NCBI GenBank assembly: GCA_028283825.1
Contig: JAPWJW010000001.1
Location: 1,488,001 to 1,552,000, forward strand
Direction: 5' to 3'
Source of the DNA: Azospirillaceae bacterium
GTDB taxonomy: Bacteria > Pseudomonadota > Alphaproteobacteria > Azospirillales > Azospirillaceae
DNA: 64,000 nt
The position numbers and the translations under genes were made by a program. This document shows positions 1 through 64,000 of this stretch, piece by piece. The notes under the pieces were generated by a model that was not told the origin of the DNA, searched no databases, and saw nothing but the letters and a program-made list of their open reading frames with translations. Each line of letters begins with the position of its first letter. Positions within the stretch are counted from its first letter, which is position 1.

Positions 1-1871
1 TAGAGGGCGTAGAGGTGGGAGACGTGGCGGTGGTGGATCTCCGGCGCCTGCATGTCCCAATCCTCCAGCCATTCCTGCAACTGGCCGGAGGACCCGATGC
101 GGTCGGGCGGCAGGCGGTCGCGGGCGGCCGTGACCTTGGCCCGGAAGTCGGCGTCGCGGCCCAGGATGTCGGCGGCCTTGAGGGTGCTGGTGAACAGGTC
201 GCGCAGGATCTGCCGATCCATGGCCGGGCCGGCGCACAGCGCGATGCCGCCGGGATGGGCGTTTTCCGGCGACAGCGACGGGTTGGTCACCAGCCAGTCG
301 CTGCCCGGCAGCACCATCAGCGTGTCCAGGAAGAACTGCGACGCCCCCTTCAGGATGGGATAGATGTCGGCCAGGAAGGCCTTGTCCCGGCCATAGTCGT
401 AATGGTCCCACAGGTGCCGGCACAGCCAGGCGCCGCCGGTGGGCCACAGCGCCCATTCCGGCCCGTCGGGCGGGGCGCTGGTGCGCCACAGGTCGGTGTT
501 GTTGTGCGTGACCCAGCCGCCCGCGCCATACATCTCCCGCGCCGTGCGGGCCCCTGTTTCCGACAGGTCCTTCAGCATGCCCACCAGGGGTTCCAGGCAT
601 TCACCCAGGTCCACCAGCTCCGCCGGCCAGTAGTTCATCTCGGTGTTGATGTTGATGGTCCACTTGCATTCCCAGGGCGGGTCGATCTGTTCGTTCCAGA
701 TGCCCTGCAAATTGGCCGGTTGGGTCCCGGGCCTGGAACTGCCGATCAGCAGGTAACGGCCATAGTTGAAATAAAGGGTGGCCAGCGCGGGCTCATCCTG
801 GGTGGCGTTGGCGCGCACGCGCTCATCCGTCGGCAGGCTTGCTGCGGGCGTGGTGCCCAAATCCAGCGCCACACGGCGGTACAGGCGCCGGTGTTCCGCC
901 ACATGGTCGTCGCGTAGGGCGCCATAGGTCTTGGCGGCGGCACGCGCCAGGGTGGCGGCCGTCAGCGCCGCCGGGTCGGCGCTGATGTCGTCGTAACGCT
1001 TATAACCGGTGGCGGCGGCGATCAGCACCACGGCCTCATCCGCGTGGCTGATGGTCACGCCGTCGCTGCCGGCCTGCACATGGCCGCCGGTGGCCAGCAC
1101 CTTCAGGCGCACGGCGAACTTCAGGCGGCCCTCCACGCCCGGCCGGCTGGGGCTGATGCCGGTCAGCAGCAGGCCGTTGTCCCCGTCCGGCACCAGGGTG
1201 GCGTTCTGCGGCGTCAACAGCGACAGGTTGGCGCTGACCAGCCCCCGCCGGTTGGTGGACAGGCGGGCGACGATCACCTGGTCGGTGGCACTGGCGAACA
1301 CCTCGCGCATATGCTCCGACCCCCAGGCCCCGCCGCCGGTGCTGAGGCGGGTGGTGGTGATGGCGGTGTCCAGGTCCAGGCGGCGGTGATAGTCGTGCAC
1401 CGTGTCCAGGCTCTGGAACAGCAGGACGGCGTCGCCCAGTGGCTGATAGGGCATCTGTTTCAGCGGTGTGGCCATCACCTTGGCCCGGGCCAACGCCTCC
1501 GCCTCGGCATAGCGGCCCTGGAAGATCAGGTCGCGCACCTGGGGCAGCGCATCGTGCGCCTCCGCGTTCACGTTGCTGTAGGGGCCGCCGGCGTGGAACG
1601 TGTCCTCGTTCAGTTGCAGGCGTTCCATCGACATGCCGCCGAACGCCATGGCGCCCAGCCGGCCGTTGCCCACGGGCAGCGCCTCCACCCACTGGGCCGC
1701 CGGTTGGCGGTACCACAGCGTGTGGGTGGGGTCGGGATCAGGCAGGGAGGGCAGGGGAAGGGCCGCCGGAGGATCCGCCGCCAGGACCTTGCCCGCCGTG
1801 CCCACGGCCAGGAAGGCCGCGGCACTGGACAGCAGGATGGCGCGGCGGGTGGGCCGGATGGGCGTGGACAT
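1..1871 (-). CDS. GH95 alpha-L-fucosidase, 3' end beyond the window
   Basis: Inverting alpha-L-fucosidase that removes terminal fucose, probably alpha-1,2-linked fucose on xyloglucan side chains, in the periplasm. The frame is open from the ATG at 1869-1871 to the window edge, giving about 623 residues; family members run to roughly 750-800, so the C-terminal part is missing. The leader has twin arginines (RPTRRAILL) and an Ala-rich hydrophobic stretch, so export is probably by the Tat system. The GH95 signature LPVGNGRLGAMAF lies near residue 63, followed by LQLNEDTFHAGGPYSNVN. NINTEMNYWPAE near residue 404 carries the conserved Asn pair of the active site. It is divergent from the GH3 gene. 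The family call is secure; the exact linkage is inferred from the neighbouring xyloglucan-type enzymes. Confidence 0.88.
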   Translation of the reverse strand, partial: MSTPIRPTRRAILLSSAAAFLAVGTAGKVLAADPPAALPLPSLPDPDPTHTLWYRQPAAQWVEALPVGNGRLGAMAFGGMSMERLQLNEDTFHAGGPYSNVNAEAHDALPQVRDLIFQGRYAEAEALARAKVMATPLKQMPYQPLGDAVLLFQSLDTVHDYHRRLDLDTAITTTRLSTGGGAWGSEHMREVFASATDQVIVARLSTNRRGLVSANLSLLTPQNATLVPDGDNGLLLTGISPSRPGVEGRLKFAVRLKVLATGGHVQAGSDGVTISHADEAVVLIAAATGYKRYDDISADPAALTAATLARAAAKTYGALRDDHVAEHRRLYRRVALDLGTTPAASLPTDERVRANATQDEPALATLYFNYGRYLLIGSSRPGTQPANLQGIWNEQIDPPWECKWTININTEMNYWPAELVDLGECLEPLVGMLKDLSETGARTAREMYGAGGWVTHNNTDLWRTSAPPDGPEWALWPTGGAWLCRHLWDHYDYGRDKAFLADIYPILKGASQFFLDTLMVLPGSDWLVTNPSLSPENAHPGGIALCAGPAMDRQILRDLFTSTLKAADILGRDADFRAKVTAARDRLPPDRIGSSGQLQEWLEDWDMQAPEIHHRHVSHLYAL

Positions 1872-2014
1872 GGGGGCGCCTTCCTTGATCAGGTCAAGTC
1901 TCGTTGATGGAAGACGGGCGGGCACCGCCTGGGCACACCGGATGCCTCTGCGGCATGCCGTCACGCTTCCTCCGTCCCGGTGGTCGCGGCCGCCGGTTTC
2001 AGGGGCGATCCTAA

Positions 2015-2076
2015 TGTGACCGGTATCAGGGGGCAAGCCGCCGTCGCTTGCGGCGAAGGCTTCGATGGCGTAATTA
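2015..2076 (+). promoter_or_regulatory. GH95/GH3 divergent control region: LacI-type site and GH3 promoter
   Basis: The gene-free stretch 1872-2227 contains a 14-bp imperfect palindrome, TGTGACCGGTATCA, at 2015-2028. It matches a site before GH35 (18113-18126) at 13 of 14 positions. A possible sigma-70 promoter for GH3 follows: TTGCGG at 2048-2053, a 17-bp spacer and TAATTA at 2071-2076, giving a leader of about 145 nt. No convincing promoter was found for the divergent GH95 gene. Confidence 0.55.
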
Positions 2077-2227
2077 TCCTATTAATCAAAACCACAAGAA
2101 CAACGCCACCATCCTGCCCAGCGCACCACACAGTGATCGAGGCCCGCCCCTTACGGCTTGGCGGCGTCCCCCGTATCCTGTGCCTTGGGCACCGATGCCA
2201 GCCGTCAGGGAACATGGGAAAGCGCGC

Positions 2228-4783
<2,556 letters not shown>

Positions 4784-4822
4784 CCCTTTCCATTCCAAGC
4801 AAATCCCAGGGAGGATGATCCA

Positions 4823-5593
4823 ATGAACAAACGCAGCAAGCACGCGGTGATGGCCGTGGCCCTGGCCCTCACCGGCCTGATGACCAGCCGCATCGCCCTG
4901 GCGGCCGATGAGCAGCCGCCCAGTGCCGAGCAGATCGCCAAGTGGCACCAGGAAGAGGAGGATCGTTTGCACAACGACCCGGCCTATCTGAACCGCTACG
5001 CCGCCGATAACGAGAAGCTGTTGGCCACGCCGGGCTCCGTCAAGGTGGTGTTCATGGGCGACAGCATCACCCAGCTGTGGGTGGAAAAGACGCCTGATTT
5101 CTTCAAGCCCGGCTGGGTGGGCCGTGGCATCAGCGGCCAGACCACGGCCCAGATGCTGATGCGTTTCCGCCAGGACGTCATCGACCTGCACCCCAAGGTC
5201 GTCCACATCATGGCCGGCACCAACGACTTGGCCCAGAATTTGGGGCCGGTCTCGCCGCAGCAGCTGAAGAACAACATCATGAGCATGGTGGAACTGGCGC
5301 AGGCCCATCACATCAAGGTGATCCTGGCCGGCATCCCCCCGGCGGTGGACTTCAAATGGCGCCCCGGCCTGGATCCGGCGCCCAAGATTGCCGCCCATAA
5401 CGCCTGGCTGAAGGACTACGCCGCCAAGGTCGGCGCCCTGTATGTCGACTACAAGGACAGCGTCGGTGACGACAAGGGCGACTTCAAGCCCGGCTTGGCC
5501 TCCGACGGCGTGCACCCGACGCCGGCGGGCTATGCCGCCCTGGACCCGCAGGCCGAGAAGGTGGTGGAAAAGGCGCTGGCCGAGGCGAAGTGA
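4823..5593 (+). CDS. secreted SGNH/GDSL esterase
   Basis: SGNH-family serine hydrolase, probably a carbohydrate O-acetylesterase. A Shine-Dalgarno GGGAGGA precedes the ATG. The 256 residues begin with a signal peptide ending near ALA-ADEQ. All four SGNH blocks are visible: GDSIT with Ser81, the Gly in GRGISGQTT (Gly102), GTND with Asn134, and DGVHPT with Asp228 and His231. It lies directly behind the GH3 gene and before a bidirectional terminator. Xyloglucan galactosyl residues are often O-acetylated, so removing acetyl groups before GH35 acts would fit; the substrate is inferred, not visible. Confidence 0.85.
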   Translation: MNKRSKHAVMAVALALTGLMTSRIALAADEQPPSAEQIAKWHQEEEDRLHNDPAYLNRYAADNEKLLATPGSVKVVFMGDSITQLWVEKTPDFFKPGWVGRGISGQTTAQMLMRFRQDVIDLHPKVVHIMAGTNDLAQNLGPVSPQQLKNNIMSMVELAQAHHIKVILAGIPPAVDFKWRPGLDPAPKIAAHNAWLKDYAAKVGALYVDYKDSVGDDKGDFKPGLASDGVHPTPAGYAALDPQAEKVVEKALAEAK

Positions 5594-5615
5594 TCGCCGG
5601 CTGGTTTTGAATGAC

Positions 5616-5650
5616 AAAGGCCTCGGGGTAGGTATTCCGGGGCCTTTTTC
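5616..5650. terminator. bidirectional terminator between the esterase and DUF418 genes
   Basis: AAAGGCCTCGG at 5616-5626 pairs with CCGGGGCCTTT at 5637-5647, with one G-T wobble, followed by a T run. On the other strand the stem also ends in a T run, so it can serve both convergent genes. Confidence 0.8.
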
Positions 5651-6877
5651 TTATGCCGCGTCCGCCAGCGCCGGCCGGGGGGCGTGGCGCAAGGGCAGGC
5701 CCAGGGTACGGAAGGTGGCGGCGCGCCACAGCCATTCCAGCGGGCCGTAGCGATAGTGGCGCAGCCACCAGTGCGCCAGGGCGCATTGCAGGGCGACGAA
5801 GACGATACCGGCGCTGACGCTGTAGAACGGCCCCATGAAACGGTAGAGCCCCAGGCCGAAGCCGTAGAACAGCGGCACGAAGACCAGGGCCTGGCTGACG
5901 TAGCACGTCAGGCTCATGCGCCCGAAGGAGGCCAGGGCGCGGATGGGCGCCAGGCCTTGCAGGCGGGGATACAGCAGGACGAAGCCGCTGGCCCAGATGG
6001 CCATTTGCGCCAGGCCGCAATAGGCCCCGGCCAGGCCCGCCACCTCGATGTGGGTGGTCATGGGCAGGCCGGCCCCATCCGCCAGGCGCTTCAGGGGATA
6101 GAACACGGTGAAGGCCAGGGCGCCGCCGGCCAGGACGCCTTGCAGCAGGCGGCGGTGCTGGTCGGGGCGTTCCAGCACGCGGTTGCGTCCCACTACCACG
6201 CCCACCAGGAACAGGCCCATCATCTGAAGATAACGCCCGGTCTCGAGGGTGAAGAAGGTGCGGGCCAGCAGGCCGTCCCACAGGTTGGCCTTCACCACGT
6301 CGATAAGGCCGCCATCGGCATAAATGGGGGTCAGGCGCTCATAGACCGACCAATGGAAGGGGAGGGGCGGCGGCGGCAGGCGCCCGCTCAGCAGGCCTTC
6401 CACCAGCCACAGGGTGGGCGGCTGGATCAGCAGCACCGCCGCCAGGACCAGCAGCGCCCGGTCGCCCATGCGATGCAGCAGCACCAGGGGGGCGCCCATC
6501 ACCGCCAGGATGCCCAGGATGTCGCCGCAATAGATCAGGCTGTGCACCCAGCCGATGGCGGCCAGCACGGCCAGGCGCCACAGGAAACGGGCGTTCGGGT
6601 TGCCGCCCTTGCGCGACCAGCTGTCCAGGATCAGGGAAAAGCTGATGCCGAACATCAGGGCGAAGATGCCGTAGGCCTTGCCGCCGAACAGGAAAAAGGC
6701 GGTGTCGTTGGCGGCGCCGTCAAAGGGCTTCAGCCACGCTGGCGGATCGGTGGGCCCGCGCAGGAAATCGAAATGCTCGATGGTGTGCAGCAGGAACAGG
6801 CCCACCAACGCCGTTCCCCGCAGGGCGTCGATCACGGTGATGCGGTTGCCCGCCCCGGATCCGGATGATGTGGCCAT
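5651..6877 (-). CDS. DUF418 / YeiB-like multi-pass membrane protein
   Basis: Inner-membrane protein of 408 residues with about ten hydrophobic segments. The N-terminus (RITVIDALRGTALVGLFLLH) is typical of the acyltransferase-like/DUF418 family: a first helix with the DxLRG motif, followed by FGGKAYGIFALMFG. The C-terminal DUF418 part contains SFGRMSLTCYVSQAL. Relatives include heparan-alpha-glucosaminide N-acetyltransferase-like proteins, and a role in transmembrane acyl transfer is often proposed, but no substrate is known. It starts 38 nt after the first halogenase gene on the same strand, so it is probably the last gene of that receptor-halogenase unit. Confidence 0.8.
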   Translation of the reverse strand: MATSSGSGAGNRITVIDALRGTALVGLFLLHTIEHFDFLRGPTDPPAWLKPFDGAANDTAFFLFGGKAYGIFALMFGISFSLILDSWSRKGGNPNARFLWRLAVLAAIGWVHSLIYCGDILGILAVMGAPLVLLHRMGDRALLVLAAVLLIQPPTLWLVEGLLSGRLPPPPLPFHWSVYERLTPIYADGGLIDVVKANLWDGLLARTFFTLETGRYLQMMGLFLVGVVVGRNRVLERPDQHRRLLQGVLAGGALAFTVFYPLKRLADGAGLPMTTHIEVAGLAGAYCGLAQMAIWASGFVLLYPRLQGLAPIRALASFGRMSLTCYVSQALVFVPLFYGFGLGLYRFMGPFYSVSAGIVFVALQCALAHWWLRHYRYGPLEWLWRAATFRTLGLPLRHAPRPALADAA

Positions 6878-6915
6878 GAGGCGTCCCGTTGTTCCTGACC
6901 GTCAGCCGGTGGCCG

Positions 6916-8439
6916 TCATGCTGCCACCGGCCGGTCAGCCCGGCAATGGCGCTCGATGAAGGCGCGGTGGGTGGGCATGGCATCGGCCATACGGCGCACG
7001 GCCTCGCGGATGCGGGCCAGGCGGGCCTTGACCTCATCCTCCGGCAGCACGTCGGCGATGGGGTCGTAGGATCGCGGCGTCACCCCCTGGCCCAGGAAGA
7101 CGGCCAGCCAGCTGGGTTCCACGAACAGCTGGTCGTCGAAGCGGGCGATGCGCCCCCGCTCCCGGAACAGTTCGATCTTGTGGGCCAAGCTGTCGGGGAT
7201 GGACATGGTGCGGCAGTAGTTCCACAGCGGCGTGTCGTCCCGTTCCACCGCGTGATAGTGCAGGACCAGGAAGTCGCGGATCTGTTCGTATTCCAGGTTG
7301 GTCAGGCGGTTGTACTCATCCACCGCCGCCTGCTCATACCCAGCGCGGGGCAGCAGCGACAGCAGGCGGAACAGGCCGCTTTGCACCAGATGGATGCTGG
7401 TCGATTCCAGCGGCTCCATGAAGCCGGACGCCAGGCCCAGCGACACGCAGTTCTTGCTCCAGGACTGGCGGCGGCGACCTGCGGTGAAGCGCAGCAGGCG
7501 GGGATCGGCCTGGGGCTTGCCGTCCAGGTTGGCCAGCAGGGTGCTGGCCGCCTCATCATCGTTCAGGAAGTTGCTGCTGTAGACATAGCCGTTGCCGATG
7601 CGGTGCTGCAGCGGGATGCGCCATTGCCAGCCGGCCTCCCGCGCGGTGGAGCGGGTGTAGGGCGTGATCTCCTCGACCCCTTCGCAGGGTACGGCCAGGG
7701 CGCGGTCGCAGGGCAGCCAGCGCGACCATTCCTCGTAGGAGGTCTGCAGGGTCTGGCCGATCAGCAGGGCGCGGAAGCCGGAGCAGTCGATGAACAGGTC
7801 GCCGGCCACCCGCGTGCCGTTTTCCAGCAGCAGGTGGTCGATGAAGCCATCCTCGCCCCGCTGTTCCACGCGGATGATCTTGCCCTCCGTCCGCTTCACG
7901 CCGTGCCGTTCGGCATGCGCGCGCAGGTACTGGGCATAAAGGCCGGCGTCGAAATGATAGGCGTAGGAGACCAGGGGCGGCCGGGCGTCGGGCGCCGGGA
8001 TCTGGAATTTGCCCTTATAGGCGGCGACCGTGGCCGGGGAGTAATCCTCGATGGGCGTGGTGTCCCCCATGGCCCGCTGGCGCAGCCAGTAATGATGGAA
8101 GGACACGGCCTCGATGCCGTGGCCATGGGGCCCGAAGGGATGGAAATAACTGTGGTCCAGCCGCGTCCAGTTGCGGAATTCGATGCCCAGCTTGAAGGTC
8201 GCCTGGGTCTGGCGGATGAAGTCCACCTCGTCGATGCCCAGCATGTGGTTCAGGAACTGGATGGGGGGGATGGTGGCCTCACCCACGCCGACGGTACCGA
8301 TCTCGGCCGATTCCACCAGCTCGACACTGCCGTAGCGGCCTTTCAGCACGCGGCCCAGGACGGCCGCCGCCATCCAGCCGGCGGTGCCGCCACCCACGAT
8401 CACGATCTTGCGCGCGCCGTTCGCCGCATCGGTCATCAT
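6916..8439 (-). CDS. flavin-dependent tryptophan-halogenase family protein (halogenase 1)
   Basis: FAD-dependent halogenase-family enzyme of 507 residues. I chose the ATG at 8437-8439 because GGGGAG precedes it and the dinucleotide-binding motif GGGTAGW then falls at residues 16-22. The family's Lys, which forms the haloamine in PrnA/RebH, is present in [11 protein letters not shown] (Lys83). The WxWxIP signature is intact as WQWRIP, and the active-site Glu region EPLESTSI is present. It lies downstream of TonB receptor 1 behind a probable terminator and upstream of DUF418. Relatives beside TonB receptors are common in Caulobacter- and Xanthomonas-like bacteria. They halogenate indoles in vitro at best, and their natural substrate is unknown. 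Family secure, function open. Confidence 0.88.
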
Positions 8440-8570
8440 GCCGTCTCCCCTGATTGGCGGTCTGCGCCGCTTTGATGAGCGCACTGTAGTTGAACAAAAG
8501 GCGGCGGAACATGGGCATCCGCCGGTTTCCCGGACGGGCCCCCTGCGCCAGCCGCCATGAAGTTTCGCCA

Positions 8571-8620
8571 AGAGAAAACCCGAAGGGGCCGCCCATCCGG
8601 TGAAGATGGGATGGGCGGCT
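8571..8620 (-). terminator. probable terminator/attenuator between TonB receptor 1 and halogenase 1
   Basis: On the minus strand, GCCGCCCATCC (8609-8619) pairs with GGATGGGCGGC (8588-8598), followed by CCTTCGGGTTTTCTC. A strong stem then a T-rich tract just inside a same-strand gene pair suggests less halogenase than receptor transcript. Confidence 0.65.
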
Positions 8621-8644
8621 GGCCCGCGGGGTACTGACCTGACC

Positions 8645-11569
8645 TTAGAAACTGCCGCGGACGACGAAGGCGTAGCGCCGGTCGGCATCGACCCAGTTGT
8701 GGAAGGTCAGGTGTCCGGGATAACCCACCAGGATACGGGTCTGGGAGTCGGTGAGGTTGGCCGCTTCCACGCCCACCTTCAGGTACTTGTTGACGGTGTA
8801 GAAGGCGGAGGCGTCCAACTGGCCGTAGTCGTCGGCCCAGGCCGGGATGTTGATGTTGGCCGCCGACGTGGTCAGCAGGTAGCGCTGACGCCAGTTGTAG
8901 GCCAGGCGCACCTCCACCGGGCCGTACTGGTAGATGCCGGCCAGGTTGTAGCTCCACTTCGACATGCCTTCCAACGGCATGCTGACGTTGGTCAGGTTGA
9001 CGTTGCTGACCTGGGTGCTGTCGTAGGGATTGGCTGCGGCGTTGCGCGCGCCCTCACTCTGCACGAAGGTCACGTTGCCCTGGAAGCCCAGGCCGCTCAG
9101 CAGGCCGGGCAGGAAGTCGTAGAACTGGGTGTAGTCGAACTCGAAGCCGCGGATGTTGCCCTGGCCGGCGTTATAGGGCTGCGACACCAGGACCGGACGG
9201 GTCACGCCGTTGTTGGTGAAGTTCACGTAGGCCGGCGACGTGGTGATGAAGTTGAACACGTCCTTGTTGAACAGGGCGGCGGTGATGCTGCCCGTCGGCG
9301 CGAAGTACCATTCGATGGACGTGTCGAACTGGTTGGACTGCATGGGCTTCAGGTTCGGGTTACCGGCGGCGCCCGTGAACTGATAGACGCAGTTGCCGGT
9401 GGTGGCCGCACCGGCGGACACGCAGGTCGAGCCATTGAGCGTGCCCAGCGTGCCGCCGATGTTGATCGACGGCTGCAACTGCGAGAAGTCGGGCCGCACG
9501 ATGGACTGGGCGAAGGCGAAGCGCCACTGCAGTTCGTCCGTGAGCTTCAGGCGCAGGTTAACGCTGGGCAGCACGTCGGTGTAGTTGCGGCCGCCGCTGA
9601 CGACCGTGCGGGCGCCGTTGAGGTAGGCCAGGTCCTGCGGATCATCCGTCAGGCCGGTCGGCATGACGAAGTTACCGCTGCCCAGGCCCTTGGCGTCGGT
9701 GTTGACGATGCGGACGCCGAAGTTGCCGTCCAGCGTCTTGTTGCCGCCGAAGAAGGGCACGTCATGCTCGAACCGCAGCAGGCCATAGCCGGCCGTGGTC
9801 TCTTCGGTCTGGGTGTTGATGCCCGCACCACCGCCGTTGAAGCTGGAATAGTCGCCGTTGAACGGCGTCCAACCGCTGCCCAGGCTGTAGGTCGCCAGGT
9901 TTTGGACGGCCTGTGCGAAGCCCTGGTAATAGGCCTTGGTCGATGTGGCGTTGGGGATGATGAAGTTGGTGGGGACGCTGACGCCGCCGCGGTAGAAGTC
10001 CGACAGGTTCCACACGCTGGTGGTCGCGGCACCCGGCTGGCTGGTGGCGAGCGTCTGGAAGTTGCTGCCCCAGGTCTGGACGACCCCGCCCCAGTTATAA
10101 TTGGTTTCGCGCGTGATCGACTTGCGTTCCGTGTGACGCACACCCAGGCGGAAGGACTTCAGCCAGTCATTGTCGTCGAAGGTGTACTCGGCGTCGGCAC
10201 GCTCCGCCCACTCATGCGCCTCGTTGTTGTTATGATAGTCCATCGCCGCGTTGTAATAATAATTCGCGGGATTGGTGATGAACGCGCTGTTCGCCGGAAT
10301 GTTGATGGTCGGCAGGTTGGCGCCGTTCAGGGTCAGCGTGGCCGCCGGGATGGGGCTGGTCAGCGCCTCGAACATCGTGAAGTCCAGCTGCTTGCTGGTG
10401 GCGTCGATGTACTGCACATCGCCGCTGAACGTCCAATTCTTGGTCGGCGTCCACTTCATGTGCAGCGAGTAGTCGGACGTGACCGAATTCTTGATATCGT
10501 ACCGGCTGTCGATGACGTCGGGGTTGTTGGTCGTGCCGCCCGCCGTATCGGCGATGGTGCCGGAGATGAAGTTGCCGTCGGCATCGTACTTGAAGCTGGT
10601 GCCGGCCGCCGGGCCGTTGGCGGTGCCGGAGTCCAGGCCGATGGCGTTCTCCAGCGACTCTTCCGTCGATTCAGAACGGATGTACTGGGCCGTGAACTCC
10701 AGATCCTTGTTGGGACGCCACTGCAGCGCGCCGACCACGCCCTTGCGCTCGCGCTGGAATTCCAGGCTGCGATAGCCGAAGCCGGTGGGGACCTGGACGG
10801 TCTGGCCGGGCACCAGGTCGGTGCGGGTCTGGAAGGGGTTGACGGACACGGTGTCCGTGCGGCTGGAGAACATGCCGTCGGCAACGTCGAGTAGCACACC
10901 CACTTCGCCGATGCCGGTGTCCCAACGGTCGCTGTACAGCGCCGAGCCCGACATCTTCCCCTTTTTGACCAGGTCGCCGTAACTGTAGTCGGCGGAATAA
11001 GCAATGATGCGATCTTCGCTGTCGAAGGGCAGGCGGGTGCGCAGGTTGATGGTGCCGCCCAGGCCGCCTTCGATCAGGTCGGCCGAGGGGTTCTTGTACA
11101 CGTCCACGCCGGCCATCATTTCCGACGGCACGTCGGCAAAGCTCAGCGTGCGGCCGGACTTGGCGGAGAAGCTGTCGCGACCGTTGAATTCACCGCGCAC
11201 CCAGCTGATGCCGCGGACCTGGACGCCGTCGCCTTCGACCGAGATGCGGTCGGCGTCGCGTGGGTCGGGGGTGCGCTGGATGGTGATGCCGGAGATGCGC
11301 TGCAGGGCTTCCGTCACGCTGCGGTCGGGCAGGGCGCCGATGTCGGTCGCCGTGATGGAATCCACGATCTGTTCGGAGTTCTGCTTGATGGCCTGCGAGC
11401 TTTGGATGCTTTTGCGCAGGCCGGTGACGACGATCTCTTGCAAGTCCTCGTCGGCAGGGGCGGCGGTGGTTTGTGCATGTGCGAAGGTGGCGGCCGACAA
11501 GGCGCCCATCGACAGCACCGAAGCACTGGCCAAAACGAAGTTACGATACGGGTTTTTTGAGCGACTCAT
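8645..11569 (-). CDS. TonB-dependent receptor 1, Caulobacter type
   Basis: Outer-membrane receptor of 974 residues for active uptake of large substrates, energised by TonB-ExbBD. It has a signal peptide ending at FAHAQT, a TonB-box-like [10 protein letters not shown] near residue 41, a plug domain ([16 protein letters not shown], then [15 protein letters not shown] and [15 protein letters not shown]), and a 22-strand barrel ending in the aromatic [11 protein letters not shown]. The plug has the extra acidic/[13 protein letters not shown] segment typical of the Caulobacter-type subfamily. Its promoter carries a LacI-type operator. Within a xyloglucan-type enzyme locus, an oligosaccharide substrate is likely. 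It is a paralogue of the second receptor, with the same gene order behind it. Confidence 0.93.
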
Positions 11570-11665
11570 CGCGTTTCCCTTCCCTGAATTATATTATTCC
11601 GCGCTATGCGCACGGCTGTTTTTGACAAGGGGACACATTGCCGCGTCATCCCTTGGTCATATAAA

Positions 11666-11716
11666 TCCATATGGCAGTTTTTGCGGAGTTGCAACCAAAG
11701 AATGTTAGCGCTCACA
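11666..11716 (-). promoter_or_regulatory. TonB receptor 1 promoter with LacI-type operator
   Basis: On the minus strand, -35 TTGCAA (11689-11694), a 17-bp spacer and -10 TATGGA (11666-11671) precede a leader of about 90 nt. The operator TGTTAGCGCTCACA (plus-strand reading) lies at 11703-11716, 8 bp upstream of the -35. It differs from a perfect palindrome TGTTAGCGCTAACA at one position. The same arrangement recurs before TonB receptor 2. Confidence 0.65.
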
Positions 11717-11928
11717 TCAAAAATGCATGCAATCTTTCATCCAATGTTAAGGAATTGGGCGCGGCCAAAAATGCCCAGGCGTTTCAGCAACTAAGGGATG
11801 TTGCCGCAACGCGCTGTCGGTCAATGTGCCGGGGGATTGGCAATCGCCTCTGGGGCGATGGCGCGCGCAAGGGCGCCCGTCCGCGGCGGCGGCGGGGGCA
11901 GCGCGCTGAATCCGCACAAACACCGACG

Positions 11929-11952
11929 CCGGCTGCACGCTTGTGCAGCCGG
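11929..11952 (-). terminator. stem-loop behind halogenase 2
   Basis: Perfect 10-bp stem CCGGCTGCAC / GTGCAGCCGG with a 4-nt loop, 35-60 nt beyond the halogenase 2 stop codon. The following minus-strand sequence has only short T runs, so it may be a weak terminator or an RNA-end stabiliser. Confidence 0.5.
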
Positions 11953-11986
11953 TCGCCTGTCAGCGAAGGATGAAACGGGGGAGAGT

Positions 11987-13618
11987 TTAGCGCGGCAGGC
12001 CGGCGATGCCGCTCGTCAGGGGGCTGCCGGCCAAGGGCGCGCGGGTCGGGCGCAGGCCGTGGCGGTAGATTTGCGCGACCAGGTCGCGATGGCGGGGCAG
12101 CAAGGTCAGGGCGCGGTCCGCCTGCTGGCGGATGGCGGCGAATTCCCGCTTGGCCTCGTCCATGAAACGGAAGGCGCCGGCCTTGGCGCGGAGGTCCGTC
12201 TTGTATCCCATGCCGTACAGCACGAACTGCCAGCTGGAATCGGTGAAGGTGTCGATGTTGAGGTCGAAGTCCAGCGCGTCGGGCGGGCGGTGGCGCCAGC
12301 GGTCCAGCAGGTCGGCCAGGCTGTCGGGCACGGTGGCGGCGTCGGCGTTGTCGCGCCAGAAGGCGCTGTCGGTCCGCTGTGTCAGACAGTAGTGCATCTT
12401 CAGGAAATCGATGGCGCGCTCATAGCGCTGCAGCATCACCCGGTTGAACTGGCGCGCCGCCGTTTCCATCTCGCCCGCCCAGGGGAACAAGGTGGTCAGC
12501 AGGGCGGCCGCCACCTCGACCTGGACGATGCCGGTGGATTCCAGCGGCTCGAGGAAGCCGCTGGCCAAGCCGATGGCCACGCAGTTGCGCACCCAGGGTT
12601 TGGGGCGATAGCCGGCCTCGAACCGGAAGGCGCGGGCGGTCTTGCCTTCTGAAGCCGCGCCCAGGTATCCCCGCAGCACCTCTTCCGCGCGGGCGTCGTC
12701 GGTGTGGTCGGAGGAATAGACGTAGCCGGTGCCGCGGCGGTTCTCCAAGCCGATGTCCCAGGTCCAGCCCGCCTCGTGCGCGGTGGCGCGGGTGTAGGAG
12801 GGGATGGGCGCGTCCGGCCGGTCGTAGGGCACCTGCATCGCGACAGCGCGATCACAGAACAGCCACTTGCGGCAGGATTCATAGGGCGACTTCAGCGCCT
12901 GGCCGATCAGGCGCGCGTGGAAGCCGGTGCAATCGATGTAAAGGTCGGCTGACAGCTCGCCATGTTCCTTGGTGACGATGGCGGCGATGGCACCGCTTTC
13001 ATCCAGGCGGACATCATCCACCGTGCCCACGACATGCCGCACGCCCAGATCGATGCCGACCATCCGCAGCAGGCGCGCGAACTTCACGGCGTCGAAGTGA
13101 TAGGCGTAGTTCAGGCGCGCGGCATAATCCTCATCGCCCGACCGCTTGGGCGCCAGGGCGGCGTCGGCCACCCGCTTTTGCAGGATCACCGCCTCATCCA
13201 GCGGCACATCCTTGCCGGCGGCCCCCAGAAGCCAATAGGGCAGCAGGTCCAGGTTCTGCGGCGTCATCGCCGTCTGGAAGGGGTGGAAATAATGGTCGCG
13301 GCCGGGGCTGCCGGGGGCATGCTGCCAATGGTCGAAGCGGATGCCCTGCTTGAAGGTGGCCTCGGCTTCTCGCAGGAAGACGGACTCGTCGATGCCGATG
13401 CGGCTGAGCGTGCGCTGGATATGGGGGAAGGTGCCTTCGCCCACGCCCAGGATGCCGATGTCGGCCGATTCCACCAGGGTGATGCGGGCCCCGCCCGGCT
13501 GTGAGATGGCCAGCGTGCGGGCGAGATAGGCGGCCGTCAGCCAGCCGGCCGTGCCGCCGCCGACGATCAGGACGTTCTTGACCGGGGCTTGGTCTGTTGC
13601 GGCCTGGGGATGCGCCAT
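11987..13618 (-). CDS. flavin-dependent tryptophan-halogenase family protein (halogenase 2)
   Basis: Second halogenase-family flavoenzyme, 543 residues. The frame extends to an in-frame TTG at 13642, but the ATG at 13616-13618 is better placed behind GGAAGG. GGGTAGW is at residues 20-26, the family Lys is in ATFKQGIRF (Lys90), and EPLESTGI marks the active-site Glu region. The WxWxIP signature reads WTWDIG, so its last Pro is replaced by Gly; this could change substrate-channel geometry. It lies 120 nt downstream of TonB receptor 2 on the same strand. Function is unknown, as for halogenase 1; the two are clear paralogues but not near-identical. Confidence 0.87.
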   Translation of the reverse strand: MAHPQAATDQAPVKNVLIVGGGTAGWLTAAYLARTLAISQPGGARITLVESADIGILGVGEGTFPHIQRTLSRIGIDESVFLREAEATFKQGIRFDHWQHAPGSPGRDHYFHPFQTAMTPQNLDLLPYWLLGAAGKDVPLDEAVILQKRVADAALAPKRSGDEDYAARLNYAYHFDAVKFARLLRMVGIDLGVRHVVGTVDDVRLDESGAIAAIVTKEHGELSADLYIDCTGFHARLIGQALKSPYESCRKWLFCDRAVAMQVPYDRPDAPIPSYTRATAHEAGWTWDIGLENRRGTGYVYSSDHTDDARAEEVLRGYLGAASEGKTARAFRFEAGYRPKPWVRNCVAIGLASGFLEPLESTGIVQVEVAAALLTTLFPWAGEMETAARQFNRVMLQRYERAIDFLKMHYCLTQRTDSAFWRDNADAATVPDSLADLLDRWRHRPPDALDFDLNIDTFTDSSWQFVLYGMGYKTDLRAKAGAFRFMDEAKREFAAIRQQADRALTLLPRHRDLVAQIYRHGLRPTRAPLAGSPLTSGIAGLPR

Positions 13619-13677
13619 GGTGCGAACCTTCCCTTGGGGCAACCCGTGGGTGCCCGATCTAGTCCCATAATGGACGA

Positions 13678-13706
13678 AACCCCCGGCCCATGACAGGCCG
13701 GGGGTT
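13678..13706 (-). terminator. stem-loop between TonB receptor 2 and halogenase 2
   Basis: AACCCCCGGCC (13678-13688) pairs perfectly with GGCCGGGGGTT (13696-13706). The minus-strand T tract is only three bases, so read-through into the halogenase gene is likely. The position mirrors the terminator between receptor 1 and halogenase 1. Confidence 0.6.
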
Positions 13707-13738
13707 CCATCTACGCTGCTGCTGACCCGTCGCCGGGA

Positions 13739-16576
13739 TCAGTAGTTGAAGCGGATCGTCATGGTGTAGCGACGATCGGCCACGAACCAGCTGCGGCCGT
13801 ACTGCTGGCTGCCGTAACCCATCAGCGTGTGCGTGACGCTGTTGGTCAGGTTCTGGCCTTCCACGCTGACGCTGATGTTGTCGTTGAAGTTGTACGCCAC
13901 CGACGCGTCCAGCTGACCGAAGCTGTCGGAGAAGATGGGCAGGTTGTAGACGACGGTGTCGCCGGCGCTGTTTGTGTAGGTGCCGTTGGTGCCGTTGGCC
14001 GTCGGGGTCAGCAGGTACTTGCTGCGCCAGGTGTAGGCCAAGCGGGCCGAGATCGGGCCTTTCTCGTACATGCCGGTGATGTTGTAGTTGTAGCGCGACA
14101 GCAGGTCCACCGGCAGGCCGGTGATCCGGTTGCCCAGCATGTCGTAGGACAGGTCGCCGGGGCTGCGGCTGTAGATGTAGGTGAAGTTGGTGTCGATGCC
14201 CAGGCCGTCGAACGGGTCGGGCAGGAAGGTGAAGAACTTCTGGATGCCGAATTCCGCACCCTTGATGTAGGCGGCCGGGGTGTTGAAGTAGCCGCTGACC
14301 GATGCCGTCATCGGGGTGACGCCGCTGGGCAGGTTGAAGGGCTCCGTCACCGACGTCACGCCGTAGGAGATGTAGTCCTTGATCTGCTTGTAGAAGCCGG
14401 CCAGGTGAACCTGGCTGCCGTCGGGCATGTACCACTCGATGGAGGCATCGAGGTTGTTGGCCAGCTGCGGCTTCAGGTTCGGGTTGCCCGACGACGCGGT
14501 GGCGCCGTTGACATTGCGGTCGGTGTCGGTGGTCAGGCTCAGGCTACCCGCAGCACTCATGGCGCTGAAGCTCGGGTTGCTCATCGTCTGATAGGCGGCG
14601 AAGCGCAGGTGCACGTCGTCGTTCGGCATGAACTGGATGTTGAACGACGGCAGGGCCATCATGCTGTTGTGGCCACCGGAGTTGGTGGAATAACCGCCCG
14701 GCAGGTCGATCAGCTGGCCCTGGTAGATGACCTGGCCGGTCGGCTGCTGGATGGCGCCGTAGCTGCTGTTCTCGGTGTTCACGAGGCGAACGCCGAAGTT
14801 GCCGTTCATCTTCCAGCCGCTGCTGAAGAGGTTGTCTTCACCGAAGCGGGCCATGATGTAGGCGGATTCGGTCCGCGTCTTGGTGTGGGAGACCGTGGCC
14901 TCGTTGTAGGTCACCGGCTGGGTGGTGTCGCCGGCCGTGCCGTACAGCTGGTGGATGAGGCTCAGGTTCTCCGGATACCCCTTCACCAGCGACCAGGACG
15001 GGATCCAGGCCACGCCCGGCAGGCTGGTGGCGCCGCGGAAGAAGTTGCTGAAGGAATACAGGCTGGCGTTGCCGGCCGCGGCGGCATTGACCAGGGACTG
15101 GCTGGTGTCCAGGCCGGTCCAATTATAGCTGGAGACGTTGTCCTTTTCCGTCCGGTCGGCGAAGCGGGCGCCCACCTTGAACGAACGCAGGAAGCCGCTG
15201 TCGGAAACGTGGTAGTCGGCATCGCCGGACCAGGCGAACTCACGACCGTAGTGGTTCTCCAGGTGATCCATCGTGGCGCTCCAGTACGTGTTGGCCGGGT
15301 TGGCCAAGCTGGAGGCGTTGTTGACGGTGATGACCGGCAGGTCACCGGTCAGGTTGATGCCGTAGCCCGGGACCGTCGTCGTGGAGAACAGGTCGATGCG
15401 TTCCTGCTGCGACTGCGACACCGCGTACTGGAAGTCGGAGGTGATGGTCCAGTTCGACGTCGGCGTCCACTTGAAGCCCTGCGACAGGTCGGTGGTGACG
15501 TTGTGCTGGACGGTGTAGCCCGGATTGATGGAGGCGGAACCGCCGGTACCCGGACTGGTGGTCGAGGTTAGCGAATTGGACGACAGCAGGCCGCCGTTGC
15601 TGCCGAAGACGCTATCGCTGTCGGCAGCCACGTTGACGTTGACGCCGCCCTGGTTGTAGACGCCGGTTTCCTGCGACGTGCTCCAGTAATCCGAGCGGAA
15701 GCCCGTCTGGTAGAAGGTCAGGTCGTTGCTGGGCGACCATTGCAGGGCTTCGTAAGCGCCCAGGCGCTTGCGGTCGAAGGTTCCCGAGCGCCAGTCGAAA
15801 CCACCGGGGACGTAGACGTCCTTGCCCTGGTAGGTCTGGGGAAAGTACGGCTCGACCTGGATGGTGTCGTGGCGGGTGCTGATGTCGGAATAGGCGACGT
15901 CGAACATGGCGCCGACTTCGCCGATACCGGTCTGCCAACGGTTGGCGTACAGCAGCGAGCCGCCGGGGCGGGTCTGGTCGATGAAGTCGCCGTAGCTGGC
16001 GGAGATGGAGCCGCTGATCGTTTCCTTGTCATAGTCGAACGGCAGCTTGGTGCGCATGTTCACCGAACCGCCGATGCCGCCTTCGATGACGTCGGGCGAG
16101 CCGCTCTTGATCACATCGATGCCGGCCAGCAGCTCGGGCGGGACGTCTTCGAACAGCAGGGCGCGACCGCCGTTGGCGCTGAACGCCTCACGGCCGTTCA
16201 GGGTGCTGCTGACCTGGCTCAGGCCGCGCACCGTGACGCCGGACCCTTCCACCGAATAGTGGTCGGGGTCGCCGACGGCGGCGAAGTGGGTGATGGACAC
16301 ACCGGGAACGCGCTGCAGCACTTCCGTGACGCTGTTGTCCGGCAGCTTGCCGGCCTCGTCGGCCGAGATCGAGTCAAGGATCATGTCGGCCGCCGCCTTG
16401 CGCTTGTTGGCGTCGGACAGGGCGTAACGCTGGCCGGTGACGACGATTTCCTGCAGGTCGTCATCCGCGGCGGCGGTCTGGGCCTGCGCGAAGGCGGCCG
16501 TGCTGAACGCGGTCAGGACCAGCGCGGAGGCGCCAGCCAGCACGAAAGAACGATAGGAATCTTGGGGCCTTCTCAT
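13739..16576 (-). CDS. TonB-dependent receptor 2, Caulobacter type
   Basis: Outer-membrane TonB-dependent receptor of 945 residues. It has a signal peptide ending FAQAQT, a TonB-box-like [12 protein letters not shown] near residue 40, plug motifs (SVTEVLQRVPGVSI, VRGLSQVSSTLNGRE, DVIEGGIGGSVNMRT), and a beta-barrel ending in RRYTMTIRFNY. The leader sequence before the ATG is almost the same as that of receptor 1, and the promoter has the same layout plus a second LacI-type site. The halogenase 2 gene follows. The proposed cargo, xyloglucan oligosaccharides or a related glycan, rests on the surrounding hydrolases only. Confidence 0.93.
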   Translation of the reverse strand: MRRPQDSYRSFVLAGASALVLTAFSTAAFAQAQTAAADDDLQEIVVTGQRYALSDANKRKAAADMILDSISADEAGKLPDNSVTEVLQRVPGVSITHFAAVGDPDHYSVEGSGVTVRGLSQVSSTLNGREAFSANGGRALLFEDVPPELLAGIDVIKSGSPDVIEGGIGGSVNMRTKLPFDYDKETISGSISASYGDFIDQTRPGGSLLYANRWQTGIGEVGAMFDVAYSDISTRHDTIQVEPYFPQTYQGKDVYVPGGFDWRSGTFDRKRLGAYEALQWSPSNDLTFYQTGFRSDYWSTSQETGVYNQGGVNVNVAADSDSVFGSNGGLLSSNSLTSTTSPGTGGSASINPGYTVQHNVTTDLSQGFKWTPTSNWTITSDFQYAVSQSQQERIDLFSTTTVPGYGINLTGDLPVITVNNASSLANPANTYWSATMDHLENHYGREFAWSGDADYHVSDSGFLRSFKVGARFADRTEKDNVSSYNWTGLDTSQSLVNAAAAGNASLYSFSNFFRGATSLPGVAWIPSWSLVKGYPENLSLIHQLYGTAGDTTQPVTYNEATVSHTKTRTESAYIMARFGEDNLFSSGWKMNGNFGVRLVNTENSSYGAIQQPTGQVIYQGQLIDLPGGYSTNSGGHNSMMALPSFNIQFMPNDDVHLRFAAYQTMSNPSFSAMSAAGSLSLTTDTDRNVNGATASSGNPNLKPQLANNLDASIEWYMPDGSQVHLAGFYKQIKDYISYGVTSVTEPFNLPSGVTPMTASVSGYFNTPAAYIKGAEFGIQKFFTFLPDPFDGLGIDTNFTYIYSRSPGDLSYDMLGNRITGLPVDLLSRYNYNITGMYEKGPISARLAYTWRSKYLLTPTANGTNGTYTNSAGDTVVYNLPIFSDSFGQLDASVAYNFNDNISVSVEGQNLTNSVTHTLMGYGSQQYGRSWFVADRRYTMTIRFNY

Positions 16577-17411
16577 GGCGTTTCCCTTCCCTGGATTATC
16601 TTTTTCCGCAGGAGTTTCCCCTGCGGCTCTTGGCGGCCCGGGTGCAGCCTTACTGGCACGTCATCCCGTAGTCATATAAATGCATAGGGGAGTTCAAACG
16701 GCCGTGCAATGGGAGAATGTTAGCGCTCCCATGAAAAATGTTACCGCTACCGTCTTTTACAGTATGGCGTGATATTTTTGCAAATAAGTTCAGTGAGTTC
16801 GCAAAACAATCTGCTCGGACGCGAGCGCGAAAGACATCTGAAAACGCTCCACCAACAGTGGCGGAAGGGTGGCGGCCAAGAGGGCGCATTCCGCTATAAT
16901 ATATATAAATTACAATGGCTTGATCGTGAGAATTTCAATGCCGCCAAAGGGTCGATGCATGCCTTTGGTCCAAGGGGAAGGGTGACAAGTTGTCGCAAGA
17001 ACAATGTTAGGGTGAAATATGCCTTATTGCAAATAAAGCAGGTTGACCCTATGCCTTTAGTATTGTAGTGCCCATTTTACAATAATCGTGTCATTTCGGT
17101 GGCCCTATTAATTCGCCGTTTTGATTGATTGAGCGGCGACTAAATCGAAGCTTGGTTAATGGGCTTTATGACATGGATTTCATGATAGACAAGCGGACGT
17201 CACCCCCGGTGCGCGGGGCAAGATTGCCGGTTCGGTTTCACAAACTGATCTCGTTTTAATGCCGCCGGCCACGGCAATGCCTGGCGCGGGCGGTGCTGCC
17301 GCGCGGTATGACCGGGACGATGCGAGATCGCATCCCGGCCGCCTTTCGACGGTGGTCGGCCGCTGTCACGTGACAGTTCGCGACTCTGGCAGGCGAAGGG
17401 GGAGGGACCGC
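16577..17411. other. 835-base intergenic region, partly AT-rich
   Basis: The left 175 bases hold the receptor 2 promoter and operators. From about 16750 to 17200 the sequence is clearly AT-richer than the rest of the window, with runs such as TATAATATATATAAAT near 16895. Short open frames exist here, but none has a good ribosome site or recognisable protein. From 17200 to 17411 the composition returns to normal without a gene. It could be a large regulatory region or a decayed insertion. Confidence 0.5.
16681..16752 (-). promoter_or_regulatory. TonB receptor 2 promoter with two LacI-type sites
   Basis: Minus-strand -35 TTGCAC (16704-16709), a 17-bp spacer and -10 TATGCA (16681-16686). Upstream lie TGTTAGCGCTCCCA (16718-16731) and TGTTACCGCTACCG (16739-16752), 21 bp apart start to start, i.e. 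two helical turns on the same DNA face. The first resembles the site before receptor 1 and xylX; the second resembles the sites before GH35 and lacI. Confidence 0.62.
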
Positions 17412-17945
17412 TTATTTGATCAGGGCGGCGACATCCCGGAAGCGCGGATGCGCCGCGGTGCTCAGCCATTCGAACACCGCCATCTCGGTGGTGATGATCT
17501 CCACGCCGTGCCCCGCCATGCGCGCCAGGCCTGAATCCTTGTTCGGTTGCGTGCGGGATCCCACGGCGTCCGCCACGACATGGACCTTGCGGCCCAGGTC
17601 GATCAGGCCCAGGGCGGTTTGCAGCACGCAGACATGGGTCTCACATCCGGTCAGCACGACGGCGTGGCCGTCGGGCAACTGGTCCAGGAAGCCCGGTGCG
17701 GGCACGGCGCTGAAACTCATCTTCTCCACCACCCGGGCGGGATCGGGCGTCAGATCGGGAAGGGTCGGGCCCAGCCCCTTGGGGTTCTGTTCCGTGAACA
17801 GCACCGCAATGTCCAGCAATGCCGCAGCCGACAGCAGGCGGCGGATGTTGGCGATGACGGCTGGGCCACCGTCGATGGCGGGCATCAGGCGTCCCTGCGC
17901 ATCCACCACCACCAGCGTGCTGTTCGTACGGTCCAGGGTCGGCAT
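17412..17945 (-). CDS. isochorismatase-like cysteine hydrolase
   Basis: Cytosolic cysteine hydrolase of 177 residues. I chose the ATG at 17943-17945 behind an AAGGGGGATCAAGGG ribosome-site region; the longer frame upstream has low-complexity, non-family sequence. The isochorismatase-family triad is visible: Asp in LVVVDAQGRL, Lys in VEKMSFSA, and Cys in TGCETHVCV. The short form resembles YcaC/MES-1-type hydrolases that act on small amides rather than true isochorismatases. The gene stands alone between the AT-rich region and the divergent GH35 promoter, and no neighbour points to its substrate. Confidence 0.83.
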   Translation of the reverse strand: MPTLDRTNSTLVVVDAQGRLMPAIDGGPAVIANIRRLLSAAALLDIAVLFTEQNPKGLGPTLPDLTPDPARVVEKMSFSAVPAPGFLDQLPDGHAVVLTGCETHVCVLQTALGLIDLGRKVHVVADAVGSRTQPNKDSGLARMAGHGVEIITTEMAVFEWLSTAAHPRFRDVAALIK

Positions 17946-18112
17946 CCCTTGATCCCCCTTGGTGCGGGGCTTGGGGGCCCCAACCCGGCTGATATGGGAA
18001 GCCGGGGGTGGTGCGCTCAAGGGGCCATGCCCGGCGGTCGCGCGATTTTGGCCCCGATGCCGCCTGGTTCCCCCGAACCACGCGGCACTTCTGCCTAAAG
18101 TCAGAGGCGCGC

Positions 18113-18165
18113 TGTTACCGGTATCAGACATCCCGCGTTGATTTGGTAACGCTAACGCGTATGAT
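18113..18165 (+). promoter_or_regulatory. GH35-GH31 promoter with two LacI-type operators
   Basis: TGTTACCGGTATCA at 18113-18126 is a nearly symmetric 14-bp palindrome. A promoter TTGATT (18138-18143), 16-bp spacer, TATGAT (18160-18165) follows. The spacer is filled by a second operator-like site, TGGTAACGCTAACG (18144-18157). The two sites are 31 bp apart, about three helical turns. A site between -35 and -10 is a classic repression position. Confidence 0.65.
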
Positions 18166-18190
18166 CACCTGCACTCCGGCATGATCATAC
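18159..18190. repeat. 9-bp perfect inverted repeat at the GH35 transcription start
   Basis: GTATGATCA (18159-18167) and TGATCATAC (18182-18190) are separated by 14 bases and overlap the -10 and early transcribed region. Each arm also contains the palindrome TGATCA, with 20 bp between the two. It could bind a dimeric regulator or form an mRNA 5' hairpin. Confidence 0.6.
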
Positions 18191-18278
18191 AAATACCGGA
18201 AGATGGGTTGGACGGGGGTGCCCCCAAGGGCTGTTTCCCCCATGTATAAGAGAGATACGGGCTTGGGAGGGCCTGCCG

Positions 18279-19928
18279 ATGACAAGCGTTCTGGACACGC
18301 GCCTGATGGGGGCGAAGGCCCTGGGCCGCTCCATGCTGATGGCCGCCACCGTGCTGGCGGGCATGGCCCCGGCGGTGGGCGCGCACGCCGCCGACACTAC
18401 CGAGATGCCGCGCCTCGTGCGCCAAGATGGCCGTTTCGCCCTGATGGTCGATGGCGCGCCCTATCTGGTGCTGGGCGCCCAGGCCAACAACTCCAGCAAC
18501 TGGCCGGCCATGCTGCCGCAGGTTTGGCCGGCGGTGGAGCAGGTGCAGGCCAACACCCTGTTCATGCCCATCGCCTGGCAGCAGATCGAGGCCAAGGAAG
18601 GCCAGTTCGACTTCAGCTTCCTGGACACGCTGCTGACCCAGGCGCGGGAACATGACAAGCACCTGGTGCTGCTGTGGTTCGGCACCTGGAAGAACAACGG
18701 CCCCGCCTATGCGCCCGACTGGGTGAAGCTGAACAACGACCGCTTCCCCCGCGTGGTCGATGCCAAGGGCCTGATGCGTAATTCGCTGTCGCCGCTGACA
18801 CCGGCAACGCTGGAGGCGGACAAGAAGGCGTTCGTCGCCTTCATGCGCCATCTGAAGCAGGCAGATCCGCAGCACACCGTCATCATGGTGCAGGTGGAGA
18901 ACGAGACCGGCACCTACGGCGCCGTGCGTGACTTCCGGCCCGAGGCGCAGAAGGTGTTCGAGGCCAAGGTGCCGGACGACCTGGTCAAGGCCCTGCACAA
19001 GCAGCCGGGCACCTGGAAGGAAGTGTTCGGCAAGGATGCCGACGAGTTTTTCCACGCCTGGCACATCGCCCGCTTCGTCGACCAGGTGGCCGCCGCCGGC
19101 AAGGCCGAATACCCCATTCCCATGTACGTGAACGCCGCCCTGCGCGACGCGTTCAAGGACCAGGACCCCTACACCTATTCCAGCGGCGGCCCGACCTGGA
19201 ACGTGCTGGACGTGTGGAAGGCCGGGGCCCCCAACATCGACATGATCGGCCCGGACATCTACGACCGCGGGTACGAGTTCTATACCAAGACGCTGGAGCA
19301 GTATAAGCGGCCGGACAACGCCCTGATGGTGGCGGAGACCGGCAACGACCAGGTCTATGCCCGCTATATCTTCGCCACGCTGGGCCACCAGGGCATCGGC
19401 TTCGCCCCGTTCGGCATCGATTACACCCGTTATGTGAATTACCCGCTGGGTGCGGCGAAAATCGATCCGGAATCCCTGGAACCGTTCGCCATGAACTTCC
19501 GCCTGCTGGGTTCCATGAACCGCGAGCTGGCGGCCCTCAGCCTGAAGGGCAAGGTGTGGGGGGCGTCGGAACCGACGGCGGAACACAGCAACGTCCTGGA
19601 CATCGGGCCCTATAAGGCCACCATCAGCTATGGCATGCCGCAATTCGGCGATGCCAAGCCCACGGGCAACGACAAGCTCAACGGCGGCGTGGTGATCGCC
19701 GAGCTAGCGCCCAACGAGTACCTGGTGGCCGGCTACCACGCCCGGGTGGAGTTCGCCCAGACCACCAAGACCGGCAAGAACGGTTTCATGCTGGCCAGTG
19801 TGGAGGAGGGGCACTACCAGGACGGCAAGTGGGTGTTCGACCGCCTGTGGAATGGCGACCAGACCGACTACGGCTTGAACTTCACCTCCGCCCCGCAGAT
19901 CCTGAAGGTGCGTTTCGCCACCTACTGA
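18279..19928 (+). CDS. GH35 beta-galactosidase (DUF5597 type)
   Basis: Retaining beta-galactosidase that would remove the galactosyl cap from xyloglucan side chains in the periplasm. GGGAGGG stands about 8 nt before the ATG. The 549 residues start with a signal peptide (LMAATVLAGMAPAVGAHAA), then the GH35 barrel: MVQVENETGTYG with the acid/base Glu about residue 209, and LMVAETGN with the nucleophile about residue 353. The C-terminal region is the DUF5597 type seen in Bgl35A-like enzymes of Cellvibrio and Xanthomonas xyloglucan loci, not the large plant or fungal type. GH31 follows after 78 nt. Confidence 0.88.
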   Translation: MTSVLDTRLMGAKALGRSMLMAATVLAGMAPAVGAHAADTTEMPRLVRQDGRFALMVDGAPYLVLGAQANNSSNWPAMLPQVWPAVEQVQANTLFMPIAWQQIEAKEGQFDFSFLDTLLTQAREHDKHLVLLWFGTWKNNGPAYAPDWVKLNNDRFPRVVDAKGLMRNSLSPLTPATLEADKKAFVAFMRHLKQADPQHTVIMVQVENETGTYGAVRDFRPEAQKVFEAKVPDDLVKALHKQPGTWKEVFGKDADEFFHAWHIARFVDQVAAAGKAEYPIPMYVNAALRDAFKDQDPYTYSSGGPTWNVLDVWKAGAPNIDMIGPDIYDRGYEFYTKTLEQYKRPDNALMVAETGNDQVYARYIFATLGHQGIGFAPFGIDYTRYVNYPLGAAKIDPESLEPFAMNFRLLGSMNRELAALSLKGKVWGASEPTAEHSNVLDIGPYKATISYGMPQFGDAKPTGNDKLNGGVVIAELAPNEYLVAGYHARVEFAQTTKTGKNGFMLASVEEGHYQDGKWVFDRLWNGDQTDYGLNFTSAPQILKVRFATY

Positions 19929-19945
19929 CGCCGGTTGACGTGATA

Positions 19946-19969
19946 CGGGCCCGGTTGGCGCCGGGCCCG
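19946..19969 (+). terminator. stem-loop between GH35 and GH31
   Basis: CGGGCCCGG (19946-19954) pairs with CCGGGCCCG (19961-19969), followed by CCCTCCTTTTC. The T run is short and offset, so it is more likely a partial terminator or mRNA-processing hairpin that lowers GH31 expression relative to GH35. Confidence 0.5.
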
Positions 19970-20006
19970 CCCTCCTTTTCAAATCCTCTCCTCTAGGAGA
20001 CACGAC

Positions 20007-22919
20007 ATGAACGTTCGTTCCTGGGCGATGGCCTCTGCCGCCCTGGTGCCCGCGCTGCTGTTGGCCGCTTGCGGCCATGTAATCGATGACAAGACCCCAG
20101 TCGCGCAGGCGCCGGCGGCGAAAAACTTCCAGCAGACCCCCGATGGCGTGGTGGTGGCGGTCACCGGTGCCGCCGTCCACAAGGTCCGTTTGCAGGTCGT
20201 CAGCGACCGCATCATCCATGTGACGGCGGTGCCGGTCGACAGCCTGGACCTGCCCGCCAGCCTGATGACCATCGCCAAGCCCGCCGTCGGCGGCTTCCAG
20301 GTGGCGGAGCAGGGCGGCCGGGTGGTGCTGACCACGCCCAAGATGCGGGCGGAGGTTGCCGTGGCCACCGGCGCCGTCGCCATGTTCGACGCCAAGGGCC
20401 AGCCCTTGCTGGCGGCGGTGGATGGCGGCAGCTTCAAGCCGACCACCCTGATCACCGGCGAGCCGGGTTATTTCCAGGTGCGCCAGCAATTCAATTTGGG
20501 CACCGACGAGGGCTTCTACGGCCTGGGCCAGCACCAGAACGCCCAGATGAACTACAACGGCCAGGATGTCGAGCTGGCCCAGCACAACATGGACATCGGC
20601 ATCCCCTTCGTGGTGTCGACGCGCAATTACGGCGTGCTGTGGGACAACAACGGCATCACCCGCTTCGGCGATGCCCGCGAATACCCGCTGCTGTCCAAGG
20701 AGTTGAAGCTGTTTGACGCCGACGGGCATGAGGGCGGGCTGACCGCGCGTTATTATGAGGGCGGCAAGCTGAAGCTGACCCGCAATGAGCCCGACATCAA
20801 TTACCAGTACATCAAGGACCTGGCCGCCTGGCCGGTCGAGGTCGGCGGCAGCCGCGTCGATGCCAAGGTGCGGGGCACCAAGGACAAGTCCGTGGTGTGG
20901 GAGGGCAAGGTCGAGTCCGCGGTGGACGGCGTCCATCGCTTCCAGGTCTATGCCAGCGGCTATTTCAAGGTGACCCTGGACGGCAAGGTGGTCATGGACC
21001 GCTGGCGCCAGGACTGGAACCCCTGGTACCACAACTTCGATCTGCCCATGACGGCCGGCAAGGCCCAGACCCTGAAGGTGGAATGGGTGCCGGAGGGCGG
21101 CTTCATCGCCCTGCTGCACCAGGATCCGCTGCCCGAGCCTGAGCGGCACGATTTGTCGCTGACCTCCGACGTGGCCAAGGCCATCGATTATTACGTCGTC
21201 GCCGGCCGCGACATGGACGACGTCATCGCCGGTTACCGCCAGCTGACGGGCAAGGCGGTGATGATGCCCAGCTGGGCCTACGGCCTGTGGCAAAGCCGCC
21301 AGCGCTACAAGACGGCGGACGAGTTGACCGACACCGTGGCGCAGTTCCGCAAGCGCGGCCTGCCGCTGGATAACATCGTGGAGGACTGGTTCTACTGGCG
21401 CGAGGACGACTGGGGCAGCCACAAGTTCGACCCCACGCGCTTCCCGGATCCGCAGGGGCTGGTGGACACGCTGCACGGCCAGCACGCCCACTTCATGATC
21501 TCGGTGTGGCCCAAGTTCTATCCCACCACCGACAACTACAAGGAACTGGACGCCAAGGGCTTCATCTACCGGCGCAATGTCGAGGTGAAGGAGCATGACT
21601 GGGTGGGCAAGGACGGCTATCTCAACGCCTTCTACGACCCGTATTCACCCGAGGCGCGGCAGATCTATTGGCGCCAGATCAATGAGAACCTGAACCGGCT
21701 GGGCATCGACGCCTGGTGGCTGGACGCGTCGGAGCCGGACACCCACTCCAACCTCGACATTCCGGAGCGGATGCGGCGCATGGGCCCCACCGCCATGGGC
21801 CCGTCGGCGGCGCTGTTCAATTCCTTCCCGCTGATGCACACCACCGCCGTGTACCAGGGCAACCGCGCCGCCAACCCGGACCGGCGCGCCTTCATCCTGA
21901 CCCGCTCGGGCTTCGCCGGGCAGCAGCGCAACGCGGCGGCCAGCTGGAGCGGCGACGTCGCCTCGCGCTGGACCGATCTGCGCAACCAGATCTCGGCCGG
22001 CGTCAACTTCTCGCTCTCCGGCGTGCCCAACTGGACGACGGACATCGGCGGCTTCGCTCTGGAAAAGCGCTATTCCGCCAAGAATCCCAAGGCGTCCGAC
22101 GTGGCGGAATGGCGGGAACTGAACCTGCGCTGGTTCCAGTTCGGCGCCTTCTCCCCCCTGTTCCGGTCGCATGGCGAGTTCCCGTACCGGGAGATCTACA
22201 ACCTGGCGCCCAAGGGGTCGGAGGTCTACGACAGCCTGGTCTGGTACGACCAGCTGCGCTACCGCCTGATGCCCTATATCTACACCCTGGCGGCCGACAC
22301 CTATCACCGCGACGGCACCATCATGCGCGGCCTGGTGATGGATTTTCCCCAGGATCGGCAGGTCTGGGACATCAACGACCAGTACCTGTTCGGCCATGCC
22401 TTCCTGGTGGCGCCGGTGACGGACTACCAGGCGCGCAGCCGCGAGGTCTACCTGCCGGCGGGGACGCAATGGTACGACTTCCAGACCGGCAAGCGGTATG
22501 AGGGCGGCCAGCGCATCGCCGCCGATGCGCCGCTGAAGCGCTTGCCGCTGTTCGTGCGGGCGGGGTCCATCGTGCCCACCGGCCCGGTGATCCAGTACAC
22601 TGGCGAAAAGCCGGACGCGCCGCTGACCGTGGTGGTCTACACCGGCGCCAACGGCCAGTTCGACCTGTATGAGGATGAAGGCACCACCTACGGCTATGAG
22701 CACGGCGCCTTCAGCCGCATCCCGCTGAGCTACGACCAGGCCACCGGCGCCCTGACCATCGGGGCCCGCACCGGCAGCTTCCCCGGCATGGTGCAGAACC
22801 GGGTGGTCAATGTCCGCTTCATCGGGCCCGGTACGAAGGCGCCGGCCGACTTCACCGCCGCACCGGATCAGACGGTGCAGTACACCGGCCAGCCGGTCAT
22901 TGTCCGGCCCAAGATCTAA
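20007..22919 (+). CDS. GH31 alpha-xylosidase lipoprotein with PA14 insert
   Basis: Retaining alpha-xylosidase that releases xylose from the non-reducing end of xyloglucan oligosaccharides. The 970 residues start with a lipoprotein signal whose lipobox is LLAAC (Cys about residue 22), so it is membrane anchored. The N-terminal beta-sandwich is interrupted by a PA14-like domain at about 245-370 (ARYYEGGKLK, VHRFQVYASGYFKVTLDGK). This layout is known from Cellvibrio Xyl31A, where the insert helps bind xyloglucan oligosaccharides. The catalytic barrel shows WWLDASEPD with nucleophile Asp573 and SWSGDVASRW with acid/base Asp650. It is the strongest single clue to xyloglucan as the substrate. Confidence 0.9.
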   Translation: MNVRSWAMASAALVPALLLAACGHVIDDKTPVAQAPAAKNFQQTPDGVVVAVTGAAVHKVRLQVVSDRIIHVTAVPVDSLDLPASLMTIAKPAVGGFQVAEQGGRVVLTTPKMRAEVAVATGAVAMFDAKGQPLLAAVDGGSFKPTTLITGEPGYFQVRQQFNLGTDEGFYGLGQHQNAQMNYNGQDVELAQHNMDIGIPFVVSTRNYGVLWDNNGITRFGDAREYPLLSKELKLFDADGHEGGLTARYYEGGKLKLTRNEPDINYQYIKDLAAWPVEVGGSRVDAKVRGTKDKSVVWEGKVESAVDGVHRFQVYASGYFKVTLDGKVVMDRWRQDWNPWYHNFDLPMTAGKAQTLKVEWVPEGGFIALLHQDPLPEPERHDLSLTSDVAKAIDYYVVAGRDMDDVIAGYRQLTGKAVMMPSWAYGLWQSRQRYKTADELTDTVAQFRKRGLPLDNIVEDWFYWREDDWGSHKFDPTRFPDPQGLVDTLHGQHAHFMISVWPKFYPTTDNYKELDAKGFIYRRNVEVKEHDWVGKDGYLNAFYDPYSPEARQIYWRQINENLNRLGIDAWWLDASEPDTHSNLDIPERMRRMGPTAMGPSAALFNSFPLMHTTAVYQGNRAANPDRRAFILTRSGFAGQQRNAAASWSGDVASRWTDLRNQISAGVNFSLSGVPNWTTDIGGFALEKRYSAKNPKASDVAEWRELNLRWFQFGAFSPLFRSHGEFPYREIYNLAPKGSEVYDSLVWYDQLRYRLMPYIYTLAADTYHRDGTIMRGLVMDFPQDRQVWDINDQYLFGHAFLVAPVTDYQARSREVYLPAGTQWYDFQTGKRYEGGQRIAADAPLKRLPLFVRAGSIVPTGPVIQYTGEKPDAPLTVVVYTGANGQFDLYEDEGTTYGYEHGAFSRIPLSYDQATGALTIGARTGSFPGMVQNRVVNVRFIGPGTKAPADFTAAPDQTVQYTGQPVIVRPKI

Positions 22920-22927
22920 GCTTGAGG

Positions 22928-22964
22928 AACCCCGCCCCGGCTTCGGTCGGGGCGGGGTTTTCTC
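22928..22964 (+). terminator. terminator behind GH31
   Basis: AACCCCGCCCCGG pairs with CGGGGCGGGGTTT across a short loop, followed by TTCTC, directly after the alpha-xylosidase stop codon. It separates the GH35-GH31 unit from lacI. Confidence 0.85.
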
Positions 22965-22995
22965 AATGTTTCCGCATCGAAGCGCCAGCGGGTGA

Positions 22996-23025
22996 TTGCG
23001 CAAGTCCCAATGGTACTGCTATCAC
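22996..23025 (+). promoter_or_regulatory. lacI-family promoter with self-operator
   Basis: Possible -35 TTGCGC (22996-23001) and -10 TATCAC (23020-23025), 18 bp apart. The -10 is covered by TGGTACTGCTATCA (23011-23024), which matches the GH35 upstream site at 11 of 14 positions. This suggests that the regulator represses its own gene. Confidence 0.5.
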
Positions 23026-23080
23026 CGATGCATCCCATCAGTGGATGCGCCAAAAATAATTGGGAGGGGCAGTAAAGCGC

Positions 23081-24145
23081 ATGGAAAAGCGGCGTGGACG
23101 GAGTTCTCAAGGGGTCACCATCCGTGAGGTGGCGGCGCGGGCCGGCGTTTCCCCCATGACGGTTTCCCGCGTCATCAATAATGAGAACAACGTCACCCCG
23201 GCGACATCGGCCGCCGTGACGGCCGCCATCCAGGCGCTGAAGTACACCCCCAATCCCGCCGCCCGCCGTCTGGCGGGGTCGGAAACCTTCCGCATCGGCC
23301 TGCTGTACAGCAACCCCAGCGTCGCGTTCCTCAGTGAGTTCCTGCTGGGCGCGCTGGACGAAAGCAGCAAGACCGGCCACCAGCTGGTGGTGGAGAAGTG
23401 CGGCGTGACCCCGGCCACCGAAAAGGCCGCCCTACAGAAGCTGCTGCAAAGCGGGGTGGACGGTGTGGTCCTGCCGCCGCCGCTGTGTGAGGCCAAGGGC
23501 ATCCTGGCCGAAATCGCCAAGTCCGGCGTCGCCGCCGTGGCCGTGGCCGCCGGCCAGCCGGGCCCCGATGTCGCCACCGTGCGCATCGACAATTACAAGG
23601 CGGCCCACCGCATGACGACGCACCTGCTGTCGCTGGGCCACAAGACCATCGGCTTCATCAAGGGCCACCCCAACCAGACGGTCAGCGACCAGCGCCTGCA
23701 CGGCTTCCTGGACGCGCTGACCGAGGCGGGGCTGGACGCCAAGGCGGCGCCGGTGGAGCAGGGGTACTTCAATTATCGCTCCGGCCTGGCGGCGGCGGAC
23801 AAGCTGTTGGGCCTGAAGGACCGGCCCACCGCCATCTTCGCCGCCAACGATGACATGGCCGCCGCCGTGCTGGCCACCGCCCACCGCCTGGGCATCAACG
23901 TGCCGACCGACCTGTCCATCGCCGGCTTCGACGATACCCTGATCGCCGGCACCATCTGGCCGGCCTTGACCACCGTGCGCCAGCCCATCGCCGCCATGGG
24001 ACGGGCCGCCGTCACCATGCTGCTGGATGAGATGAAGCGCCGTCGCGCCGGCGGGGCGGGCAGTCCGGCGCAACAGCTGCTGCGCCATACGCTGGTGGAG
24101 CGTGAATCCACGGCGGCACCCGGGAGCGTCCTGGCCGACGCGTGA
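23081..24145 (+). CDS. LacI-family transcriptional regulator
   Basis: DNA-binding repressor of 354 residues. The frame extends to an upstream TTG, but ATG 23081 behind GGGAGGGG puts the helix-turn-helix at the usual place: VTIREVAARAGVSPMTVSRVIN at about residues 12-33, then the hinge NPAARRLAG. The periplasmic-binding-protein-like sensor domain follows (FRIGLLYSNP, GVDGVVLPPP, PTAIFAANDDMAAAVL, SIAGFDD). It follows the alpha-xylosidase and is the only LacI protein in the window. Operator-like palindromes before GH95/GH3, GH35, lacI itself, the TonB receptors and xylX make it the natural candidate regulator. The inducer is probably a xyloglucan oligosaccharide, xylose or another released sugar. 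Confidence 0.9.
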   Translation: MEKRRGRSSQGVTIREVAARAGVSPMTVSRVINNENNVTPATSAAVTAAIQALKYTPNPAARRLAGSETFRIGLLYSNPSVAFLSEFLLGALDESSKTGHQLVVEKCGVTPATEKAALQKLLQSGVDGVVLPPPLCEAKGILAEIAKSGVAAVAVAAGQPGPDVATVRIDNYKAAHRMTTHLLSLGHKTIGFIKGHPNQTVSDQRLHGFLDALTEAGLDAKAAPVEQGYFNYRSGLAAADKLLGLKDRPTAIFAANDDMAAAVLATAHRLGINVPTDLSIAGFDDTLIAGTIWPALTTVRQPIAAMGRAAVTMLLDEMKRRRAGGAGSPAQQLLRHTLVERESTAAPGSVLADA

Positions 24146-24227
24146 CAATTTTTTCGTATTTTTCGGGAATAAGCGGCGGGTATTCCGGTCTTGGCCCCTG
24201 GAGCAACTTTTCCAGGATAACGGCGCC

Positions 24228-25190
24228 ATGGCGAACCCCCCCCTATCCGATGCGGAAACAGTGGACCACGGGCGCCGCGGCGCCCTGACGTGCATGGCCT
24301 GGGCCGGTACCGGCCTGGTCTGGACCCTGGCCGCCGGCGTGCCCCTGACCACCGGCCTGGTCGGCGGCCCGGCCCAAGCCGCCGCCCCCGCCGGCCTGAC
24401 CTTCGCCCAGATCAGCGACAGCCATGTCGGTTTCGACAAGCCGGCCAACCCCGATGCGCTGGCGACCCTGCGCGAGGCGGTGGCCGGCATCCGCACCCTG
24501 CCGACCCGGCCGGCCTTCATCCTGCACACCGGCGACATCAGCCACCTGTCGCATGACGACCAGTTCGACGCCGCCGACCAGGTGCTGAAGGAACTGGGCC
24601 TGCCCATCTTCTTCGTGCCGGGGGAGCATGACGTGCTGGATGACGGCGGCGGGGCGGCCTACCTGGCGCGCTACGGCAAGGGGCCGCAGGGTGCGGCGCG
24701 GGGCGCCGGTTGGTACAGCTTTGACCAGGCCGGCATCCATTTCGTGGCCCTGGTCAACGTGGTGAACCTGAAGGCCGGCGGGCTGGGGAACCTGGGGGAG
24801 GATCAGCTGGCCTGGCTGGCGGCCGACCTGCAGGGCCGGTCCGACAGCACGCCGGTGGTGGTGTTCGCCCACATCCCCCTATGGACCGTCTATCCGGCGT
24901 GGGGATGGGGCACCGATGACGGCGCCCGCGCCCTGTCGCTGCTGCGCCGCTTCGGCAGCGTCACCGTGCTGAACGGCCACATCCACCAGATTTTGCAGAA
25001 GGTGGAGGGCAACGTCACTTTCCACACCGCCCGCTCCACCGCCTTTCCCCAGCCGGCACCCGGCAGCGCGCCATCCCCCGGCCCGATGAAGGTGCCGGCC
25101 GACAAGCTGCGTACCGTGCTGGGCGTCACCAGCGTGGCCTGGCGCCCCAATGCCGGCCCCCTGGCCGTCATCGACGCCACCCTGGCCTGA
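24228..25190 (+). CDS. exported calcineurin-like metallophosphoesterase
   Basis: Binuclear-metal phosphoesterase of 320 residues. The ATG at 24228 was preferred to an in-frame start at 24102 that would overlap lacI. The leader contains GRRGALT then a long hydrophobic segment ending AQAA, so Tat export is possible. Metal-ligand motifs run in the family order: ISDSH, HTGDIS, GEHD where most relatives have GNHD/GNHE, AHIP, and GHIH. Replacement of the metal-binding Asn by Glu is unusual. It is followed after 12 nt by a cupredoxin and then a sigma/anti-sigma pair, probably one transcription unit. The substrate is unknown. Confidence 0.83.
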   Translation: MANPPLSDAETVDHGRRGALTCMAWAGTGLVWTLAAGVPLTTGLVGGPAQAAAPAGLTFAQISDSHVGFDKPANPDALATLREAVAGIRTLPTRPAFILHTGDISHLSHDDQFDAADQVLKELGLPIFFVPGEHDVLDDGGGAAYLARYGKGPQGAARGAGWYSFDQAGIHFVALVNVVNLKAGGLGNLGEDQLAWLAADLQGRSDSTPVVVFAHIPLWTVYPAWGWGTDDGARALSLLRRFGSVTVLNGHIHQILQKVEGNVTFHTARSTAFPQPAPGSAPSPGPMKVPADKLRTVLGVTSVAWRPNAGPLAVIDATLA

Positions 25191-25202
25191 AGGAGCGGCC
25201 CC

Positions 25203-25553
25203 ATGAAACGCCTGCTGCTCGCACTGAGCCTGCTGATGCCCTGCCAAGCCTGGGCCGCGACCGTGGAAATCCGCATCGACAACTTCACCTTCACCCCGGC
25301 GGAGGTGCGGGTGGCGCCCGGCACCACCATCGTGTGGATCAACGCCGACGACATCCCCCACGCCATCGCCGCCAGCGACAAGTCGTTCAAGTCCAAGGTG
25401 CTGGACACGGACGACCGTTACACGCTGACCGTGGCGGGGCCGGGGACGATCGCGTACTTTTGTTCCCTGCATCCCCACATGACCGGCCGCATCATCGTGG
25501 ATGCCAGCCGGGGTGGCGGTGGCCTGAACGGCGAATCCGCCATGGGGCCATGA
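25203..25553 (+). CDS. periplasmic type-1 copper protein (cupredoxin, amicyanin-like)
   Basis: Small blue-copper protein of 116 residues with a signal peptide (LLLALSLLMPCQAWA). The four type-1 copper ligands can be seen: His in DIPHAIA, and Cys, His and Met in YFCSLHPHM, which is the amicyanin/pseudoazurin pattern. It probably carries electrons or binds copper in the periplasm. The ribosome site AAGGAG overlaps the intergenic gap after the phosphoesterase gene, and the sigma factor gene follows after 21 nt. Its membership in an ECF-sigma cluster suggests stress-induced expression. Confidence 0.88.
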   Translation: MKRLLLALSLLMPCQAWAATVEIRIDNFTFTPAEVRVAPGTTIVWINADDIPHAIAASDKSFKSKVLDTDDRYTLTVAGPGTIAYFCSLHPHMTGRIIVDASRGGGGLNGESAMGP

Positions 25554-25574
25554 GGGGCTGGGCGAGGGGGCCGC

Positions 25575-26117
25575 GTGAGGAACGATGAAACGGCAGGCCG
25601 GGCCCGCCGCTTTCAGGACCAGGTGCTGATCCACCTCGACGCCGCCTACGGCCTGGCGCGCTACATGACGCGCGACCCGGTGGCGGCGGAGGACATCGTC
25701 CAGGACGCCTTCCTGCGCGCCCACCGCGCCTTCGACGGTTTCCGGGGCGGCGACGCCCGCGTCTGGCTGCTGACCATCGTGCGCAACACCGTGCGCAGCT
25801 GGGCCGCCGCCCGCCGTGACGCGCGGGAACAGGCGCTGGACACCCTGCCCGGCGGCGACATCGCCGACGACGCGGCACCGACACCGGAGGAATGGCTGGG
25901 TGCCCAGGAGGAGGCCGCCGGCCTGCACGCCCTGATCGAAGCCTTGCCCCCCACCTTCCGCGAGACCCTGGTGCTGCGGGAGATGGAGGACATGTCCTAT
26001 CGCGACATCGCGGCGGTGACGGGCGCGCCGGTGGGCACCGTCATGTCGCGCCTGGCCCGGGCGCGCGACCTGCTGGCCGCCGGCTGGCGCCGCCGTGGTT
26101 CTGGAGATGAGAAATGA
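25575..26117 (+). CDS. ECF-type RNA polymerase sigma factor
   Basis: Extracytoplasmic-function sigma factor of 180 residues. The start is a GTG at 25575 behind GAGGGGG, and no ATG fits. Region 2 (AAEDIVQDAFLRAHRAF, VWLLTIVRNTVRSW) and region 4 (LPPTFRETLVLREMEDMSYRDIAAVTG, GTVMSRLARAR) are both complete, with the linker between. Its stop overlaps the start of the anti-sigma gene by four bases (ATGA), so translation is probably coupled. It presumably directs transcription of this four-gene cluster among other targets. Confidence 0.92.
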   Translation: MRNDETAGRARRFQDQVLIHLDAAYGLARYMTRDPVAAEDIVQDAFLRAHRAFDGFRGGDARVWLLTIVRNTVRSWAAARRDAREQALDTLPGGDIADDAAPTPEEWLGAQEEAAGLHALIEALPPTFRETLVLREMEDMSYRDIAAVTGAPVGTVMSRLARARDLLAAGWRRRGSGDEK

Positions 26118-26875
26118 CGGCCTGTCCCGAAGCCTGTCCCGAACATTGTGTGGAACTGCTGCACGGCCTGCTGGACGGCGAACTGGACGCGGTCCATGCC
26201 CGCAATCTGGAGGCCCACGTCGCCGCCTGTCCCGGCTGCGCCGCCCAATTGGACGACCTGCGGGCCCTGCGCGCGGACCTGGCCTCCGCCGATCTGCGCG
26301 CCTGCGCGCCGGCGGCCTTGCGTGCCCGTATCCTGGCCGACATCGGCGCGCCCGTGTCGCGGCCGGCGCTCCCCCGCGTTCCGCGCCGATGGGCCGCCGC
26401 CGGCCTGGGCGTGGCCATCGCCGCCAGCCTGTTGCTGATGGTGTTGCCGGCGGGCCGGGACGAGGGGCTGGAGCGCCAGCTGATCGCCGGCCATGTACGC
26501 TCCCTCCAGGCACAGCACCTGCTGGACGTACCCACGTCCGACCGGCACACGGTCAAGCCCTGGTTCGCCGGCAAGCTGGACTATTCCCCGCCGGTGCCGG
26601 ACCTGGCGACGGCCGGTTTCCCCCTGCAGGGCGGCCGGCTGGATTACCAGGTGGGCCGGCCGGTGGCCGCACTGGTCTATCGCCATGGCGCCCACGTCAT
26701 CAATCTATACGTCTGGCCCACCGCCGACCGCCACGCCATGACCTTCACCAGCCGTGACGGCTACAACCTAATGTGTTTGCAGGCGGGTGGCATGGCCTAC
26801 TGGGCGGTGAGCGACGTGAACGAGGCGGAACTGCGCGCCTTCGCCGTCGCCCTGGCCGCCGAAATCGGGCGTTGA
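26114..26875 (+). CDS. zinc-finger anti-sigma factor, membrane-bound
   Basis: Anti-sigma factor of 253 residues. The N-terminus has the zinc-binding anti-sigma pattern: a helix (LLHGLLDGELDAVHARNLEAH) then HVAACPGC, i.e. HxxxCxxC. A single membrane segment lies at about residues 98-116 (AAAGLGVAIAASLLLMVL). The periplasmic part ends in a domain with PWFAGKLDYSPPVPDL, common in ChrR/RsiW-like regulators. It would hold the ECF sigma at the membrane until a periplasmic signal arrives. The cupredoxin nearby makes a redox or metal signal plausible but unproven. Confidence 0.88.
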   Translation: MTACPEACPEHCVELLHGLLDGELDAVHARNLEAHVAACPGCAAQLDDLRALRADLASADLRACAPAALRARILADIGAPVSRPALPRVPRRWAAAGLGVAIAASLLLMVLPAGRDEGLERQLIAGHVRSLQAQHLLDVPTSDRHTVKPWFAGKLDYSPPVPDLATAGFPLQGGRLDYQVGRPVAALVYRHGAHVINLYVWPTADRHAMTFTSRDGYNLMCLQAGGMAYWAVSDVNEAELRAFAVALAAEIGR

Positions 26876-26945
26876 GCCCGCGGAAATCCCCGCTAAACCT
26901 TCGGGCTTAGGCCGCCGAAATCCCCCCTGGCATGGTAACGTCGCC

Positions 26946-26986
26946 TTGACAGAACTTCTGGCACACCTCTAATGTTAGCGTTAACA
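26946..26986 (+). promoter_or_regulatory. xyl operon promoter with overlapping LacI-type operator
   Basis: Consensus -35 TTGACA (26946-26951), an 18-bp spacer and -10 TAATGT (26970-26975). The palindrome TGTTAGCGTTAACA (26973-26986) overlaps the -10 and start region, the usual place for repression. It is the most symmetric operator in the window and of the same type as those before the TonB receptors. Caulobacter xyl genes are also under a LacI-type repressor, XylR. Confidence 0.75.
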
Positions 26987-27026
26987 AGGGCCGCTAGGCG
27001 ATAACGCACCTTGGGAGGAGTTCCAG

Positions 27027-28205
27027 ATGGGGTACCCGGTCGAAACGCCGGCGCAGTCGACGCGCGACAGCATTTTTCCTGATGACAGTGCCGATGCGCT
27101 GTTGGTCGGCCGCATTGATTCGGGCGAGGGCCCGACGCCGGTCCTGATCCGCGACGGTGAGATTTTCGATCTGTCGGGCGTGGCCCCGACCGTGTCCGAG
27201 CTGATGAACCGTCTGGCGCCGGGCGAGATCCCCACCGGCAAGTCCATCGGCCGCGTCGCCGACTGGGACCTGAACCCCACCTGGGCCGGCGGCACCAAAG
27301 GGGCGAAGCTGCTGACCCCCATCGACCTGCAATGCATCAAGGCCGCCGGCGTGACCTTCGCCGTGTCGGCGCTGGAGCGCGTGATCGAGGAGCGCGCGCG
27401 CGGTGATTCCGGCAAGGCGCTGGAAATCCGCCAGGCGCTGTCGTCCCGCGTCGGCACCGACCTGCGCCTGGTGAAGCCCGGTTCCGACCAGGCCGCCCGC
27501 CTGAAGGAGGCGCTGATCGCCGACGGCCTGTGGTCGCAGTACCTTGAGGTCGCCATCGGTCCCGACGCCGAAGTGTTCACCAAGGGCCCGACCCTGTCCT
27601 CCATGGGCTGGGGTGTGGAGATCGGCGTGCGCGCCGACAGCCACTGGAACAACCCGGAGCCCGAGGTGGTGATCCTGTGCGACGGCCAGGGCCGCGCGCG
27701 CGGCGCCACGTTGGGCAACGACGTCAACCTGCGCGACTTCGAAGGCCGCAGCGCCCTGCTGCTGTCCAAGGCCAAGGACAACAACGCGTCCTGTTCCATC
27801 GGCCCCTTCGTCCGCCTGTTCGACGACAAGTTCACCATCGATGATGTGCGCCAGGCCGTGGTCCGCCTGAAGGTGGTGGGTGAGGACGGCTTCATCCTGG
27901 CCGGCCAGAGCACGATGTCGGAGATCAGCCGCGACCCGCTGGACCTGGCGGCGCAGACGCTGAACAAGAACCACCAGTACCCCGACGGCTTCGCCCTGTT
28001 CCTGGGCACGCTGTTCGCGCCGGTCGAGGATCGCGACGCGCCGGGCCGTGGCTTCACCCACAAGACCGGCGACATCGTCAGCGTTTCCAGCCCGCGCCTG
28101 GGCACGCTGGTCAACAAGGTGGTGCCCTGCGACGTGGCGGCCCCCTGGACCTTCGGCCTGACCGACCTGATGCGTAACCTGGCCCGTCGCGGCCTGTTGA
28201 ACTGA
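27027..28205 (+). CDS. xylX: 2-keto-3-deoxy-D-xylonate dehydratase (FAH superfamily)
   Basis: Converts 2-keto-3-deoxy-D-xylonate to alpha-ketoglutarate semialdehyde in the cytosolic Weimberg pathway. GGGAGGAG precedes the ATG. The 392 residues have the C-terminal fumarylacetoacetate-hydrolase fold with conserved GVTFAVSALERVIEERARGD, and the acidic metal-site region around GWGVEIGVRADSHWNNPEPE. This length and the ERVIEERARGD stretch resemble Caulobacter XylX rather than catabolic FAH enzymes. It is first in the operon, directly behind a LacI-type operator, as in Caulobacter. A role with L-arabinonate-derived substrate is possible, but xylB behind it favours xylose. Confidence 0.86.
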   Translation: MGYPVETPAQSTRDSIFPDDSADALLVGRIDSGEGPTPVLIRDGEIFDLSGVAPTVSELMNRLAPGEIPTGKSIGRVADWDLNPTWAGGTKGAKLLTPIDLQCIKAAGVTFAVSALERVIEERARGDSGKALEIRQALSSRVGTDLRLVKPGSDQAARLKEALIADGLWSQYLEVAIGPDAEVFTKGPTLSSMGWGVEIGVRADSHWNNPEPEVVILCDGQGRARGATLGNDVNLRDFEGRSALLLSKAKDNNASCSIGPFVRLFDDKFTIDDVRQAVVRLKVVGEDGFILAGQSTMSEISRDPLDLAAQTLNKNHQYPDGFALFLGTLFAPVEDRDAPGRGFTHKTGDIVSVSSPRLGTLVNKVVPCDVAAPWTFGLTDLMRNLARRGLLN

Positions 28206-28262
28206 CCGGGCGGCGCCCCGCGGTGCCTCCCTTTAACCCCTTATTTTTGGGCCTGAAATCAT

Positions 28263-29021
28263 ATGACGCACGCCATTTATCCTAGCCTGCGGGGCAAGCG
28301 GGTTGTCGTCACCGGCGGCGGCTCCGGCATCGGCGCCGCCATCACCGAGGCGTTCGTCCGCCAGGGGGCCCAGGTGTTCTTCCTGGACATCGCGGAAAAG
28401 GATTCCCGCGCCCTGGAAGAGAAGCTGTCCGGCGCCGACCTGGCGCCGAAATTCCACCAGTGCGACCTGACCAACCTGGCCCAGCTGAAGGCCACGCTGG
28501 AAGAGGTGCAGAAGACCGGCCCGGTCGATGTGCTGGTGAACAACGCCGCCAACGACGACCGCCACGCCCTGGAAGACATCACCCCGGAATACTGGGACAA
28601 CCGCATCGCGGTGAACCTGCGGCACATGTTCTTCGCCACGCAGGCGGTGATGGGCGGGATGAAGGCGCAGAAGAGCGGCGCCATCATCAACTTCGGTTCC
28701 ATCTCCTGGCACGTGGCCCTGCCGGAACTGCTGATGTACCAGACGGCCAAGGCTGGCATCGAAGGCATGACCCGCTCGCTGGCGCGCGATCTGGGTGAGT
28801 TCAACATCCGCGTCACCTGCGTCGTCCCCGGCGGCGTGCGCACGGAACGCCAGATGAAGCTGTGGCACAACCCGGATGAGGAAGCCCGCATCCTGGGCGC
28901 CCAGTGCATCAAGGAACGGGTGGATCCGCCGCACGTGGCCGCCATGGTGCTGTTCCTGGCGTCGGACGACGGCCGGATGTGCACCAGCCACGAATACTTC
29001 GTCGACGCCGGCTGGCGCTAA
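28263..29021 (+). CDS. xylB: NAD-dependent D-xylose 1-dehydrogenase (SDR)
   Basis: Oxidises D-xylose to xylonolactone, the first step of the pathway. The 252 residues begin with the cofactor motif TGGGSGIGA, and the acidic residue in FFLDIA suggests NAD. The SDR triad is Ser in FGSISW, Tyr and Lys in MYQTAKAG. Long stretches (AIYPSLRGKRVVVTGGGSG, AGIEGMTRSLARDLG, TCVVPGGV, LFLASDD, HEYFVDAGWR) closely follow Caulobacter XylB as I remember it. No strong Shine-Dalgarno is visible before the ATG, so initiation may depend on coupling or a short A-rich leader. Confidence 0.92.
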   Translation: MTHAIYPSLRGKRVVVTGGGSGIGAAITEAFVRQGAQVFFLDIAEKDSRALEEKLSGADLAPKFHQCDLTNLAQLKATLEEVQKTGPVDVLVNNAANDDRHALEDITPEYWDNRIAVNLRHMFFATQAVMGGMKAQKSGAIINFGSISWHVALPELLMYQTAKAGIEGMTRSLARDLGEFNIRVTCVVPGGVRTERQMKLWHNPDEEARILGAQCIKERVDPPHVAAMVLFLASDDGRMCTSHEYFVDAGWR

Positions 29022-29039
29022 GCCGTTACGGGAGCGGGG

Positions 29040-29915
29040 ATGGGCATGAGCGTCGAACCGAACTGCGTCTGGGCCCTGGGGGCGGAGTTGGGGGAGGGGC
29101 CGGTGTGGTCCCCCCGCGACAACGCCCTGTGGTTCGTGGACATCAAGAAGCGCCTGATCCACCGCTACCGCCCGGGTGAGGCCTCCAACCGCAGTTATGG
29201 CGCGCCCGACCAGCCGGGCTTCGCCCTGCCGCACGTCGGTGGTGACCTGGTGGTCGGTTTGCCGGGCAAGCTCACCCGTTTCGATAGCGAAACAGGTGTG
29301 TTCGAGCCGTTGGTGGCGGTGGAATGGGACCGGCCGGGCAACCGCCTGAACGACGGCTTCGTCGACGCCCTCGGCCGGCTGTGGTTCGGTTCCATGCACG
29401 ACGCGGAAGAGGCGCCAACCGGCGCGCTCTACAGCTGGACCGGCGCGCTGCGTCAGCATGTCGACGGCATCGTCATCACCAACGGCCCCTGCACCAGCCC
29501 GGATGGCCGCACCTTCTATCACACCGATACGCTGGCCAAGACCATCAGCGCCTACGACCTGTCGCCCCAGGGCGTGCTGTCGCATGGCCGCGTGCTGATC
29601 ACCATCGAGGACGGGGCGGGCTGGCCCGATGGCACGGTGGTGGATGCCGAGGGCTGCCTGTGGGTGGGCCTGTTCGGTGGCTGGGCCGCCCGGCGCTATT
29701 CGCCGGCGGGTGAGTTGCTGCAGGTCGTGCGTTTTCCCTGCGCCAACATCACCAAGCTTGCCTTCGGTGGCGATGAGGGCTTGGATCTCTACGCCACCAC
29801 CGCCGCCAAGGGCTTGAGCGCCGAAGACCGCGCCGCCCAGCCGCTCGCCGGCGGCCTGTTCCACTTCAAGGCTACCGTGCCGGGCCAGGCCCCGGCGGAG
29901 ATCGCGTATGGTTGA
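29040..29915 (+). CDS. xylC: xylono-1,4-lactonase (SMP-30 family)
   Basis: Hydrolyses D-xylonolactone to xylonate. The 291-residue SMP-30/gluconolactonase beta-propeller shows metal-ligand regions ELGEGPVWSP (Glu18), RLNDGFVDALGRLWFGSM and an Asp in GWPDGTVVDAEGCLWV. An alternative start lies two codons in. It begins 18 nt after xylB and overlaps xylD by 8 bases, so the gene is firmly within the operon. The same family also opens other sugar lactones; the operon fixes the likely substrate. Confidence 0.88.
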   Translation: MGMSVEPNCVWALGAELGEGPVWSPRDNALWFVDIKKRLIHRYRPGEASNRSYGAPDQPGFALPHVGGDLVVGLPGKLTRFDSETGVFEPLVAVEWDRPGNRLNDGFVDALGRLWFGSMHDAEEAPTGALYSWTGALRQHVDGIVITNGPCTSPDGRTFYHTDTLAKTISAYDLSPQGVLSHGRVLITIEDGAGWPDGTVVDAEGCLWVGLFGGWAARRYSPAGELLQVVRFPCANITKLAFGGDEGLDLYATTAAKGLSAEDRAAQPLAGGLFHFKATVPGQAPAEIAYG

Positions 29916-31686
29916 CCGTTCCAACATCAGGTTCCGCTCCCGCGACTGGTTTGACGCGCCGGACCGGATCGACATGACCGCGCTGTATCTTGAGCGCTTC
30001 ATGAACTACGGCATCACGCCGCAGGAACTGCGCTCCGGCAAGCCCATCATCGGCATCGCCCAGACCGGCAGCGACATCTCCCCCTGCAACCGCATCCACC
30101 TGGAACTGGCCAAGCGCGTGCGCGACGGCATCCGGGATGCGGGCGGCATTCCCATGGAATTTCCGGTCCACCCGATCTTCGAGAATTGCCGCCGTCCCAC
30201 GGCCGCCATGGACCGCAACCTGGCCTATATGGGCCTGGTGGAAATCCTCTACGGCTATCCCATCGACGCCGTGGTGCTGACCACCGGTTGCGACAAGACC
30301 ACGCCGGCCGGCATCATGGCCGCCAGCACCGTGGACATCCCGGCCATCGTCCTGTCGGGTGGCCCCATGCTGGACGGCTGGCACGACGGCGACCTGGTGG
30401 GATCCGGCACGGTCATCTGGCGGTCGCGCCGCAAGCTGGCCGCCGGCCAGATCGATGAGGAAGAGTTCCTGGAGGCCGCGGCCTCATCAGCGCCCTCCGC
30501 CGGCCATTGCAACACCATGGGCACGGCCAGCACCATGAACGCCGTGGCCGAAGGCCTGGGCCTGTCGCTCACCGGCTGTTCCGCCATTCCAGCCCCCTAT
30601 CGCGAGCGTGGGCAGATGGCGTACGTCACCGGCCTGCGCATCGTGGACATGGCCTACGAGGATCTGCGCCCGTCGAAGATCCTGACGCGCGACAGCTTCC
30701 TCAACGTCATCAAGCTGGTGGGCGCCTTGGGCGGGTCCAGCAACGCCCAGCCGCATATCAACGCCATGGCCCGCCACGCCGGCGTGGAACTGTCGGCCGA
30801 CGACTGGCGCGTGCACGGCTACGACATCCCCCTGCTGGTCAACATGCAGCCGGCTGGTAAATATCTGGGCGAACGCTTCCACCGTGCCGGCGGCGTGCCG
30901 GCCGTGATGTGGGAACTGTTGCAGGCCGGCAAGCTGGCGGGCGACGCCGCCTCCGTCACCGGCCATACCCTGGCGGAAAACCTGGTGGGCCGCGAAAGCC
31001 CGGACCGGGAGATGATCACCCCCTATGACGCGCCGCTGAAGGAACGCGCGGGCTTCCTGGTGCTGAAGGGCAATCTGTTCGACTTCGCCATCATGAAGAC
31101 CAGCGTGATCTCGGAAGAGTTCCGCCAGCGGTACCTGAGCGAGCCGGGCAATGAGGGCGTGTACCAGGGCCGGGCCATCGTGTTCGACGGGCCGGACGAT
31201 TATCACGAGCGCATCAACGACCCGTCGCTGAACATCGACGAACGCTGCATCCTGGTGGTGCGCGGCGCCGGCCCCATGGGTTTCCCCGGCTCGGCCGAGG
31301 TGGTGAACATGCAGCCGCCCGACGCCCTGCTGAAGGCCGGCATCACCAGCCTGCCCACCATCGGCGACGGCCGCCAGTCCGGCACGTCGGACAGCCCGTC
31401 CATCCTGAACGCCTCGCCCGAGAGCGCGGTTGGCGGTGGTCTGGCCTGGATCCGCACCGGCGACACCATCCGCATCGACCTGAACAAGGGCGAATGCGAC
31501 ATGCTGGTGGACGCGGCGGAGATTGAGCGGCGCCGGGCCGACGGTATCCCCGCCACCCCGCCGACCCGCACGCCCTGGCAGGAGATGTACCGCCAGACCG
31601 TGGGCCAGCTGGAAACCGGCGGCTGCATGGAACCGGCGTTGAAGTACCGGGGTGTCGTGGCCCATCCGCCGCGTCACAACCACTGA
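29908..31686 (+). CDS. xylD: D-xylonate dehydratase (IlvD/EDD family)
   Basis: Dehydrates D-xylonate to 2-keto-3-deoxy-D-xylonate using an Fe-S cluster and Mg2+. The 592-residue protein carries the three cluster cysteines at Cys60 (ISPCNR), Cys128 (GCDKTTP) and Cys201 (GHCNTMGTAST), the spacing of pentonate dehydratases such as Caulobacter XylD. The C-terminal half contains GPMGFPGSAEV and SDSPSILNASPESAVGGGL. Its ATG lies inside xylC. This gene completes xylose to ketodeoxyxylonate conversion and hands over to XylX. Confidence 0.93.
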   Translation: MVDRSNIRFRSRDWFDAPDRIDMTALYLERFMNYGITPQELRSGKPIIGIAQTGSDISPCNRIHLELAKRVRDGIRDAGGIPMEFPVHPIFENCRRPTAAMDRNLAYMGLVEILYGYPIDAVVLTTGCDKTTPAGIMAASTVDIPAIVLSGGPMLDGWHDGDLVGSGTVIWRSRRKLAAGQIDEEEFLEAAASSAPSAGHCNTMGTASTMNAVAEGLGLSLTGCSAIPAPYRERGQMAYVTGLRIVDMAYEDLRPSKILTRDSFLNVIKLVGALGGSSNAQPHINAMARHAGVELSADDWRVHGYDIPLLVNMQPAGKYLGERFHRAGGVPAVMWELLQAGKLAGDAASVTGHTLAENLVGRESPDREMITPYDAPLKERAGFLVLKGNLFDFAIMKTSVISEEFRQRYLSEPGNEGVYQGRAIVFDGPDDYHERINDPSLNIDERCILVVRGAGPMGFPGSAEVVNMQPPDALLKAGITSLPTIGDGRQSGTSDSPSILNASPESAVGGGLAWIRTGDTIRIDLNKGECDMLVDAAEIERRRADGIPATPPTRTPWQEMYRQTVGQLETGGCMEPALKYRGVVAHPPRHNH

Positions 31687-31720
31687 GTGCCAGACCGGCG
31701 GCCGTTTGGTCGCACGGGGA

Positions 31721-31769
31721 TATAATCGGATGTGCGCCAGGGCGTCTTTTGGTTAAAAGGACGCCCTGG
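31721..31769 (+). promoter_or_regulatory. possible xylE promoter -10 and leader hairpin
   Basis: A perfect TATAAT stands at 31721-31726, but no good -35 was found. Immediately downstream, CCAGGGCGTC (31737-31746) pairs with GACGCCCTGG (31760-31769), extended by TTTT/AAAA inside. No T run follows, so it may be an mRNA-end stabiliser for xylXBCD, a leader structure, or both, 104 nt before the transporter start. Confidence 0.45.
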
Positions 31770-31872
31770 TAATTAAGTTATGTCGTGCGATTCACGGCCC
31801 AGGCGTTCCGCCTGAACCGATCGCACTCCAGAAAATCGGCGGGTCTGTTGCGGCCCGTTTGGGAGGAAACCA

Positions 31873-33333
31873 ATGGGCAGTAAACAAGGCGCCCTGTCGC
31901 TGACGACAGGCCTGACCCTGATCGCCACCTTGGGCGGTCTGTTGTTCGGGTACGACACCGCCGTCATTTCCGGCGCGATGGATAGCATCGACGTCAATTT
32001 CATCAAGCCGTTGAACCTGGCGGAAACGGCGCACGACAGCCTGATGGGCCTGACCATCTCCAGCGCGCTGGCCGGTTGCGTGGTCGGCGGCCTGGTGGCC
32101 GGCAAGCTGGCCGACCGCTTCGGCCGCAAGCCGACGCTGATCATCGCCGCCCTGCTGTTCCTCATCTGCTCGCTGGGCTCGGCCGTGCCGGAGTTCGGCC
32201 TGGGCGCCATCGGCCAGATGGGCTCCGACGCGCTGACGCCCTTCAACATCTACCGCATCATCGGCGGTGTCGGCGTGGGCATCGCCTCGCTGGTTTCCCC
32301 CCTCTACATCGCCGAGATCGCGCCCGCCGAATCCCGCGGGCGCCTGATCTCCTTCAACCAGATCGCCATCGTCGGCGGCATCGTCGGGGTCTACTTCGTG
32401 AACTGGGCCATCGCCGGCCTGGGCGATGAGACCTGGCTGCACAGCATGGGCTGGCGTTTCATGTTCGCGTCGGAAGGCATCCCGTCGCTGCTGTTCGCCG
32501 TGCTGCTGCTGCTGGCCCCCGACACCCCGCGCTACCTGGTCATGAAGCGTCGTGACAATGAGGCCCTGGCCGTGCTGAAGCGCCTGGGCGGCGCCACCGA
32601 TCCCAAGACCACCCTGGTCGAGATCGAGGAAAGCCTGGTGGTGACCAATGAGCGCCTGTTCGCCTTCGGCGGCCTGGTGGTGTTCGTCGGCATCCTGCTG
32701 TCGGTGTTCCAGCAGTTCGTGGGCATCAACGCCGTGCTCTACTACGCGCCGCAGATGTTCAAGAACATGGGCATGAGCAACGACAGCGCCCTGTGGCAGA
32801 CGGTCATCGTCGGCATCGCCAACGTCGGCTTCACCCTGGTCGCCACCTTCACGGTCGACCGGCTGGGCCGCAAGCCGCTGCTGATCGCCGGCGGTCTGGT
32901 CATGGGCGTGTCCATGCTGGTGCTGGGCACGCTGTTCGCTACCAACCAGTTGGGCCTGGGGGCGCTGCTGGCCATGCTGGCCTACGTCGCCGGCTTCGCC
33001 TTCTCCTGGGGCCCGGTGGTCTGGGTGCTGCTGGCAGAGATGTTCCCCAACGCCATCAAGGGCAAGGCCCTGGGCATCGCCGTCGCCGCCCAGTGGATCG
33101 CCAACCTGGTGGTGTCCTGGTCGTTCAAGGTGATGGACGGCAACTCCGCCCTGAACGCCGCCTTCAACCACGGCTTCGCCTACTGGGTCTACGGCGCGTT
33201 CAGCTTCCTGTCCGCCCTGTTCGTCTGGCGCCTGGTGCCGGAGACCAAGGGCCGCACCCTGGAGGCCATCCAGGAACTGTGGACCCACAAGCCGCTGGAT
33301 TCCGGTGTGCAGGTGGAGACGGTTCGGTCATGA
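31873..33333 (+). CDS. xylE: MFS sugar porter, probable D-xylose:H+ symporter
   Basis: Inner-membrane transporter of 486 residues with 12 predicted membrane segments. The sugar-porter signatures are all visible: LLFGYDTAVISGAM in helix 1, ADRFGRKPTL between helices 2 and 3, ESRGRLISFNQ, the QQFVGINAVLYYAP stretch in helix 7, VDRLGRKPLL, and the C-terminal PETKGRTLEAIQ. The ribosome site GGGAGGA stands before the ATG. Its stop overlaps the epimerase start (ATGA). Position behind xylXBCD makes xylose the likely cargo; glucose or arabinose would also fit the family. Confidence 0.87.
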   Translation: MGSKQGALSLTTGLTLIATLGGLLFGYDTAVISGAMDSIDVNFIKPLNLAETAHDSLMGLTISSALAGCVVGGLVAGKLADRFGRKPTLIIAALLFLICSLGSAVPEFGLGAIGQMGSDALTPFNIYRIIGGVGVGIASLVSPLYIAEIAPAESRGRLISFNQIAIVGGIVGVYFVNWAIAGLGDETWLHSMGWRFMFASEGIPSLLFAVLLLLAPDTPRYLVMKRRDNEALAVLKRLGGATDPKTTLVEIEESLVVTNERLFAFGGLVVFVGILLSVFQQFVGINAVLYYAPQMFKNMGMSNDSALWQTVIVGIANVGFTLVATFTVDRLGRKPLLIAGGLVMGVSMLVLGTLFATNQLGLGALLAMLAYVAGFAFSWGPVVWVLLAEMFPNAIKGKALGIAVAAQWIANLVVSWSFKVMDGNSALNAAFNHGFAYWVYGAFSFLSALFVWRLVPETKGRTLEAIQELWTHKPLDSGVQVETVRS

Positions 33334-34361
33334 TCGACGGCTTCGGGACGACACGGGACGGCACACCGGTCCGGGCGGTGACGCTCGGGTCGCCGGACGG
33401 CCTTCAGGCGCAGGTGCTGACCTTCGGCGGCATCCTGCGCCAGTTGACGGTGCCGGGTCCCAAGGGGCGCCGCCCCTTGGTCTTGGGTCTGCCCGACATC
33501 GCGGCGTACGAGCGGGACGGGGCCTACCTCGCCTGCCTAGTGGGGCGCTATGGCAACCGTATCGCCGGCGCCCGCTACACCCTGGACGGTCGCACCGTCC
33601 AGTTGGTGGCGAATGAGGGGGCCAACCAGTTGCACGGCGGTCCCGGTGGTTTCGGCCGCAAGGTCTGGCGTCTGCAGGACTACCAGGCGGGCCCCGAGTC
33701 CCGCCTGGTGCTGGGCCTGACGTCGCCGGATGGGGAGAACGGCTTCCCCGGCACGCTGGAGGCGACGGCGGAGATCACCGTCGCCGGCCAGGACCTGACG
33801 TTGCGCTTCACCGCCATCGCCGACGCCGACACGCCGGTCAGCCTGACCTGGCATCCCTACTTCAACCTGTCGGGCGACCCGCAGGTGGCGGCCGACCGCC
33901 AGATGCTGCGCCTGCGCAGCCATCGCTTCCTGCCGGTGGGCCCCGGCATGATCCCCACCGGTGTGCTGGAGGAGGTGGCGGGCACGGCGTTCGACTTCCG
34001 CCGGCCGCATTCGGTGACGCCGCGCCATACCCATCCGCAGATCGCCCAGGCCGGCGGTTACGACCATTGCTTCGTGCTGGACCAGGGCCGGGACGGCGTA
34101 TGGGGCGATGAGGCCGCCGACTGGGCGGCGACGCTGTCATCCCCTGATAGCGGCGTCGCGCTGCGCCTCCACACCGATCTGCCGGCGGTGCAGTTCTATG
34201 GCGGGCAGGGGTTGCCGGGCGCCCATCCGGACCTGGGAACCGGCGTCTGCCTGGAACCCCAGGCCTTCCCCGACGCGCCCAACCAGCCCTCATTCCCCAA
34301 CGCCATCCTGCGGGCGGGACAGCGCTACAGCCACCACATGCGCTTCCACATCACTTGGTGA
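33330..34361 (+). CDS. galM: aldose 1-epimerase (mutarotase)
   Basis: Interconverts alpha and beta anomers of aldoses in the cytosol. I chose the ATG at 33330, which overlaps the transporter's stop codon by four bases; the longer frame upstream is a shadow of the transporter. The 343 residues include NQLHGG and SLTWHPYFNL with the two substrate-binding His residues, and CLEPQAFPDAPNQP with the catalytic Glu. In this setting it would supply the anomer used by the xylose dehydrogenase. The operon appears to end here. Confidence 0.9.
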   Translation: MIDGFGTTRDGTPVRAVTLGSPDGLQAQVLTFGGILRQLTVPGPKGRRPLVLGLPDIAAYERDGAYLACLVGRYGNRIAGARYTLDGRTVQLVANEGANQLHGGPGGFGRKVWRLQDYQAGPESRLVLGLTSPDGENGFPGTLEATAEITVAGQDLTLRFTAIADADTPVSLTWHPYFNLSGDPQVAADRQMLRLRSHRFLPVGPGMIPTGVLEEVAGTAFDFRRPHSVTPRHTHPQIAQAGGYDHCFVLDQGRDGVWGDEAADWAATLSSPDSGVALRLHTDLPAVQFYGGQGLPGAHPDLGTGVCLEPQAFPDAPNQPSFPNAILRAGQRYSHHMRFHITW

Positions 34362-34372
34362 ACCGATACGCG

Positions 34373-34402
34373 CGACATTTGAACGTGGCCGTTCAAATGT
34401 CG
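34373..34402 (+). terminator. perfect 13-bp stem-loop behind the epimerase gene
   Basis: CGACATTTGAACG (34373-34385) and CGTTCAAATGTCG (34390-34402) are perfect inverse complements around the loop TGGC. There is no T run, so it is either a terminator of unusual type or an RNA-end stabiliser. Confidence 0.55.
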
Positions 34403-34500
34403 TCCCTCAAGCGCCGGGCGGGCGCATCCGCGCCCTTGGCTTCCTCAGTTCAAGGGCGGCGTCACGCCCTAAAACTTCCGGCGGACGCCGTCGCGTCCTA

Positions 34501-34531
34501 CAGCGGCACGAGTCAAAGTCTCGTGCCGCTG
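34501..34531. repeat. 12-bp inverted repeat before the TPR gene
   Basis: CAGCGGCACGAG (34501-34512) and CTCGTGCCGCTG (34520-34531) enclose a 7-nt loop. Like the stem-loop at 34373 it lacks a T run. Position is 70 bases upstream of the TPR gene start. Confidence 0.6.
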
Positions 34532-34600
34532 GTTCCCAGGTGCCGTCCTGGGTGATATCCCTGTCAGGATTGCGACCGTCACTGTCCTGCATGGGATTTC

Positions 34601-36541
34601 ATGGCCAAGTCCCCCCGTTTCCGTCCGCCCCCCGGCCCAGCCGGCCGTACGCCGCCATCACAGCCCGCCTGGGTGCGGGACTTCCAGGCGGCGGTCGCGG
34701 CCCATAATGCCGGCCGGCTGGATGAGGCGGAGGGGCTGTATCGCGCCGTCCTGGCCCGCCAGCCCACCCATGCCGACAGCCTGTCCTTCCTGGGCGTGCT
34801 GCTGCAACAGCGCGGCGGTGACCTTGAAGAGGCGGCACGCCTGACCGGTGACGCCCTGGCCCAGGATCGGCGCAACCCGGCCTATCTGATCCACCACGCC
34901 AACGCCTTGCAGGCGGCCGGTCGCCTGGATGAGGCCAAGGCGGCCTATGATCGGGCCCTGGTCATCAATCCCCGCTCCGCCGATGCCCTGACCAATTTGG
35001 GCTGCATCCTGCGGACGCAAGGAAGCCCGGCGGAGGCGGAGCCCTATCACCGGCGCGCCCTGGCCGCCGATCCCAACCATGCCATCGCCCACCAGAACCT
35101 GAGTGCGGCCCTGTCCGACCTGGGCCGGAAGGGGGAGGCGGTGGAGAGCATCGTCGCCGCCATCCGCCTGAACCCCGGCCTGGCGACGGCGCACCAGGGC
35201 CTGGCCGCCCTGATGATCGACCTGCAGCGCTGGGGCGACGCGGTGACGGCGCTGACCCATGCGCTGCGCCTGGCGCCCAACGACGCCACGATGCTGTCGG
35301 CCATGGGCACGGCCGTGCTGGGCCAGGGCCAGGTCCAGGAGGCGCTGGAATGGCAGCGCCGGGCCGCCGCCGCAGCACCGGACAATGCGGATTACCAGTT
35401 CAACCTGGGCAACAGCCTGGTGGCGGCGGGCGATCCACGCGCCGCCGTGGAGGCGTTCCGCGCGGCGATGCGCCTGCGCCCCACCCATTTCGCCGCCGCC
35501 ACCAACCTGTCGCACGCCCTGGCCCAGTTCGCCGGACCGGAGGAGCGCGAGGCCCTGCTGACCGAGGCGTCGGACGGGGGCAAGCTGGCCGCGGCGCGTT
35601 TCAGCCGCGGCGTGCTGCGCCTGGAACAGGGCAATCTGCTGCAAGGTTGGCCCGACTATGACGCCCGCTTCATGGGTGACCTGGCGCGCCATGGCCGGCG
35701 GCTGGACATACCCCTGTGGCAGGGGACGGACATTCCCAACCGCACCGTGCTGATCTGGCGCGAACAGGGCATCGGGGATGAGATCATGTTCGCCACGGCC
35801 CTGGCCCACCTGGCCCGCCGCCATGCCCGCATGCGTTTCATTTTCGAATGCACCGATCGCCTGGCCGGCCTGTTCACCCGCGCCTTCGCCGACCGGCCTA
35901 ACCTTGAGGTCCAGGTGGAAACGGGGGGCGACGCAGGCGCTGACATGCACCGCTCGCTGGGCGGCGTGTCCAGCCTGCTGCGCAACCGGCTGGCGGGTTT
36001 CGTCCATACGGTCCTGCCGCTGAAGCCCCGGGAGGATCTGATGGGCGCCTGGCGCGCGCGGCTGGACGGTCTGCCGCCGGGTCTGCGCGTCGGCCTGTGC
36101 TGGCGCAGCCGGCTGCTCACCCGGGATCGCTTGGGCTCCTATCTGCTGCTGGAGGATCTGGCGCCCCTGTTCGGGCTGGCCGGCGTGCAATGGGTGGGCT
36201 TGCAGGCGGGGCTGGCGCCGGAGGAGCGGGCGGTGCTGGACCAGCGCGGTTGGCACCTGCACCAATGGGATGATCTGGACCTGGTGAACGATCTGGAGGG
36301 CGTGGCCGCCCTGTCCGCCACCCTCGACCTGGTGGTCAGCGTGCCCACGGCGGTGGGTGAAATGGCGGCGGCCGTGGGCACCCCCACCTGGCGCCTGGCG
36401 GCCGGCCGCGACTGGACGGCGCTGGGCACGCCCGTCCGCCCCTGGTATCCGGCGCAACGGCTGGTGACGCCGCCACCGGGGCAGGGTTTCGCGCAGTTAC
36501 CCCAGCATGTGGCCACGCTATTGCGCAGCCTGGTGGCCTAA
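34601..36541 (+). CDS. TPR protein with glycosyltransferase-like C-terminal domain
   Basis: Protein of 646 residues in two parts. The N-terminal 330 residues are about eight tetratricopeptide repeats of the NLGxxLxxxGRxxEAxxxYxxAL type (e.g. HHANALQAAGRLDEAKAAYDRAL). The C-terminal part has features of the TPR-linked GT-B-like domain (LIWREQGIGDEIMFATAL, LRVGLCWRSR, LDLVVSVPTAVGEMAAAVGTPTWRL) related to heptosyltransferase/OGT-like enzymes. No signal peptide or membrane segment is present. The function is unknown; relatives often occur near cell-surface or flagellar glycosylation genes. It converges with a related minus-strand gene, the stop codons overlapping by four bases. Confidence 0.75.
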   Translation: MAKSPRFRPPPGPAGRTPPSQPAWVRDFQAAVAAHNAGRLDEAEGLYRAVLARQPTHADSLSFLGVLLQQRGGDLEEAARLTGDALAQDRRNPAYLIHHANALQAAGRLDEAKAAYDRALVINPRSADALTNLGCILRTQGSPAEAEPYHRRALAADPNHAIAHQNLSAALSDLGRKGEAVESIVAAIRLNPGLATAHQGLAALMIDLQRWGDAVTALTHALRLAPNDATMLSAMGTAVLGQGQVQEALEWQRRAAAAAPDNADYQFNLGNSLVAAGDPRAAVEAFRAAMRLRPTHFAAATNLSHALAQFAGPEEREALLTEASDGGKLAAARFSRGVLRLEQGNLLQGWPDYDARFMGDLARHGRRLDIPLWQGTDIPNRTVLIWREQGIGDEIMFATALAHLARRHARMRFIFECTDRLAGLFTRAFADRPNLEVQVETGGDAGADMHRSLGGVSSLLRNRLAGFVHTVLPLKPREDLMGAWRARLDGLPPGLRVGLCWRSRLLTRDRLGSYLLLEDLAPLFGLAGVQWVGLQAGLAPEERAVLDQRGWHLHQWDDLDLVNDLEGVAALSATLDLVVSVPTAVGEMAAAVGTPTWRLAAGRDWTALGTPVRPWYPAQRLVTPPPGQGFAQLPQHVATLLRSLVA

Positions 36542-38548
36542 ACCCCCAAACGCGCCAGGTTGGCCGCCGGCTTGTCGTAGCCGGGTTCCAGGCGCAGGGC
36601 GGTGCGCCAAGCGTCGGCCGCCGCGTCCCGTTGGCCCAGGGCCAGCAGGACCGCGCCCAGGCTGTTCCAGGCCTGGGCGAAACCGAAATCCTCCGTCACC
36701 GCCTGGCGCAACAGTGGTTCCGCGTCCGCCGGACGGCCGGCCTGGTGCAGCAGCAGGCCCAGCAAGTGCAGGGCGTCGCCCCGTTCGGTTCCCGCCTGTG
36801 GCCCTTCCGCCAGCAGACGGCGATAGGCGGCCTCGGCCTCATTGGCCCGGCCGGCCTGGTGCAGGGCCAGGGCGTCGGCCAGGCTGGGCAAGGCGGGATG
36901 ATTGGGCGGTGTTGCCAGCGCCGCCAATTCCTTGACCAGCCGGGTGATGATGTCTATTGCCGACTCGCCCGGTGCCGGGGCGGCGACACGCATGGCCGGG
37001 TACCAGGGCCGGACGCGCGTGCCCAGGGCGCTCCAGTCGTCCTTGGGGTTGGACAGGCGCCAGGTGGGGGTGCCCAGGGCGGCGGCCATCTCGCCCACCG
37101 AGGTCGCGGCCGTGACCACCAGGTCCAGGGCGGCGATCAGGGCCGCGACACCGTCCAGGTCATCCCGCAGGTCCAGGTCCGGCCAGTCGGCCAGGACCAT
37201 GCCCACGCCCTGGGCCGATGCCATTTCCGTCGCCACGGCGGCCCGGTTGTATTGCAGGTTGACCAGGTGCACGCCCGGCAGCCGTGCCAGGGGCAACCAG
37301 CTGGCCAGCGTGGTGTAACCGCCGGCGCGGTCGGCGGTGATCAGGCCGCTGGTCCAGCACAACCCGACCTTCAGGCCCGGCCCCAGGGCCGCCAGCCGGT
37401 CGGACCAGAACGCGACCTTTGCGGGATCGGCCTTTAGGAAGGGGCGCGCACCGCCGAACCGGTTGAGGCTGGGCCGGCAGAACCGCGCCAGGCTGCCGGT
37501 GGGCAGTTGGGCGGTGGCATCGGCGGTGCGCGGGTCGGTGCCGTCATTGTCCTTTGGGCGTCCCACGACCGTGACCGCCGGGAAGGAGCGGGCGAACAGC
37601 GGCACCAGCCGGGCATCGCATTCCAGCATCACGCGCGTGCCGGCGGCGCGGACGCTGTCGCTGAGGCCGGCGGCCAGGTCCGGCACCTGGCTGGCGAACA
37701 GGATTTCATCGCCCAGCCCCTGTTCGCCCCACAGCAGCAGGGTGCGGCCCAGCAGGCTGTCGCCCTGCCAGACGGGCAGGGGGAAGCTGCGCCGGACGGA
37801 GGGGAAGGAACTGGCCCGCCAGCGCGCCTCGTGCAGGTCCCAGGCCTCGGCGCTGGGGCCGCGCAGCAGCAGCAGGCGCGCCAGGTTGAAACGCGCGTCG
37901 GTGGCCAATTGCGCCTTGGCATCGGTCTGGGCCAGCACCTGGCGCAAGGCCGCCTCGGCACCGTCGATATCGCCCAGGTGCCGGAGGCAGAGGGCCATGT
38001 CCATGCGGGCGCCGCCATGGGCGGGATCCAGGGCCAGGGCGCGGTCCAGTGCCGCGCGCGCCGCGTGCCATTGCGCCTGGCCCACCCGCATGTTGCCGAG
38101 GTTGCTCCAGGGCCCGACATAGGTCGGGTCCAGCGTGGCCGCCCGATGCCAATGGGCGGCGGCCTCATCGAATTGGCCCTTGTGGCGGGCGACCAGGCCC
38201 AGGCCGTTTTCCGCATCCGCCGCCAGGGTTGCATCCAGGCCGGGCTGGGCCGCCAGATGGGCGTAGGCGACGCCCGCCTCATCCATGCGCTCCCGGCGGC
38301 GCAGCAGGTCCGCCAGCGTGGCCCAGGCGGGGCCATGACCCGGCAGCAGGCCGGCGGCCTTCTCCGGCCGCCGCCAGGGCCGCGTCCAGCCGCCCCAGGC
38401 CGTCGCTGACCAGGGCCAGGGCAAGCCAGCCGGCAGCGTCGCCGGGTGCCAGTGCCAGGGCGTCCCCATAGGCGGCGGCCGCCTCCTCCAGCCGGTTCTG
38501 CCGGGCCAGGCTGTCGGCGCGCGCGCGCTGGGCGGCGGCCGTGCTCAT
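36538..38548 (-). pseudogene. TPR/glycosyltransferase-like paralogue with a one-base frameshift
   Basis: Paralogue of the plus-strand TPR gene. From ATG 38546-38548 the frame reads typical TPR (MSTAAAQRARADSLARQNRL, then LGRLDAALAAA). It then turns into nonsense, while the TPR pattern continues in another frame from EKAAGLLPGHGPAWATLADLL to the stop at 36538. Removing one base near 38361-38375 restores a single frame of 669 residues, and the total length of 2011 is one more than a multiple of three. The remainder has TPRs, the domain LLWGEQGLGDEILFASQ, LKVGLCWTSGL, AATSVGEMAAALGTPTW, and a second TPR block at the C-terminus. It may be a real mutation or a sequencing error. The start overlaps the HD-hydrolase stop (ATGA). 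Confidence 0.7.
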
Positions 38549-39177
38549 GCCGCCGCGTCCCGCTGCTGCTGCAGGGCGCGCAGGGCCGCCAGGAAGCGCT
38601 CCGCCGCCAGGTCGGCCGGCCACGGCTCCCACGGGGTGCCGGCGAAGCCGGCCTGCAAGGGATCGTCGTCCAGCGGCTGGTAGGGGATCTTCAGGGTATG
38701 GCGGATCTCGTCGTGCGACCAGCCGACCACGTGCAGGGCCTCGCTGGCGGCGGCCACGCGGTCGGCGCGCTTGTGGTTGCGTTTGGTGGTCTGGTTCCAG
38801 GCGGGGATCTGGTAGCGCAGAGTGATGGCCCCCTCCAGCCGCGCGGCCAGCGCCTTGTACTCCGGCCCCAGGAAGGGCTTGAGGGGGGAAATGGCATCGA
38901 AGCCCAGCAGGCCCTCGTCCGCGTCGTGCAGCAGTTCGCGCAATTCCGCCGCCGGGCTCAGCGGCTTGGCCGCCTGCGCCCGCGCCAGGGCCAGCACGGT
39001 CAGGGAATGCTGGGCCACCGACAGGGGCAGGGGCCAGCGCGAATGGCCGCCCCAGCGATAGGTGCGCGCCAGGCCCATGGCCAGGTCCTCGTCATCCCAA
39101 TCCAGCGGTGTGGGCGCCAGCAGGTTCAAACGCCGCCGTGAGGGCAGTCTGACCCAGGCCCGTGCCTCCACCGTCAT
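38545..39177 (-). CDS. HD-domain hydrolase, YfbR (5'-deoxynucleotidase)-like
   Basis: Cytosolic metal-dependent phosphohydrolase of 210 residues. ATG 39175-39177 lies behind GGGAGG; the longer frame upstream is Arg-rich and not family-like. The HD metal motifs are seen as RWGGHSRWPLPLSVAQHS and ELLHDADEGLLGFD, followed by KRADRVAAASEA. Similar proteins in alphaproteobacteria are annotated as YfbR-like or phosphohydrolases; the substrate may be deoxynucleoside monophosphates. The stop codon overlaps the start of the following TPR gene by four bases, so the two are probably co-translated. Confidence 0.78.
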   Translation of the reverse strand: MTVEARAWVRLPSRRRLNLLAPTPLDWDDEDLAMGLARTYRWGGHSRWPLPLSVAQHSLTVLALARAQAAKPLSPAAELRELLHDADEGLLGFDAISPLKPFLGPEYKALAARLEGAITLRYQIPAWNQTTKRNHKRADRVAAASEALHVVGWSHDEIRHTLKIPYQPLDDDPLQAGFAGTPWEPWPADLAAERFLAALRALQQQRDAAA

Positions 39178-39340
39178 GCCATCCTCCCGCCGGCCCGGCC
39201 GCCGATGGCGGGCACTCCCGCAACAGATAGCGCGGCGGCGGCCCCGGGCGCTAGGGGCGTGGGCATGGCGCCGCCGCATAAGTCTTTCAACCCGGCACCA
39301 AGGGTGTCAGCATGCCGCTGGGGTTAAGCCGGGGGGCGTA

Positions 39341-40501
39341 ATGAGATGGTTGAAGGGACGCGGCGGACGGGCGCCCGCGCTGCTTGCGGCGGCGGCGGTT
39401 TGCGCGGCTCTGGCCGGTCCCGCCCGGGGCGGGGTTCCGCCGGGAACCGCCACCGATTCCACGCCGGAGGCCGCTGAGGCCTGGCCCGTGGCGGCGGTGG
39501 GCAGCGACGGCCACCAGGCGCCTTACACCCCCTTGGCGCATGCCGCCCGGCCCTGGCGCCTCTGCGCCCTGCTGCCGGGCACGCAGGACAAGTTCTGGTG
39601 GGGCGTGTCCTGGGGCCTGGCGCATGAGGCGGAGCGCCTGGGCGTCACCATCGGCATCTACCAGGCGGGCGGCTACGACAGGCTGGACGTCCAGAAGGCG
39701 CAGTTGCAGGCCTGCCGCGGCCTGAAGGCCGACGCCTACATCCTGTCCGCCATCAGCACCGACGGCCTGGACGGCGACATCGCGGCCATCGCCGATCATC
39801 ATCAGCCGCTGGTGGACCTGATCAACGGCGTCGGCTCCCCCTACGTCAGCGCCCATATCCTGAGCAATTTTCACGAGAATGGTCGTTTCGGTGCCGAATA
39901 TATCCTGGATCACCGCGCCGCTTGGGAGCGGGCGTCCGGCCATCCCCTGAAGGTCGGCTGGCTGCCGGGGCCCGACGGCGTGGAATGGGCCAATGCCATG
40001 GAGATTTCGGCATTGGCCATCCTGCGCCGCGCGGGCGTGGCGGTCGTGCACGGCGGCTACGGACCCACGGCGCTGACGGCGCAGATGGATCTGGTGCGCG
40101 CGCTGTTCGAGCGGGAACCGGATTTGGACGTGGTGTTCGGCAACGCCGTGGCCATCCAGGCGGCGGCCAACTTCCTGCGGTCCCGCCACAACACCACGAC
40201 CCGGCTGGTCGCGACGTACAGCACCGGCACCGTCATCGACCTGATCCGCGATGGTGCCGTGGACCTGGCCGCATCCGACAGCCCCATCCTGCAGGCGCGG
40301 GTGGCCGTCGACCTGGCGGTGCGGGCGCTGGAGGGCAAGCCGCATGGGGTGTGGAACGTCATGGCGGTGGACCGGCTGGACCGCGACCACCTGGCCGGCT
40401 ACGACCTGTCCCGGGTGGCGGTGCCGGATGGCGACCGTTTCCAGCTGCGGCCGCTGCCACCACCGGGACAGTCCCTCGCGTCCCCCCGCCTCGGCTCCTA
40501 G
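39341..40501 (+). CDS. torT: TorT-like periplasmic binding protein
   Basis: Periplasmic protein of 386 residues with a signal peptide (ALLAAAAVCAALAGPARG). The fold is that of a type-1 periplasmic binding protein (PGTQDKFWWGVSWGLAHEAERLGV, DAYILSAISTDGLDGDI, VGWLPGPDGVEWANAM, LDVVFGNAVAIQAA). The overall pattern matches TorT, which binds trimethylamine N-oxide and signals to the TorS kinase. The start was set at ATG 39341 because only from there does the leader make sense. Neither torS/torR nor a TMAO reductase lies near, so another ligand or a distant partner is possible. Confidence 0.7.
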   Translation: MRWLKGRGGRAPALLAAAAVCAALAGPARGGVPPGTATDSTPEAAEAWPVAAVGSDGHQAPYTPLAHAARPWRLCALLPGTQDKFWWGVSWGLAHEAERLGVTIGIYQAGGYDRLDVQKAQLQACRGLKADAYILSAISTDGLDGDIAAIADHHQPLVDLINGVGSPYVSAHILSNFHENGRFGAEYILDHRAAWERASGHPLKVGWLPGPDGVEWANAMEISALAILRRAGVAVVHGGYGPTALTAQMDLVRALFEREPDLDVVFGNAVAIQAAANFLRSRHNTTTRLVATYSTGTVIDLIRDGAVDLAASDSPILQARVAVDLAVRALEGKPHGVWNVMAVDRLDRDHLAGYDLSRVAVPDGDRFQLRPLPPPGQSLASPRLGS

Positions 40502-40511
40502 ACCCCAAAAG

Positions 40512-40550
40512 AAAACGGGCGACCCCATTACAAGGTCGCCCGTTTTTCTT
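40512..40550. terminator. bidirectional terminator between torT and mucR
   Basis: AAACGGGCGACC (40513-40524) pairs perfectly with GGTCGCCCGTTT (40534-40545), followed by TTCTT. The reverse strand also ends in a T-rich tract, serving both convergent genes. Confidence 0.88.
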
Positions 40551-40584
40551 CAGTCCTTTTCCGCCACGGTGATGGCGGCGGGAC

Positions 40585-41061
40585 TTATTCGGCGGCGGCA
40601 CTGCCCCGACGGCGCTTGCCGGCCGGCTTGTCTTCCGTCCGCGAACGCTGACCCAGGCCGATGGCCTTGGCCAGGCCCGAGCGCTGCTCGGCATAGTTGG
40701 GGGCGACCATGGGATAATCGGTCGGCAGGCCCCACTTCACCCGGTATTCCTCCGGCGACAGGCCGTAAGCCGTCCGCAGGTGGCGCTTCAGCATCTTCAG
40801 CTTGCGGCCATCTTCCAGGCAGACGATGTAGTCGGGCGTGACCGACTTGCGGATGGGCACCGCCGGGGTCAGGGGCTCCGCCGGGGTTGTGGCTACCTCT
40901 TCCGGGGTAACCAGACGCCGCAGGGTATCGTGCACCTGCTTAATCAGATCCGGCAAGGCGGTGGGGGCCAGGCTGTTTCCAGCAACATAGCTCGTGACGA
41001 TCTTTCCAGTCAGGGCGATGATCTGCAGGTCGTCATTGGAATCGGTGATCGGTTGTGTCAT
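40585..41061 (-). CDS. mucR: MucR/Ros family zinc-finger regulator
   Basis: Small DNA-binding regulator of 158 residues, typical of alphaproteobacteria, where it acts as an H-NS-like silencer controlling exopolysaccharide, motility and host interaction. The zinc-finger region is YIVCLEDGRKLKMLKRHLRTAYGL, with Cys, Asp and two His as in Ros/MucR, then SPEEYRVKWGLPTDYPMVAP. The N-terminal helix (IIALTGKIVTSYVAGN) is the oligomerisation part. The upstream region at 41090-41230 is AT-rich, as expected for sites bound by MucR itself, so autoregulation is likely. Confidence 0.92.
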   Translation of the reverse strand: MTQPITDSNDDLQIIALTGKIVTSYVAGNSLAPTALPDLIKQVHDTLRRLVTPEEVATTPAEPLTPAVPIRKSVTPDYIVCLEDGRKLKMLKRHLRTAYGLSPEEYRVKWGLPTDYPMVAPNYAEQRSGLAKAIGLGQRSRTEDKPAGKRRRGSAAAE

Positions 41062-41390
41062 GTCCGGCCCTGGCGTTGTTTGTCACTTGTTGCAGGTTTT
41101 GTTGAACAGACTATAGCCGAAATTATCTTGTTTGTATTGAAAAGAAGTGGACTCCCCCCTGGAATTATCAAAAACCAGGAAAACTTGGGGTTTAGAGTAT
41201 TGGGAAAGCCTTCCAAGATCGCCAACATGGCGAAAACCGCTGAGGAAAGCATGAGAATCGGAAGAGGTAGACCGTTACATGGCAGGGGTGGGAAGTCGCC
41301 TTTGGATGGCGTCTCCCCCCTCCGTCCACGGCCCCGGTTCCGCGCCGTCACTTGGCCCCATAGAGATAGGGACAAGGTGTGGACCGCCTG
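41062..41390. other. mucR upstream region
   Basis: This 329-base gap between mucR and the DUF815 gene is AT-rich at 41090-41230 and contains TATAGT-like -10 sequences on the minus strand near 41111. I see no gene in it. The right part (41231-41390) is the untranslated end of the DUF815 gene. Confidence 0.5.
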
Positions 41391-42266
41391 TCAGGCGCCG
41401 GCGGTATCCTGCCCCGCGATGTCCTGAATGAACTGCCAGGCCACGCGGCCGGAACGGTTGCCGCGCGTGACCGCCCATTCCACCGCCCGGGCGTGCAGTT
41501 CCTCCGTGGGCACCTTCAGGCCCAGTGCCGCAGCATAACCGTCGACCATGGCGAAATAGGTGTCCTGGTCGCAATTGTGGAACCCCAGCCACAGGCCGAA
41601 GCGGTCGGACAGGCTGACCTTCTCCTCCACCGCCTCGGACGGGTTGATGGCCGTGGAGCGTTCATTGTCGATCATGTCGCGCGGCATCAGGTGGCGGCGG
41701 TTGGAGGTGGCGTAGAACACCACGTTGGCCGGCCGGCCCTCGACCCCGCCCTCCAGCACGGCCTTGAGCGACTTGTAATGCGCGTCGTCGTTGCTGAAGG
41801 ACAGGTCGTCGCAGAACAGGACGTAGCGGCGGCCGCTGTCGCGCACGGCGGCCAGCAGGCGGGGAAGGGAGGGGATGTCCTCGCGGTGGATTTCCACCAG
41901 CGCCAGGGGGCCGTGGCCGGGCGGCGTGCCCGCCGCCTCGTTCACGGCGGCATGCACGGATTTCACCAGCGAGCTTTTGCCCATGCCCCGGGCCCCCCAC
42001 AACAGGGCGTTGTTGGCGGGCAGGCCCTCGACGAAGCGGCGGGTGTTCTCCAGCAGCGTGTCGCGCTGGCGCATCACGCCCTGCAGCAGCTTGATGTCCA
42101 CCCGCGACACCTCGGGCACCGGCGACAGGCGATCACCCTCCGCATGCCAGACGAAGGCGTCGGCGGCATGGAAATCGATGGGGGCGGGCGGCGGCGGCGC
42201 CAGGCGGTCCAGCGCGTCGGCGATGCGGGCCAGCAGCGGCAGCAGGGCGGCGGAATCGGTGGTCAC
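41391..42266 (-). CDS. DUF815 AAA-type ATPase
   Basis: ATP-binding protein of 291 residues. Walker A is GARGMGKSS at about residue 91, Walker B is YVLFCDDLSF, and a sensor-like YATSNRRHLMPRDM follows, the hallmark of DUF815. The N-terminus contains a Pro-rich linker. It is widespread in proteobacteria, and its biochemical role is unknown. It is divergent from yajC, a neighbourhood conserved in alphaproteobacteria, though no functional link to secretion is established. Confidence 0.88.
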   Translation of the reverse strand: MTTDSAALLPLLARIADALDRLAPPPPAPIDFHAADAFVWHAEGDRLSPVPEVSRVDIKLLQGVMRQRDTLLENTRRFVEGLPANNALLWGARGMGKSSLVKSVHAAVNEAAGTPPGHGPLALVEIHREDIPSLPRLLAAVRDSGRRYVLFCDDLSFSNDDAHYKSLKAVLEGGVEGRPANVVFYATSNRRHLMPRDMIDNERSTAINPSEAVEEKVSLSDRFGLWLGFHNCDQDTYFAMVDGYAAALGLKVPTEELHARAVEWAVTRGNRSGRVAWQFIQDIAGQDTAGA

Positions 42267-42501
42267 GGGCGTCTGTTTCCTTACCTTGAGCGTTCTTTCA
42301 AGCGCGCGGCACCGGTCGGGCGGCGGCCTGCCTGTTCAACCGGCGAACGGTACGGCGGCGCTCGGGCCCCGGCAACCCGCGCCGGCCGGGGGGCTGAGAT
42401 TGGGTTGAAACATAGCCGGCGGTCGGTATAGTCCGCGCCAGGCGCGGGCATGCCCGCATCGCGCCCCCGATTTTACGATCCGTTACTGGAGCAACCGTCC
42501 C

Positions 42502-42846
42502 ATGTTCGTGTCCACCGCTCAGGCCCAGACCACTGGCGGCGCCGGCGCCCCCGATGTCAGCCAGCTGATGCAGTTCCTGCCCTTCGTCCTGGTCTTCGTG
42601 GTCATGTACTTCTTCCTGATGCGTCCGCAGCAGAAGAAGATGAAGGAACACAAGAATATGCTGGAGGCCCTGCGCCGCGGCGACAAGGTCGTCACCGGCG
42701 GCGGCATCTTGGGCACCGTGGTCAAGGTGTCGGATGACGAGGTCACCATCGACACCGGCGAGGGCGGGAAGCTGCGCGTCGTGCGCAGCACCATCACCAG
42801 CGTCGTCGCCAAGACCGAGCCTGTGAAGGCCGACGAATCCAAGTGA
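42502..42846 (+). CDS. yajC: YajC, preprotein translocase accessory subunit
   Basis: Small inner-membrane protein of 114 residues associated with SecDF. It has a short N-terminal extension, one membrane helix (QFLPFVLVFVVMYFFLM), the signature RPQQKKMKEHKNML, and the cytoplasmic KVVTGGGILGTVVKVSDDEVTID domain. A terminator follows at once. In most alphaproteobacteria secD and secF come next, but here an Mth938-domain gene follows instead. Confidence 0.95.
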   Translation: MFVSTAQAQTTGGAGAPDVSQLMQFLPFVLVFVVMYFFLMRPQQKKMKEHKNMLEALRRGDKVVTGGGILGTVVKVSDDEVTIDTGEGGKLRVVRSTITSVVAKTEPVKADESK

Positions 42847-42902
42847 GATCATCGCGAGCGGCGGGAACCTGGGTTTGAAACCGCCGCCATCGGACGCCAG
42901 TT

Positions 42903-42947
42903 AAAAGGCCTGCCCGCCTCCCCACCGGAACGGGCGGGCCTTTTTCT
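42903..42947 (+). terminator. terminator behind yajC
   Basis: AAAAGGCCTGCCCG (42903-42916) pairs with CGGGCGGGCCTTTTT (42931-42945) with one wobble, followed by CT. It isolates yajC from the next gene. Confidence 0.85.
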
Positions 42948-42970
42948 TTGTTGGGAGGGCAGGTCAGCCC

Positions 42971-43342
42971 ATGGATATCACCCCCCTGATCCCCGCCGAC
43001 CGCCAGGTCATCGACGCCTACGGCCCCGGTCGTTTCCGCGTCAGCAACACGGTGTATGAGACGCCGATCATCGTCTTTCCCGACCGCACGCTGGTCTGGG
43101 CGGTGGAAAACTTCGCCGACCTGGAGCCGGAGGATTTCGCCGCCCTGACGGCGGAGCAGCCGGAGATCGTGCTGTTGGGCTGCGGCCCCACCATGCAGCT
43201 GTTCCCCTCTAGCCTGCGCCGGGCGCTGAAGGAACAGGGGCTGGGCGGCATCGACCCGATGGATACGGGCGCGGCCTGCCGCACCTATAATGTCCTGATG
43301 GCCGAAGGCCGGCGCGTGGCGGCCGCCCTGCTGCCGGCTTGA
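42971..43342 (+). CDS. Mth938-like domain protein (NDUFAF3 family)
   Basis: Single-domain protein of 123 residues in the Mth938/DUF498 family, which includes the mitochondrial complex I assembly factor NDUFAF3. Recognisable stretches are IDAYGPGRFRVSN, LLGCGPTMQLFP and GIDPMDTGAACRTYNVLMAEGR. The molecular role in bacteria is not known; a part in respiratory complex I assembly is inferred from the eukaryotic homologue. An NDUFAF6-like gene lies 2 kb away, and in alphaproteobacteria these two are often neighbours. Confidence 0.85.
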   Translation: MDITPLIPADRQVIDAYGPGRFRVSNTVYETPIIVFPDRTLVWAVENFADLEPEDFAALTAEQPEIVLLGCGPTMQLFPSSLRRALKEQGLGGIDPMDTGAACRTYNVLMAEGRRVAAALLPA

Positions 43343-43372
43343 GCTGACCCCTCTGTGGCGCTTTCCGGCAAT

Positions 43373-43408
43373 AAAAACCCCGGCCTCCGCGAAGAGGCCG
43401 GGGTTTTC
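43373..43408. terminator. bidirectional terminator between the Mth938 gene and sodB
   Basis: AAAACCCCGGCCTC (43374-43387) pairs perfectly with GAGGCCGGGGTTTT (43394-43407) around CGCGAA. Both strands end in a T run. Confidence 0.9.
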
Positions 43409-43441
43409 ATTTGGGTGCCGCGAGCGGAACCTGGAAGCCTA

Positions 43442-44038
43442 TCAGCCCAGGTTCTTGGCCGCGAATTCCCAGTTGGCCAACGTGTCGACGAAGGTCTTCA
43501 GGAAGTCGGGGCGACGGTTGCGGTAATCGATGTAGTAGGCGTGTTCCCACACGTCGGCGGTGATCAGCGGCTTCAGGCCGTGGGCCAGCGGCGTGTCGGC
43601 GTTGGCCGTCTTCGTGATCTTCAGCTTGCCGTCCTTGGGGTCTTCCACCAGCCAGGCCCAGCCGCTGCCGAACTGGCCGATGCCGGCGTCCACGAAGGCC
43701 TTCTTGAAGGCCTCGACGCTGCCGAAGTCGGCGACGATGCGCGTCTCCAGCGCGGCCGGGATGGCCACCGGGGTCGGCGTCAGGCTGTTCCAGAAGAAGG
43801 TGTGGTTCCAATGCTGGCCGGCATTGTTGAAGATCGCCTGGGACTCGGGCTTGCCATGGGTCGCCTTGACGATGTCTTCCAGGCTCTGGCCTTCGAACGC
43901 GGTGCCGGCGACCAGCTCGTTCAGCTTGGTCACGTAGGCGTTGTGATGCTTACCGTGGTGGAAGTCCAGGGTCTCGGACGACATGTGCGGCTGCAGCGCG
44001 TCCTTGGCGTAGGGCAGGGGGGCAAGTTCGAAAGCCAT
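43442..44038 (-). CDS. sodB: Fe-type superoxide dismutase
   Basis: Cytosolic superoxide dismutase of 198 residues. Metal ligands are His27 (DFHHGKHH), His79 (QHWNHTFFW), Asp162 and His166 (DVWEHAYYIDY). Gln75 in NNAGQHWNH and the GSGWAWL stretch mark the iron type rather than the manganese type. The gene is monocistronic between a terminator and a 243-base upstream gap that must hold its promoter; no clear Fur or SoxR-like site was recognised there. Confidence 0.95.
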   Translation of the reverse strand: MAFELAPLPYAKDALQPHMSSETLDFHHGKHHNAYVTKLNELVAGTAFEGQSLEDIVKATHGKPESQAIFNNAGQHWNHTFFWNSLTPTPVAIPAALETRIVADFGSVEAFKKAFVDAGIGQFGSGWAWLVEDPKDGKLKITKTANADTPLAHGLKPLITADVWEHAYYIDYRNRRPDFLKTFVDTLANWEFAAKNLG

Positions 44039-44281
44039 GGTTTTCCTCGTCTTCTACGGGGTTGTTCGGGTGTGGTCTCACGCGGCCGTCATGCGGGGGC
44101 CGATGATCCACCGGGACCGTTATTCTTCAACCAGACCATGCCCTGGTTCGTGCACCGGGGCATGTGGGCGATGTCACATCCGGGCGCCCGCCCGCGCCCA
44201 GGTAACCTGACCCAGGGCAAGGGGTTAACACGAACATTCCCATCCCGGAAAGCGAATAGAACCGGTTTGGGGGCGGAAAGA

Positions 44282-45277
44282 TTAACCCTGCGGCGGCGGG
44301 CCCTGTTCCTGCCCCTCGGGCGATTCCACGCCCGGAACGGCGCCGGCACCGGCCTCCGCATCCGGATCGACGGGCGGGCCGGAGGGGGGAACCGGGGCCA
44401 TGCCGGCCATGCTGCGGGCCAGGGCCAGGCGGGCGCGCACCATCACCCAGCCACGGGCCAGTGGCCCCAGGCTGATGCCCTGCGCCAGCGGATCGCGGCG
44501 GCGCAGGCGGCCGGCCATCAGCCGGGCGGCATGCAGCAGCACCGCCGTTTCCAGGCGCAGGCCCGGGTCGTGCAACGCGCCGGGCAAGGCCCGGGCGTGG
44601 TCCAACTGGCGGTCGATGCGGTCCAGCATGCGGTCCAGCACCATGCGCACCGCTGGCGTGGCGTGGTGTTCCACCAGGTGTTCGGGGCTGGCGCCGACGG
44701 CGTCGAACCAATCCAGCGGAAAATAGCAGCGGCCCAGGCGCACCCAGTCGTCGCGGCATTCCTGCACCACGCGCAGCAGGCGGATGGCGGTGCACAACGC
44801 GTCGGTGGCGGCCAGCGCCTCACCACTTTCGCCGTAAAGTTCCAGGATGTGATGGCCCACGGGGTTGGCGGCCAGGCGGCAGGCGTTCAGCACGTCGGCC
44901 CAGGTGCGGGGACGGTACCCCTCCGCATCGCGGCGGAAGGCCTGGAGAAGCTGGCGGGCGTGCAGGCTGGTGCCGCCGGTCACCGCCAGGCTGGCCTTCA
45001 GTTCCAGCGCCGGGGCCAGCCAGGACGGTACGCCGCCGCCGCTGACCAGCGCGCGTTCCAGGGCGTCCAGCTGCGCCACCTTGGCCTCGGGCTCCAGGTT
45101 GGCGTCGCCGGTGATATCATGCGCCAGCTTCAGGAAGGAGGCGAACGCCGCCGCATGGCGCCGCATCACCTTGGGCACGCGCCGCAGGGCGGAGGCGTAG
45201 CCACCCTGCACGGGCGCGCGCCGCGGGGCGGCGGGCATGCGCCCGATCCGGGCGGTCTTGATACGGAAGTCGGCCAT
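44282..45277 (-). CDS. squalene/phytoene synthase family protein, HpnC-like
   Basis: Protein of 331 residues related to trans-isoprenyl diphosphate synthases. ATG 45275-45277 was chosen; an in-frame ATG eight codons upstream has no ribosome site. The first aspartate motif region is ASFLKLAHDITGD (Asp54 and Asp58), followed by the HpnC-like LEPEAKVAQLDALERAL. The second region is VVQECRDDWVRLGRCYFPLDWF, retaining GRxYxP but with a changed Asp pattern. The C-terminus is Pro/Ala/Gly-rich and disordered. HpnC acts in hopanoid precursor synthesis, but no hpnD or hpnE lies near, so activity is uncertain. It is divergent from another family member. Confidence 0.65.
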   Translation of the reverse strand: MADFRIKTARIGRMPAAPRRAPVQGGYASALRRVPKVMRRHAAAFASFLKLAHDITGDANLEPEAKVAQLDALERALVSGGGVPSWLAPALELKASLAVTGGTSLHARQLLQAFRRDAEGYRPRTWADVLNACRLAANPVGHHILELYGESGEALAATDALCTAIRLLRVVQECRDDWVRLGRCYFPLDWFDAVGASPEHLVEHHATPAVRMVLDRMLDRIDRQLDHARALPGALHDPGLRLETAVLLHAARLMAGRLRRRDPLAQGISLGPLARGWVMVRARLALARSMAGMAPVPPSGPPVDPDAEAGAGAVPGVESPEGQEQGPPPQG

Positions 45278-45469
45278 GGGTGGTCTTCTATCCGGCGGCA
45301 TGAGGTGCCACAGAGTGCCAGAGCTTGGCCCCGGGAAGAAGGGGTCCCGTCACATCCACGCCCGGCAATTCGGTGCATGGTGCCCATGCCGGAACCATGA
45401 CGCGCTGGTCAGCGAAGCGTTTCCCGGTCCATAAAGGCGGCCCGCTCAGCCTATTTTCCCCGTGAAGCC

Positions 45470-46333
45470 ATGGCCCCTTCCTCATCGTCCCAGCCCGCCC
45501 TGTCCTATTGCCTGGAGACGGTGCGGCGCCAGGATCCGGACCGTTTCCTGACCCTGCTGTTCGCGCCCGCCGACCGGCGCGAGGATCTGGCCGCCCTCTA
45601 CGCCTTCAACCATGAGGTGGCGAAGACGCGCGAGGTGGTGACGGAACCCATGCTGGGCCAGATTCGCCTGCAATGGTGGCGAGACAGCATCGCCGGCGTT
45701 TACGAGGGGGAGGCGCGGCGCCATGAAGTGGTGCAGCCGCTGGCCCAGGCGGTACAGCGCCATGGCCTGGACCGCGCCCTGTTCGACCGGCTGATCGACG
45801 GGCGGGAGGCCGACATGGATGACGCCGCACCGGCCGACCTGGGGTGCCTGGTGAGTTATGCCGAGGTCACCTCCGCCCCGCTGGTCCGCCTGGCGCTGGA
45901 CGCCTTGGGCGTGGAGCGCACAGGCGCCGTCGATGCCGTGGCCGGCCATGTCGGCCGGGGCTGGGCGCTGACCGGCATCCTGCGGGCGGTACCCTTCCTG
46001 GCGCGCGCCCATCGTTCCCGCCTGCCGACCGACCTGATGGAAAAAAGCGGCGCCAGCGAGGCCGAACTGTTCGAGCTGAAACCTCAGCCGGGCCTGGCCG
46101 ACGTGGCCCGCGCCGTGGCGGACGCCGCCCGCGCCGAATTGGCCGCCGCCCGCGCCCTGCGCGGCCAGGTGCCGCGCGCCGCCATCCCGGCGCTGTTGCC
46201 GGCGCGCCTGGCCACCGTCTGGCTGGGACGGCTGGCCAAGGCCGGATACGACCCGCTGGATCCCGTCCTGCTGCGGCCGGATGGGCTGCGCGCCGCCCGC
46301 CTGGCCTGGGCGGCCGTCAGCGGGCGGTGGTAG
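45470..46333 (+). CDS. squalene/phytoene synthase-fold protein, NDUFAF6-like
   Basis: Protein of 287 residues with the squalene/phytoene synthase fold. Its motifs resemble human NDUFAF6, a non-catalytic complex I assembly factor: YAFNHEVAKTREVVTEPMLGQIRLQWWRDSIAGVY, DGREADMDDAAP and HVGRGWALTGILRAVPF. The catalytic DxxxD motifs of true synthases are not evident. The alphaproteobacterial origin of mitochondria fits this similarity. The end overlaps the convergent LysR gene by 17 bases. Confidence 0.8.
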   Translation: MAPSSSSQPALSYCLETVRRQDPDRFLTLLFAPADRREDLAALYAFNHEVAKTREVVTEPMLGQIRLQWWRDSIAGVYEGEARRHEVVQPLAQAVQRHGLDRALFDRLIDGREADMDDAAPADLGCLVSYAEVTSAPLVRLALDALGVERTGAVDAVAGHVGRGWALTGILRAVPFLARAHRSRLPTDLMEKSGASEAELFELKPQPGLADVARAVADAARAELAAARALRGQVPRAAIPALLPARLATVWLGRLAKAGYDPLDPVLLRPDGLRAARLAWAAVSGRW

Positions 46334-47228
46334 GGCCATCGCTTCGTTCACCCAGCCGCCATACCAGGGTCTGGCGCGCGTGGGCGATGCGGGGATGCCG
46401 CAGGGCGCTGGGCGCCCAGACCAGGAAATAATCGTTGCGCGGCGTCTTCACGGGCGCGGGGATCTGGGCCAGTTCACCGCGCGCGATGTGGGACGCGCAC
46501 AGATATTCCGGCAGGACCGACCAGCCGAATCCCAGGCACAGCAGGCTGCGCAGCGCCCGCAGGTCCTGGCCGATCAGCGCCGGCCGGATGGCGCGGGTGG
46601 CCAGGTCGTTTTCCGCCAGCCAATCATCCACCAGGGGGCGTTCCAGGTTGTAGGCCAGCATGGGTTCGGCCGCCAGGGCGGGGGCCAGATCCGGCGCGGC
46701 CAGCAGCCGGGCGGCCACCACGGGGGCTGCCACGGCCAGCAGGCGCTCACTGCGGATGCGTTCACTGCGCAGGCGCCGGTCGGTGATGGTATAGGCGCTG
46801 ATGCCCAGGTCGGAATGGCCGTCGATCAAATGTTGCTGCACCTGGTCGCGGTCGCCGCTTTGCAGGCGCACGCGCATGCCGGCCTGCAACAAGGCCAGCA
46901 GGTGGGGGGCCGCCACCTCCGCCAGGAAATCGTCGTGCCCGACGATGCGGATGGCGCCGGCGATCTCGGCAGAACGGGCACGGGCCGCCGCCAGGGCCGC
47001 TTCCGCCCCATCCAGCTTGTCACCGATGTCGGCGGCCAGTTCATCCGCCACCGCGGTGGGGGCCACGCCCCTGACCCCGCGCTCGAACAATTGGTGGCCG
47101 ATGGCGTCCTCCAGCCCGGCGATGTGCTGTGACACGGCCGGCTGGGTCAGGTCCAGGACACGCGCGGCGGCGCTGATCGAGCGCTGGCGATAGACCTCGA
47201 TGAAGGTGCGCAGGCGGGACAAAGACAT
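46317..47228 (-). CDS. LysR-family transcriptional regulator
   Basis: Regulator of 303 residues. The start at 47228 (MSLSRLRTFIEVY) was preferred to an ATG four codons upstream, because the latter lies within an inverted repeat that looks like the binding site. The winged helix-turn-helix is RSISAAARVLDLTQPAVSQHI at about residues 14-34. The rest is the LysR substrate-binding domain, with GDRDQVQQHLIDGHSDLGIS and GFGWSVLPEYL. It is divergent from the aldehyde dehydrogenase gene, which it presumably controls, and probably itself. Confidence 0.9.
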   Translation of the reverse strand: MSLSRLRTFIEVYRQRSISAAARVLDLTQPAVSQHIAGLEDAIGHQLFERGVRGVAPTAVADELAADIGDKLDGAEAALAAARARSAEIAGAIRIVGHDDFLAEVAAPHLLALLQAGMRVRLQSGDRDQVQQHLIDGHSDLGISAYTITDRRLRSERIRSERLLAVAAPVVAARLLAAPDLAPALAAEPMLAYNLERPLVDDWLAENDLATRAIRPALIGQDLRALRSLLCLGFGWSVLPEYLCASHIARGELAQIPAPVKTPRNDYFLVWAPSALRHPRIAHARQTLVWRLGERSDGPTTAR

Positions 47229-47236
47229 AAACAGAA

Positions 47237-47254
47237 CCATAACATTTTTTATGG
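47237..47254. promoter_or_regulatory. 18-bp inverted repeat, candidate LysR binding site
   Basis: CCATAA (47237-47242), six bases, TTATGG (47249-47254). It lies just upstream of the LysR start and within the 112-base region shared with the divergent aldehyde dehydrogenase gene, the usual place for a LysR-type site. Confidence 0.55.
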
Positions 47255-47340
47255 ATGACCGCCAATCGCCTTGTGGGCGCGCCGCCCGGGGGCGGGTGTA
47301 TCACCATCCGGACCAGACAGAAGCCGTTCAAGGAGCGATC

Positions 47341-48759
47341 ATGACTTCCCAGAATCCCGCTGAGGCGTTGAAGGCCATTGTTGATGCGATGAAGCGCGCC
47401 CACGTGGCCGCCGGTCCTGCCGACGCCGCCCTGCGCCGGGATCGGCTGGAGCGCGCGGCCCGCCTCATCCTCGACAACAACGCCGACATTGTGCGCGCCC
47501 TGGACGCCGACTTCGGTCACCGCAGCATCTACCAGTCGATGGCGGTCGATGTGGCGACCACCGTGAAATCGCTGCGCCACGCCGTCCAGCATGTGGAAAC
47601 CTGGATGGCGCCGGAGCCGGTGGCGGAGGCGGGCCCGGGCATGCGCGCCTGGATCCAGCAGCAGCCGCTGGGCGTGGTGGGCATCATCAGTCCCTGGAAC
47701 TTTCCCATCAACCTGGCCTTCGGTCCCCTGGCCGGCGTTTTCGCGGCCGGCAACACCGCCCTGGTCAAGCCGTCGGAATTGACCCCGCGCACCTCCGAAT
47801 TGCTGGCGGAACTGATCGCCCGCTATTTCGACCCGATGGAACTGGGCGTGGTGCTGGGCAGCGCTGAGGTCGGCGCGGCCTTCAGCGGCCTGCCTTTCGA
47901 CCATCTGGTCTTCACCGGCAGCACCAATGTCGGCCGTCACGTGATGCGTGCCGCCGCCGAGAACCTGGTGCCGGTGACGCTGGAGTTGGGCGGCAAGTCG
48001 CCGGTGGTGGTGGATTCCGGCGCCGACGTTAAGGTCGCGGCGGAACGCACGCTGACCATCAAGACCTTCAACGCCGGCCAGATCTGCCTGTCGCCCGACT
48101 ATGTCATGCTGCCGGCGTCCGAGGTCGATGGCTTCGTCGCGGCGGCGCGCGCGTTCATCGCGCAGACCTTCCCCACCCTCCAGTCCAATCCGGACTACAC
48201 CGCCATCCTCAGCCCGCGTCATTACGATCGCCTGGTGGGGCTGCTGGCGGATGCCCAGGCCAAGGGCGCGCAGGTGATCAGCCTGGCCCCGGCGGGGGAA
48301 CCCGCGCATGATCCGGTCACCCGCAAGATCGCGCCCACCCTGGTGCTGGACGTGACCGATGAGATGGGGGTGATGCAGGAAGAGATTTTCGGCCCCATCC
48401 TGCCGGTGAAGACCTGGACGGACGCGGCCGAACCCGTGGCCTACATCAACAGCCACCCGCGCCCGCTGGCCGCCTACTATTTCGGCCCCGACGCGGCGCG
48501 GCAACAGGCCTTCGCCGCGCACACCACCTCGGGCGCCCTGGTCATCAATGACGTGATGACCCACGTGTCCATCGAAAGCCTGCCGTTCGGTGGTGTCGGC
48601 GCGTCCGGCATCGGCGCTTATCACGGCGTGCACGGTTTCCGCCGCTTCACCCATGCCAAGCCGGTGGTGGTGCAGAGTGCCGCCGGCGAATCCGGCCTGC
48701 GCCTGCGCGCGCCTTATGAGGAAAAGCTGGTCGCGCTGAAGGCGGCGCTGGGTTTCTGA
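47341..48759 (+). CDS. aldehyde dehydrogenase, coniferyl-aldehyde type
   Basis: NAD(P)-dependent aldehyde dehydrogenase of 472 residues. ATG 47341 follows AAGGAGCG; the upstream frame is not family-like. Catalytic Glu215 is in TLELGGKSP and Cys249 in NAGQICLSPDYV. IISPWNFPINLAFGPLAG and PFGGVGASGIGAYHG are typical of the short coniferyl aldehyde dehydrogenase group (CalB-like). No C-terminal membrane helix was seen. The divergent LysR gene suggests induction by its substrate, possibly a lignin-derived aldehyde. It is not an obvious alpha-ketoglutarate semialdehyde dehydrogenase, so it does not simply fill the gap in the xylose pathway. Confidence 0.82.
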   Translation: MTSQNPAEALKAIVDAMKRAHVAAGPADAALRRDRLERAARLILDNNADIVRALDADFGHRSIYQSMAVDVATTVKSLRHAVQHVETWMAPEPVAEAGPGMRAWIQQQPLGVVGIISPWNFPINLAFGPLAGVFAAGNTALVKPSELTPRTSELLAELIARYFDPMELGVVLGSAEVGAAFSGLPFDHLVFTGSTNVGRHVMRAAAENLVPVTLELGGKSPVVVDSGADVKVAAERTLTIKTFNAGQICLSPDYVMLPASEVDGFVAAARAFIAQTFPTLQSNPDYTAILSPRHYDRLVGLLADAQAKGAQVISLAPAGEPAHDPVTRKIAPTLVLDVTDEMGVMQEEIFGPILPVKTWTDAAEPVAYINSHPRPLAAYYFGPDAARQQAFAAHTTSGALVINDVMTHVSIESLPFGGVGASGIGAYHGVHGFRRFTHAKPVVVQSAAGESGLRLRAPYEEKLVALKAALGF

Positions 48760-48772
48760 CCGGTGCTGTGGA

Positions 48773-50162
48773 TCAGGCTGGCACCACGGTCCGGCCTGAT
48801 CCACCCAGCCAGGCCGCCAGATCGGCCAGGGCACGGCGGGTGTAGGCCAGCTTGCGTTCCTTGCCACGCAGGTCGCGGCCGCGGACGTCCCGTTCCGTGG
48901 GCGGCGGGAACAGGCCGAAGTTCACGTTCATGGGCTGGAAGGTTTCCGCCTCCGCCCCGCCGGTGATGTGGCCCAGCAGGGCGCCCAGCGCGGTGGTGGC
49001 CGGTGGCGGGGCCAGGGTTTCGCCCCGGCGCTCGGCGGCGGCGAAACGGCCGGCCAGCATGCCGATCGAGGCGCTTTCCACATAGCCCTCGCATCCCGTG
49101 ATCTGGCCGGCGAAGCGCAGGCGGGGCTGGACCTTCAGCTTCAGGGTCGGGTCCAGCAGGCGCGGGCTGTTCAGGAAGGTGTTGCGGTGCAGGCCGCCCA
49201 GCCGCGCGAACTCCGCGTTCTCCAGGCCGGGGATCATGCGGAACACCTGGGCCTGTTCGCCGTACTTCAGCTTGGTCTGGAAACCCACCAGATTATAGAG
49301 CGTGCCCAGCGCGTTATCCTGGCGCAGCTGCACCACGGCGTAGGGTCGGCGCTCGTCATGCGGGTTGGTCAGGCCTACCGGCTTCATGGGGCCGTAGCGC
49401 AGGGTATCCACGCCGCGTTCGGCCATGACCTCGATGGGCAGGCAGCCTTCGAAATAGGGCGTGTCCTTTTCCCATTCCTTGAAGTCGGTCTTGGCCCCGC
49501 CGATCAGCGCCTGGATGAAGGCCAGGTACTGCTCCTTATCCATGGCGCAGTTGATATAGTCCTTGCCGTCGCCGCCGGGGCCCACCTTGTCGTAGCGCGA
49601 CTGGAACCAGGCCTTCGACAGGTCGATGCTGTCGAAATGGACGATGGGGGCGATGGCGTCGAAGAAGGACAGCTGTGCCTCTCCCGTCAGTTCCAGCACC
49701 GCCTCGGCCAAGGCGGGCGAGGTCAGGGGGCCGGTGGCGACGATGACGCTGTCCCAGTCCGCCGGCGGCAGGCCCGCCACCTCATCCCGCACCACGGTCA
49801 CCAGCGGGTGCGCGGTCAGCCTGGCCGTCACGGCCTGCGCGAAGCCGTCGCGGTCCACCGCCAGCGTCGCCGCCGGCCGGCACCTTGTGTTCATCGGCAC
49901 AGGCCAGGATGAGGGAGCCGCAGCGCCGCATCTCCTCATGCAGCAGACCCACGGCGTTATATTCATGGTCGTCGGAGCGGAAGGAGTTGGAGCAGACCAG
50001 TTCGGCGAAATGCTCCGTCTGGTGCGCCTCGGTGGCGCGCACCGGGCGCATCTCATGCAGCACCACCGGCACGCCCGCCTGCACCAGCTGCCACGCGGCC
50101 TCACTGCCGGCCATGCCGCCGCCGATGACGTGGACCGGCTGCTGGATCGGGGTATCGCTCAT
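48773..50162 (-). pseudogene. trmFO: trmFO, tRNA (uracil-54-C5) methyltransferase, with a one-base frameshift
   Basis: Folate- and FAD-dependent enzyme that makes ribothymidine at tRNA position 54. From ATG 50160-50162 the frame gives [40 protein letters not shown] and ends in sense at DEHKVPAGG. The family sequence continues in another frame as [14 protein letters not shown] through CALL-like segments [32 protein letters not shown] and the C-terminal FGLFPPP. Deleting one base near 49861-49881 restores one 462-residue frame; total length 1390 is one above a multiple of three. As the rest is perfectly conserved, a recent mutation or a sequencing error is likely. Confidence 0.82.
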
Positions 50163-50398
50163 GGCTGGGACCTTGCCTTCAATAAAACGGAAAACACCTC
50201 AAGCGCGCCAGAGACCCCAGCCAACGCGTTCCGTCAAGTCCCGGGGCTCGGGTGCCCCCTGCGCCCTTACATCCGGTGGCGTCAGTTCCCATGTGTAGGG
50301 CGCGAGGCATTGCGGCGGGCAGTGCGGGCATGCCATAGTGCCGCGCTTTCACGGCACCGCCGTTGGTTTTACACCTTTTTCAGGATACGGGACCCGCC

Positions 50399-50629
50399 AT
50401 GGGCTCTTTCAGCATCTGGCATTGGCTGATCGTTCTTTTCATCGCTCTGCTGCTGTTCGGCAACCGTCTGCCCCGCATGATGGGCGACTTCGGCAAGGGC
50501 ATTAAGAACTTCAAGGCCGGCCTCAACGAACAGGGTGAAGAGGGGGCGGCGCCCGCCCCCCGCACCATCGATGGCCACACCGATGCCTCGACGACCACCG
50601 CGCCGAAGGACACCGTCTCCAAGGGCTGA
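50399..50629 (+). CDS. tatA: TatA, twin-arginine translocase subunit
   Basis: Pore-forming subunit of the Tat system, 76 residues. ATG 50399 was chosen over a start 12 codons upstream. The short membrane helix [18 protein letters not shown] is followed by the conserved amphipathic helix ([20 protein letters not shown]), then an acidic, disordered tail. tatB follows 142 nt later. Folded redox or cofactor proteins, and here probably the GH95 enzyme, would be exported by it. Confidence 0.93.
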
Positions 50630-50771
50630 TCGCCCTTCGGCAGGCATGTTTTGGCAGCAGCGGGTCCATCGCGCCGGGATGGGGCGGCAGGGATGGGGTG
50701 TCCATCGTGTCCGCCGCTTTCCAGGGGCAGGGGCCCTTATGTGATCGTCGGGAAGTAAGGCACGGCCGCCC

Positions 50772-51305
50772 ATGTTCGATATCGCGTGGTCCGAATTCGC
50801 CCTTATCGGGGTGGTGGCGCTGATCGTCATCGGGCCCAAGGATCTGCCCGTCGCGCTCTATACCGCCGGCAAGTGGATGCGCAAGGCGCGCCTGCTGGCC
50901 CGCGATTTCCAGTCCCACCTGGATGAGATGGTGCGCGAGGCCGAATTGGATGACCTGCGCAAGCAGGCGCAGAAGGTGGCGCAGTTCGACCTGACGGCGG
51001 AGGTGACCAAGATGGTCGACCCCACCGACAGCGTGCGCCAGGCCCTGGAAATCAACCCGACGACATCGCCGACGCCCACCGAGGTGAAGCCGCCGGAGGT
51101 GGCGCCTGCGGCGGAACCTGCCGTCGTTGCGGAGACGCCCGCCGAAACCCCGGCCGAGTTGCCGGCCATCGGCTCCCCCGCCATGCCCCTGATCCTGCCG
51201 GAATCGACGCCCGAAGCGGCGGCGGAGGCGGTGCCGGTGTCGCCGGCCCACGCCCCCATTGGCGAATCCGCCGGCGCCGAAGCGCCCGCCACGACCAAAT
51301 CCTGA
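50772..51305 (+). CDS. tatB: TatB, twin-arginine translocase subunit
   Basis: Tat receptor-complex subunit of 177 residues. The N-terminus MFDIAWSEFALIGVVALIVIGPKDLP is characteristic, with the conserved Glu in the membrane helix and the GPKDLP hinge, then a long amphipathic helix (GKWMRKARLLARDFQSHLDEM). The last 80 residues are Pro/Ala/Glu-rich and disordered. It begins a tight unit with tatC, 18 nt downstream. Confidence 0.93.
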   Translation: MFDIAWSEFALIGVVALIVIGPKDLPVALYTAGKWMRKARLLARDFQSHLDEMVREAELDDLRKQAQKVAQFDLTAEVTKMVDPTDSVRQALEINPTTSPTPTEVKPPEVAPAAEPAVVAETPAETPAELPAIGSPAMPLILPESTPEAAAEAVPVSPAHAPIGESAGAEAPATTKS

Positions 51306-51323
51306 TAAGGCCGAGCCGCCCCG

Positions 51324-52193
51324 ATGTCACAGCCCGGCGAAAATGAAGTCGACGCGTCGCGCATGCCGCTGCTCGACCATCTGATCGAACTGCGCAACCG
51401 CCTGATCGTTTCCGTAAGCGCCCTGCTGGTCGCCTTCCTGATCTGCTACCAGTTCGCCGCACGCATCTACGGCTGGTTGCTGGTGCCCATGGTGACCGCC
51501 CTGGGCGACCGCGCGGCCGAGCGCAAGCTGATCTTCACCGCCCCGACGGAGGCGTTCTTCACCCTGGTGAAGGTCTCGTTGTGGGCGGCGGCGCTGATCT
51601 CATTCCCCATCATCGCCCTGCAGATCTGGCGGTTCGTGGCGCCTGGCCTCTACAAGCATGAGCGCAAGGCCTTCCTGCCCTTCCTGATCGCCACACCGGT
51701 GCTGTTCCTGCTGGGCACCTGCATGGTCTATTTCTTCGTCATGCCCACGGCGCTGAAGTTCTTCCTGAGCTTCGAGCAGACGGGCGGCGCCGGCATGATG
51801 CCCATCGTGGCCGAGACGCGGGTGGAACAGTACCTGTCCTTCGCCATGTCGCTGATCTTCGCCTTCGGCATCGCCTTCCAGCTGCCGGTGCTGCTGAGCC
51901 TGCTGGTGCGGGTCGGCATCCTGACGGCTGACCAGCTGGCATCCAAGCGGCGCTACGCCATCGTGTTGATCTTCGTACTGGCCGCCGTGCTGACGCCGCC
52001 GGATCCCATCAGCCAGACCACCCTGGCCGTGCCCATGATCATCCTTTACGAGGTGTCGGTGATCGCCGCCCGCCGGATCGAGCGCACCCGCGCCCGGGAA
52101 CAGGCGCGTGAGGCCGCCGCCGCCGATGCGGAGGATGCAGCGGAGAGTGCCAAGGCCGCCGCCGGGGGTGATGGCGGGGTGACGCCGGCCTGA
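51324..52193 (+). CDS. tatC: TatC, twin-arginine translocase subunit
   Basis: Signal-peptide-recognising core of the Tat system, 289 residues with six membrane segments. Conserved TatC stretches are [68 protein letters not shown] and [19 protein letters not shown]. The charged Ala-rich C-terminal tail is longer than in enterobacteria. The position before serS is the usual alphaproteobacterial order. Confidence 0.95.
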
Positions 52194-52278
52194 CCTCCGG
52201 GGCGGGGCTGGACCAGGGCAGGGCTTCCCGCTTATAAGTCGGGGGTACCTTCACACCGACTGTCCCAAGAAGCCTGCC

Positions 52279-53550
52279 ATGCATGATCTCCGCGTCCTCC
52301 GCGACAATCCCGAAGCCTTTGACGGCGGCCTGGCCCGCCGCGGGTTGCCGCCCCAGTCCGCCATCGTGCTGGACCTGGACGCCCGCCGCCGCGCCGCACA
52401 GACGGCGCTGCAGGACATGCAGGCCCGCCGGAACGAGGCCTCCAAGCAGATCGGCCTCTACAAGCGCGAGGGCAAGGACGCCCAGCCGCTGATGGATGAG
52501 GTCAACAGCCTGAAGGAGCGCATGGCGGAGGCCGAGGCCACCGAAAAGGCGCTGTCGGAAGAGCTGGACGGCCTGCTGGCCACCATCCCCAACCTGCCGG
52601 CCGCCGATGTGCCGCAGGGCAAGGACGAACATGACAATGTGGAACGCCACCGCGTCGGCACGCTGCCGGTGATCGCCGCACCCAAGGAGCATTTCGACCT
52701 GGGTGAGGCCCTGGGCCTGATGGACTTCGCCGGTGCCGCCAAGCTGTCGGGCGCCCGCTTCACCGTGCTGAAGGGCCCGCTGGCGCGGCTGGAGCGCGCC
52801 CTGGGCGACTTCATGCTGGACATCCACACCCGCGAGTTCGGTTATACCGAGGTGTCGCCGCCGTTGATGGTGCGGGACGAGGCCGCCTTCGGCACCGGCC
52901 AGTTGCCCAAGTTCGCGGACGATCTGTTCCGCCTGAACACCGGCCATTGGCTGATCCCCACGGCCGAGGTGCCGCTGACCAACCTGGTGGCCGACAGCAT
53001 CCTGGATGCGGAGGAACTGCCCCTGCGCATGACGGCGCGCACGCCCTGCTTCCGGGCCGAAGCCGGTGCCGCCGGCCGCGACACCCGCGGCATGATCCGC
53101 CAGCACCAGTTCTACAAGGTGGAGATGGTCAGCATCACCACCCCCGACCAGTCGGCCGCCGAACATGAGCGCATGACCGAAGCCGCCGAGACGGTGCTGA
53201 AGCGCCTGGGCCTGCCGTTCCGCACCGTCACCCTGTGCACCGGCGACATGGGTTTCTCCGCCATCAAGACCTATGACATCGAGGTCTGGCTGCCGGGGCA
53301 GGACACCTATCGCGAGATCAGCAGCTGTTCCAACTGCGGCGACTTCCAGGGGCGCCGCATGAAGGCCCGCTGGCGCGCCAAGGGCGACAAGAACACCCAG
53401 TTCGTCCACACCCTGAACGGGTCGGGTGTGGCGGTGGGCCGCGCCCTGCTGGCGGTGATGGAGAATTACCAGGAGGCCGACGGCTCCATCCGCGTGCCGG
53501 ACGCCCTGGTGCCCTACATGAACGGGCTGGAGCGCATCGTTCGTGGCTGA
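52279..53550 (+). CDS. serS: seryl-tRNA synthetase
   Basis: Charges tRNA-Ser with serine. The 423 residues comprise the N-terminal coiled-coil arm ([24 protein letters not shown] to about residue 105) and the class II catalytic core. Motif 2 lies around [22 protein letters not shown] and motif 3 around [20 protein letters not shown]. Serine-specific TAEVPLTNL is also present. Length is normal. It overlaps surE by 8 bases if the GTG start of that gene is used. Confidence 0.96.
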
Positions 53551-54340
53551 GATGATGTCGGCGCCGGCGGGGGATCGCCCCTTGCGCATCCTGATCAGCA
53601 ACGATGACGGCATCCACGCCCCCGGGCTGGCGGCGCTGGAGCGTATCGCGCGCCAGCTGACCGACGACGTCTGGGTGGTGGCGCCGGAGGCGGAGCAGTC
53701 GGCGGCCAGCCATTCGCTGACCATCCATCGGCCCTTGCGCCTGAAGAAGGTGTCCGACCGGCGTTATACCGTGGACGGCACGCCAACCGACTGCGTGCTA
53801 CTGGCCGTCAATCACCTGATGGCGGACCAGCGGCCGGACGTGGTGCTGTCCGGGGTGAACCATGGCCAGAATTTGGGCGAGGACGTGACCTATTCCGGCA
53901 CCATCGCCGCCGCGATGGAGGCGACACTGCTGGGCATCCGCGCCTTCGCCTTCAGCTTGCGCCTGCGCGACGGCCGGGATCCGGACTGGGCGACGGCGGA
54001 GCGCTGGGGCCCGGACGTGATCCGCAAAGGCATGGCCCTGGCGGATTGGCCGCGCCACGTCCTGCTGAACGTGAACTTCCCGGCGGTGGAGCCGGATGAG
54101 GTCGCCGGCATCCATGTGGTGCGCCACGCCAACCGCAAGGCCGGCGACGATTTGTTCGAACGCATGGATCCGCGGGGACGGCCGTATGTCTGGATCGGCG
54201 CCGCGCGGGGCCTGAAGGACATTCCGGCGGACACGGATGTCCATGTGGTGGAGGCGCTGGGGGGCATTTCCATCACGCCCATCCATCTGGACCTGACCCA
54301 CTATCAGACCTTGGCGCGCTTGCAGGAGGTATTCGGGTGA
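53543..54340 (+). CDS. surE: SurE, 5'/3'-nucleotidase
   Basis: Metal-dependent nucleotidase/exopolyphosphatase involved in stationary-phase survival, 265 residues. The metal-site residues are in [12 protein letters not shown] (two Asp), SAASHSLT (Ser) and SGVNHGQN (Asn). The start may be GTG 53543, overlapping serS, or ATG 53552/53555 just past the serS stop; the sequence does not decide. Its stop overlaps the pcm start (GTGA). surE-pcm-LytM lipoprotein is the same order as surE-pcm-nlpD in Escherichia coli. Confidence 0.95.
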
Positions 54341-55074
54341 GCAGTGCGGCGCGCAAAATCCGTCTGTTGATGCTGTTGCGCCGCAATGGCGTGAGCAGCA
54401 CGGACGTTTTGCGCGCCATGGAACTGGTTCCCCGGGAACTGTTCGTGCCGCCCACCTTCCATGACCAGGCGTATGAGGACACGGCCCTGCCCATCGGCCA
54501 TGGCCAGACCATCAGCCAGCCCATGGTGGTGGGGCTGATGACCCAGGCCTTGCAGCTGTCCGACCGGCTGAAGGTGCTGGAGATCGGCACCGGATCCGGC
54601 TATCAGGCCGCCGTCCTGGCGAAGATCGCCCGCCGTGTCTACACGATCGAACGCCACCGCCCGCTGTTGGCGGAGGCGGAAGGGCGGTTCCAGGCCCTGC
54701 GCCTGCACAACATCACCGCCCGCCATGCCGATGGCATGCGCGGCTGGCCGCAGGCGGCCCCGTTCGAGCGCATCCTGGTGACGGCCGGCGGCGGGATGGA
54801 CCCGCCACCCGACCTGATGGACCAGCTTGCGGTCGGGGGCGTCATGGTCATACCTTTGGGCGCCGACCGCCGCAGCCTGCACGTGGTGCGGCTGCGCAAG
54901 ACCGAGACGGGGGTGGACCGCGAGCAGCTGTGGCCGGTACGGTTCGTGCCGCTGTTGCCCGAAGTGCCGGCGGAGCCCGGCATGCCGATGAGGATGGGGG
55001 AGGGGGATACCCCGCCGCCCGTCCTGATCCCCCCCGATGTTCCCCCTTCCGACCCTATCCATCAGCGGATGTGA
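54337..55074 (+). CDS. pcm: protein-L-isoaspartate O-methyltransferase
   Basis: Repairs isoaspartyl residues in aged proteins using S-adenosylmethionine. GTG start overlapping the surE stop. The 245 residues include the substrate region LPIGHGQTISQP and the SAM-binding VLEIGTGSGYQAAVLA, then VYTIERH and ILVTAGGG. The C-terminus has a Pro-rich extension of about 30 residues (PPPVLIPPDVPPSDP) absent from short relatives. It overlaps the next start codon by one base. Confidence 0.94.
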   Translation: MSSAARKIRLLMLLRRNGVSSTDVLRAMELVPRELFVPPTFHDQAYEDTALPIGHGQTISQPMVVGLMTQALQLSDRLKVLEIGTGSGYQAAVLAKIARRVYTIERHRPLLAEAEGRFQALRLHNITARHADGMRGWPQAAPFERILVTAGGGMDPPPDLMDQLAVGGVMVIPLGADRRSLHVVRLRKTETGVDREQLWPVRFVPLLPEVPAEPGMPMRMGEGDTPPPVLIPPDVPPSDPIHQRM

Positions 55075-56414
55075 TGCCTTTCCTCAAGCGACAAGACGCG
55101 ATGGCCACGACCCTTACGCCCATTTTCGCCGCCGGTCCCGTGGGGCGGGCCCCCTCATCCTTGCGCCGCATCCTGGCGCAGGGGACGCTGGCCGGTGTCA
55201 TGGCGCTGGGCCTTGCCGCCTGCGGCAGCCGGCCGGAACCGGCACCGGTGATCTCGCCCCCGCCGGCCCCCAGCAACGTCATCTTCGTGTCGCGGGGGGA
55301 GACGATCTATGACGTCGCCAAGCGCTACAACGTGCCGCTGCGCGACCTGATAGAGGAAAACCATCTGGAGCCGCCCTACACGGTGGCCCCGGGTCAGCGG
55401 CTGTTCGTGCCCACGCCGCGTAGCTATGTGGTCAAGCCGGGCGACACGCTGTACGGCATCGCCCGTACCTTCAATGTCGACAGCAGTGAGCTGGCGCGGC
55501 TGAACGCCATGGGCCCGCCCTATCTGCTGCGCGTGGGCCAGACGCTGAACCTGCCGCGTCCCGCCGGCGCCCCTCCGGGCCCCATGACGGCGCCGCAGCC
55601 GGGGTACGCGCCCAATACCACCGTGGCCGGCGGTCCCCCGCCGGTGACCGCGGCGCCGGCGTCCCGTGGCCCCGTCACCGCCGCCCCCGTGCCGCCGGTG
55701 ACGGGCGCCCCGCGCCGGGCGGTGGAAAGCCAGCAGCTGGCCACAGCGCCGGCCACCGCCGCGCCGCCCGCGTCCGCCCCGAACGTGGGCAGCAACGGGG
55801 CCGCCATCCCGCCGGGCGCCACGGCCGCCCCGTCCGCGCGCTGGGCGCCGGTGACGCCGGGTTCTTCCTCCGAGCCGACGTCCGACGGTGCGCCGGCACC
55901 TCAGCCCGCCAGCCCGCCGCCCAGCCGGTCGCCGGCGGTGGTGGCCGCGGCGCCGATCACGCCCGCCCCCAGCGCTCCGCCGCCGCCGGCGGCCGTGCCG
56001 GACGCGCCGGCGCCCACCAGGGGGGCGCGTTTCCTGTGGCCGGTGACGGGCCAGGTCATCTCCGCCCACGGCGCCAAGCCGGGCGGGCAGTACAACGACG
56101 GCATCAACATCGCGGCACCGGCCGGCACGCCGGTGGTGGCGGCCGATGGCGGCGTGGTGAAGTACGCCGGCAACCAGCTGCGCGGCTTCGGCAACCTGGT
56201 CCTGATCCAGCATGCCGACGGCATGGTCACGGCCTATGCCCAGCTGGACCAGATCCAGGTGGAGGCCAACGCCAAGGTGGCGCGCGGCCAGCGCATCGGC
56301 ACCGTGGGGGCGACCGGCAACGTCACCAGCCCGCAGCTGCACTTCGAGGTGCGCCAGGGCAGCAAGGTGCTTGATCCCATGGATGTTTTGGATGGTGGCA
56401 AGGCTGGGCGCTGA
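55074..56414 (+). CDS. nlpD: LysM/LytM-domain lipoprotein, NlpD-like amidase activator
   Basis: Envelope lipoprotein of 446 residues. The start ATG 55074 overlaps the pcm stop; ATG 55101 is an alternative. A lipobox LGLAAC lies at about residue 45. Two LysM peptidoglycan-binding domains follow (VSRGETIYDVAKRYNVPL and VKPGDTLYGIARTFNVDS), then a 170-residue Pro/Ala-rich linker and a C-terminal M23/LytM domain. The zinc ligands of active M23 enzymes are altered: the HxxxD site reads YNDGINIA and the HxL site reads AYAQL, with only LHFEV partly kept. That is the hallmark of NlpD/EnvC-type activators of cell-wall amidases rather than peptidases. It should act in septal cell-wall splitting. Confidence 0.88.
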   Translation: MPFLKRQDAMATTLTPIFAAGPVGRAPSSLRRILAQGTLAGVMALGLAACGSRPEPAPVISPPPAPSNVIFVSRGETIYDVAKRYNVPLRDLIEENHLEPPYTVAPGQRLFVPTPRSYVVKPGDTLYGIARTFNVDSSELARLNAMGPPYLLRVGQTLNLPRPAGAPPGPMTAPQPGYAPNTTVAGGPPPVTAAPASRGPVTAAPVPPVTGAPRRAVESQQLATAPATAAPPASAPNVGSNGAAIPPGATAAPSARWAPVTPGSSSEPTSDGAPAPQPASPPPSRSPAVVAAAPITPAPSAPPPPAAVPDAPAPTRGARFLWPVTGQVISAHGAKPGGQYNDGINIAAPAGTPVVAADGGVVKYAGNQLRGFGNLVLIQHADGMVTAYAQLDQIQVEANAKVARGQRIGTVGATGNVTSPQLHFEVRQGSKVLDPMDVLDGGKAGR

Positions 56415-56454
56415 CCCGGTCATCCCTGCCTAGCCAATAGGGTAATGTTTGCAA

Positions 56455-56487
56455 AAGGGCGGCAGAAATTGCCGCCCTACTTTTTTG
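56455..56487 (+). terminator. terminator behind the LytM lipoprotein gene
   Basis: AGGGCGGCA (56456-56464) pairs with TGCCGCCCT (56470-56478), followed by ACTTTTTT. It ends the tat-serS-surE-pcm unit. Confidence 0.88.
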
Positions 56488-56539
56488 TACCGTTTGCAAA
56501 TTTACGAATGATTCCAGTGCCATATTCCAAAGGACCAAT

Positions 56540-56555
56540 TGGCCCGGGGTTTGCG
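56540..56555 (+). promoter_or_regulatory. sigma-54 promoter of flgK-flgL
   Basis: TGGCCCGGGGTTTGCG fits the -24/-12 consensus TGGCACG-N4-TTGC, with GG and GC at the right distance. The start of transcription would be near 56567, leaving a leader of about 60 nt before flgK. Confidence 0.8.
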
Positions 56556-56625
56556 ACTAGGGGAAACGGATCGGCCATGGTGGTCGGTCCCCTGCGCGGA
56601 AGCCCCCGCCCCGAGGCCAGGTCCC

Positions 56626-58032
56626 ATGAGCTTGTTCAGCGCGCTGAGTTCGGCCGCCAACAGCCTGAATGTCATTCAGGCCGGCATCCAGGTCATCTCA
56701 GACAACATGAACAACGCCAACAGCCCGACGGCGACGAAACATTCGGTTTCGCAGACGACGGACCCGTTGAGTGGCGTCAGCATCGCGCAGTACTCGCGCT
56801 CGGTGGACGTCGCCCTACAGGCGCAGCTTCAGGGCACCACCTCCGAAAACGGCATGCAGCAGGTGCTGTCGCAATATATGAGCCAGGTCTCGGACCTGAT
56901 GGGCAGCACCTCGTCCAGTGCGGCCGGCGACAGCGCCACCCCTAAGCTGACCCAGGCGTTCCAGGACTTCACCTCGTCCTTGCAGGACCTGTCGGCTTCC
57001 CCGGAAAGTGCGGTGGCGCAAAGCCAGGTGGTGCAGAAGGCCCAGGCCCTGGTCCAGACCATCCACGACCTGTCGGCCGGCGTCCAGCAGATGGAAGTCC
57101 AGGCCAAGTCGGACATCACCCAGACGGTGAAGCAGGTCAACAGCGACCTGACCCAGATCGATCAGCTGAACGCCACCATCGCGTCGCTGAAGGCTAAGAA
57201 CCAGCCCACGGCGCAGTTCGAGGACCAGCGCGACGCCACCCTGGCCGACCTGTCGTCCTTGATCAGCGTGCGCACCACGGTGCGCGACAACGGTTCCATC
57301 GCCGTGTTCACCCCCACCGGCGCCACGCTGGTGGACGGGACGGCGACGCAGCTGAGTTACGACGGCAAGGTGATCTCGGGCGCCGGCGGCGCCGACATCA
57401 CCAGCGCCATCACCAGCGGCAAGCTGGGCGGCCTGCTGGACCTGGTGGCGGACAGCTCGCCCGCCGCCGCCAGTTCCGACCCGTCGACCGAAGTGTTCCG
57501 CAAGCTGCAATCGCAGCTGGACGCCATCGCCGGCTCCCTGACGGGCACGACCAAGACGGGTGAGCCGACCAGCATCACCGACGCCTACAACAACGCCACC
57601 CCGGTGAAGGATGGCGAGCTGGCCGGCGGCCTGTTCACCGGTAGCGACGCCGGCACGCTGACCCTGAACAAGAGCCTGGTGAACGGCACCAAGACCATCA
57701 AGGCGTCGGCCATCAACGGCATGGTCTCCGCCATGACCGCCACCGGCCGCACGCTGACCGCCGACGGGCTGACGCTGAACGATGTCAGCTACGGCGGCAT
57801 GGCCGACGGCGTCGCCACCAACTGGTCCGTCATCCAGTCCAACATCAACACCCAGGCGACCACCACCTCATCCTTCATGACCACGCTGCAGACCCGCTAC
57901 TCCGGGTCCACCGGCGTCAACATGGATGAGGAGGTGGCGAACCTGCAGGTCCTACAGCGCAACTACTCGGCCACCGCCCGCGTGATTTCCGTCATCGGGC
58001 AGATGTTCGACACGCTGGAGCAAGCGATATGA
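56626..58032 (+). CDS. flgK: flagellar hook-associated protein 1
   Basis: Forms the first junction layer between hook and filament. I chose ATG 56626; the upstream frame is not flagellar. The 468 residues start with the rod/hook-type N-terminal helix (LFSALSSAANSLNVIQAGIQVISDNMNNANSP) and end in the matching C-terminal helix (NMDEEVANLQVLQRNYSATARVISVIGQMFDTLEQA). Between them is the FlgK D1-type coiled region (TQTVKQVNSDLTQIDQLNATIASLKAK). It is a little shorter than enterobacterial FlgK. The stop overlaps flgL by four bases (ATGA). Confidence 0.92.
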   Translation: MSLFSALSSAANSLNVIQAGIQVISDNMNNANSPTATKHSVSQTTDPLSGVSIAQYSRSVDVALQAQLQGTTSENGMQQVLSQYMSQVSDLMGSTSSSAAGDSATPKLTQAFQDFTSSLQDLSASPESAVAQSQVVQKAQALVQTIHDLSAGVQQMEVQAKSDITQTVKQVNSDLTQIDQLNATIASLKAKNQPTAQFEDQRDATLADLSSLISVRTTVRDNGSIAVFTPTGATLVDGTATQLSYDGKVISGAGGADITSAITSGKLGGLLDLVADSSPAAASSDPSTEVFRKLQSQLDAIAGSLTGTTKTGEPTSITDAYNNATPVKDGELAGGLFTGSDAGTLTLNKSLVNGTKTIKASAINGMVSAMTATGRTLTADGLTLNDVSYGGMADGVATNWSVIQSNINTQATTTSSFMTTLQTRYSGSTGVNMDEEVANLQVLQRNYSATARVISVIGQMFDTLEQAI

Positions 58033-60182
58033 CGATTTCCCGCGTCAGCAGTTATTCGAGCTATCTGTCCAGCCTGAACGGCATGAACGGCACGACGTCG
58101 TCGCTGGCGGAACTGCAGCAGCAGTTCACCTCGGGCATCAAGTCGCAGAGCCTGGCCGACTACGGCGTCGATTCCGACCGGCTGCTGAACCTGAAGGCCG
58201 ACTACGCCCGGCGCACCGGTTATTCCAACGCCATCACCTCGTCCACCACGCTGGCGAACGCGACGGAGACGGCGCTGTCGTCGATGGAAACCATCGTCAG
58301 CAACCTGATGAGTTCGGCCAACATCCCGGCCGGCGCCGGCACGCCCACCGTGTCCGCGGTGACATCCTCCAACAACGGCAACCTGGGCATGGTGGTGGAT
58401 ACCGACAATTCGGTGTTCACCACGCCCGGCACCTACACCGTCAGCGCCGTGCCGTCCAAGACCGGCAAGTCCGGCAGCTACGACGTCACCGTGGCCGACG
58501 GCCTGGGCGGGGTTTCCACCAAGACCCTGAACCTCAGCACCGTTCCACCCGACGACGGCCAGCAGACCTTCCAGATGAGCGGCGGCCCCGGTGACGGCGC
58601 CACCGTCGCCCTGAACATCAGCACGCTGAAGGGCACGGGCAGCGCCAGCTTCACCGTCGCCTATCCCGACCTGTCGGCGCCCAAGGCGCTGCTGCAAGGG
58701 GCGCTGACCCAGCTGTCGGCCCTGCTGAACACCAAGGCGGGCGACCGCTACATCTTCTCCGGCGACCGCTACAGCACCGCGCCGGCCGGCGACCTGTCGG
58801 CCACCAAGCAGGTCAGCAAGGTGACCCTGAAGGGCACCCTGGGTGTGGCCAACGACACCTACGAGATGTATGTGGGCGACAAGCGCTACACCTACGTCAC
58901 GACGGGCAATGAAACCAGCATGTCCGACATCATGAACGGGCTGGCATCGCAGATCAACGGGCCCAACCAGACGCTGATCGCCCAGGGCAAGCCGGCCGAC
59001 CCGCCGATCATCGCCTCGGTTACCGGCAACGTCCTGACGCTGACCGGCATCAACGCCGGCTACAACTTCAACGTTTCGTCCCAGGTCTACACCCAGCCGT
59101 CCTACAACAATTCCGTCGCCGGTGCCGCCACGCCGGCCGACCCCGGCTACAGCACCTATCCCAGCCACACCGCCGACGACGGCGCCTACGCGCAGTACAC
59201 CTCGCAGCTGGCGGTCACCGCCGACCCCACCGCCGTGCCGCCGGTGACCGGGCAGCCGCAGATCGACCAGGTGAACCTCAACGGCACCAGCGTCGATGTG
59301 GGCGACGTCTTCACCGTCACCATGGGCAACCGCAACACCGTCACGGTGACCAGCGACGACGCCAACCCGGCCAACAACGTGCAGTACGACACGGTGGATG
59401 GCCCGACCACCTACAGCTACGTCATGAACGCCGCCGATGTCGCCGCCGCCAAGGCCGACCCCAACGGCCCCATGAACTACGTGACGCAGAAGCTGGCCGG
59501 TCTGGTCAACGCCGACCCCGCGGCATCGGCCGCCGCCACCGTCACCGCCAACCCGCCGGGCCAGGCCACGCTGACGCTGACCGGCAACGGTTCGCAGCGT
59601 TTCGCCACCACGGCGGTGGTGCAGAACAACAGCAACCAGAACACCATGACCTCGGTCACGCTGGCGCCGTTCCAGGACCCCACGTCCTTCAGCACCACGG
59701 TGACCAGCCCGCCCTACCTGGCCGTCTATGACAGCCAGTACACCAGCGGGGCGCAGAGCACCTCGGCCTATGCCACCAGCACGGTGAACGTGGACGACAA
59801 CCTCAGCGCCACCTACGGCGTCAGTTCAAACGACCCGGCCATCCAGACCCTGGTCATCGGCATCAAGCAGATGCTGTCCGCCGTCAACAATCCCGGCAGC
59901 TACACCGCGATGATGAGCACGGCGCGTTCCACCATCGCCTCGGCGCAGGACCAGTTGCGCCAGCTGGATGCCAGCACGGTGAACGCGCAGAGCATCCTGG
60001 CGACGGCGGCCACCAATCACACCAGCGCCATGACGGATACCGAAACCCAGATTGGCAACATCCAGAACGTCGACCCCACGACGGTCGCGGCCCAGTTGCA
60101 GGCTCTGATGAACCAGCAGAGCGGGGCCTACACCGTCGCCGGCAAGCTTGCTTCCCTGTCCCTCGTCAACTTCCTGAGCTAA
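58029..60182 (+). CDS. flgL: flagellar hook-filament junction protein 3 (FlgL-like), oversized
   Basis: Second junction layer and flagellin-related protein. The 717 residues are more than twice the usual 300. The N-terminal helix (SSYLSSLNGMNGTTSSLAELQQQFTSGIKSQSLADYG) and the C-terminal coiled helices from about residue 600 (MMSTARSTIASAQDQLRQLDASTVNAQS) are of the flagellin/FlgL type. The interior is Thr/Ser/Gly-rich beta structure, with two repeats at about 274-355 and 424-530 that resemble modules in FlgE. Translation is coupled to flgK. Confidence 0.86.
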   Translation: MTISRVSSYSSYLSSLNGMNGTTSSLAELQQQFTSGIKSQSLADYGVDSDRLLNLKADYARRTGYSNAITSSTTLANATETALSSMETIVSNLMSSANIPAGAGTPTVSAVTSSNNGNLGMVVDTDNSVFTTPGTYTVSAVPSKTGKSGSYDVTVADGLGGVSTKTLNLSTVPPDDGQQTFQMSGGPGDGATVALNISTLKGTGSASFTVAYPDLSAPKALLQGALTQLSALLNTKAGDRYIFSGDRYSTAPAGDLSATKQVSKVTLKGTLGVANDTYEMYVGDKRYTYVTTGNETSMSDIMNGLASQINGPNQTLIAQGKPADPPIIASVTGNVLTLTGINAGYNFNVSSQVYTQPSYNNSVAGAATPADPGYSTYPSHTADDGAYAQYTSQLAVTADPTAVPPVTGQPQIDQVNLNGTSVDVGDVFTVTMGNRNTVTVTSDDANPANNVQYDTVDGPTTYSYVMNAADVAAAKADPNGPMNYVTQKLAGLVNADPAASAAATVTANPPGQATLTLTGNGSQRFATTAVVQNNSNQNTMTSVTLAPFQDPTSFSTTVTSPPYLAVYDSQYTSGAQSTSAYATSTVNVDDNLSATYGVSSNDPAIQTLVIGIKQMLSAVNNPGSYTAMMSTARSTIASAQDQLRQLDASTVNAQSILATAATNHTSAMTDTETQIGNIQNVDPTTVAAQLQALMNQQSGAYTVAGKLASLSLVNFLS

Positions 60183-60193
60183 GGAGATCACCC

Positions 60194-60490
60194 ATGAACG
60201 CCTTCACCACCACCGAAGATTTCGTCGCCGCCGGCCTGTCCGCCAACGCCGGCCTGTCGGGCGGCATGAACGACGAGGCCCAGCGGGCCCGCCTGTTCGA
60301 CCAGTTCAACGCCTATTGGGTCAACGCCGCCAGCGAAGGCGTCCCCTACGACACCATCGGCACCATGTCGGTGATGGCCTCCATCTACGGCATCCTGGCC
60401 AAGTACGGCAAGACCACCACCGCCGAATACCTGGAAATCATGGCCGAGAGCGTGCGCTCCGGCGAATTCTCGGTGCAGCCCAACGTCTGA
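60194..60490 (+). CDS. 98-residue protein of unknown function, hook operon
   Basis: I do not recognise this protein. It follows flgL by 11 nt with a perfect ribosome site AAGGAG and is therefore a real, probably co-transcribed gene. The sequence is mostly helical and moderately acidic (EDFVAAGLSANAGLSGGMND, then LFDQFNAYWVNAASEGVPYD, and YGKTTTAEYLEIMAESVRSG). It has no signal peptide, membrane helix or cysteine. Size and place would suit a flagellar chaperone or regulator such as FlaF/FlbT-like proteins, but no such motif is visible. Confidence 0.75.
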   Translation: MNAFTTTEDFVAAGLSANAGLSGGMNDEAQRARLFDQFNAYWVNAASEGVPYDTIGTMSVMASIYGILAKYGKTTTAEYLEIMAESVRSGEFSVQPNV

Positions 60491-60540
60491 TACCCGGTCT
60501 CCCGCGCGTTAGGGCCTTGATCGGGCCCGCAGGAACCGAC

Positions 60541-60596
60541 CAGGAAGGGCCGGATCAATCTCCCGACAAGGGCAGGTTGATCCGGCCTTCCTTGTT
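60541..60596 (+). terminator. terminator behind the flgK-flgL unit
   Basis: AGGAAGGGCCGGATCAA (60542-60558) pairs with TTGATCCGGCCTTCCT (60577-60592) with one unpaired base. It is followed by TGTTTCTG, a weak T tract, but the stem is very long. Confidence 0.7.
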
Positions 60597-60886
60597 TCTG
60601 GGGCCCCGATTTCAAAGGACGACTTGGGAGGCCGACCGGGCAGAAACAGCCGGGCGGCCAGGGCCGGTAGGAAAAAACGCCCCATCCCGGCAGGTCTTGC
60701 CAGGCGGCATTTCCGGCCCTGCGGCAACGGCATCGACGTGGACGGTGGGCGCGAAAAATCATGCGGCGGGGGAATGGGCTTAAGGTCCGGCAACGCCGAA
60801 TGAATCCAAGCACTTATGTAAGTGTATGTCTGGATTTTTCATATTCTTCAGGAAAGCTCGGGGCCGCGGGCAAAATCTTCGCAAAC

Positions 60887-60902
60887 TGGCATCCATCTTG
60901 CT
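60887..60902 (+). promoter_or_regulatory. sigma-54 promoter of flgE
   Basis: TGGCATCCATCTTGCT matches the -24/-12 pattern TGGCAYR-N4-TTGCW exactly in spacing and nearly in sequence. Transcription would start near 60914, 35 nt before the flgE ATG. Confidence 0.85.
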
Positions 60903-60948
60903 TTCCAGAACACGCAGATACGCAACCGCTCTTCTGGGAGCCAGCACC

Positions 60949-63669
60949 ATGAGCATTTTCGGCTCGATGTCCGTCGGTATTTCCGGTTTGCAGGCGCAGT
61001 CCACCGCGCTCAGCAACGTTTCCGACAACATCGCCAACGCCCAGACGACGGGCTTCAAGCGCATCGACACATCGTTCGAATCCCTGGTCATCCAGGCCAA
61101 CGCCAACAATTACCAGGCGGGCGGTGTGCAGGCGCGTCCCGACTATGTGAACAGCGTGTCGGGCACCATCTCGACCTCGGACACCGCGACCAACATCGCC
61201 ATCCGCGGCAACGGCTTCTTCAGCGTCAGCAAGCTGACCACCGTCAATGGCGACACCACCGCCTCGACGGAGCGGTACTATACCCGCGACGGCAGCTTCG
61301 CGCTGAATTCCAACCGCATCCTGGTGAACAATTCCGGCTTCGCGCTGAACGGTTTCGCGTATGACTCGACGACGGGTCTGTACGCGACTTCCAGCACCCC
61401 GGTGCAGGTGACATCGGACATCGATAGCCCGGTGCCCACCAAGGAAATCGACCTGAAGGCCAACCTGCCGACCGATCCCAGCGGGGCCATCACGCCCACG
61501 CAGATCCAGGTCTATGACAGCGCCGGCACGGCCCATAACGTGAACCTGACCTGGCGCCAGGGCACGACCGACGGCACCTGGCAGTTGGGCGTCACCGCCG
61601 ACGGCAGCCAGGGGTCCCAGCCCATCCAGTCGCTGCTCAGCACCGGCTTCCCCGCCGCGGTCAATGAATCCAGTTTGCTGGTCGGCAAGAACGACCGCGC
61701 CCAGGTCACCGATGTGACCTTCGCCACCGCCGCGACCTCGCCCCTGGTGGGCTTCAACATCGGCGACACCTATTCGGTGGTGGTGAACGGCACCACCTAC
61801 AGCCAGAGCATCACCAGCGCCAACGCCGCGCAGTTCAGCTCGATGAAGGATGTCGCCCAGGCGATCGCCGACCAGGTCAACGGCGCCGACACCTCGGCCG
61901 GCGTGCTGGCGACCGTGACCACGACCGGCGCCCTGCGGCTGACGGCCAAGACGGCCGGCACGGCGTTCACGCTGGACCAGAGCGTCTCCGCCGGCGCCAT
62001 CACCACCCATTCGGTGACCACGAACACCACGACGACCGGGTCGGCAACGGCGTCGGCCCAGCAGGCCTCCACCTTCGTCGGCACCACCATCAACATCGAC
62101 GACGTCTATAAGATGACGGTGGCCGGCACCACGGTGTCGGTGACGGTGACGCCGCAGAACATCGGTTCACTGCAGAACATCTCCGGCGTGGCGCAGACCT
62201 TGGCGGCGCAGATCAACGCCAACGCCGGGCTGAACGCCAACTACGTCGCCTCCACCTCCAACGGCACGGTCACCGTGACCGCGCGGGCCTTGAACACGAC
62301 CTTCACCATGGGCGCGTCGGTGAAGGACTCCGCCGGCCTGACCAACACGGCCACCCAATCGACCTACACCGGCAACGTCACCGGGTCGAAGGAGGTTGAG
62401 AAGATCAGTATCACCGGGCAACCGGGTGACGTTGGCACGACCTACAGCATGACCATCCAGTCGCCGTCGGCGAAGACGGTGGATCCGGTCCAGACGCTGA
62501 ATGCGGGCGCGCCGACCACCTATACCTACGACTTCGCGTCGAAGTACCCGACGACGACGCCGGAGGTGGGGCAGCTGTACACGGTGACCCTGGGCACCTC
62601 GACCTACAATCTGCAGATGACCAATTCCAACATCGCGAACTATCCGGACGTGGCGTCGGTGGTGACCGACCTGGCGACCAAGATCGCGGCCGACACCAAC
62701 TCGCCCTTCTCGGTGACTTCGGGCACCGGCGGTGTGCTGACCCTGCAGACGCGCCAGAACGATGCCACCCTGGCCACCACCCAGGTGCTGCCCACCAGCT
62801 TCTCCCAGGCCATCAGCTACACGACTGACGGTACCGAGACCAGCCTGAGCGACATCACCGGCAAGCTGGCCGCCAAGATCAACGCCGTCTCGGGCATCCC
62901 GGTGCAGGCGACGGCGTCGGGCGGCACCATCACCCTGACGGGCAACACCGACAGCTCCGCCTTCTATACCAGCATCCCGCAGGGGACCAGCACCGACACC
63001 CCTGGCGTGGTGGTGGGCAAGACGCCCGGCCACATCAACCTGACCTTCGGCGGCACGCTGTCCGATGGCACCACCGCTGCCGCCGGCACGCTGAGCCACA
63101 TGGACACCGGCTCCGTCGGTACCGGCAACGCCACGGTCAGTGCCGACCAGAGCACGGACGCCACCGCGCAGGTCGGCTTCGATTTCGACTTCGGCTACGG
63201 CGCGCAGCACATCGTGCTGAACCTGGGCAACTTCGGTGAATCCTCAGGTTTGACGCAGTTCGACGGCACCAGCATCAACGTCACCTCCAAGGTGCAGGAC
63301 GGCAGCCCGGCCGGCACCTTCCAAGACGTGCAGATCAACGCCGACGGTACCGTGCTGGCCAACTACGACAACGGCCGCCAGCGCACCATCGCCAAGGTTC
63401 CGATCGTGCTGTTCAACAACCCGGACGCGCTGGGCCGTTCCACCGGCAACGTGTTCACCGAAACGGTGGACAGCGGCAAGGCCCGCTTCAACGACACCGG
63501 CGTCAACGGTGCCGGCGACATCGCCTCCAGCAGCCTGGAAGGGTCCAACGTCGACATCGCGGATGAATTCACCCAGTTGATCGTGGCGCAGCGGTCCTAC
63601 ACCGCCAACACCAAGGTCATCACCACCGCCGACGACCTGCTTCAGGACACCATCAACCTGAAGCGCTAA
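60949..63669 (+). CDS. flgE: flagellar hook protein, oversized
   Basis: Hook subunit of 906 residues, against about 400 in enterobacteria. ATG 60949 follows GGGAG. The N-terminal rod-type motif is SIFGSMSVGISGLQAQSTAL and SDNIANAQTTGFKR, followed by the flgE D1 region (ATNIAIRGNGFFSV) and FlgE-type KEIDLKANLPTDP. The C-terminal signature is ALGRSTGNVFTETVDSGKA, SLEGSNVDIADEFTQLIVAQRSYTANTKVITTADD. Between about 270 and 675 lie four beta-rich repeats of 55-80 residues that account for most of the extra length. Own sigma-54 promoter and terminator make it monocistronic. Confidence 0.93.
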   Translation: MSIFGSMSVGISGLQAQSTALSNVSDNIANAQTTGFKRIDTSFESLVIQANANNYQAGGVQARPDYVNSVSGTISTSDTATNIAIRGNGFFSVSKLTTVNGDTTASTERYYTRDGSFALNSNRILVNNSGFALNGFAYDSTTGLYATSSTPVQVTSDIDSPVPTKEIDLKANLPTDPSGAITPTQIQVYDSAGTAHNVNLTWRQGTTDGTWQLGVTADGSQGSQPIQSLLSTGFPAAVNESSLLVGKNDRAQVTDVTFATAATSPLVGFNIGDTYSVVVNGTTYSQSITSANAAQFSSMKDVAQAIADQVNGADTSAGVLATVTTTGALRLTAKTAGTAFTLDQSVSAGAITTHSVTTNTTTTGSATASAQQASTFVGTTINIDDVYKMTVAGTTVSVTVTPQNIGSLQNISGVAQTLAAQINANAGLNANYVASTSNGTVTVTARALNTTFTMGASVKDSAGLTNTATQSTYTGNVTGSKEVEKISITGQPGDVGTTYSMTIQSPSAKTVDPVQTLNAGAPTTYTYDFASKYPTTTPEVGQLYTVTLGTSTYNLQMTNSNIANYPDVASVVTDLATKIAADTNSPFSVTSGTGGVLTLQTRQNDATLATTQVLPTSFSQAISYTTDGTETSLSDITGKLAAKINAVSGIPVQATASGGTITLTGNTDSSAFYTSIPQGTSTDTPGVVVGKTPGHINLTFGGTLSDGTTAAAGTLSHMDTGSVGTGNATVSADQSTDATAQVGFDFDFGYGAQHIVLNLGNFGESSGLTQFDGTSINVTSKVQDGSPAGTFQDVQINADGTVLANYDNGRQRTIAKVPIVLFNNPDALGRSTGNVFTETVDSGKARFNDTGVNGAGDIASSSLEGSNVDIADEFTQLIVAQRSYTANTKVITTADDLLQDTINLKR

Positions 63670-63687
63670 CGGTTTGGGATCGGTAAA

Positions 63688-63735
63688 GGCCCCCGGGTGC
63701 TGCTCATTGTCGCGGCCCCGGGGGTTTTCTTTTGT
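63688..63735 (+). terminator. terminator behind flgE
   Basis: GCCCCCGGG pairs with CCCGGGGG across a loop of about 18 nt, followed by TTTTCTTTT. Confidence 0.8.
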
Positions 63736-63857
63736 CTCAAGGGCTTGGGATGGGACTGTCCGTTTGCGTGGGCGTGCGGCACCGGGCTTTCCCTTGCGTC
63801 GGGCCCGGCTTGGTGCTGGAATATTTGCATTATTAATAATAATGCGATCTTGCTGGC

Positions 63858-64000
63858 ATGTCCGCCACCGGTGGCATTTCCTCCGCGTCGTCCTTTTGGA
63901 CGCGCAGCCTGGGCAGTTCCGCCGCGTCTGCAGCGGGGCAGGGGAAGGCCGCGTCCGGCAGTCAGGCCGCCGCCTCGTCCAACACGGCGACCCAAAGCGG
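63858..64000 (+). CDS. start of an Ala/Ser/Gly-rich protein, cut by the window end
   Basis: An ATG at 63858 opens a frame of 47 codons with no stop to the end of the window, preceded in frame by TAA codons just upstream, so no earlier start is possible. The visible part (MSATGGISSASSFWTRSLGS, then Ala/Ser/Gln-rich) is low complexity. There is no clear ribosome site. Behind flgE, a hook-length or hook-cap protein such as FliK or FlgD is conceivable, but nothing in the 47 residues shows this. Confidence 0.4.
   Translation, partial: MSATGGISSASSFWTRSLGSSAASAAGQGKAASGSQAAASSNTATQS

Follow-up and report, generated by a model that had tools for sequence, protein, structure and literature searches.

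The 64,000-nucleotide stretch of DNA analysed here (the window), from a plant-associated member of the Azospirillaceae, carries on its minus strand the genes for a TonB-dependent receptor (TBDR1), a flavin-dependent halogenase family protein (FDH1), a second receptor (TBDR2), a second halogenase family protein (FDH2) and a DUF418 membrane protein, in this order (Table 1). That receptor, stem-loop and halogenase follow each other twice on one strand, with DUF418 last, had been described in a sequence-only reading and is confirmed by the gene calls, the Pfam and NCBIfam matches and the hairpins. Both receptors have plug and barrel domains (Pfam), and they score 671.7 bits (TBDR1) and 597.6 bits (TBDR2) with the NCBIfam model TIGR01782, whose curated cut-off is 310; a Foldseek structure search with TBDR2 returned ordinary TonB receptors, the best being Fiu.

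Table 1. Features of the receptor-halogenase modules and of their surroundings (window coordinates)
Feature	Positions	Strand	Evidence
GH95, extends past window edge	3..1871	-	
GH3 (2048-4783) and SGNH/GDSL hydrolase (4823-5593)	2048..5593	+	
DUF418 membrane protein	5651..6877	-	Pfam
FDH2, type-2 flavin-dependent halogenase family protein (BrvH/Xcc4156-like, WxWxIP)	6916..8439	-	Pfam, alignment
Terminator-like GC-rich hairpin and T run, TBDR2-FDH2 gap	8570..8622 (approximate limits)	-	sequence, fold
TBDR2, TIGR01782 TonB-dependent receptor, clade F; loop Trp W493 (codon 10091-10093) and W500 (codon 10070-10072)	8645..11569	-	
TTTATATGACCAAGGGATGACG, second shared promoter element, TBDR2	11644..11665	-	2 matches vs 0 in shuffles
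TGAGCGCTAACATTC, operator-like element upstream of TBDR2	11700..11714	-	
FDH1, type-1 flavin-dependent halogenase family protein (2pyx-like, WxWxIG)	11987..13618	-	Pfam, alignment
Terminator-like GC-rich hairpin and T run, TBDR1-FDH1 gap	13660..13700 (approximate limits)	-	sequence, fold
TBDR1, TIGR01782 TonB-dependent receptor, clade F; loop Trp W486 (codon 15119-15121)	13739..16576	-	Pfam, NCBIfam, alignment
TTTATATGACTACGGGATGACG, second shared promoter element, TBDR1	16659..16680	-	2 matches vs 0 in shuffles
GGAGCGCTAACATTC, operator-like element upstream of TBDR1	16715..16729	-	
GH35/GH42-like protein with DUF5597, glycan-locus neighbour	18279..19928	+	
GH31 with PA14 insert, glycan-locus neighbour	20007..22919	+	
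LacI-family regulator that may bind the operator-like elements	23060..24145	+	

The modules and their glycan locus

Regarding the surroundings, the window holds a XyGUL-type set composed of two TonB receptors, GH31, a GH35-like protein, GH95 and an esterase; the GH35-like protein stays below the cut-off of the GH35 model itself, and it exceeds those of GH42 and DUF5597. This gene content is that of a xyloglucan-type uptake locus; the genome is Nitrospirillum-like. The XyGUL of Xanthomonas has a similar set, with two TonB receptors, GH31, GH35, GH95 and an esterase in the excerpted text of PMC8245568, whereas the window has two halogenases and DUF418 in addition, and no GH74 endoxyloglucanase was found among the 20 window proteins scanned.

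As for the control signals, the 13-mer AGCGCTAACATTC occurs genome-wide only at the operator-like elements of the two receptors, and a second element is shared by both promoters. A search for the operator with up to three mismatches found three sites in the window against 1.24 expected, which is not above chance; the exact 13-mer and the second shared element are the only promoter signals that exceed it. Judged by eye, a hairpin is present 3′ of all 13 FDH-linked receptors of the window and of six same-genus genomes. Five of these six other genomes have the double module, the sixth has one receptor and one FDH, and the DUF418 gene comes after the module in all six.

Both FDHs match PF04820 over the whole domain, FDH1 with 465.8 bits (2e-139) and FDH2 with 659.9 bits (2.7e-198), for a cut-off of 21; the GxGxxG motif, the catalytic Lys and the catalytic Glu were found in both by alignment; the two are putative halogenases. 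They belong to two deep halogenase clades, FDH1 to type 1 and FDH2 to type 2. At the WxWxIP position FDH2 reads WQWRIP and FDH1 WTWDIG; the Pro of this motif is replaced by Gly in 87 of 98 type-1 enzymes and is kept in 47 of 49 type-2 enzymes, while the catalytic Lys, the Glu and both Trp of WxW are found in 147/147 FDHs. The two modules had been taken as duplicated, a view that finds no support: FDH1 and FDH2 are 38% identical, TBDR1 and TBDR2 37%, and on these values and the two deep FDH clades the tandem duplication of a single module is rejected. The double module, as the comparison indicates, is not a recent duplication.

The solved structures nearest to FDH1 are 2pyx, 9lu2 and 9ltb (418, 395 and 379 bits), all titled tryptophan halogenases. 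The halogenases that modify Trp of a ribosomal peptide (RiPP), such as 5uao, which we take to be MibH, share the fold family with these FDHs (199 bits); they differ from the present case, where an outer-membrane receptor would be the target and a precursor peptide is nowhere visible. FDH2 groups with BrvH (PDB 6frl) and Xcc4156 (PDB 6y1w), with 498 and 525 bits in a sequence search and GxGxxG, Lys and WxWxIP in common; both brominate indole, and the excerpts of their papers mention no TonB receptor partner.

Linkage of halogenases to receptors

In the genome of the window, 7 of the 8 FDHs adjoin a TonB receptor. The linkage extends to other genomes: a TIGR01782 receptor stands within 3 kb of 36 of 48 FDHs in five genomes, for an expected value of 1.5 (one weak FDH match each in G000 and G017 omitted, split matches merged), and among 80 FDH loci from genome contigs, 67 have a receptor within 5 kb. 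Co-occurrence at chance level had been set beforehand as the outcome that refutes a role of the halogenase tied to the receptor; the result is the opposite, and such a role is upheld by a co-occurrence far above chance and by the promoter elements that the receptors share. In the same set of 80 loci, SapC lies within 6 kb in 51 and Cupin_8/JmjC neighbours occur in 28; LacI regulators were found as well. No SapC is visible in the window or in many clade-F modules.

Operons of TonB receptors, JmjC proteins and halogenases were reportedly taken by Iyer et al. (NAR 2010) as halogenated-siderophore systems; the type of neighbourhood is similar, but here the receptors lie in glycan loci and the receptor itself is the proposed substrate.

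Tryptophan columns of the receptors

A pooled contrast of linked and unlinked receptors is confounded by clades, and for this reason it was replaced by residue-blind scans in which FDH-linked and unlinked receptors were compared within each clade. In clade D, 86 columns are invariant in the 43 linked receptors, and the only one absent from all 11 unlinked sisters is a Trp (43/43 against 0/11). Within the same clade, the 15 receptors with a type-2 FDH were compared with the 23 that have type 1 only plus the 11 unlinked, leaving out five ambiguous rows (L099, L112, L114, L106 and L265); 3 of 126 columns were specific, namely T, D and W. Among the omitted rows, L099, L112 and L114 have W with no type-2 FDH visible, L099 stopping at a contig edge. 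Where a type-2 FDH lies within 7 kb, 15 of 16 receptors have W in this second Trp column; where none does, 3 of 26 have it. In most unlinked relatives the residue is Tyr or Phe. The presence of the type-2 enzyme coincides with a change from Tyr/Phe to Trp.

In the alignment, the type-2 column of clade D coincides with the clade-F Trp, so that the two occupy one predicted extracellular loop; the predicted structure models put both Trp sites into loops, where a strand ends on the outer side. In clade F, 101 columns are at least 95% conserved in 44 linked receptors (L260 and L265, linked but outside the clade, omitted), and the three absent from five basal unlinked receptors are S, W and W; with 53 linked receptors, 2 of 89 columns are specific, S and W, with the second W at 94%. 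When the split was drawn between exact sister groups on the tree, one column was specific and it was not Trp, because the linked L032 and the unlinked L194, both with W, sit in the sister group. As background, 17 of the 986 columns specific to 54 other splits of the receptor tree are Trp. Clades B, C and E are too small for a decisive within-clade test; so is clade A, for which a search of the phylum gave 5 of 398 genomes, with no receptor usable by profile in four of the five loci.

In fresh sets, the clade-F Trp is present in 14/14 linked clade-F receptors of another family (no receptor was usable at L350, nor at L251 in another set), and the type-2 Trp in 11/11 clade-D receptors whose cassette includes a type-2 FDH; in this clade-D set the enzyme types were assigned from bit scores, L307 equals L014 of the first set, and L312 hardly differs from L329 at the sites. 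The clade-D Trp was also found in 8 of 23 receptors of the fresh loci with no visible FDH, two of them from genomes without any PF04820 match, and it is kept in five receptors whose genomes have FDHs that all score as type-2-like; L302 has a type-2 FDH in its cassette and Tyr at the clade-D site. TBDR1 adjoins a type-1 enzyme and has the clade-F Trp, with no clear clade-D motif. In clade F, 16 of 22 unlinked receptors keep the Trp, 15 of these 16 forming one nested group and most having only 1.5 kb of flank visible.

That the Trp occurs always and only next to an FDH is thus incomplete as a strict rule, in view of the unlinked clade-F receptors and of the clade-D receptors that have the Trp and no visible FDH; likewise, the rule of one Trp for type 1 and two for type 2 fails at L040, which has both Trp with only a type-1 FDH visible. 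Trp was gained independently only a few times, roughly once in each clade and also in the lineage of L032 and L194, and these gains cluster on the tree, so that shared ancestry explains much of the association between Trp and FDH.

Candidate substrates of the halogenases

In the reading to which we incline, each outer-membrane TonB receptor would be co-produced with its own flavin-dependent halogenase-family enzyme, whose probable place of action is the cytoplasm, where the receptor is still unfolded and has yet to be exported; the N termini of these FDHs have no recognisable export signal, hence the probable location. The enzyme would recognise one Trp, or a Trp pair, destined for a loop on the outside of the cell, close to where the glycan enters, and most likely brominate or chlorinate its indole ring, a change that may adjust how the loop stacks on sugar or how stable it is. 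Enzymes of type 2 accompany the Trp after barrel strand 9, and those of type 1, in receptor clade D, a Trp after strand 5. The sequence-only reading had offered three substrates, an aromatic group of the plant polymer, the receptor and a signalling metabolite, and of these the receptor alone gained support from sequence, in the form of link-specific Trp columns. That the FDHs modify, and probably halogenate, loop Trp of their partner receptors is held tentatively, as a serious possibility that falls short of being probable. More doubtful is the broader scheme of receptor Trp halogenation by two enzymes at two sites in three proteobacterial classes, type 2 acting on the loop after strand 9 and type 1 on that after strand 5, with SapC and the JmjC-type Cupin_8 proteins as further receptor modifiers or helpers.

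The FDHs may instead halogenate a small aromatic compound (indole, a plant phenolic, a signal or a weapon) that the cell makes or takes up in the presence of the glycan, and adjacency to the receptor would then reflect shared regulation only. The common promoter elements and the LacI regulators of the loci fit this explanation, as do the bromination of indole by BrvH (PMC5945002, in part) and a metatranscriptome study whose excerpt takes such genes as competition factors (PMC11337851); however, it does not predict link-specific Trp columns in the receptors, and the window proteins scanned include no recognisable set for aromatic catabolism or for biosynthesis. Moreover, in the excerpted text of PMC5945002, BrvH, a type-2 enzyme, halogenates indole, slowly and with low activity, and leaves free Trp unhalogenated; its authors state that the pocket could admit larger substrates, and they doubt that indole is the substrate; a small-molecule target is accordingly judged unlikely, if still to be reckoned with. 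It is also rather unlikely that the loop Trp is a plain sugar-stacking residue, its linkage to FDH being clade history and the enzyme target unrelated to it. The 16 unlinked clade-F receptors that retain the Trp and the scarcity of independent gains argue for this, and Xanthomonas uses xyloglucan oligosaccharides via two receptors, the string "halogen" being absent from the paper on that locus (PMC8245568); against it, Trp is the sole link-specific column, or one of few, in separate clades, and in clade D it tracks the type-2 FDH at the same loop as in clade F.

Two further readings keep a protein substrate. In one, quite improbable, the receptor Trp is the target, but the FDHs, at least those of type 1, hydroxylate it or work as monooxygenases of another kind, and do not halogenate it. 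The Cupin_8/JmjC family includes protein hydroxylases, and its members are neighbours in the proportion given above; the division of the motif between Gly (WxWxIG) and Pro (WxWxIP) also follows the enzyme types, and FDH1 has a weak match to the NCBIfam model of QhpG, named as a flavin-dependent monooxygenase, at 43 bits, far below the 240-bit cut-off. Nevertheless, the catalytic Lys and Glu are intact in every FDH aligned, and the excerpted papers on BrvH and Xcc4156, the type-2 relatives, present both as halogenases. In the other, which we regard as very improbable, the substrate is a different cassette or cell-surface protein or peptide, for instance SapC or an unknown lipoprotein, and the receptor is only its uptake partner; the frequency of SapC near the FDHs speaks for it, but SapC is missing from view in the very modules noted above, and no gene for a short peptide fits in either receptor-FDH gap.

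Modification of TonB receptors by FDHs is not described in the titles and abstract openings of the literature matches listed. We know of no receptor modified in this way. If the receptor reading is true, it would provide a substrate, with exact residues and masses predicted, for the hundreds of so-called proteobacterial tryptophan halogenases that have no known one, and of which those assayed take free indole poorly; protein halogenation would join the bacterial ways of tuning nutrient receptors, and halogenase biotechnology would gain a sequence rule for picking peptide substrates. One scan found at least 589 related tryptophan-halogenase stretches in proteobacteria.

Two receptor/halogenase pairs

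Regarding gene order, the sequence-only reading had receptor, stem-loop and halogenase twice on one strand with the DUF418 gene last, and gene calls, domain matches and hairpins agree with it.

Genes of the two pairs and the DUF418 gene (window positions)
Feature	Position	Strand	Domain evidence
TBDR1, TonB-dependent receptor	16576-13739	minus	TIGR01782, well above cut-off
FDH1, halogenase family	13618-11987	minus	PF04820, along family length
TBDR2, TonB-dependent receptor	11569-8645	minus	TIGR01782, well above cut-off
FDH2, halogenase family	8439-6916	minus	PF04820, along family length
DUF418	6877-5651	minus	

The tandem duplication read into this order does not hold: FDH1 and FDH2 are 38% identical, TBDR1 and TBDR2 37%, and the two flavin-dependent halogenase-family proteins (FDHs) are of different types. 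The nearest PDB relatives of FDH1 (type 1) are 2pyx, 9lu2 and 9ltb, and those of FDH2 (type 2) are 9luq, Xcc4156 (6y1w) and BrvH (6frl). A tree of 147 FDHs separates the 48 type-2 sequences from the remainder with support 1.0; the last position of its WxWxIP motif is P in 47/49 sequences, and type 1 has WxWxIG in 87/98. Among 27 loci with at least two FDHs on genome contigs, selected by similarity to an FDH1-headed profile so that the first member is almost always type 1, both types occur in 21 and type 1 only in six; tandems of two type-2 enzymes also occur (L010, L022, L026, L027, L030, L031). Sphingomonas (L038) and Sphingobium (L039) have receptor, type 1 and type 2 in sequence with a DUF5597 gene nearby, and L038 additionally GH31; in one same-genus genome (L021) the only receptor is paired with a type-1 FDH, which shows that the second module can be missing as a unit.

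The flanking genes encode GH95, GH3, an SGNH hydrolase, a GH35/42-like DUF5597 protein, GH31 and a LacI regulator, in a genome of 7.16 Mb; Nitrospirillum amazonense has a syntenic locus, its FDH1 being 78% identical, and the source genome is probably Nitrospirillum-like. The set is near that of the Xanthomonas xyloglucan locus, which comprises two TonB receptors, GH31, GH35, GH95, GH74 and an esterase in the part of the source available (PMC8245568); no GH74 was found in 20 window proteins scanned. An isochorismatase-family hydrolase (17412-18131, same strand as the modules) lies between TBDR1 and the GH35-like gene, and directly past the glycan locus (24294-26875) a metallophosphatase, a cupredoxin-like protein, an ECF-type sigma factor and a zinc-finger anti-sigma-like protein are consecutive.

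The 13-mer AGCGCTAACATTC occurs exactly twice genome-wide, 5' of TBDR1 and of TBDR2. A second element, TTTATATGAC-N-A-N-GGGATGACG, of which shuffles predict none, is also upstream of both; the core GAGCGCTAACA precedes 10 of 13 FDH-linked receptors in the window and six same-genus genomes, and the first motif at three mismatches is no more frequent than chance. A hairpin with a T run lies between each receptor and its FDH, suggesting that the receptor may be produced in excess over the enzyme.

Co-occurrence at chance level would have counted against the earlier reading, but it is far above random placement: in a count over five genomes, a TIGR01782 receptor lies no more than 3 kb from 36 of the 48 FDHs, where 1.5 would be expected, and 29 of the 89 receptors of this family are FDH-linked. 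On genome contigs, 67 of 80 FDH loci have a receptor within 5 kb; the other neighbours are SapC within 6 kb (51), Cupin_8 (28), GH3 (21) and LacI (20).

Loop tryptophans of linked receptors

Clade F holds TBDR1 and TBDR2. Used as query against 99 genomes from one other family, it gave matches in 57 of them, and 80 receptors were taken with ~2.3 kb flank (79 usable, 37 linked). Across 44 linked receptors, 101 columns are conserved at 95% or more, and only three of these occur in none of the five basal unlinked members: a plug Ser and two Trp, the latter in a motif like YNWxxLxxxW. The Trp are present in 44/44 and 43/44 linked receptors (TBDR1 alone lacks the second), and each is absent from all 36 unlinked outgroup receptors; unlinked receptors mostly have Tyr or Phe. 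With 53 linked receptors and a different aligner setting, the Ser and first Trp are left, the second Trp standing at 94%; a split with the exact tree sisters gave no Trp among the specific columns. In a fresh third family, both Trp occur in 14/14 linked receptors; of three unlinked close relatives, L367 and L375 lack both and L366 has both.

Against this, 16 of 22 unlinked clade-F receptors retain the Trp, the visible flank being 1.5 kb only for 14 of the 16. Thirteen come from one other family (f174), eight with a further receptor in the flank, perhaps of the Xanthomonas xyloglucan type; these 13, L190 and L366 form one nested group, in which a single loss of linkage looks likelier than its never having arisen, though support is modest (0.70 and 0.31). 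Five clade-F or near receptors by DUF5597 genes (L269, L270, L271, L367, L375) have no FDH in the flank seen, and all except L269 lack the loop Trp.

Clade D, a second, separate clade of TBDR-FDH1-SapC-Cupin8-FDH2 type, has its site in a different loop. Of 86 columns invariant in 43 linked receptors, one is absent from all 11 unlinked sisters, a Trp in an xWF motif. Among fresh loci, 27 of 28 receptors with a cassette FDH have it (one of the 28, L307, repeats L014); the exception, L302, has Tyr, and its genome also lacks an FDH scoring like type 1. Against the association, 8 of 23 fresh receptors without visible FDH carry this Trp, two in genomes without a PF04820 match at 1e-30 (G661, G378), and five receptors keep it in genomes where every FDH has a type-2-like score.

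Within clade D the type-2 enzyme is present in a sub-clade. The column aligned to the clade-F Trp, ancestrally Tyr or Phe, is W in 15/16 receptors that have a type-2 FDH no more than 7 kb away; of the 26 that do not, three show W: L099 (contig edge), L112 and L114 (no type-2 FDH visible). In the non-W exception, L106, the type-2 FDH adjoins another receptor. When 15 type-2-bearing receptors were compared residue-blind with 23 type-1-only plus 11 unlinked ones, three columns out of 126 stood out, this Trp together with a Thr and an Asp; Trp makes up 17 of 986 split-specific columns (~1.7%) in 54 other splits of the receptor tree. Fresh loci have Trp at the clade-F site in 11/11 receptors with a type-2 FDH, and TBDR1 carries that site despite its type-1 FDH. 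Clade-D receptors such as L073, L091 and L111 have Asp/Asn before the loop Trp (QRDNW, QRNDW) where the cassette has a Cupin_8/JmjC gene; type-1-only members often have CxYCGY there.

Given the unlinked Trp-keepers, L302 and the other contrary cases, the loop Trp seems nearly required for linkage but does not suffice, and its gains are few.

In AlphaFold models of TBDR2 (pTM 0.79, mean pLDDT 75, falling below 50 in the loop) and a Caulobacter receptor, L056 (pLDDT 84, pTM 0.82), W493 and W500 of TBDR2 directly follow strand 470-491, W350 of L056 ends strand 327-350, and the clade-F site of L056 directly follows strand 504-523. Each site has a short turn before it and a longer loop after it, which in the TonB receptor fold marks the outer face, so the sites are predicted to face outside. 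Foldseek matches are ordinary TonB receptors.

Candidate substrates

The FDHs may modify the loop Trp of the partner receptor ahead of export, a tentative reading to which we give somewhat less than an even chance. In the part of the source available, BrvH is slow in brominating indole, does not act on free Trp, and its pocket could accommodate larger substrates (PMC5945002); a Trp inside a receptor chain would fit this behaviour. The catalytic Lys and Glu and both Trp of WxW are kept in 147/147 FDHs. One rival is a small aromatic substrate, for which the indole activity speaks. Another, that the loop Trp solely binds sugar, has the unlinked Trp-keepers in its favour and the Trp among the few link-specific columns against it. 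Less probably, the enzymes hydroxylate rather than halogenate, against which stand the conserved Lys and Glu and the BrvH bromination, or act on a different protein, SapC being a frequent neighbour.

The separate elements (FDHs, TonB receptors, glycan loci) are already known, and a 2010 study reportedly recorded the TonB-JmjC-halogenase neighbourhood and read it as siderophore-related. Titles and abstract openings among the matches listed do not describe receptor modification by such FDHs; should their substrate turn out to be the receptor, this would be a new function for them.

Other FDH loci

In the source genome, seven of eight FDHs adjoin a TonB receptor, and the eighth (L012) a Na/H exchanger. 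Of 13 receptor-less loci among the 80, L037 and L101 start at a contig edge, L086 has a receptor 5.07 kb off, and seven (L050-L055 and L058) are of the L012-like clade, the same antiporter lying near six. In L011 (6708-14924) the FDH is 3' of a receptor that has an STN domain and is under FecIR control, and the next gene (661 aa) has no Pfam family match. L014 (5179-12363), 23 kb from the window, has receptor, type-1 FDH, SapC, Cupin_8/JmjC, LacI, GH3, carboxylesterase and MFS genes in a row. L012 (8670-11493), L050, L051, L052, L053, L055 and L058 form a separate FDH clade without TonB receptor; in six of seven such loci, mostly from sphingomonads, a Na/H exchanger (71-80% identity between loci) is near the FDH, and some L012-type loci hold a VapC-like toxin gene.
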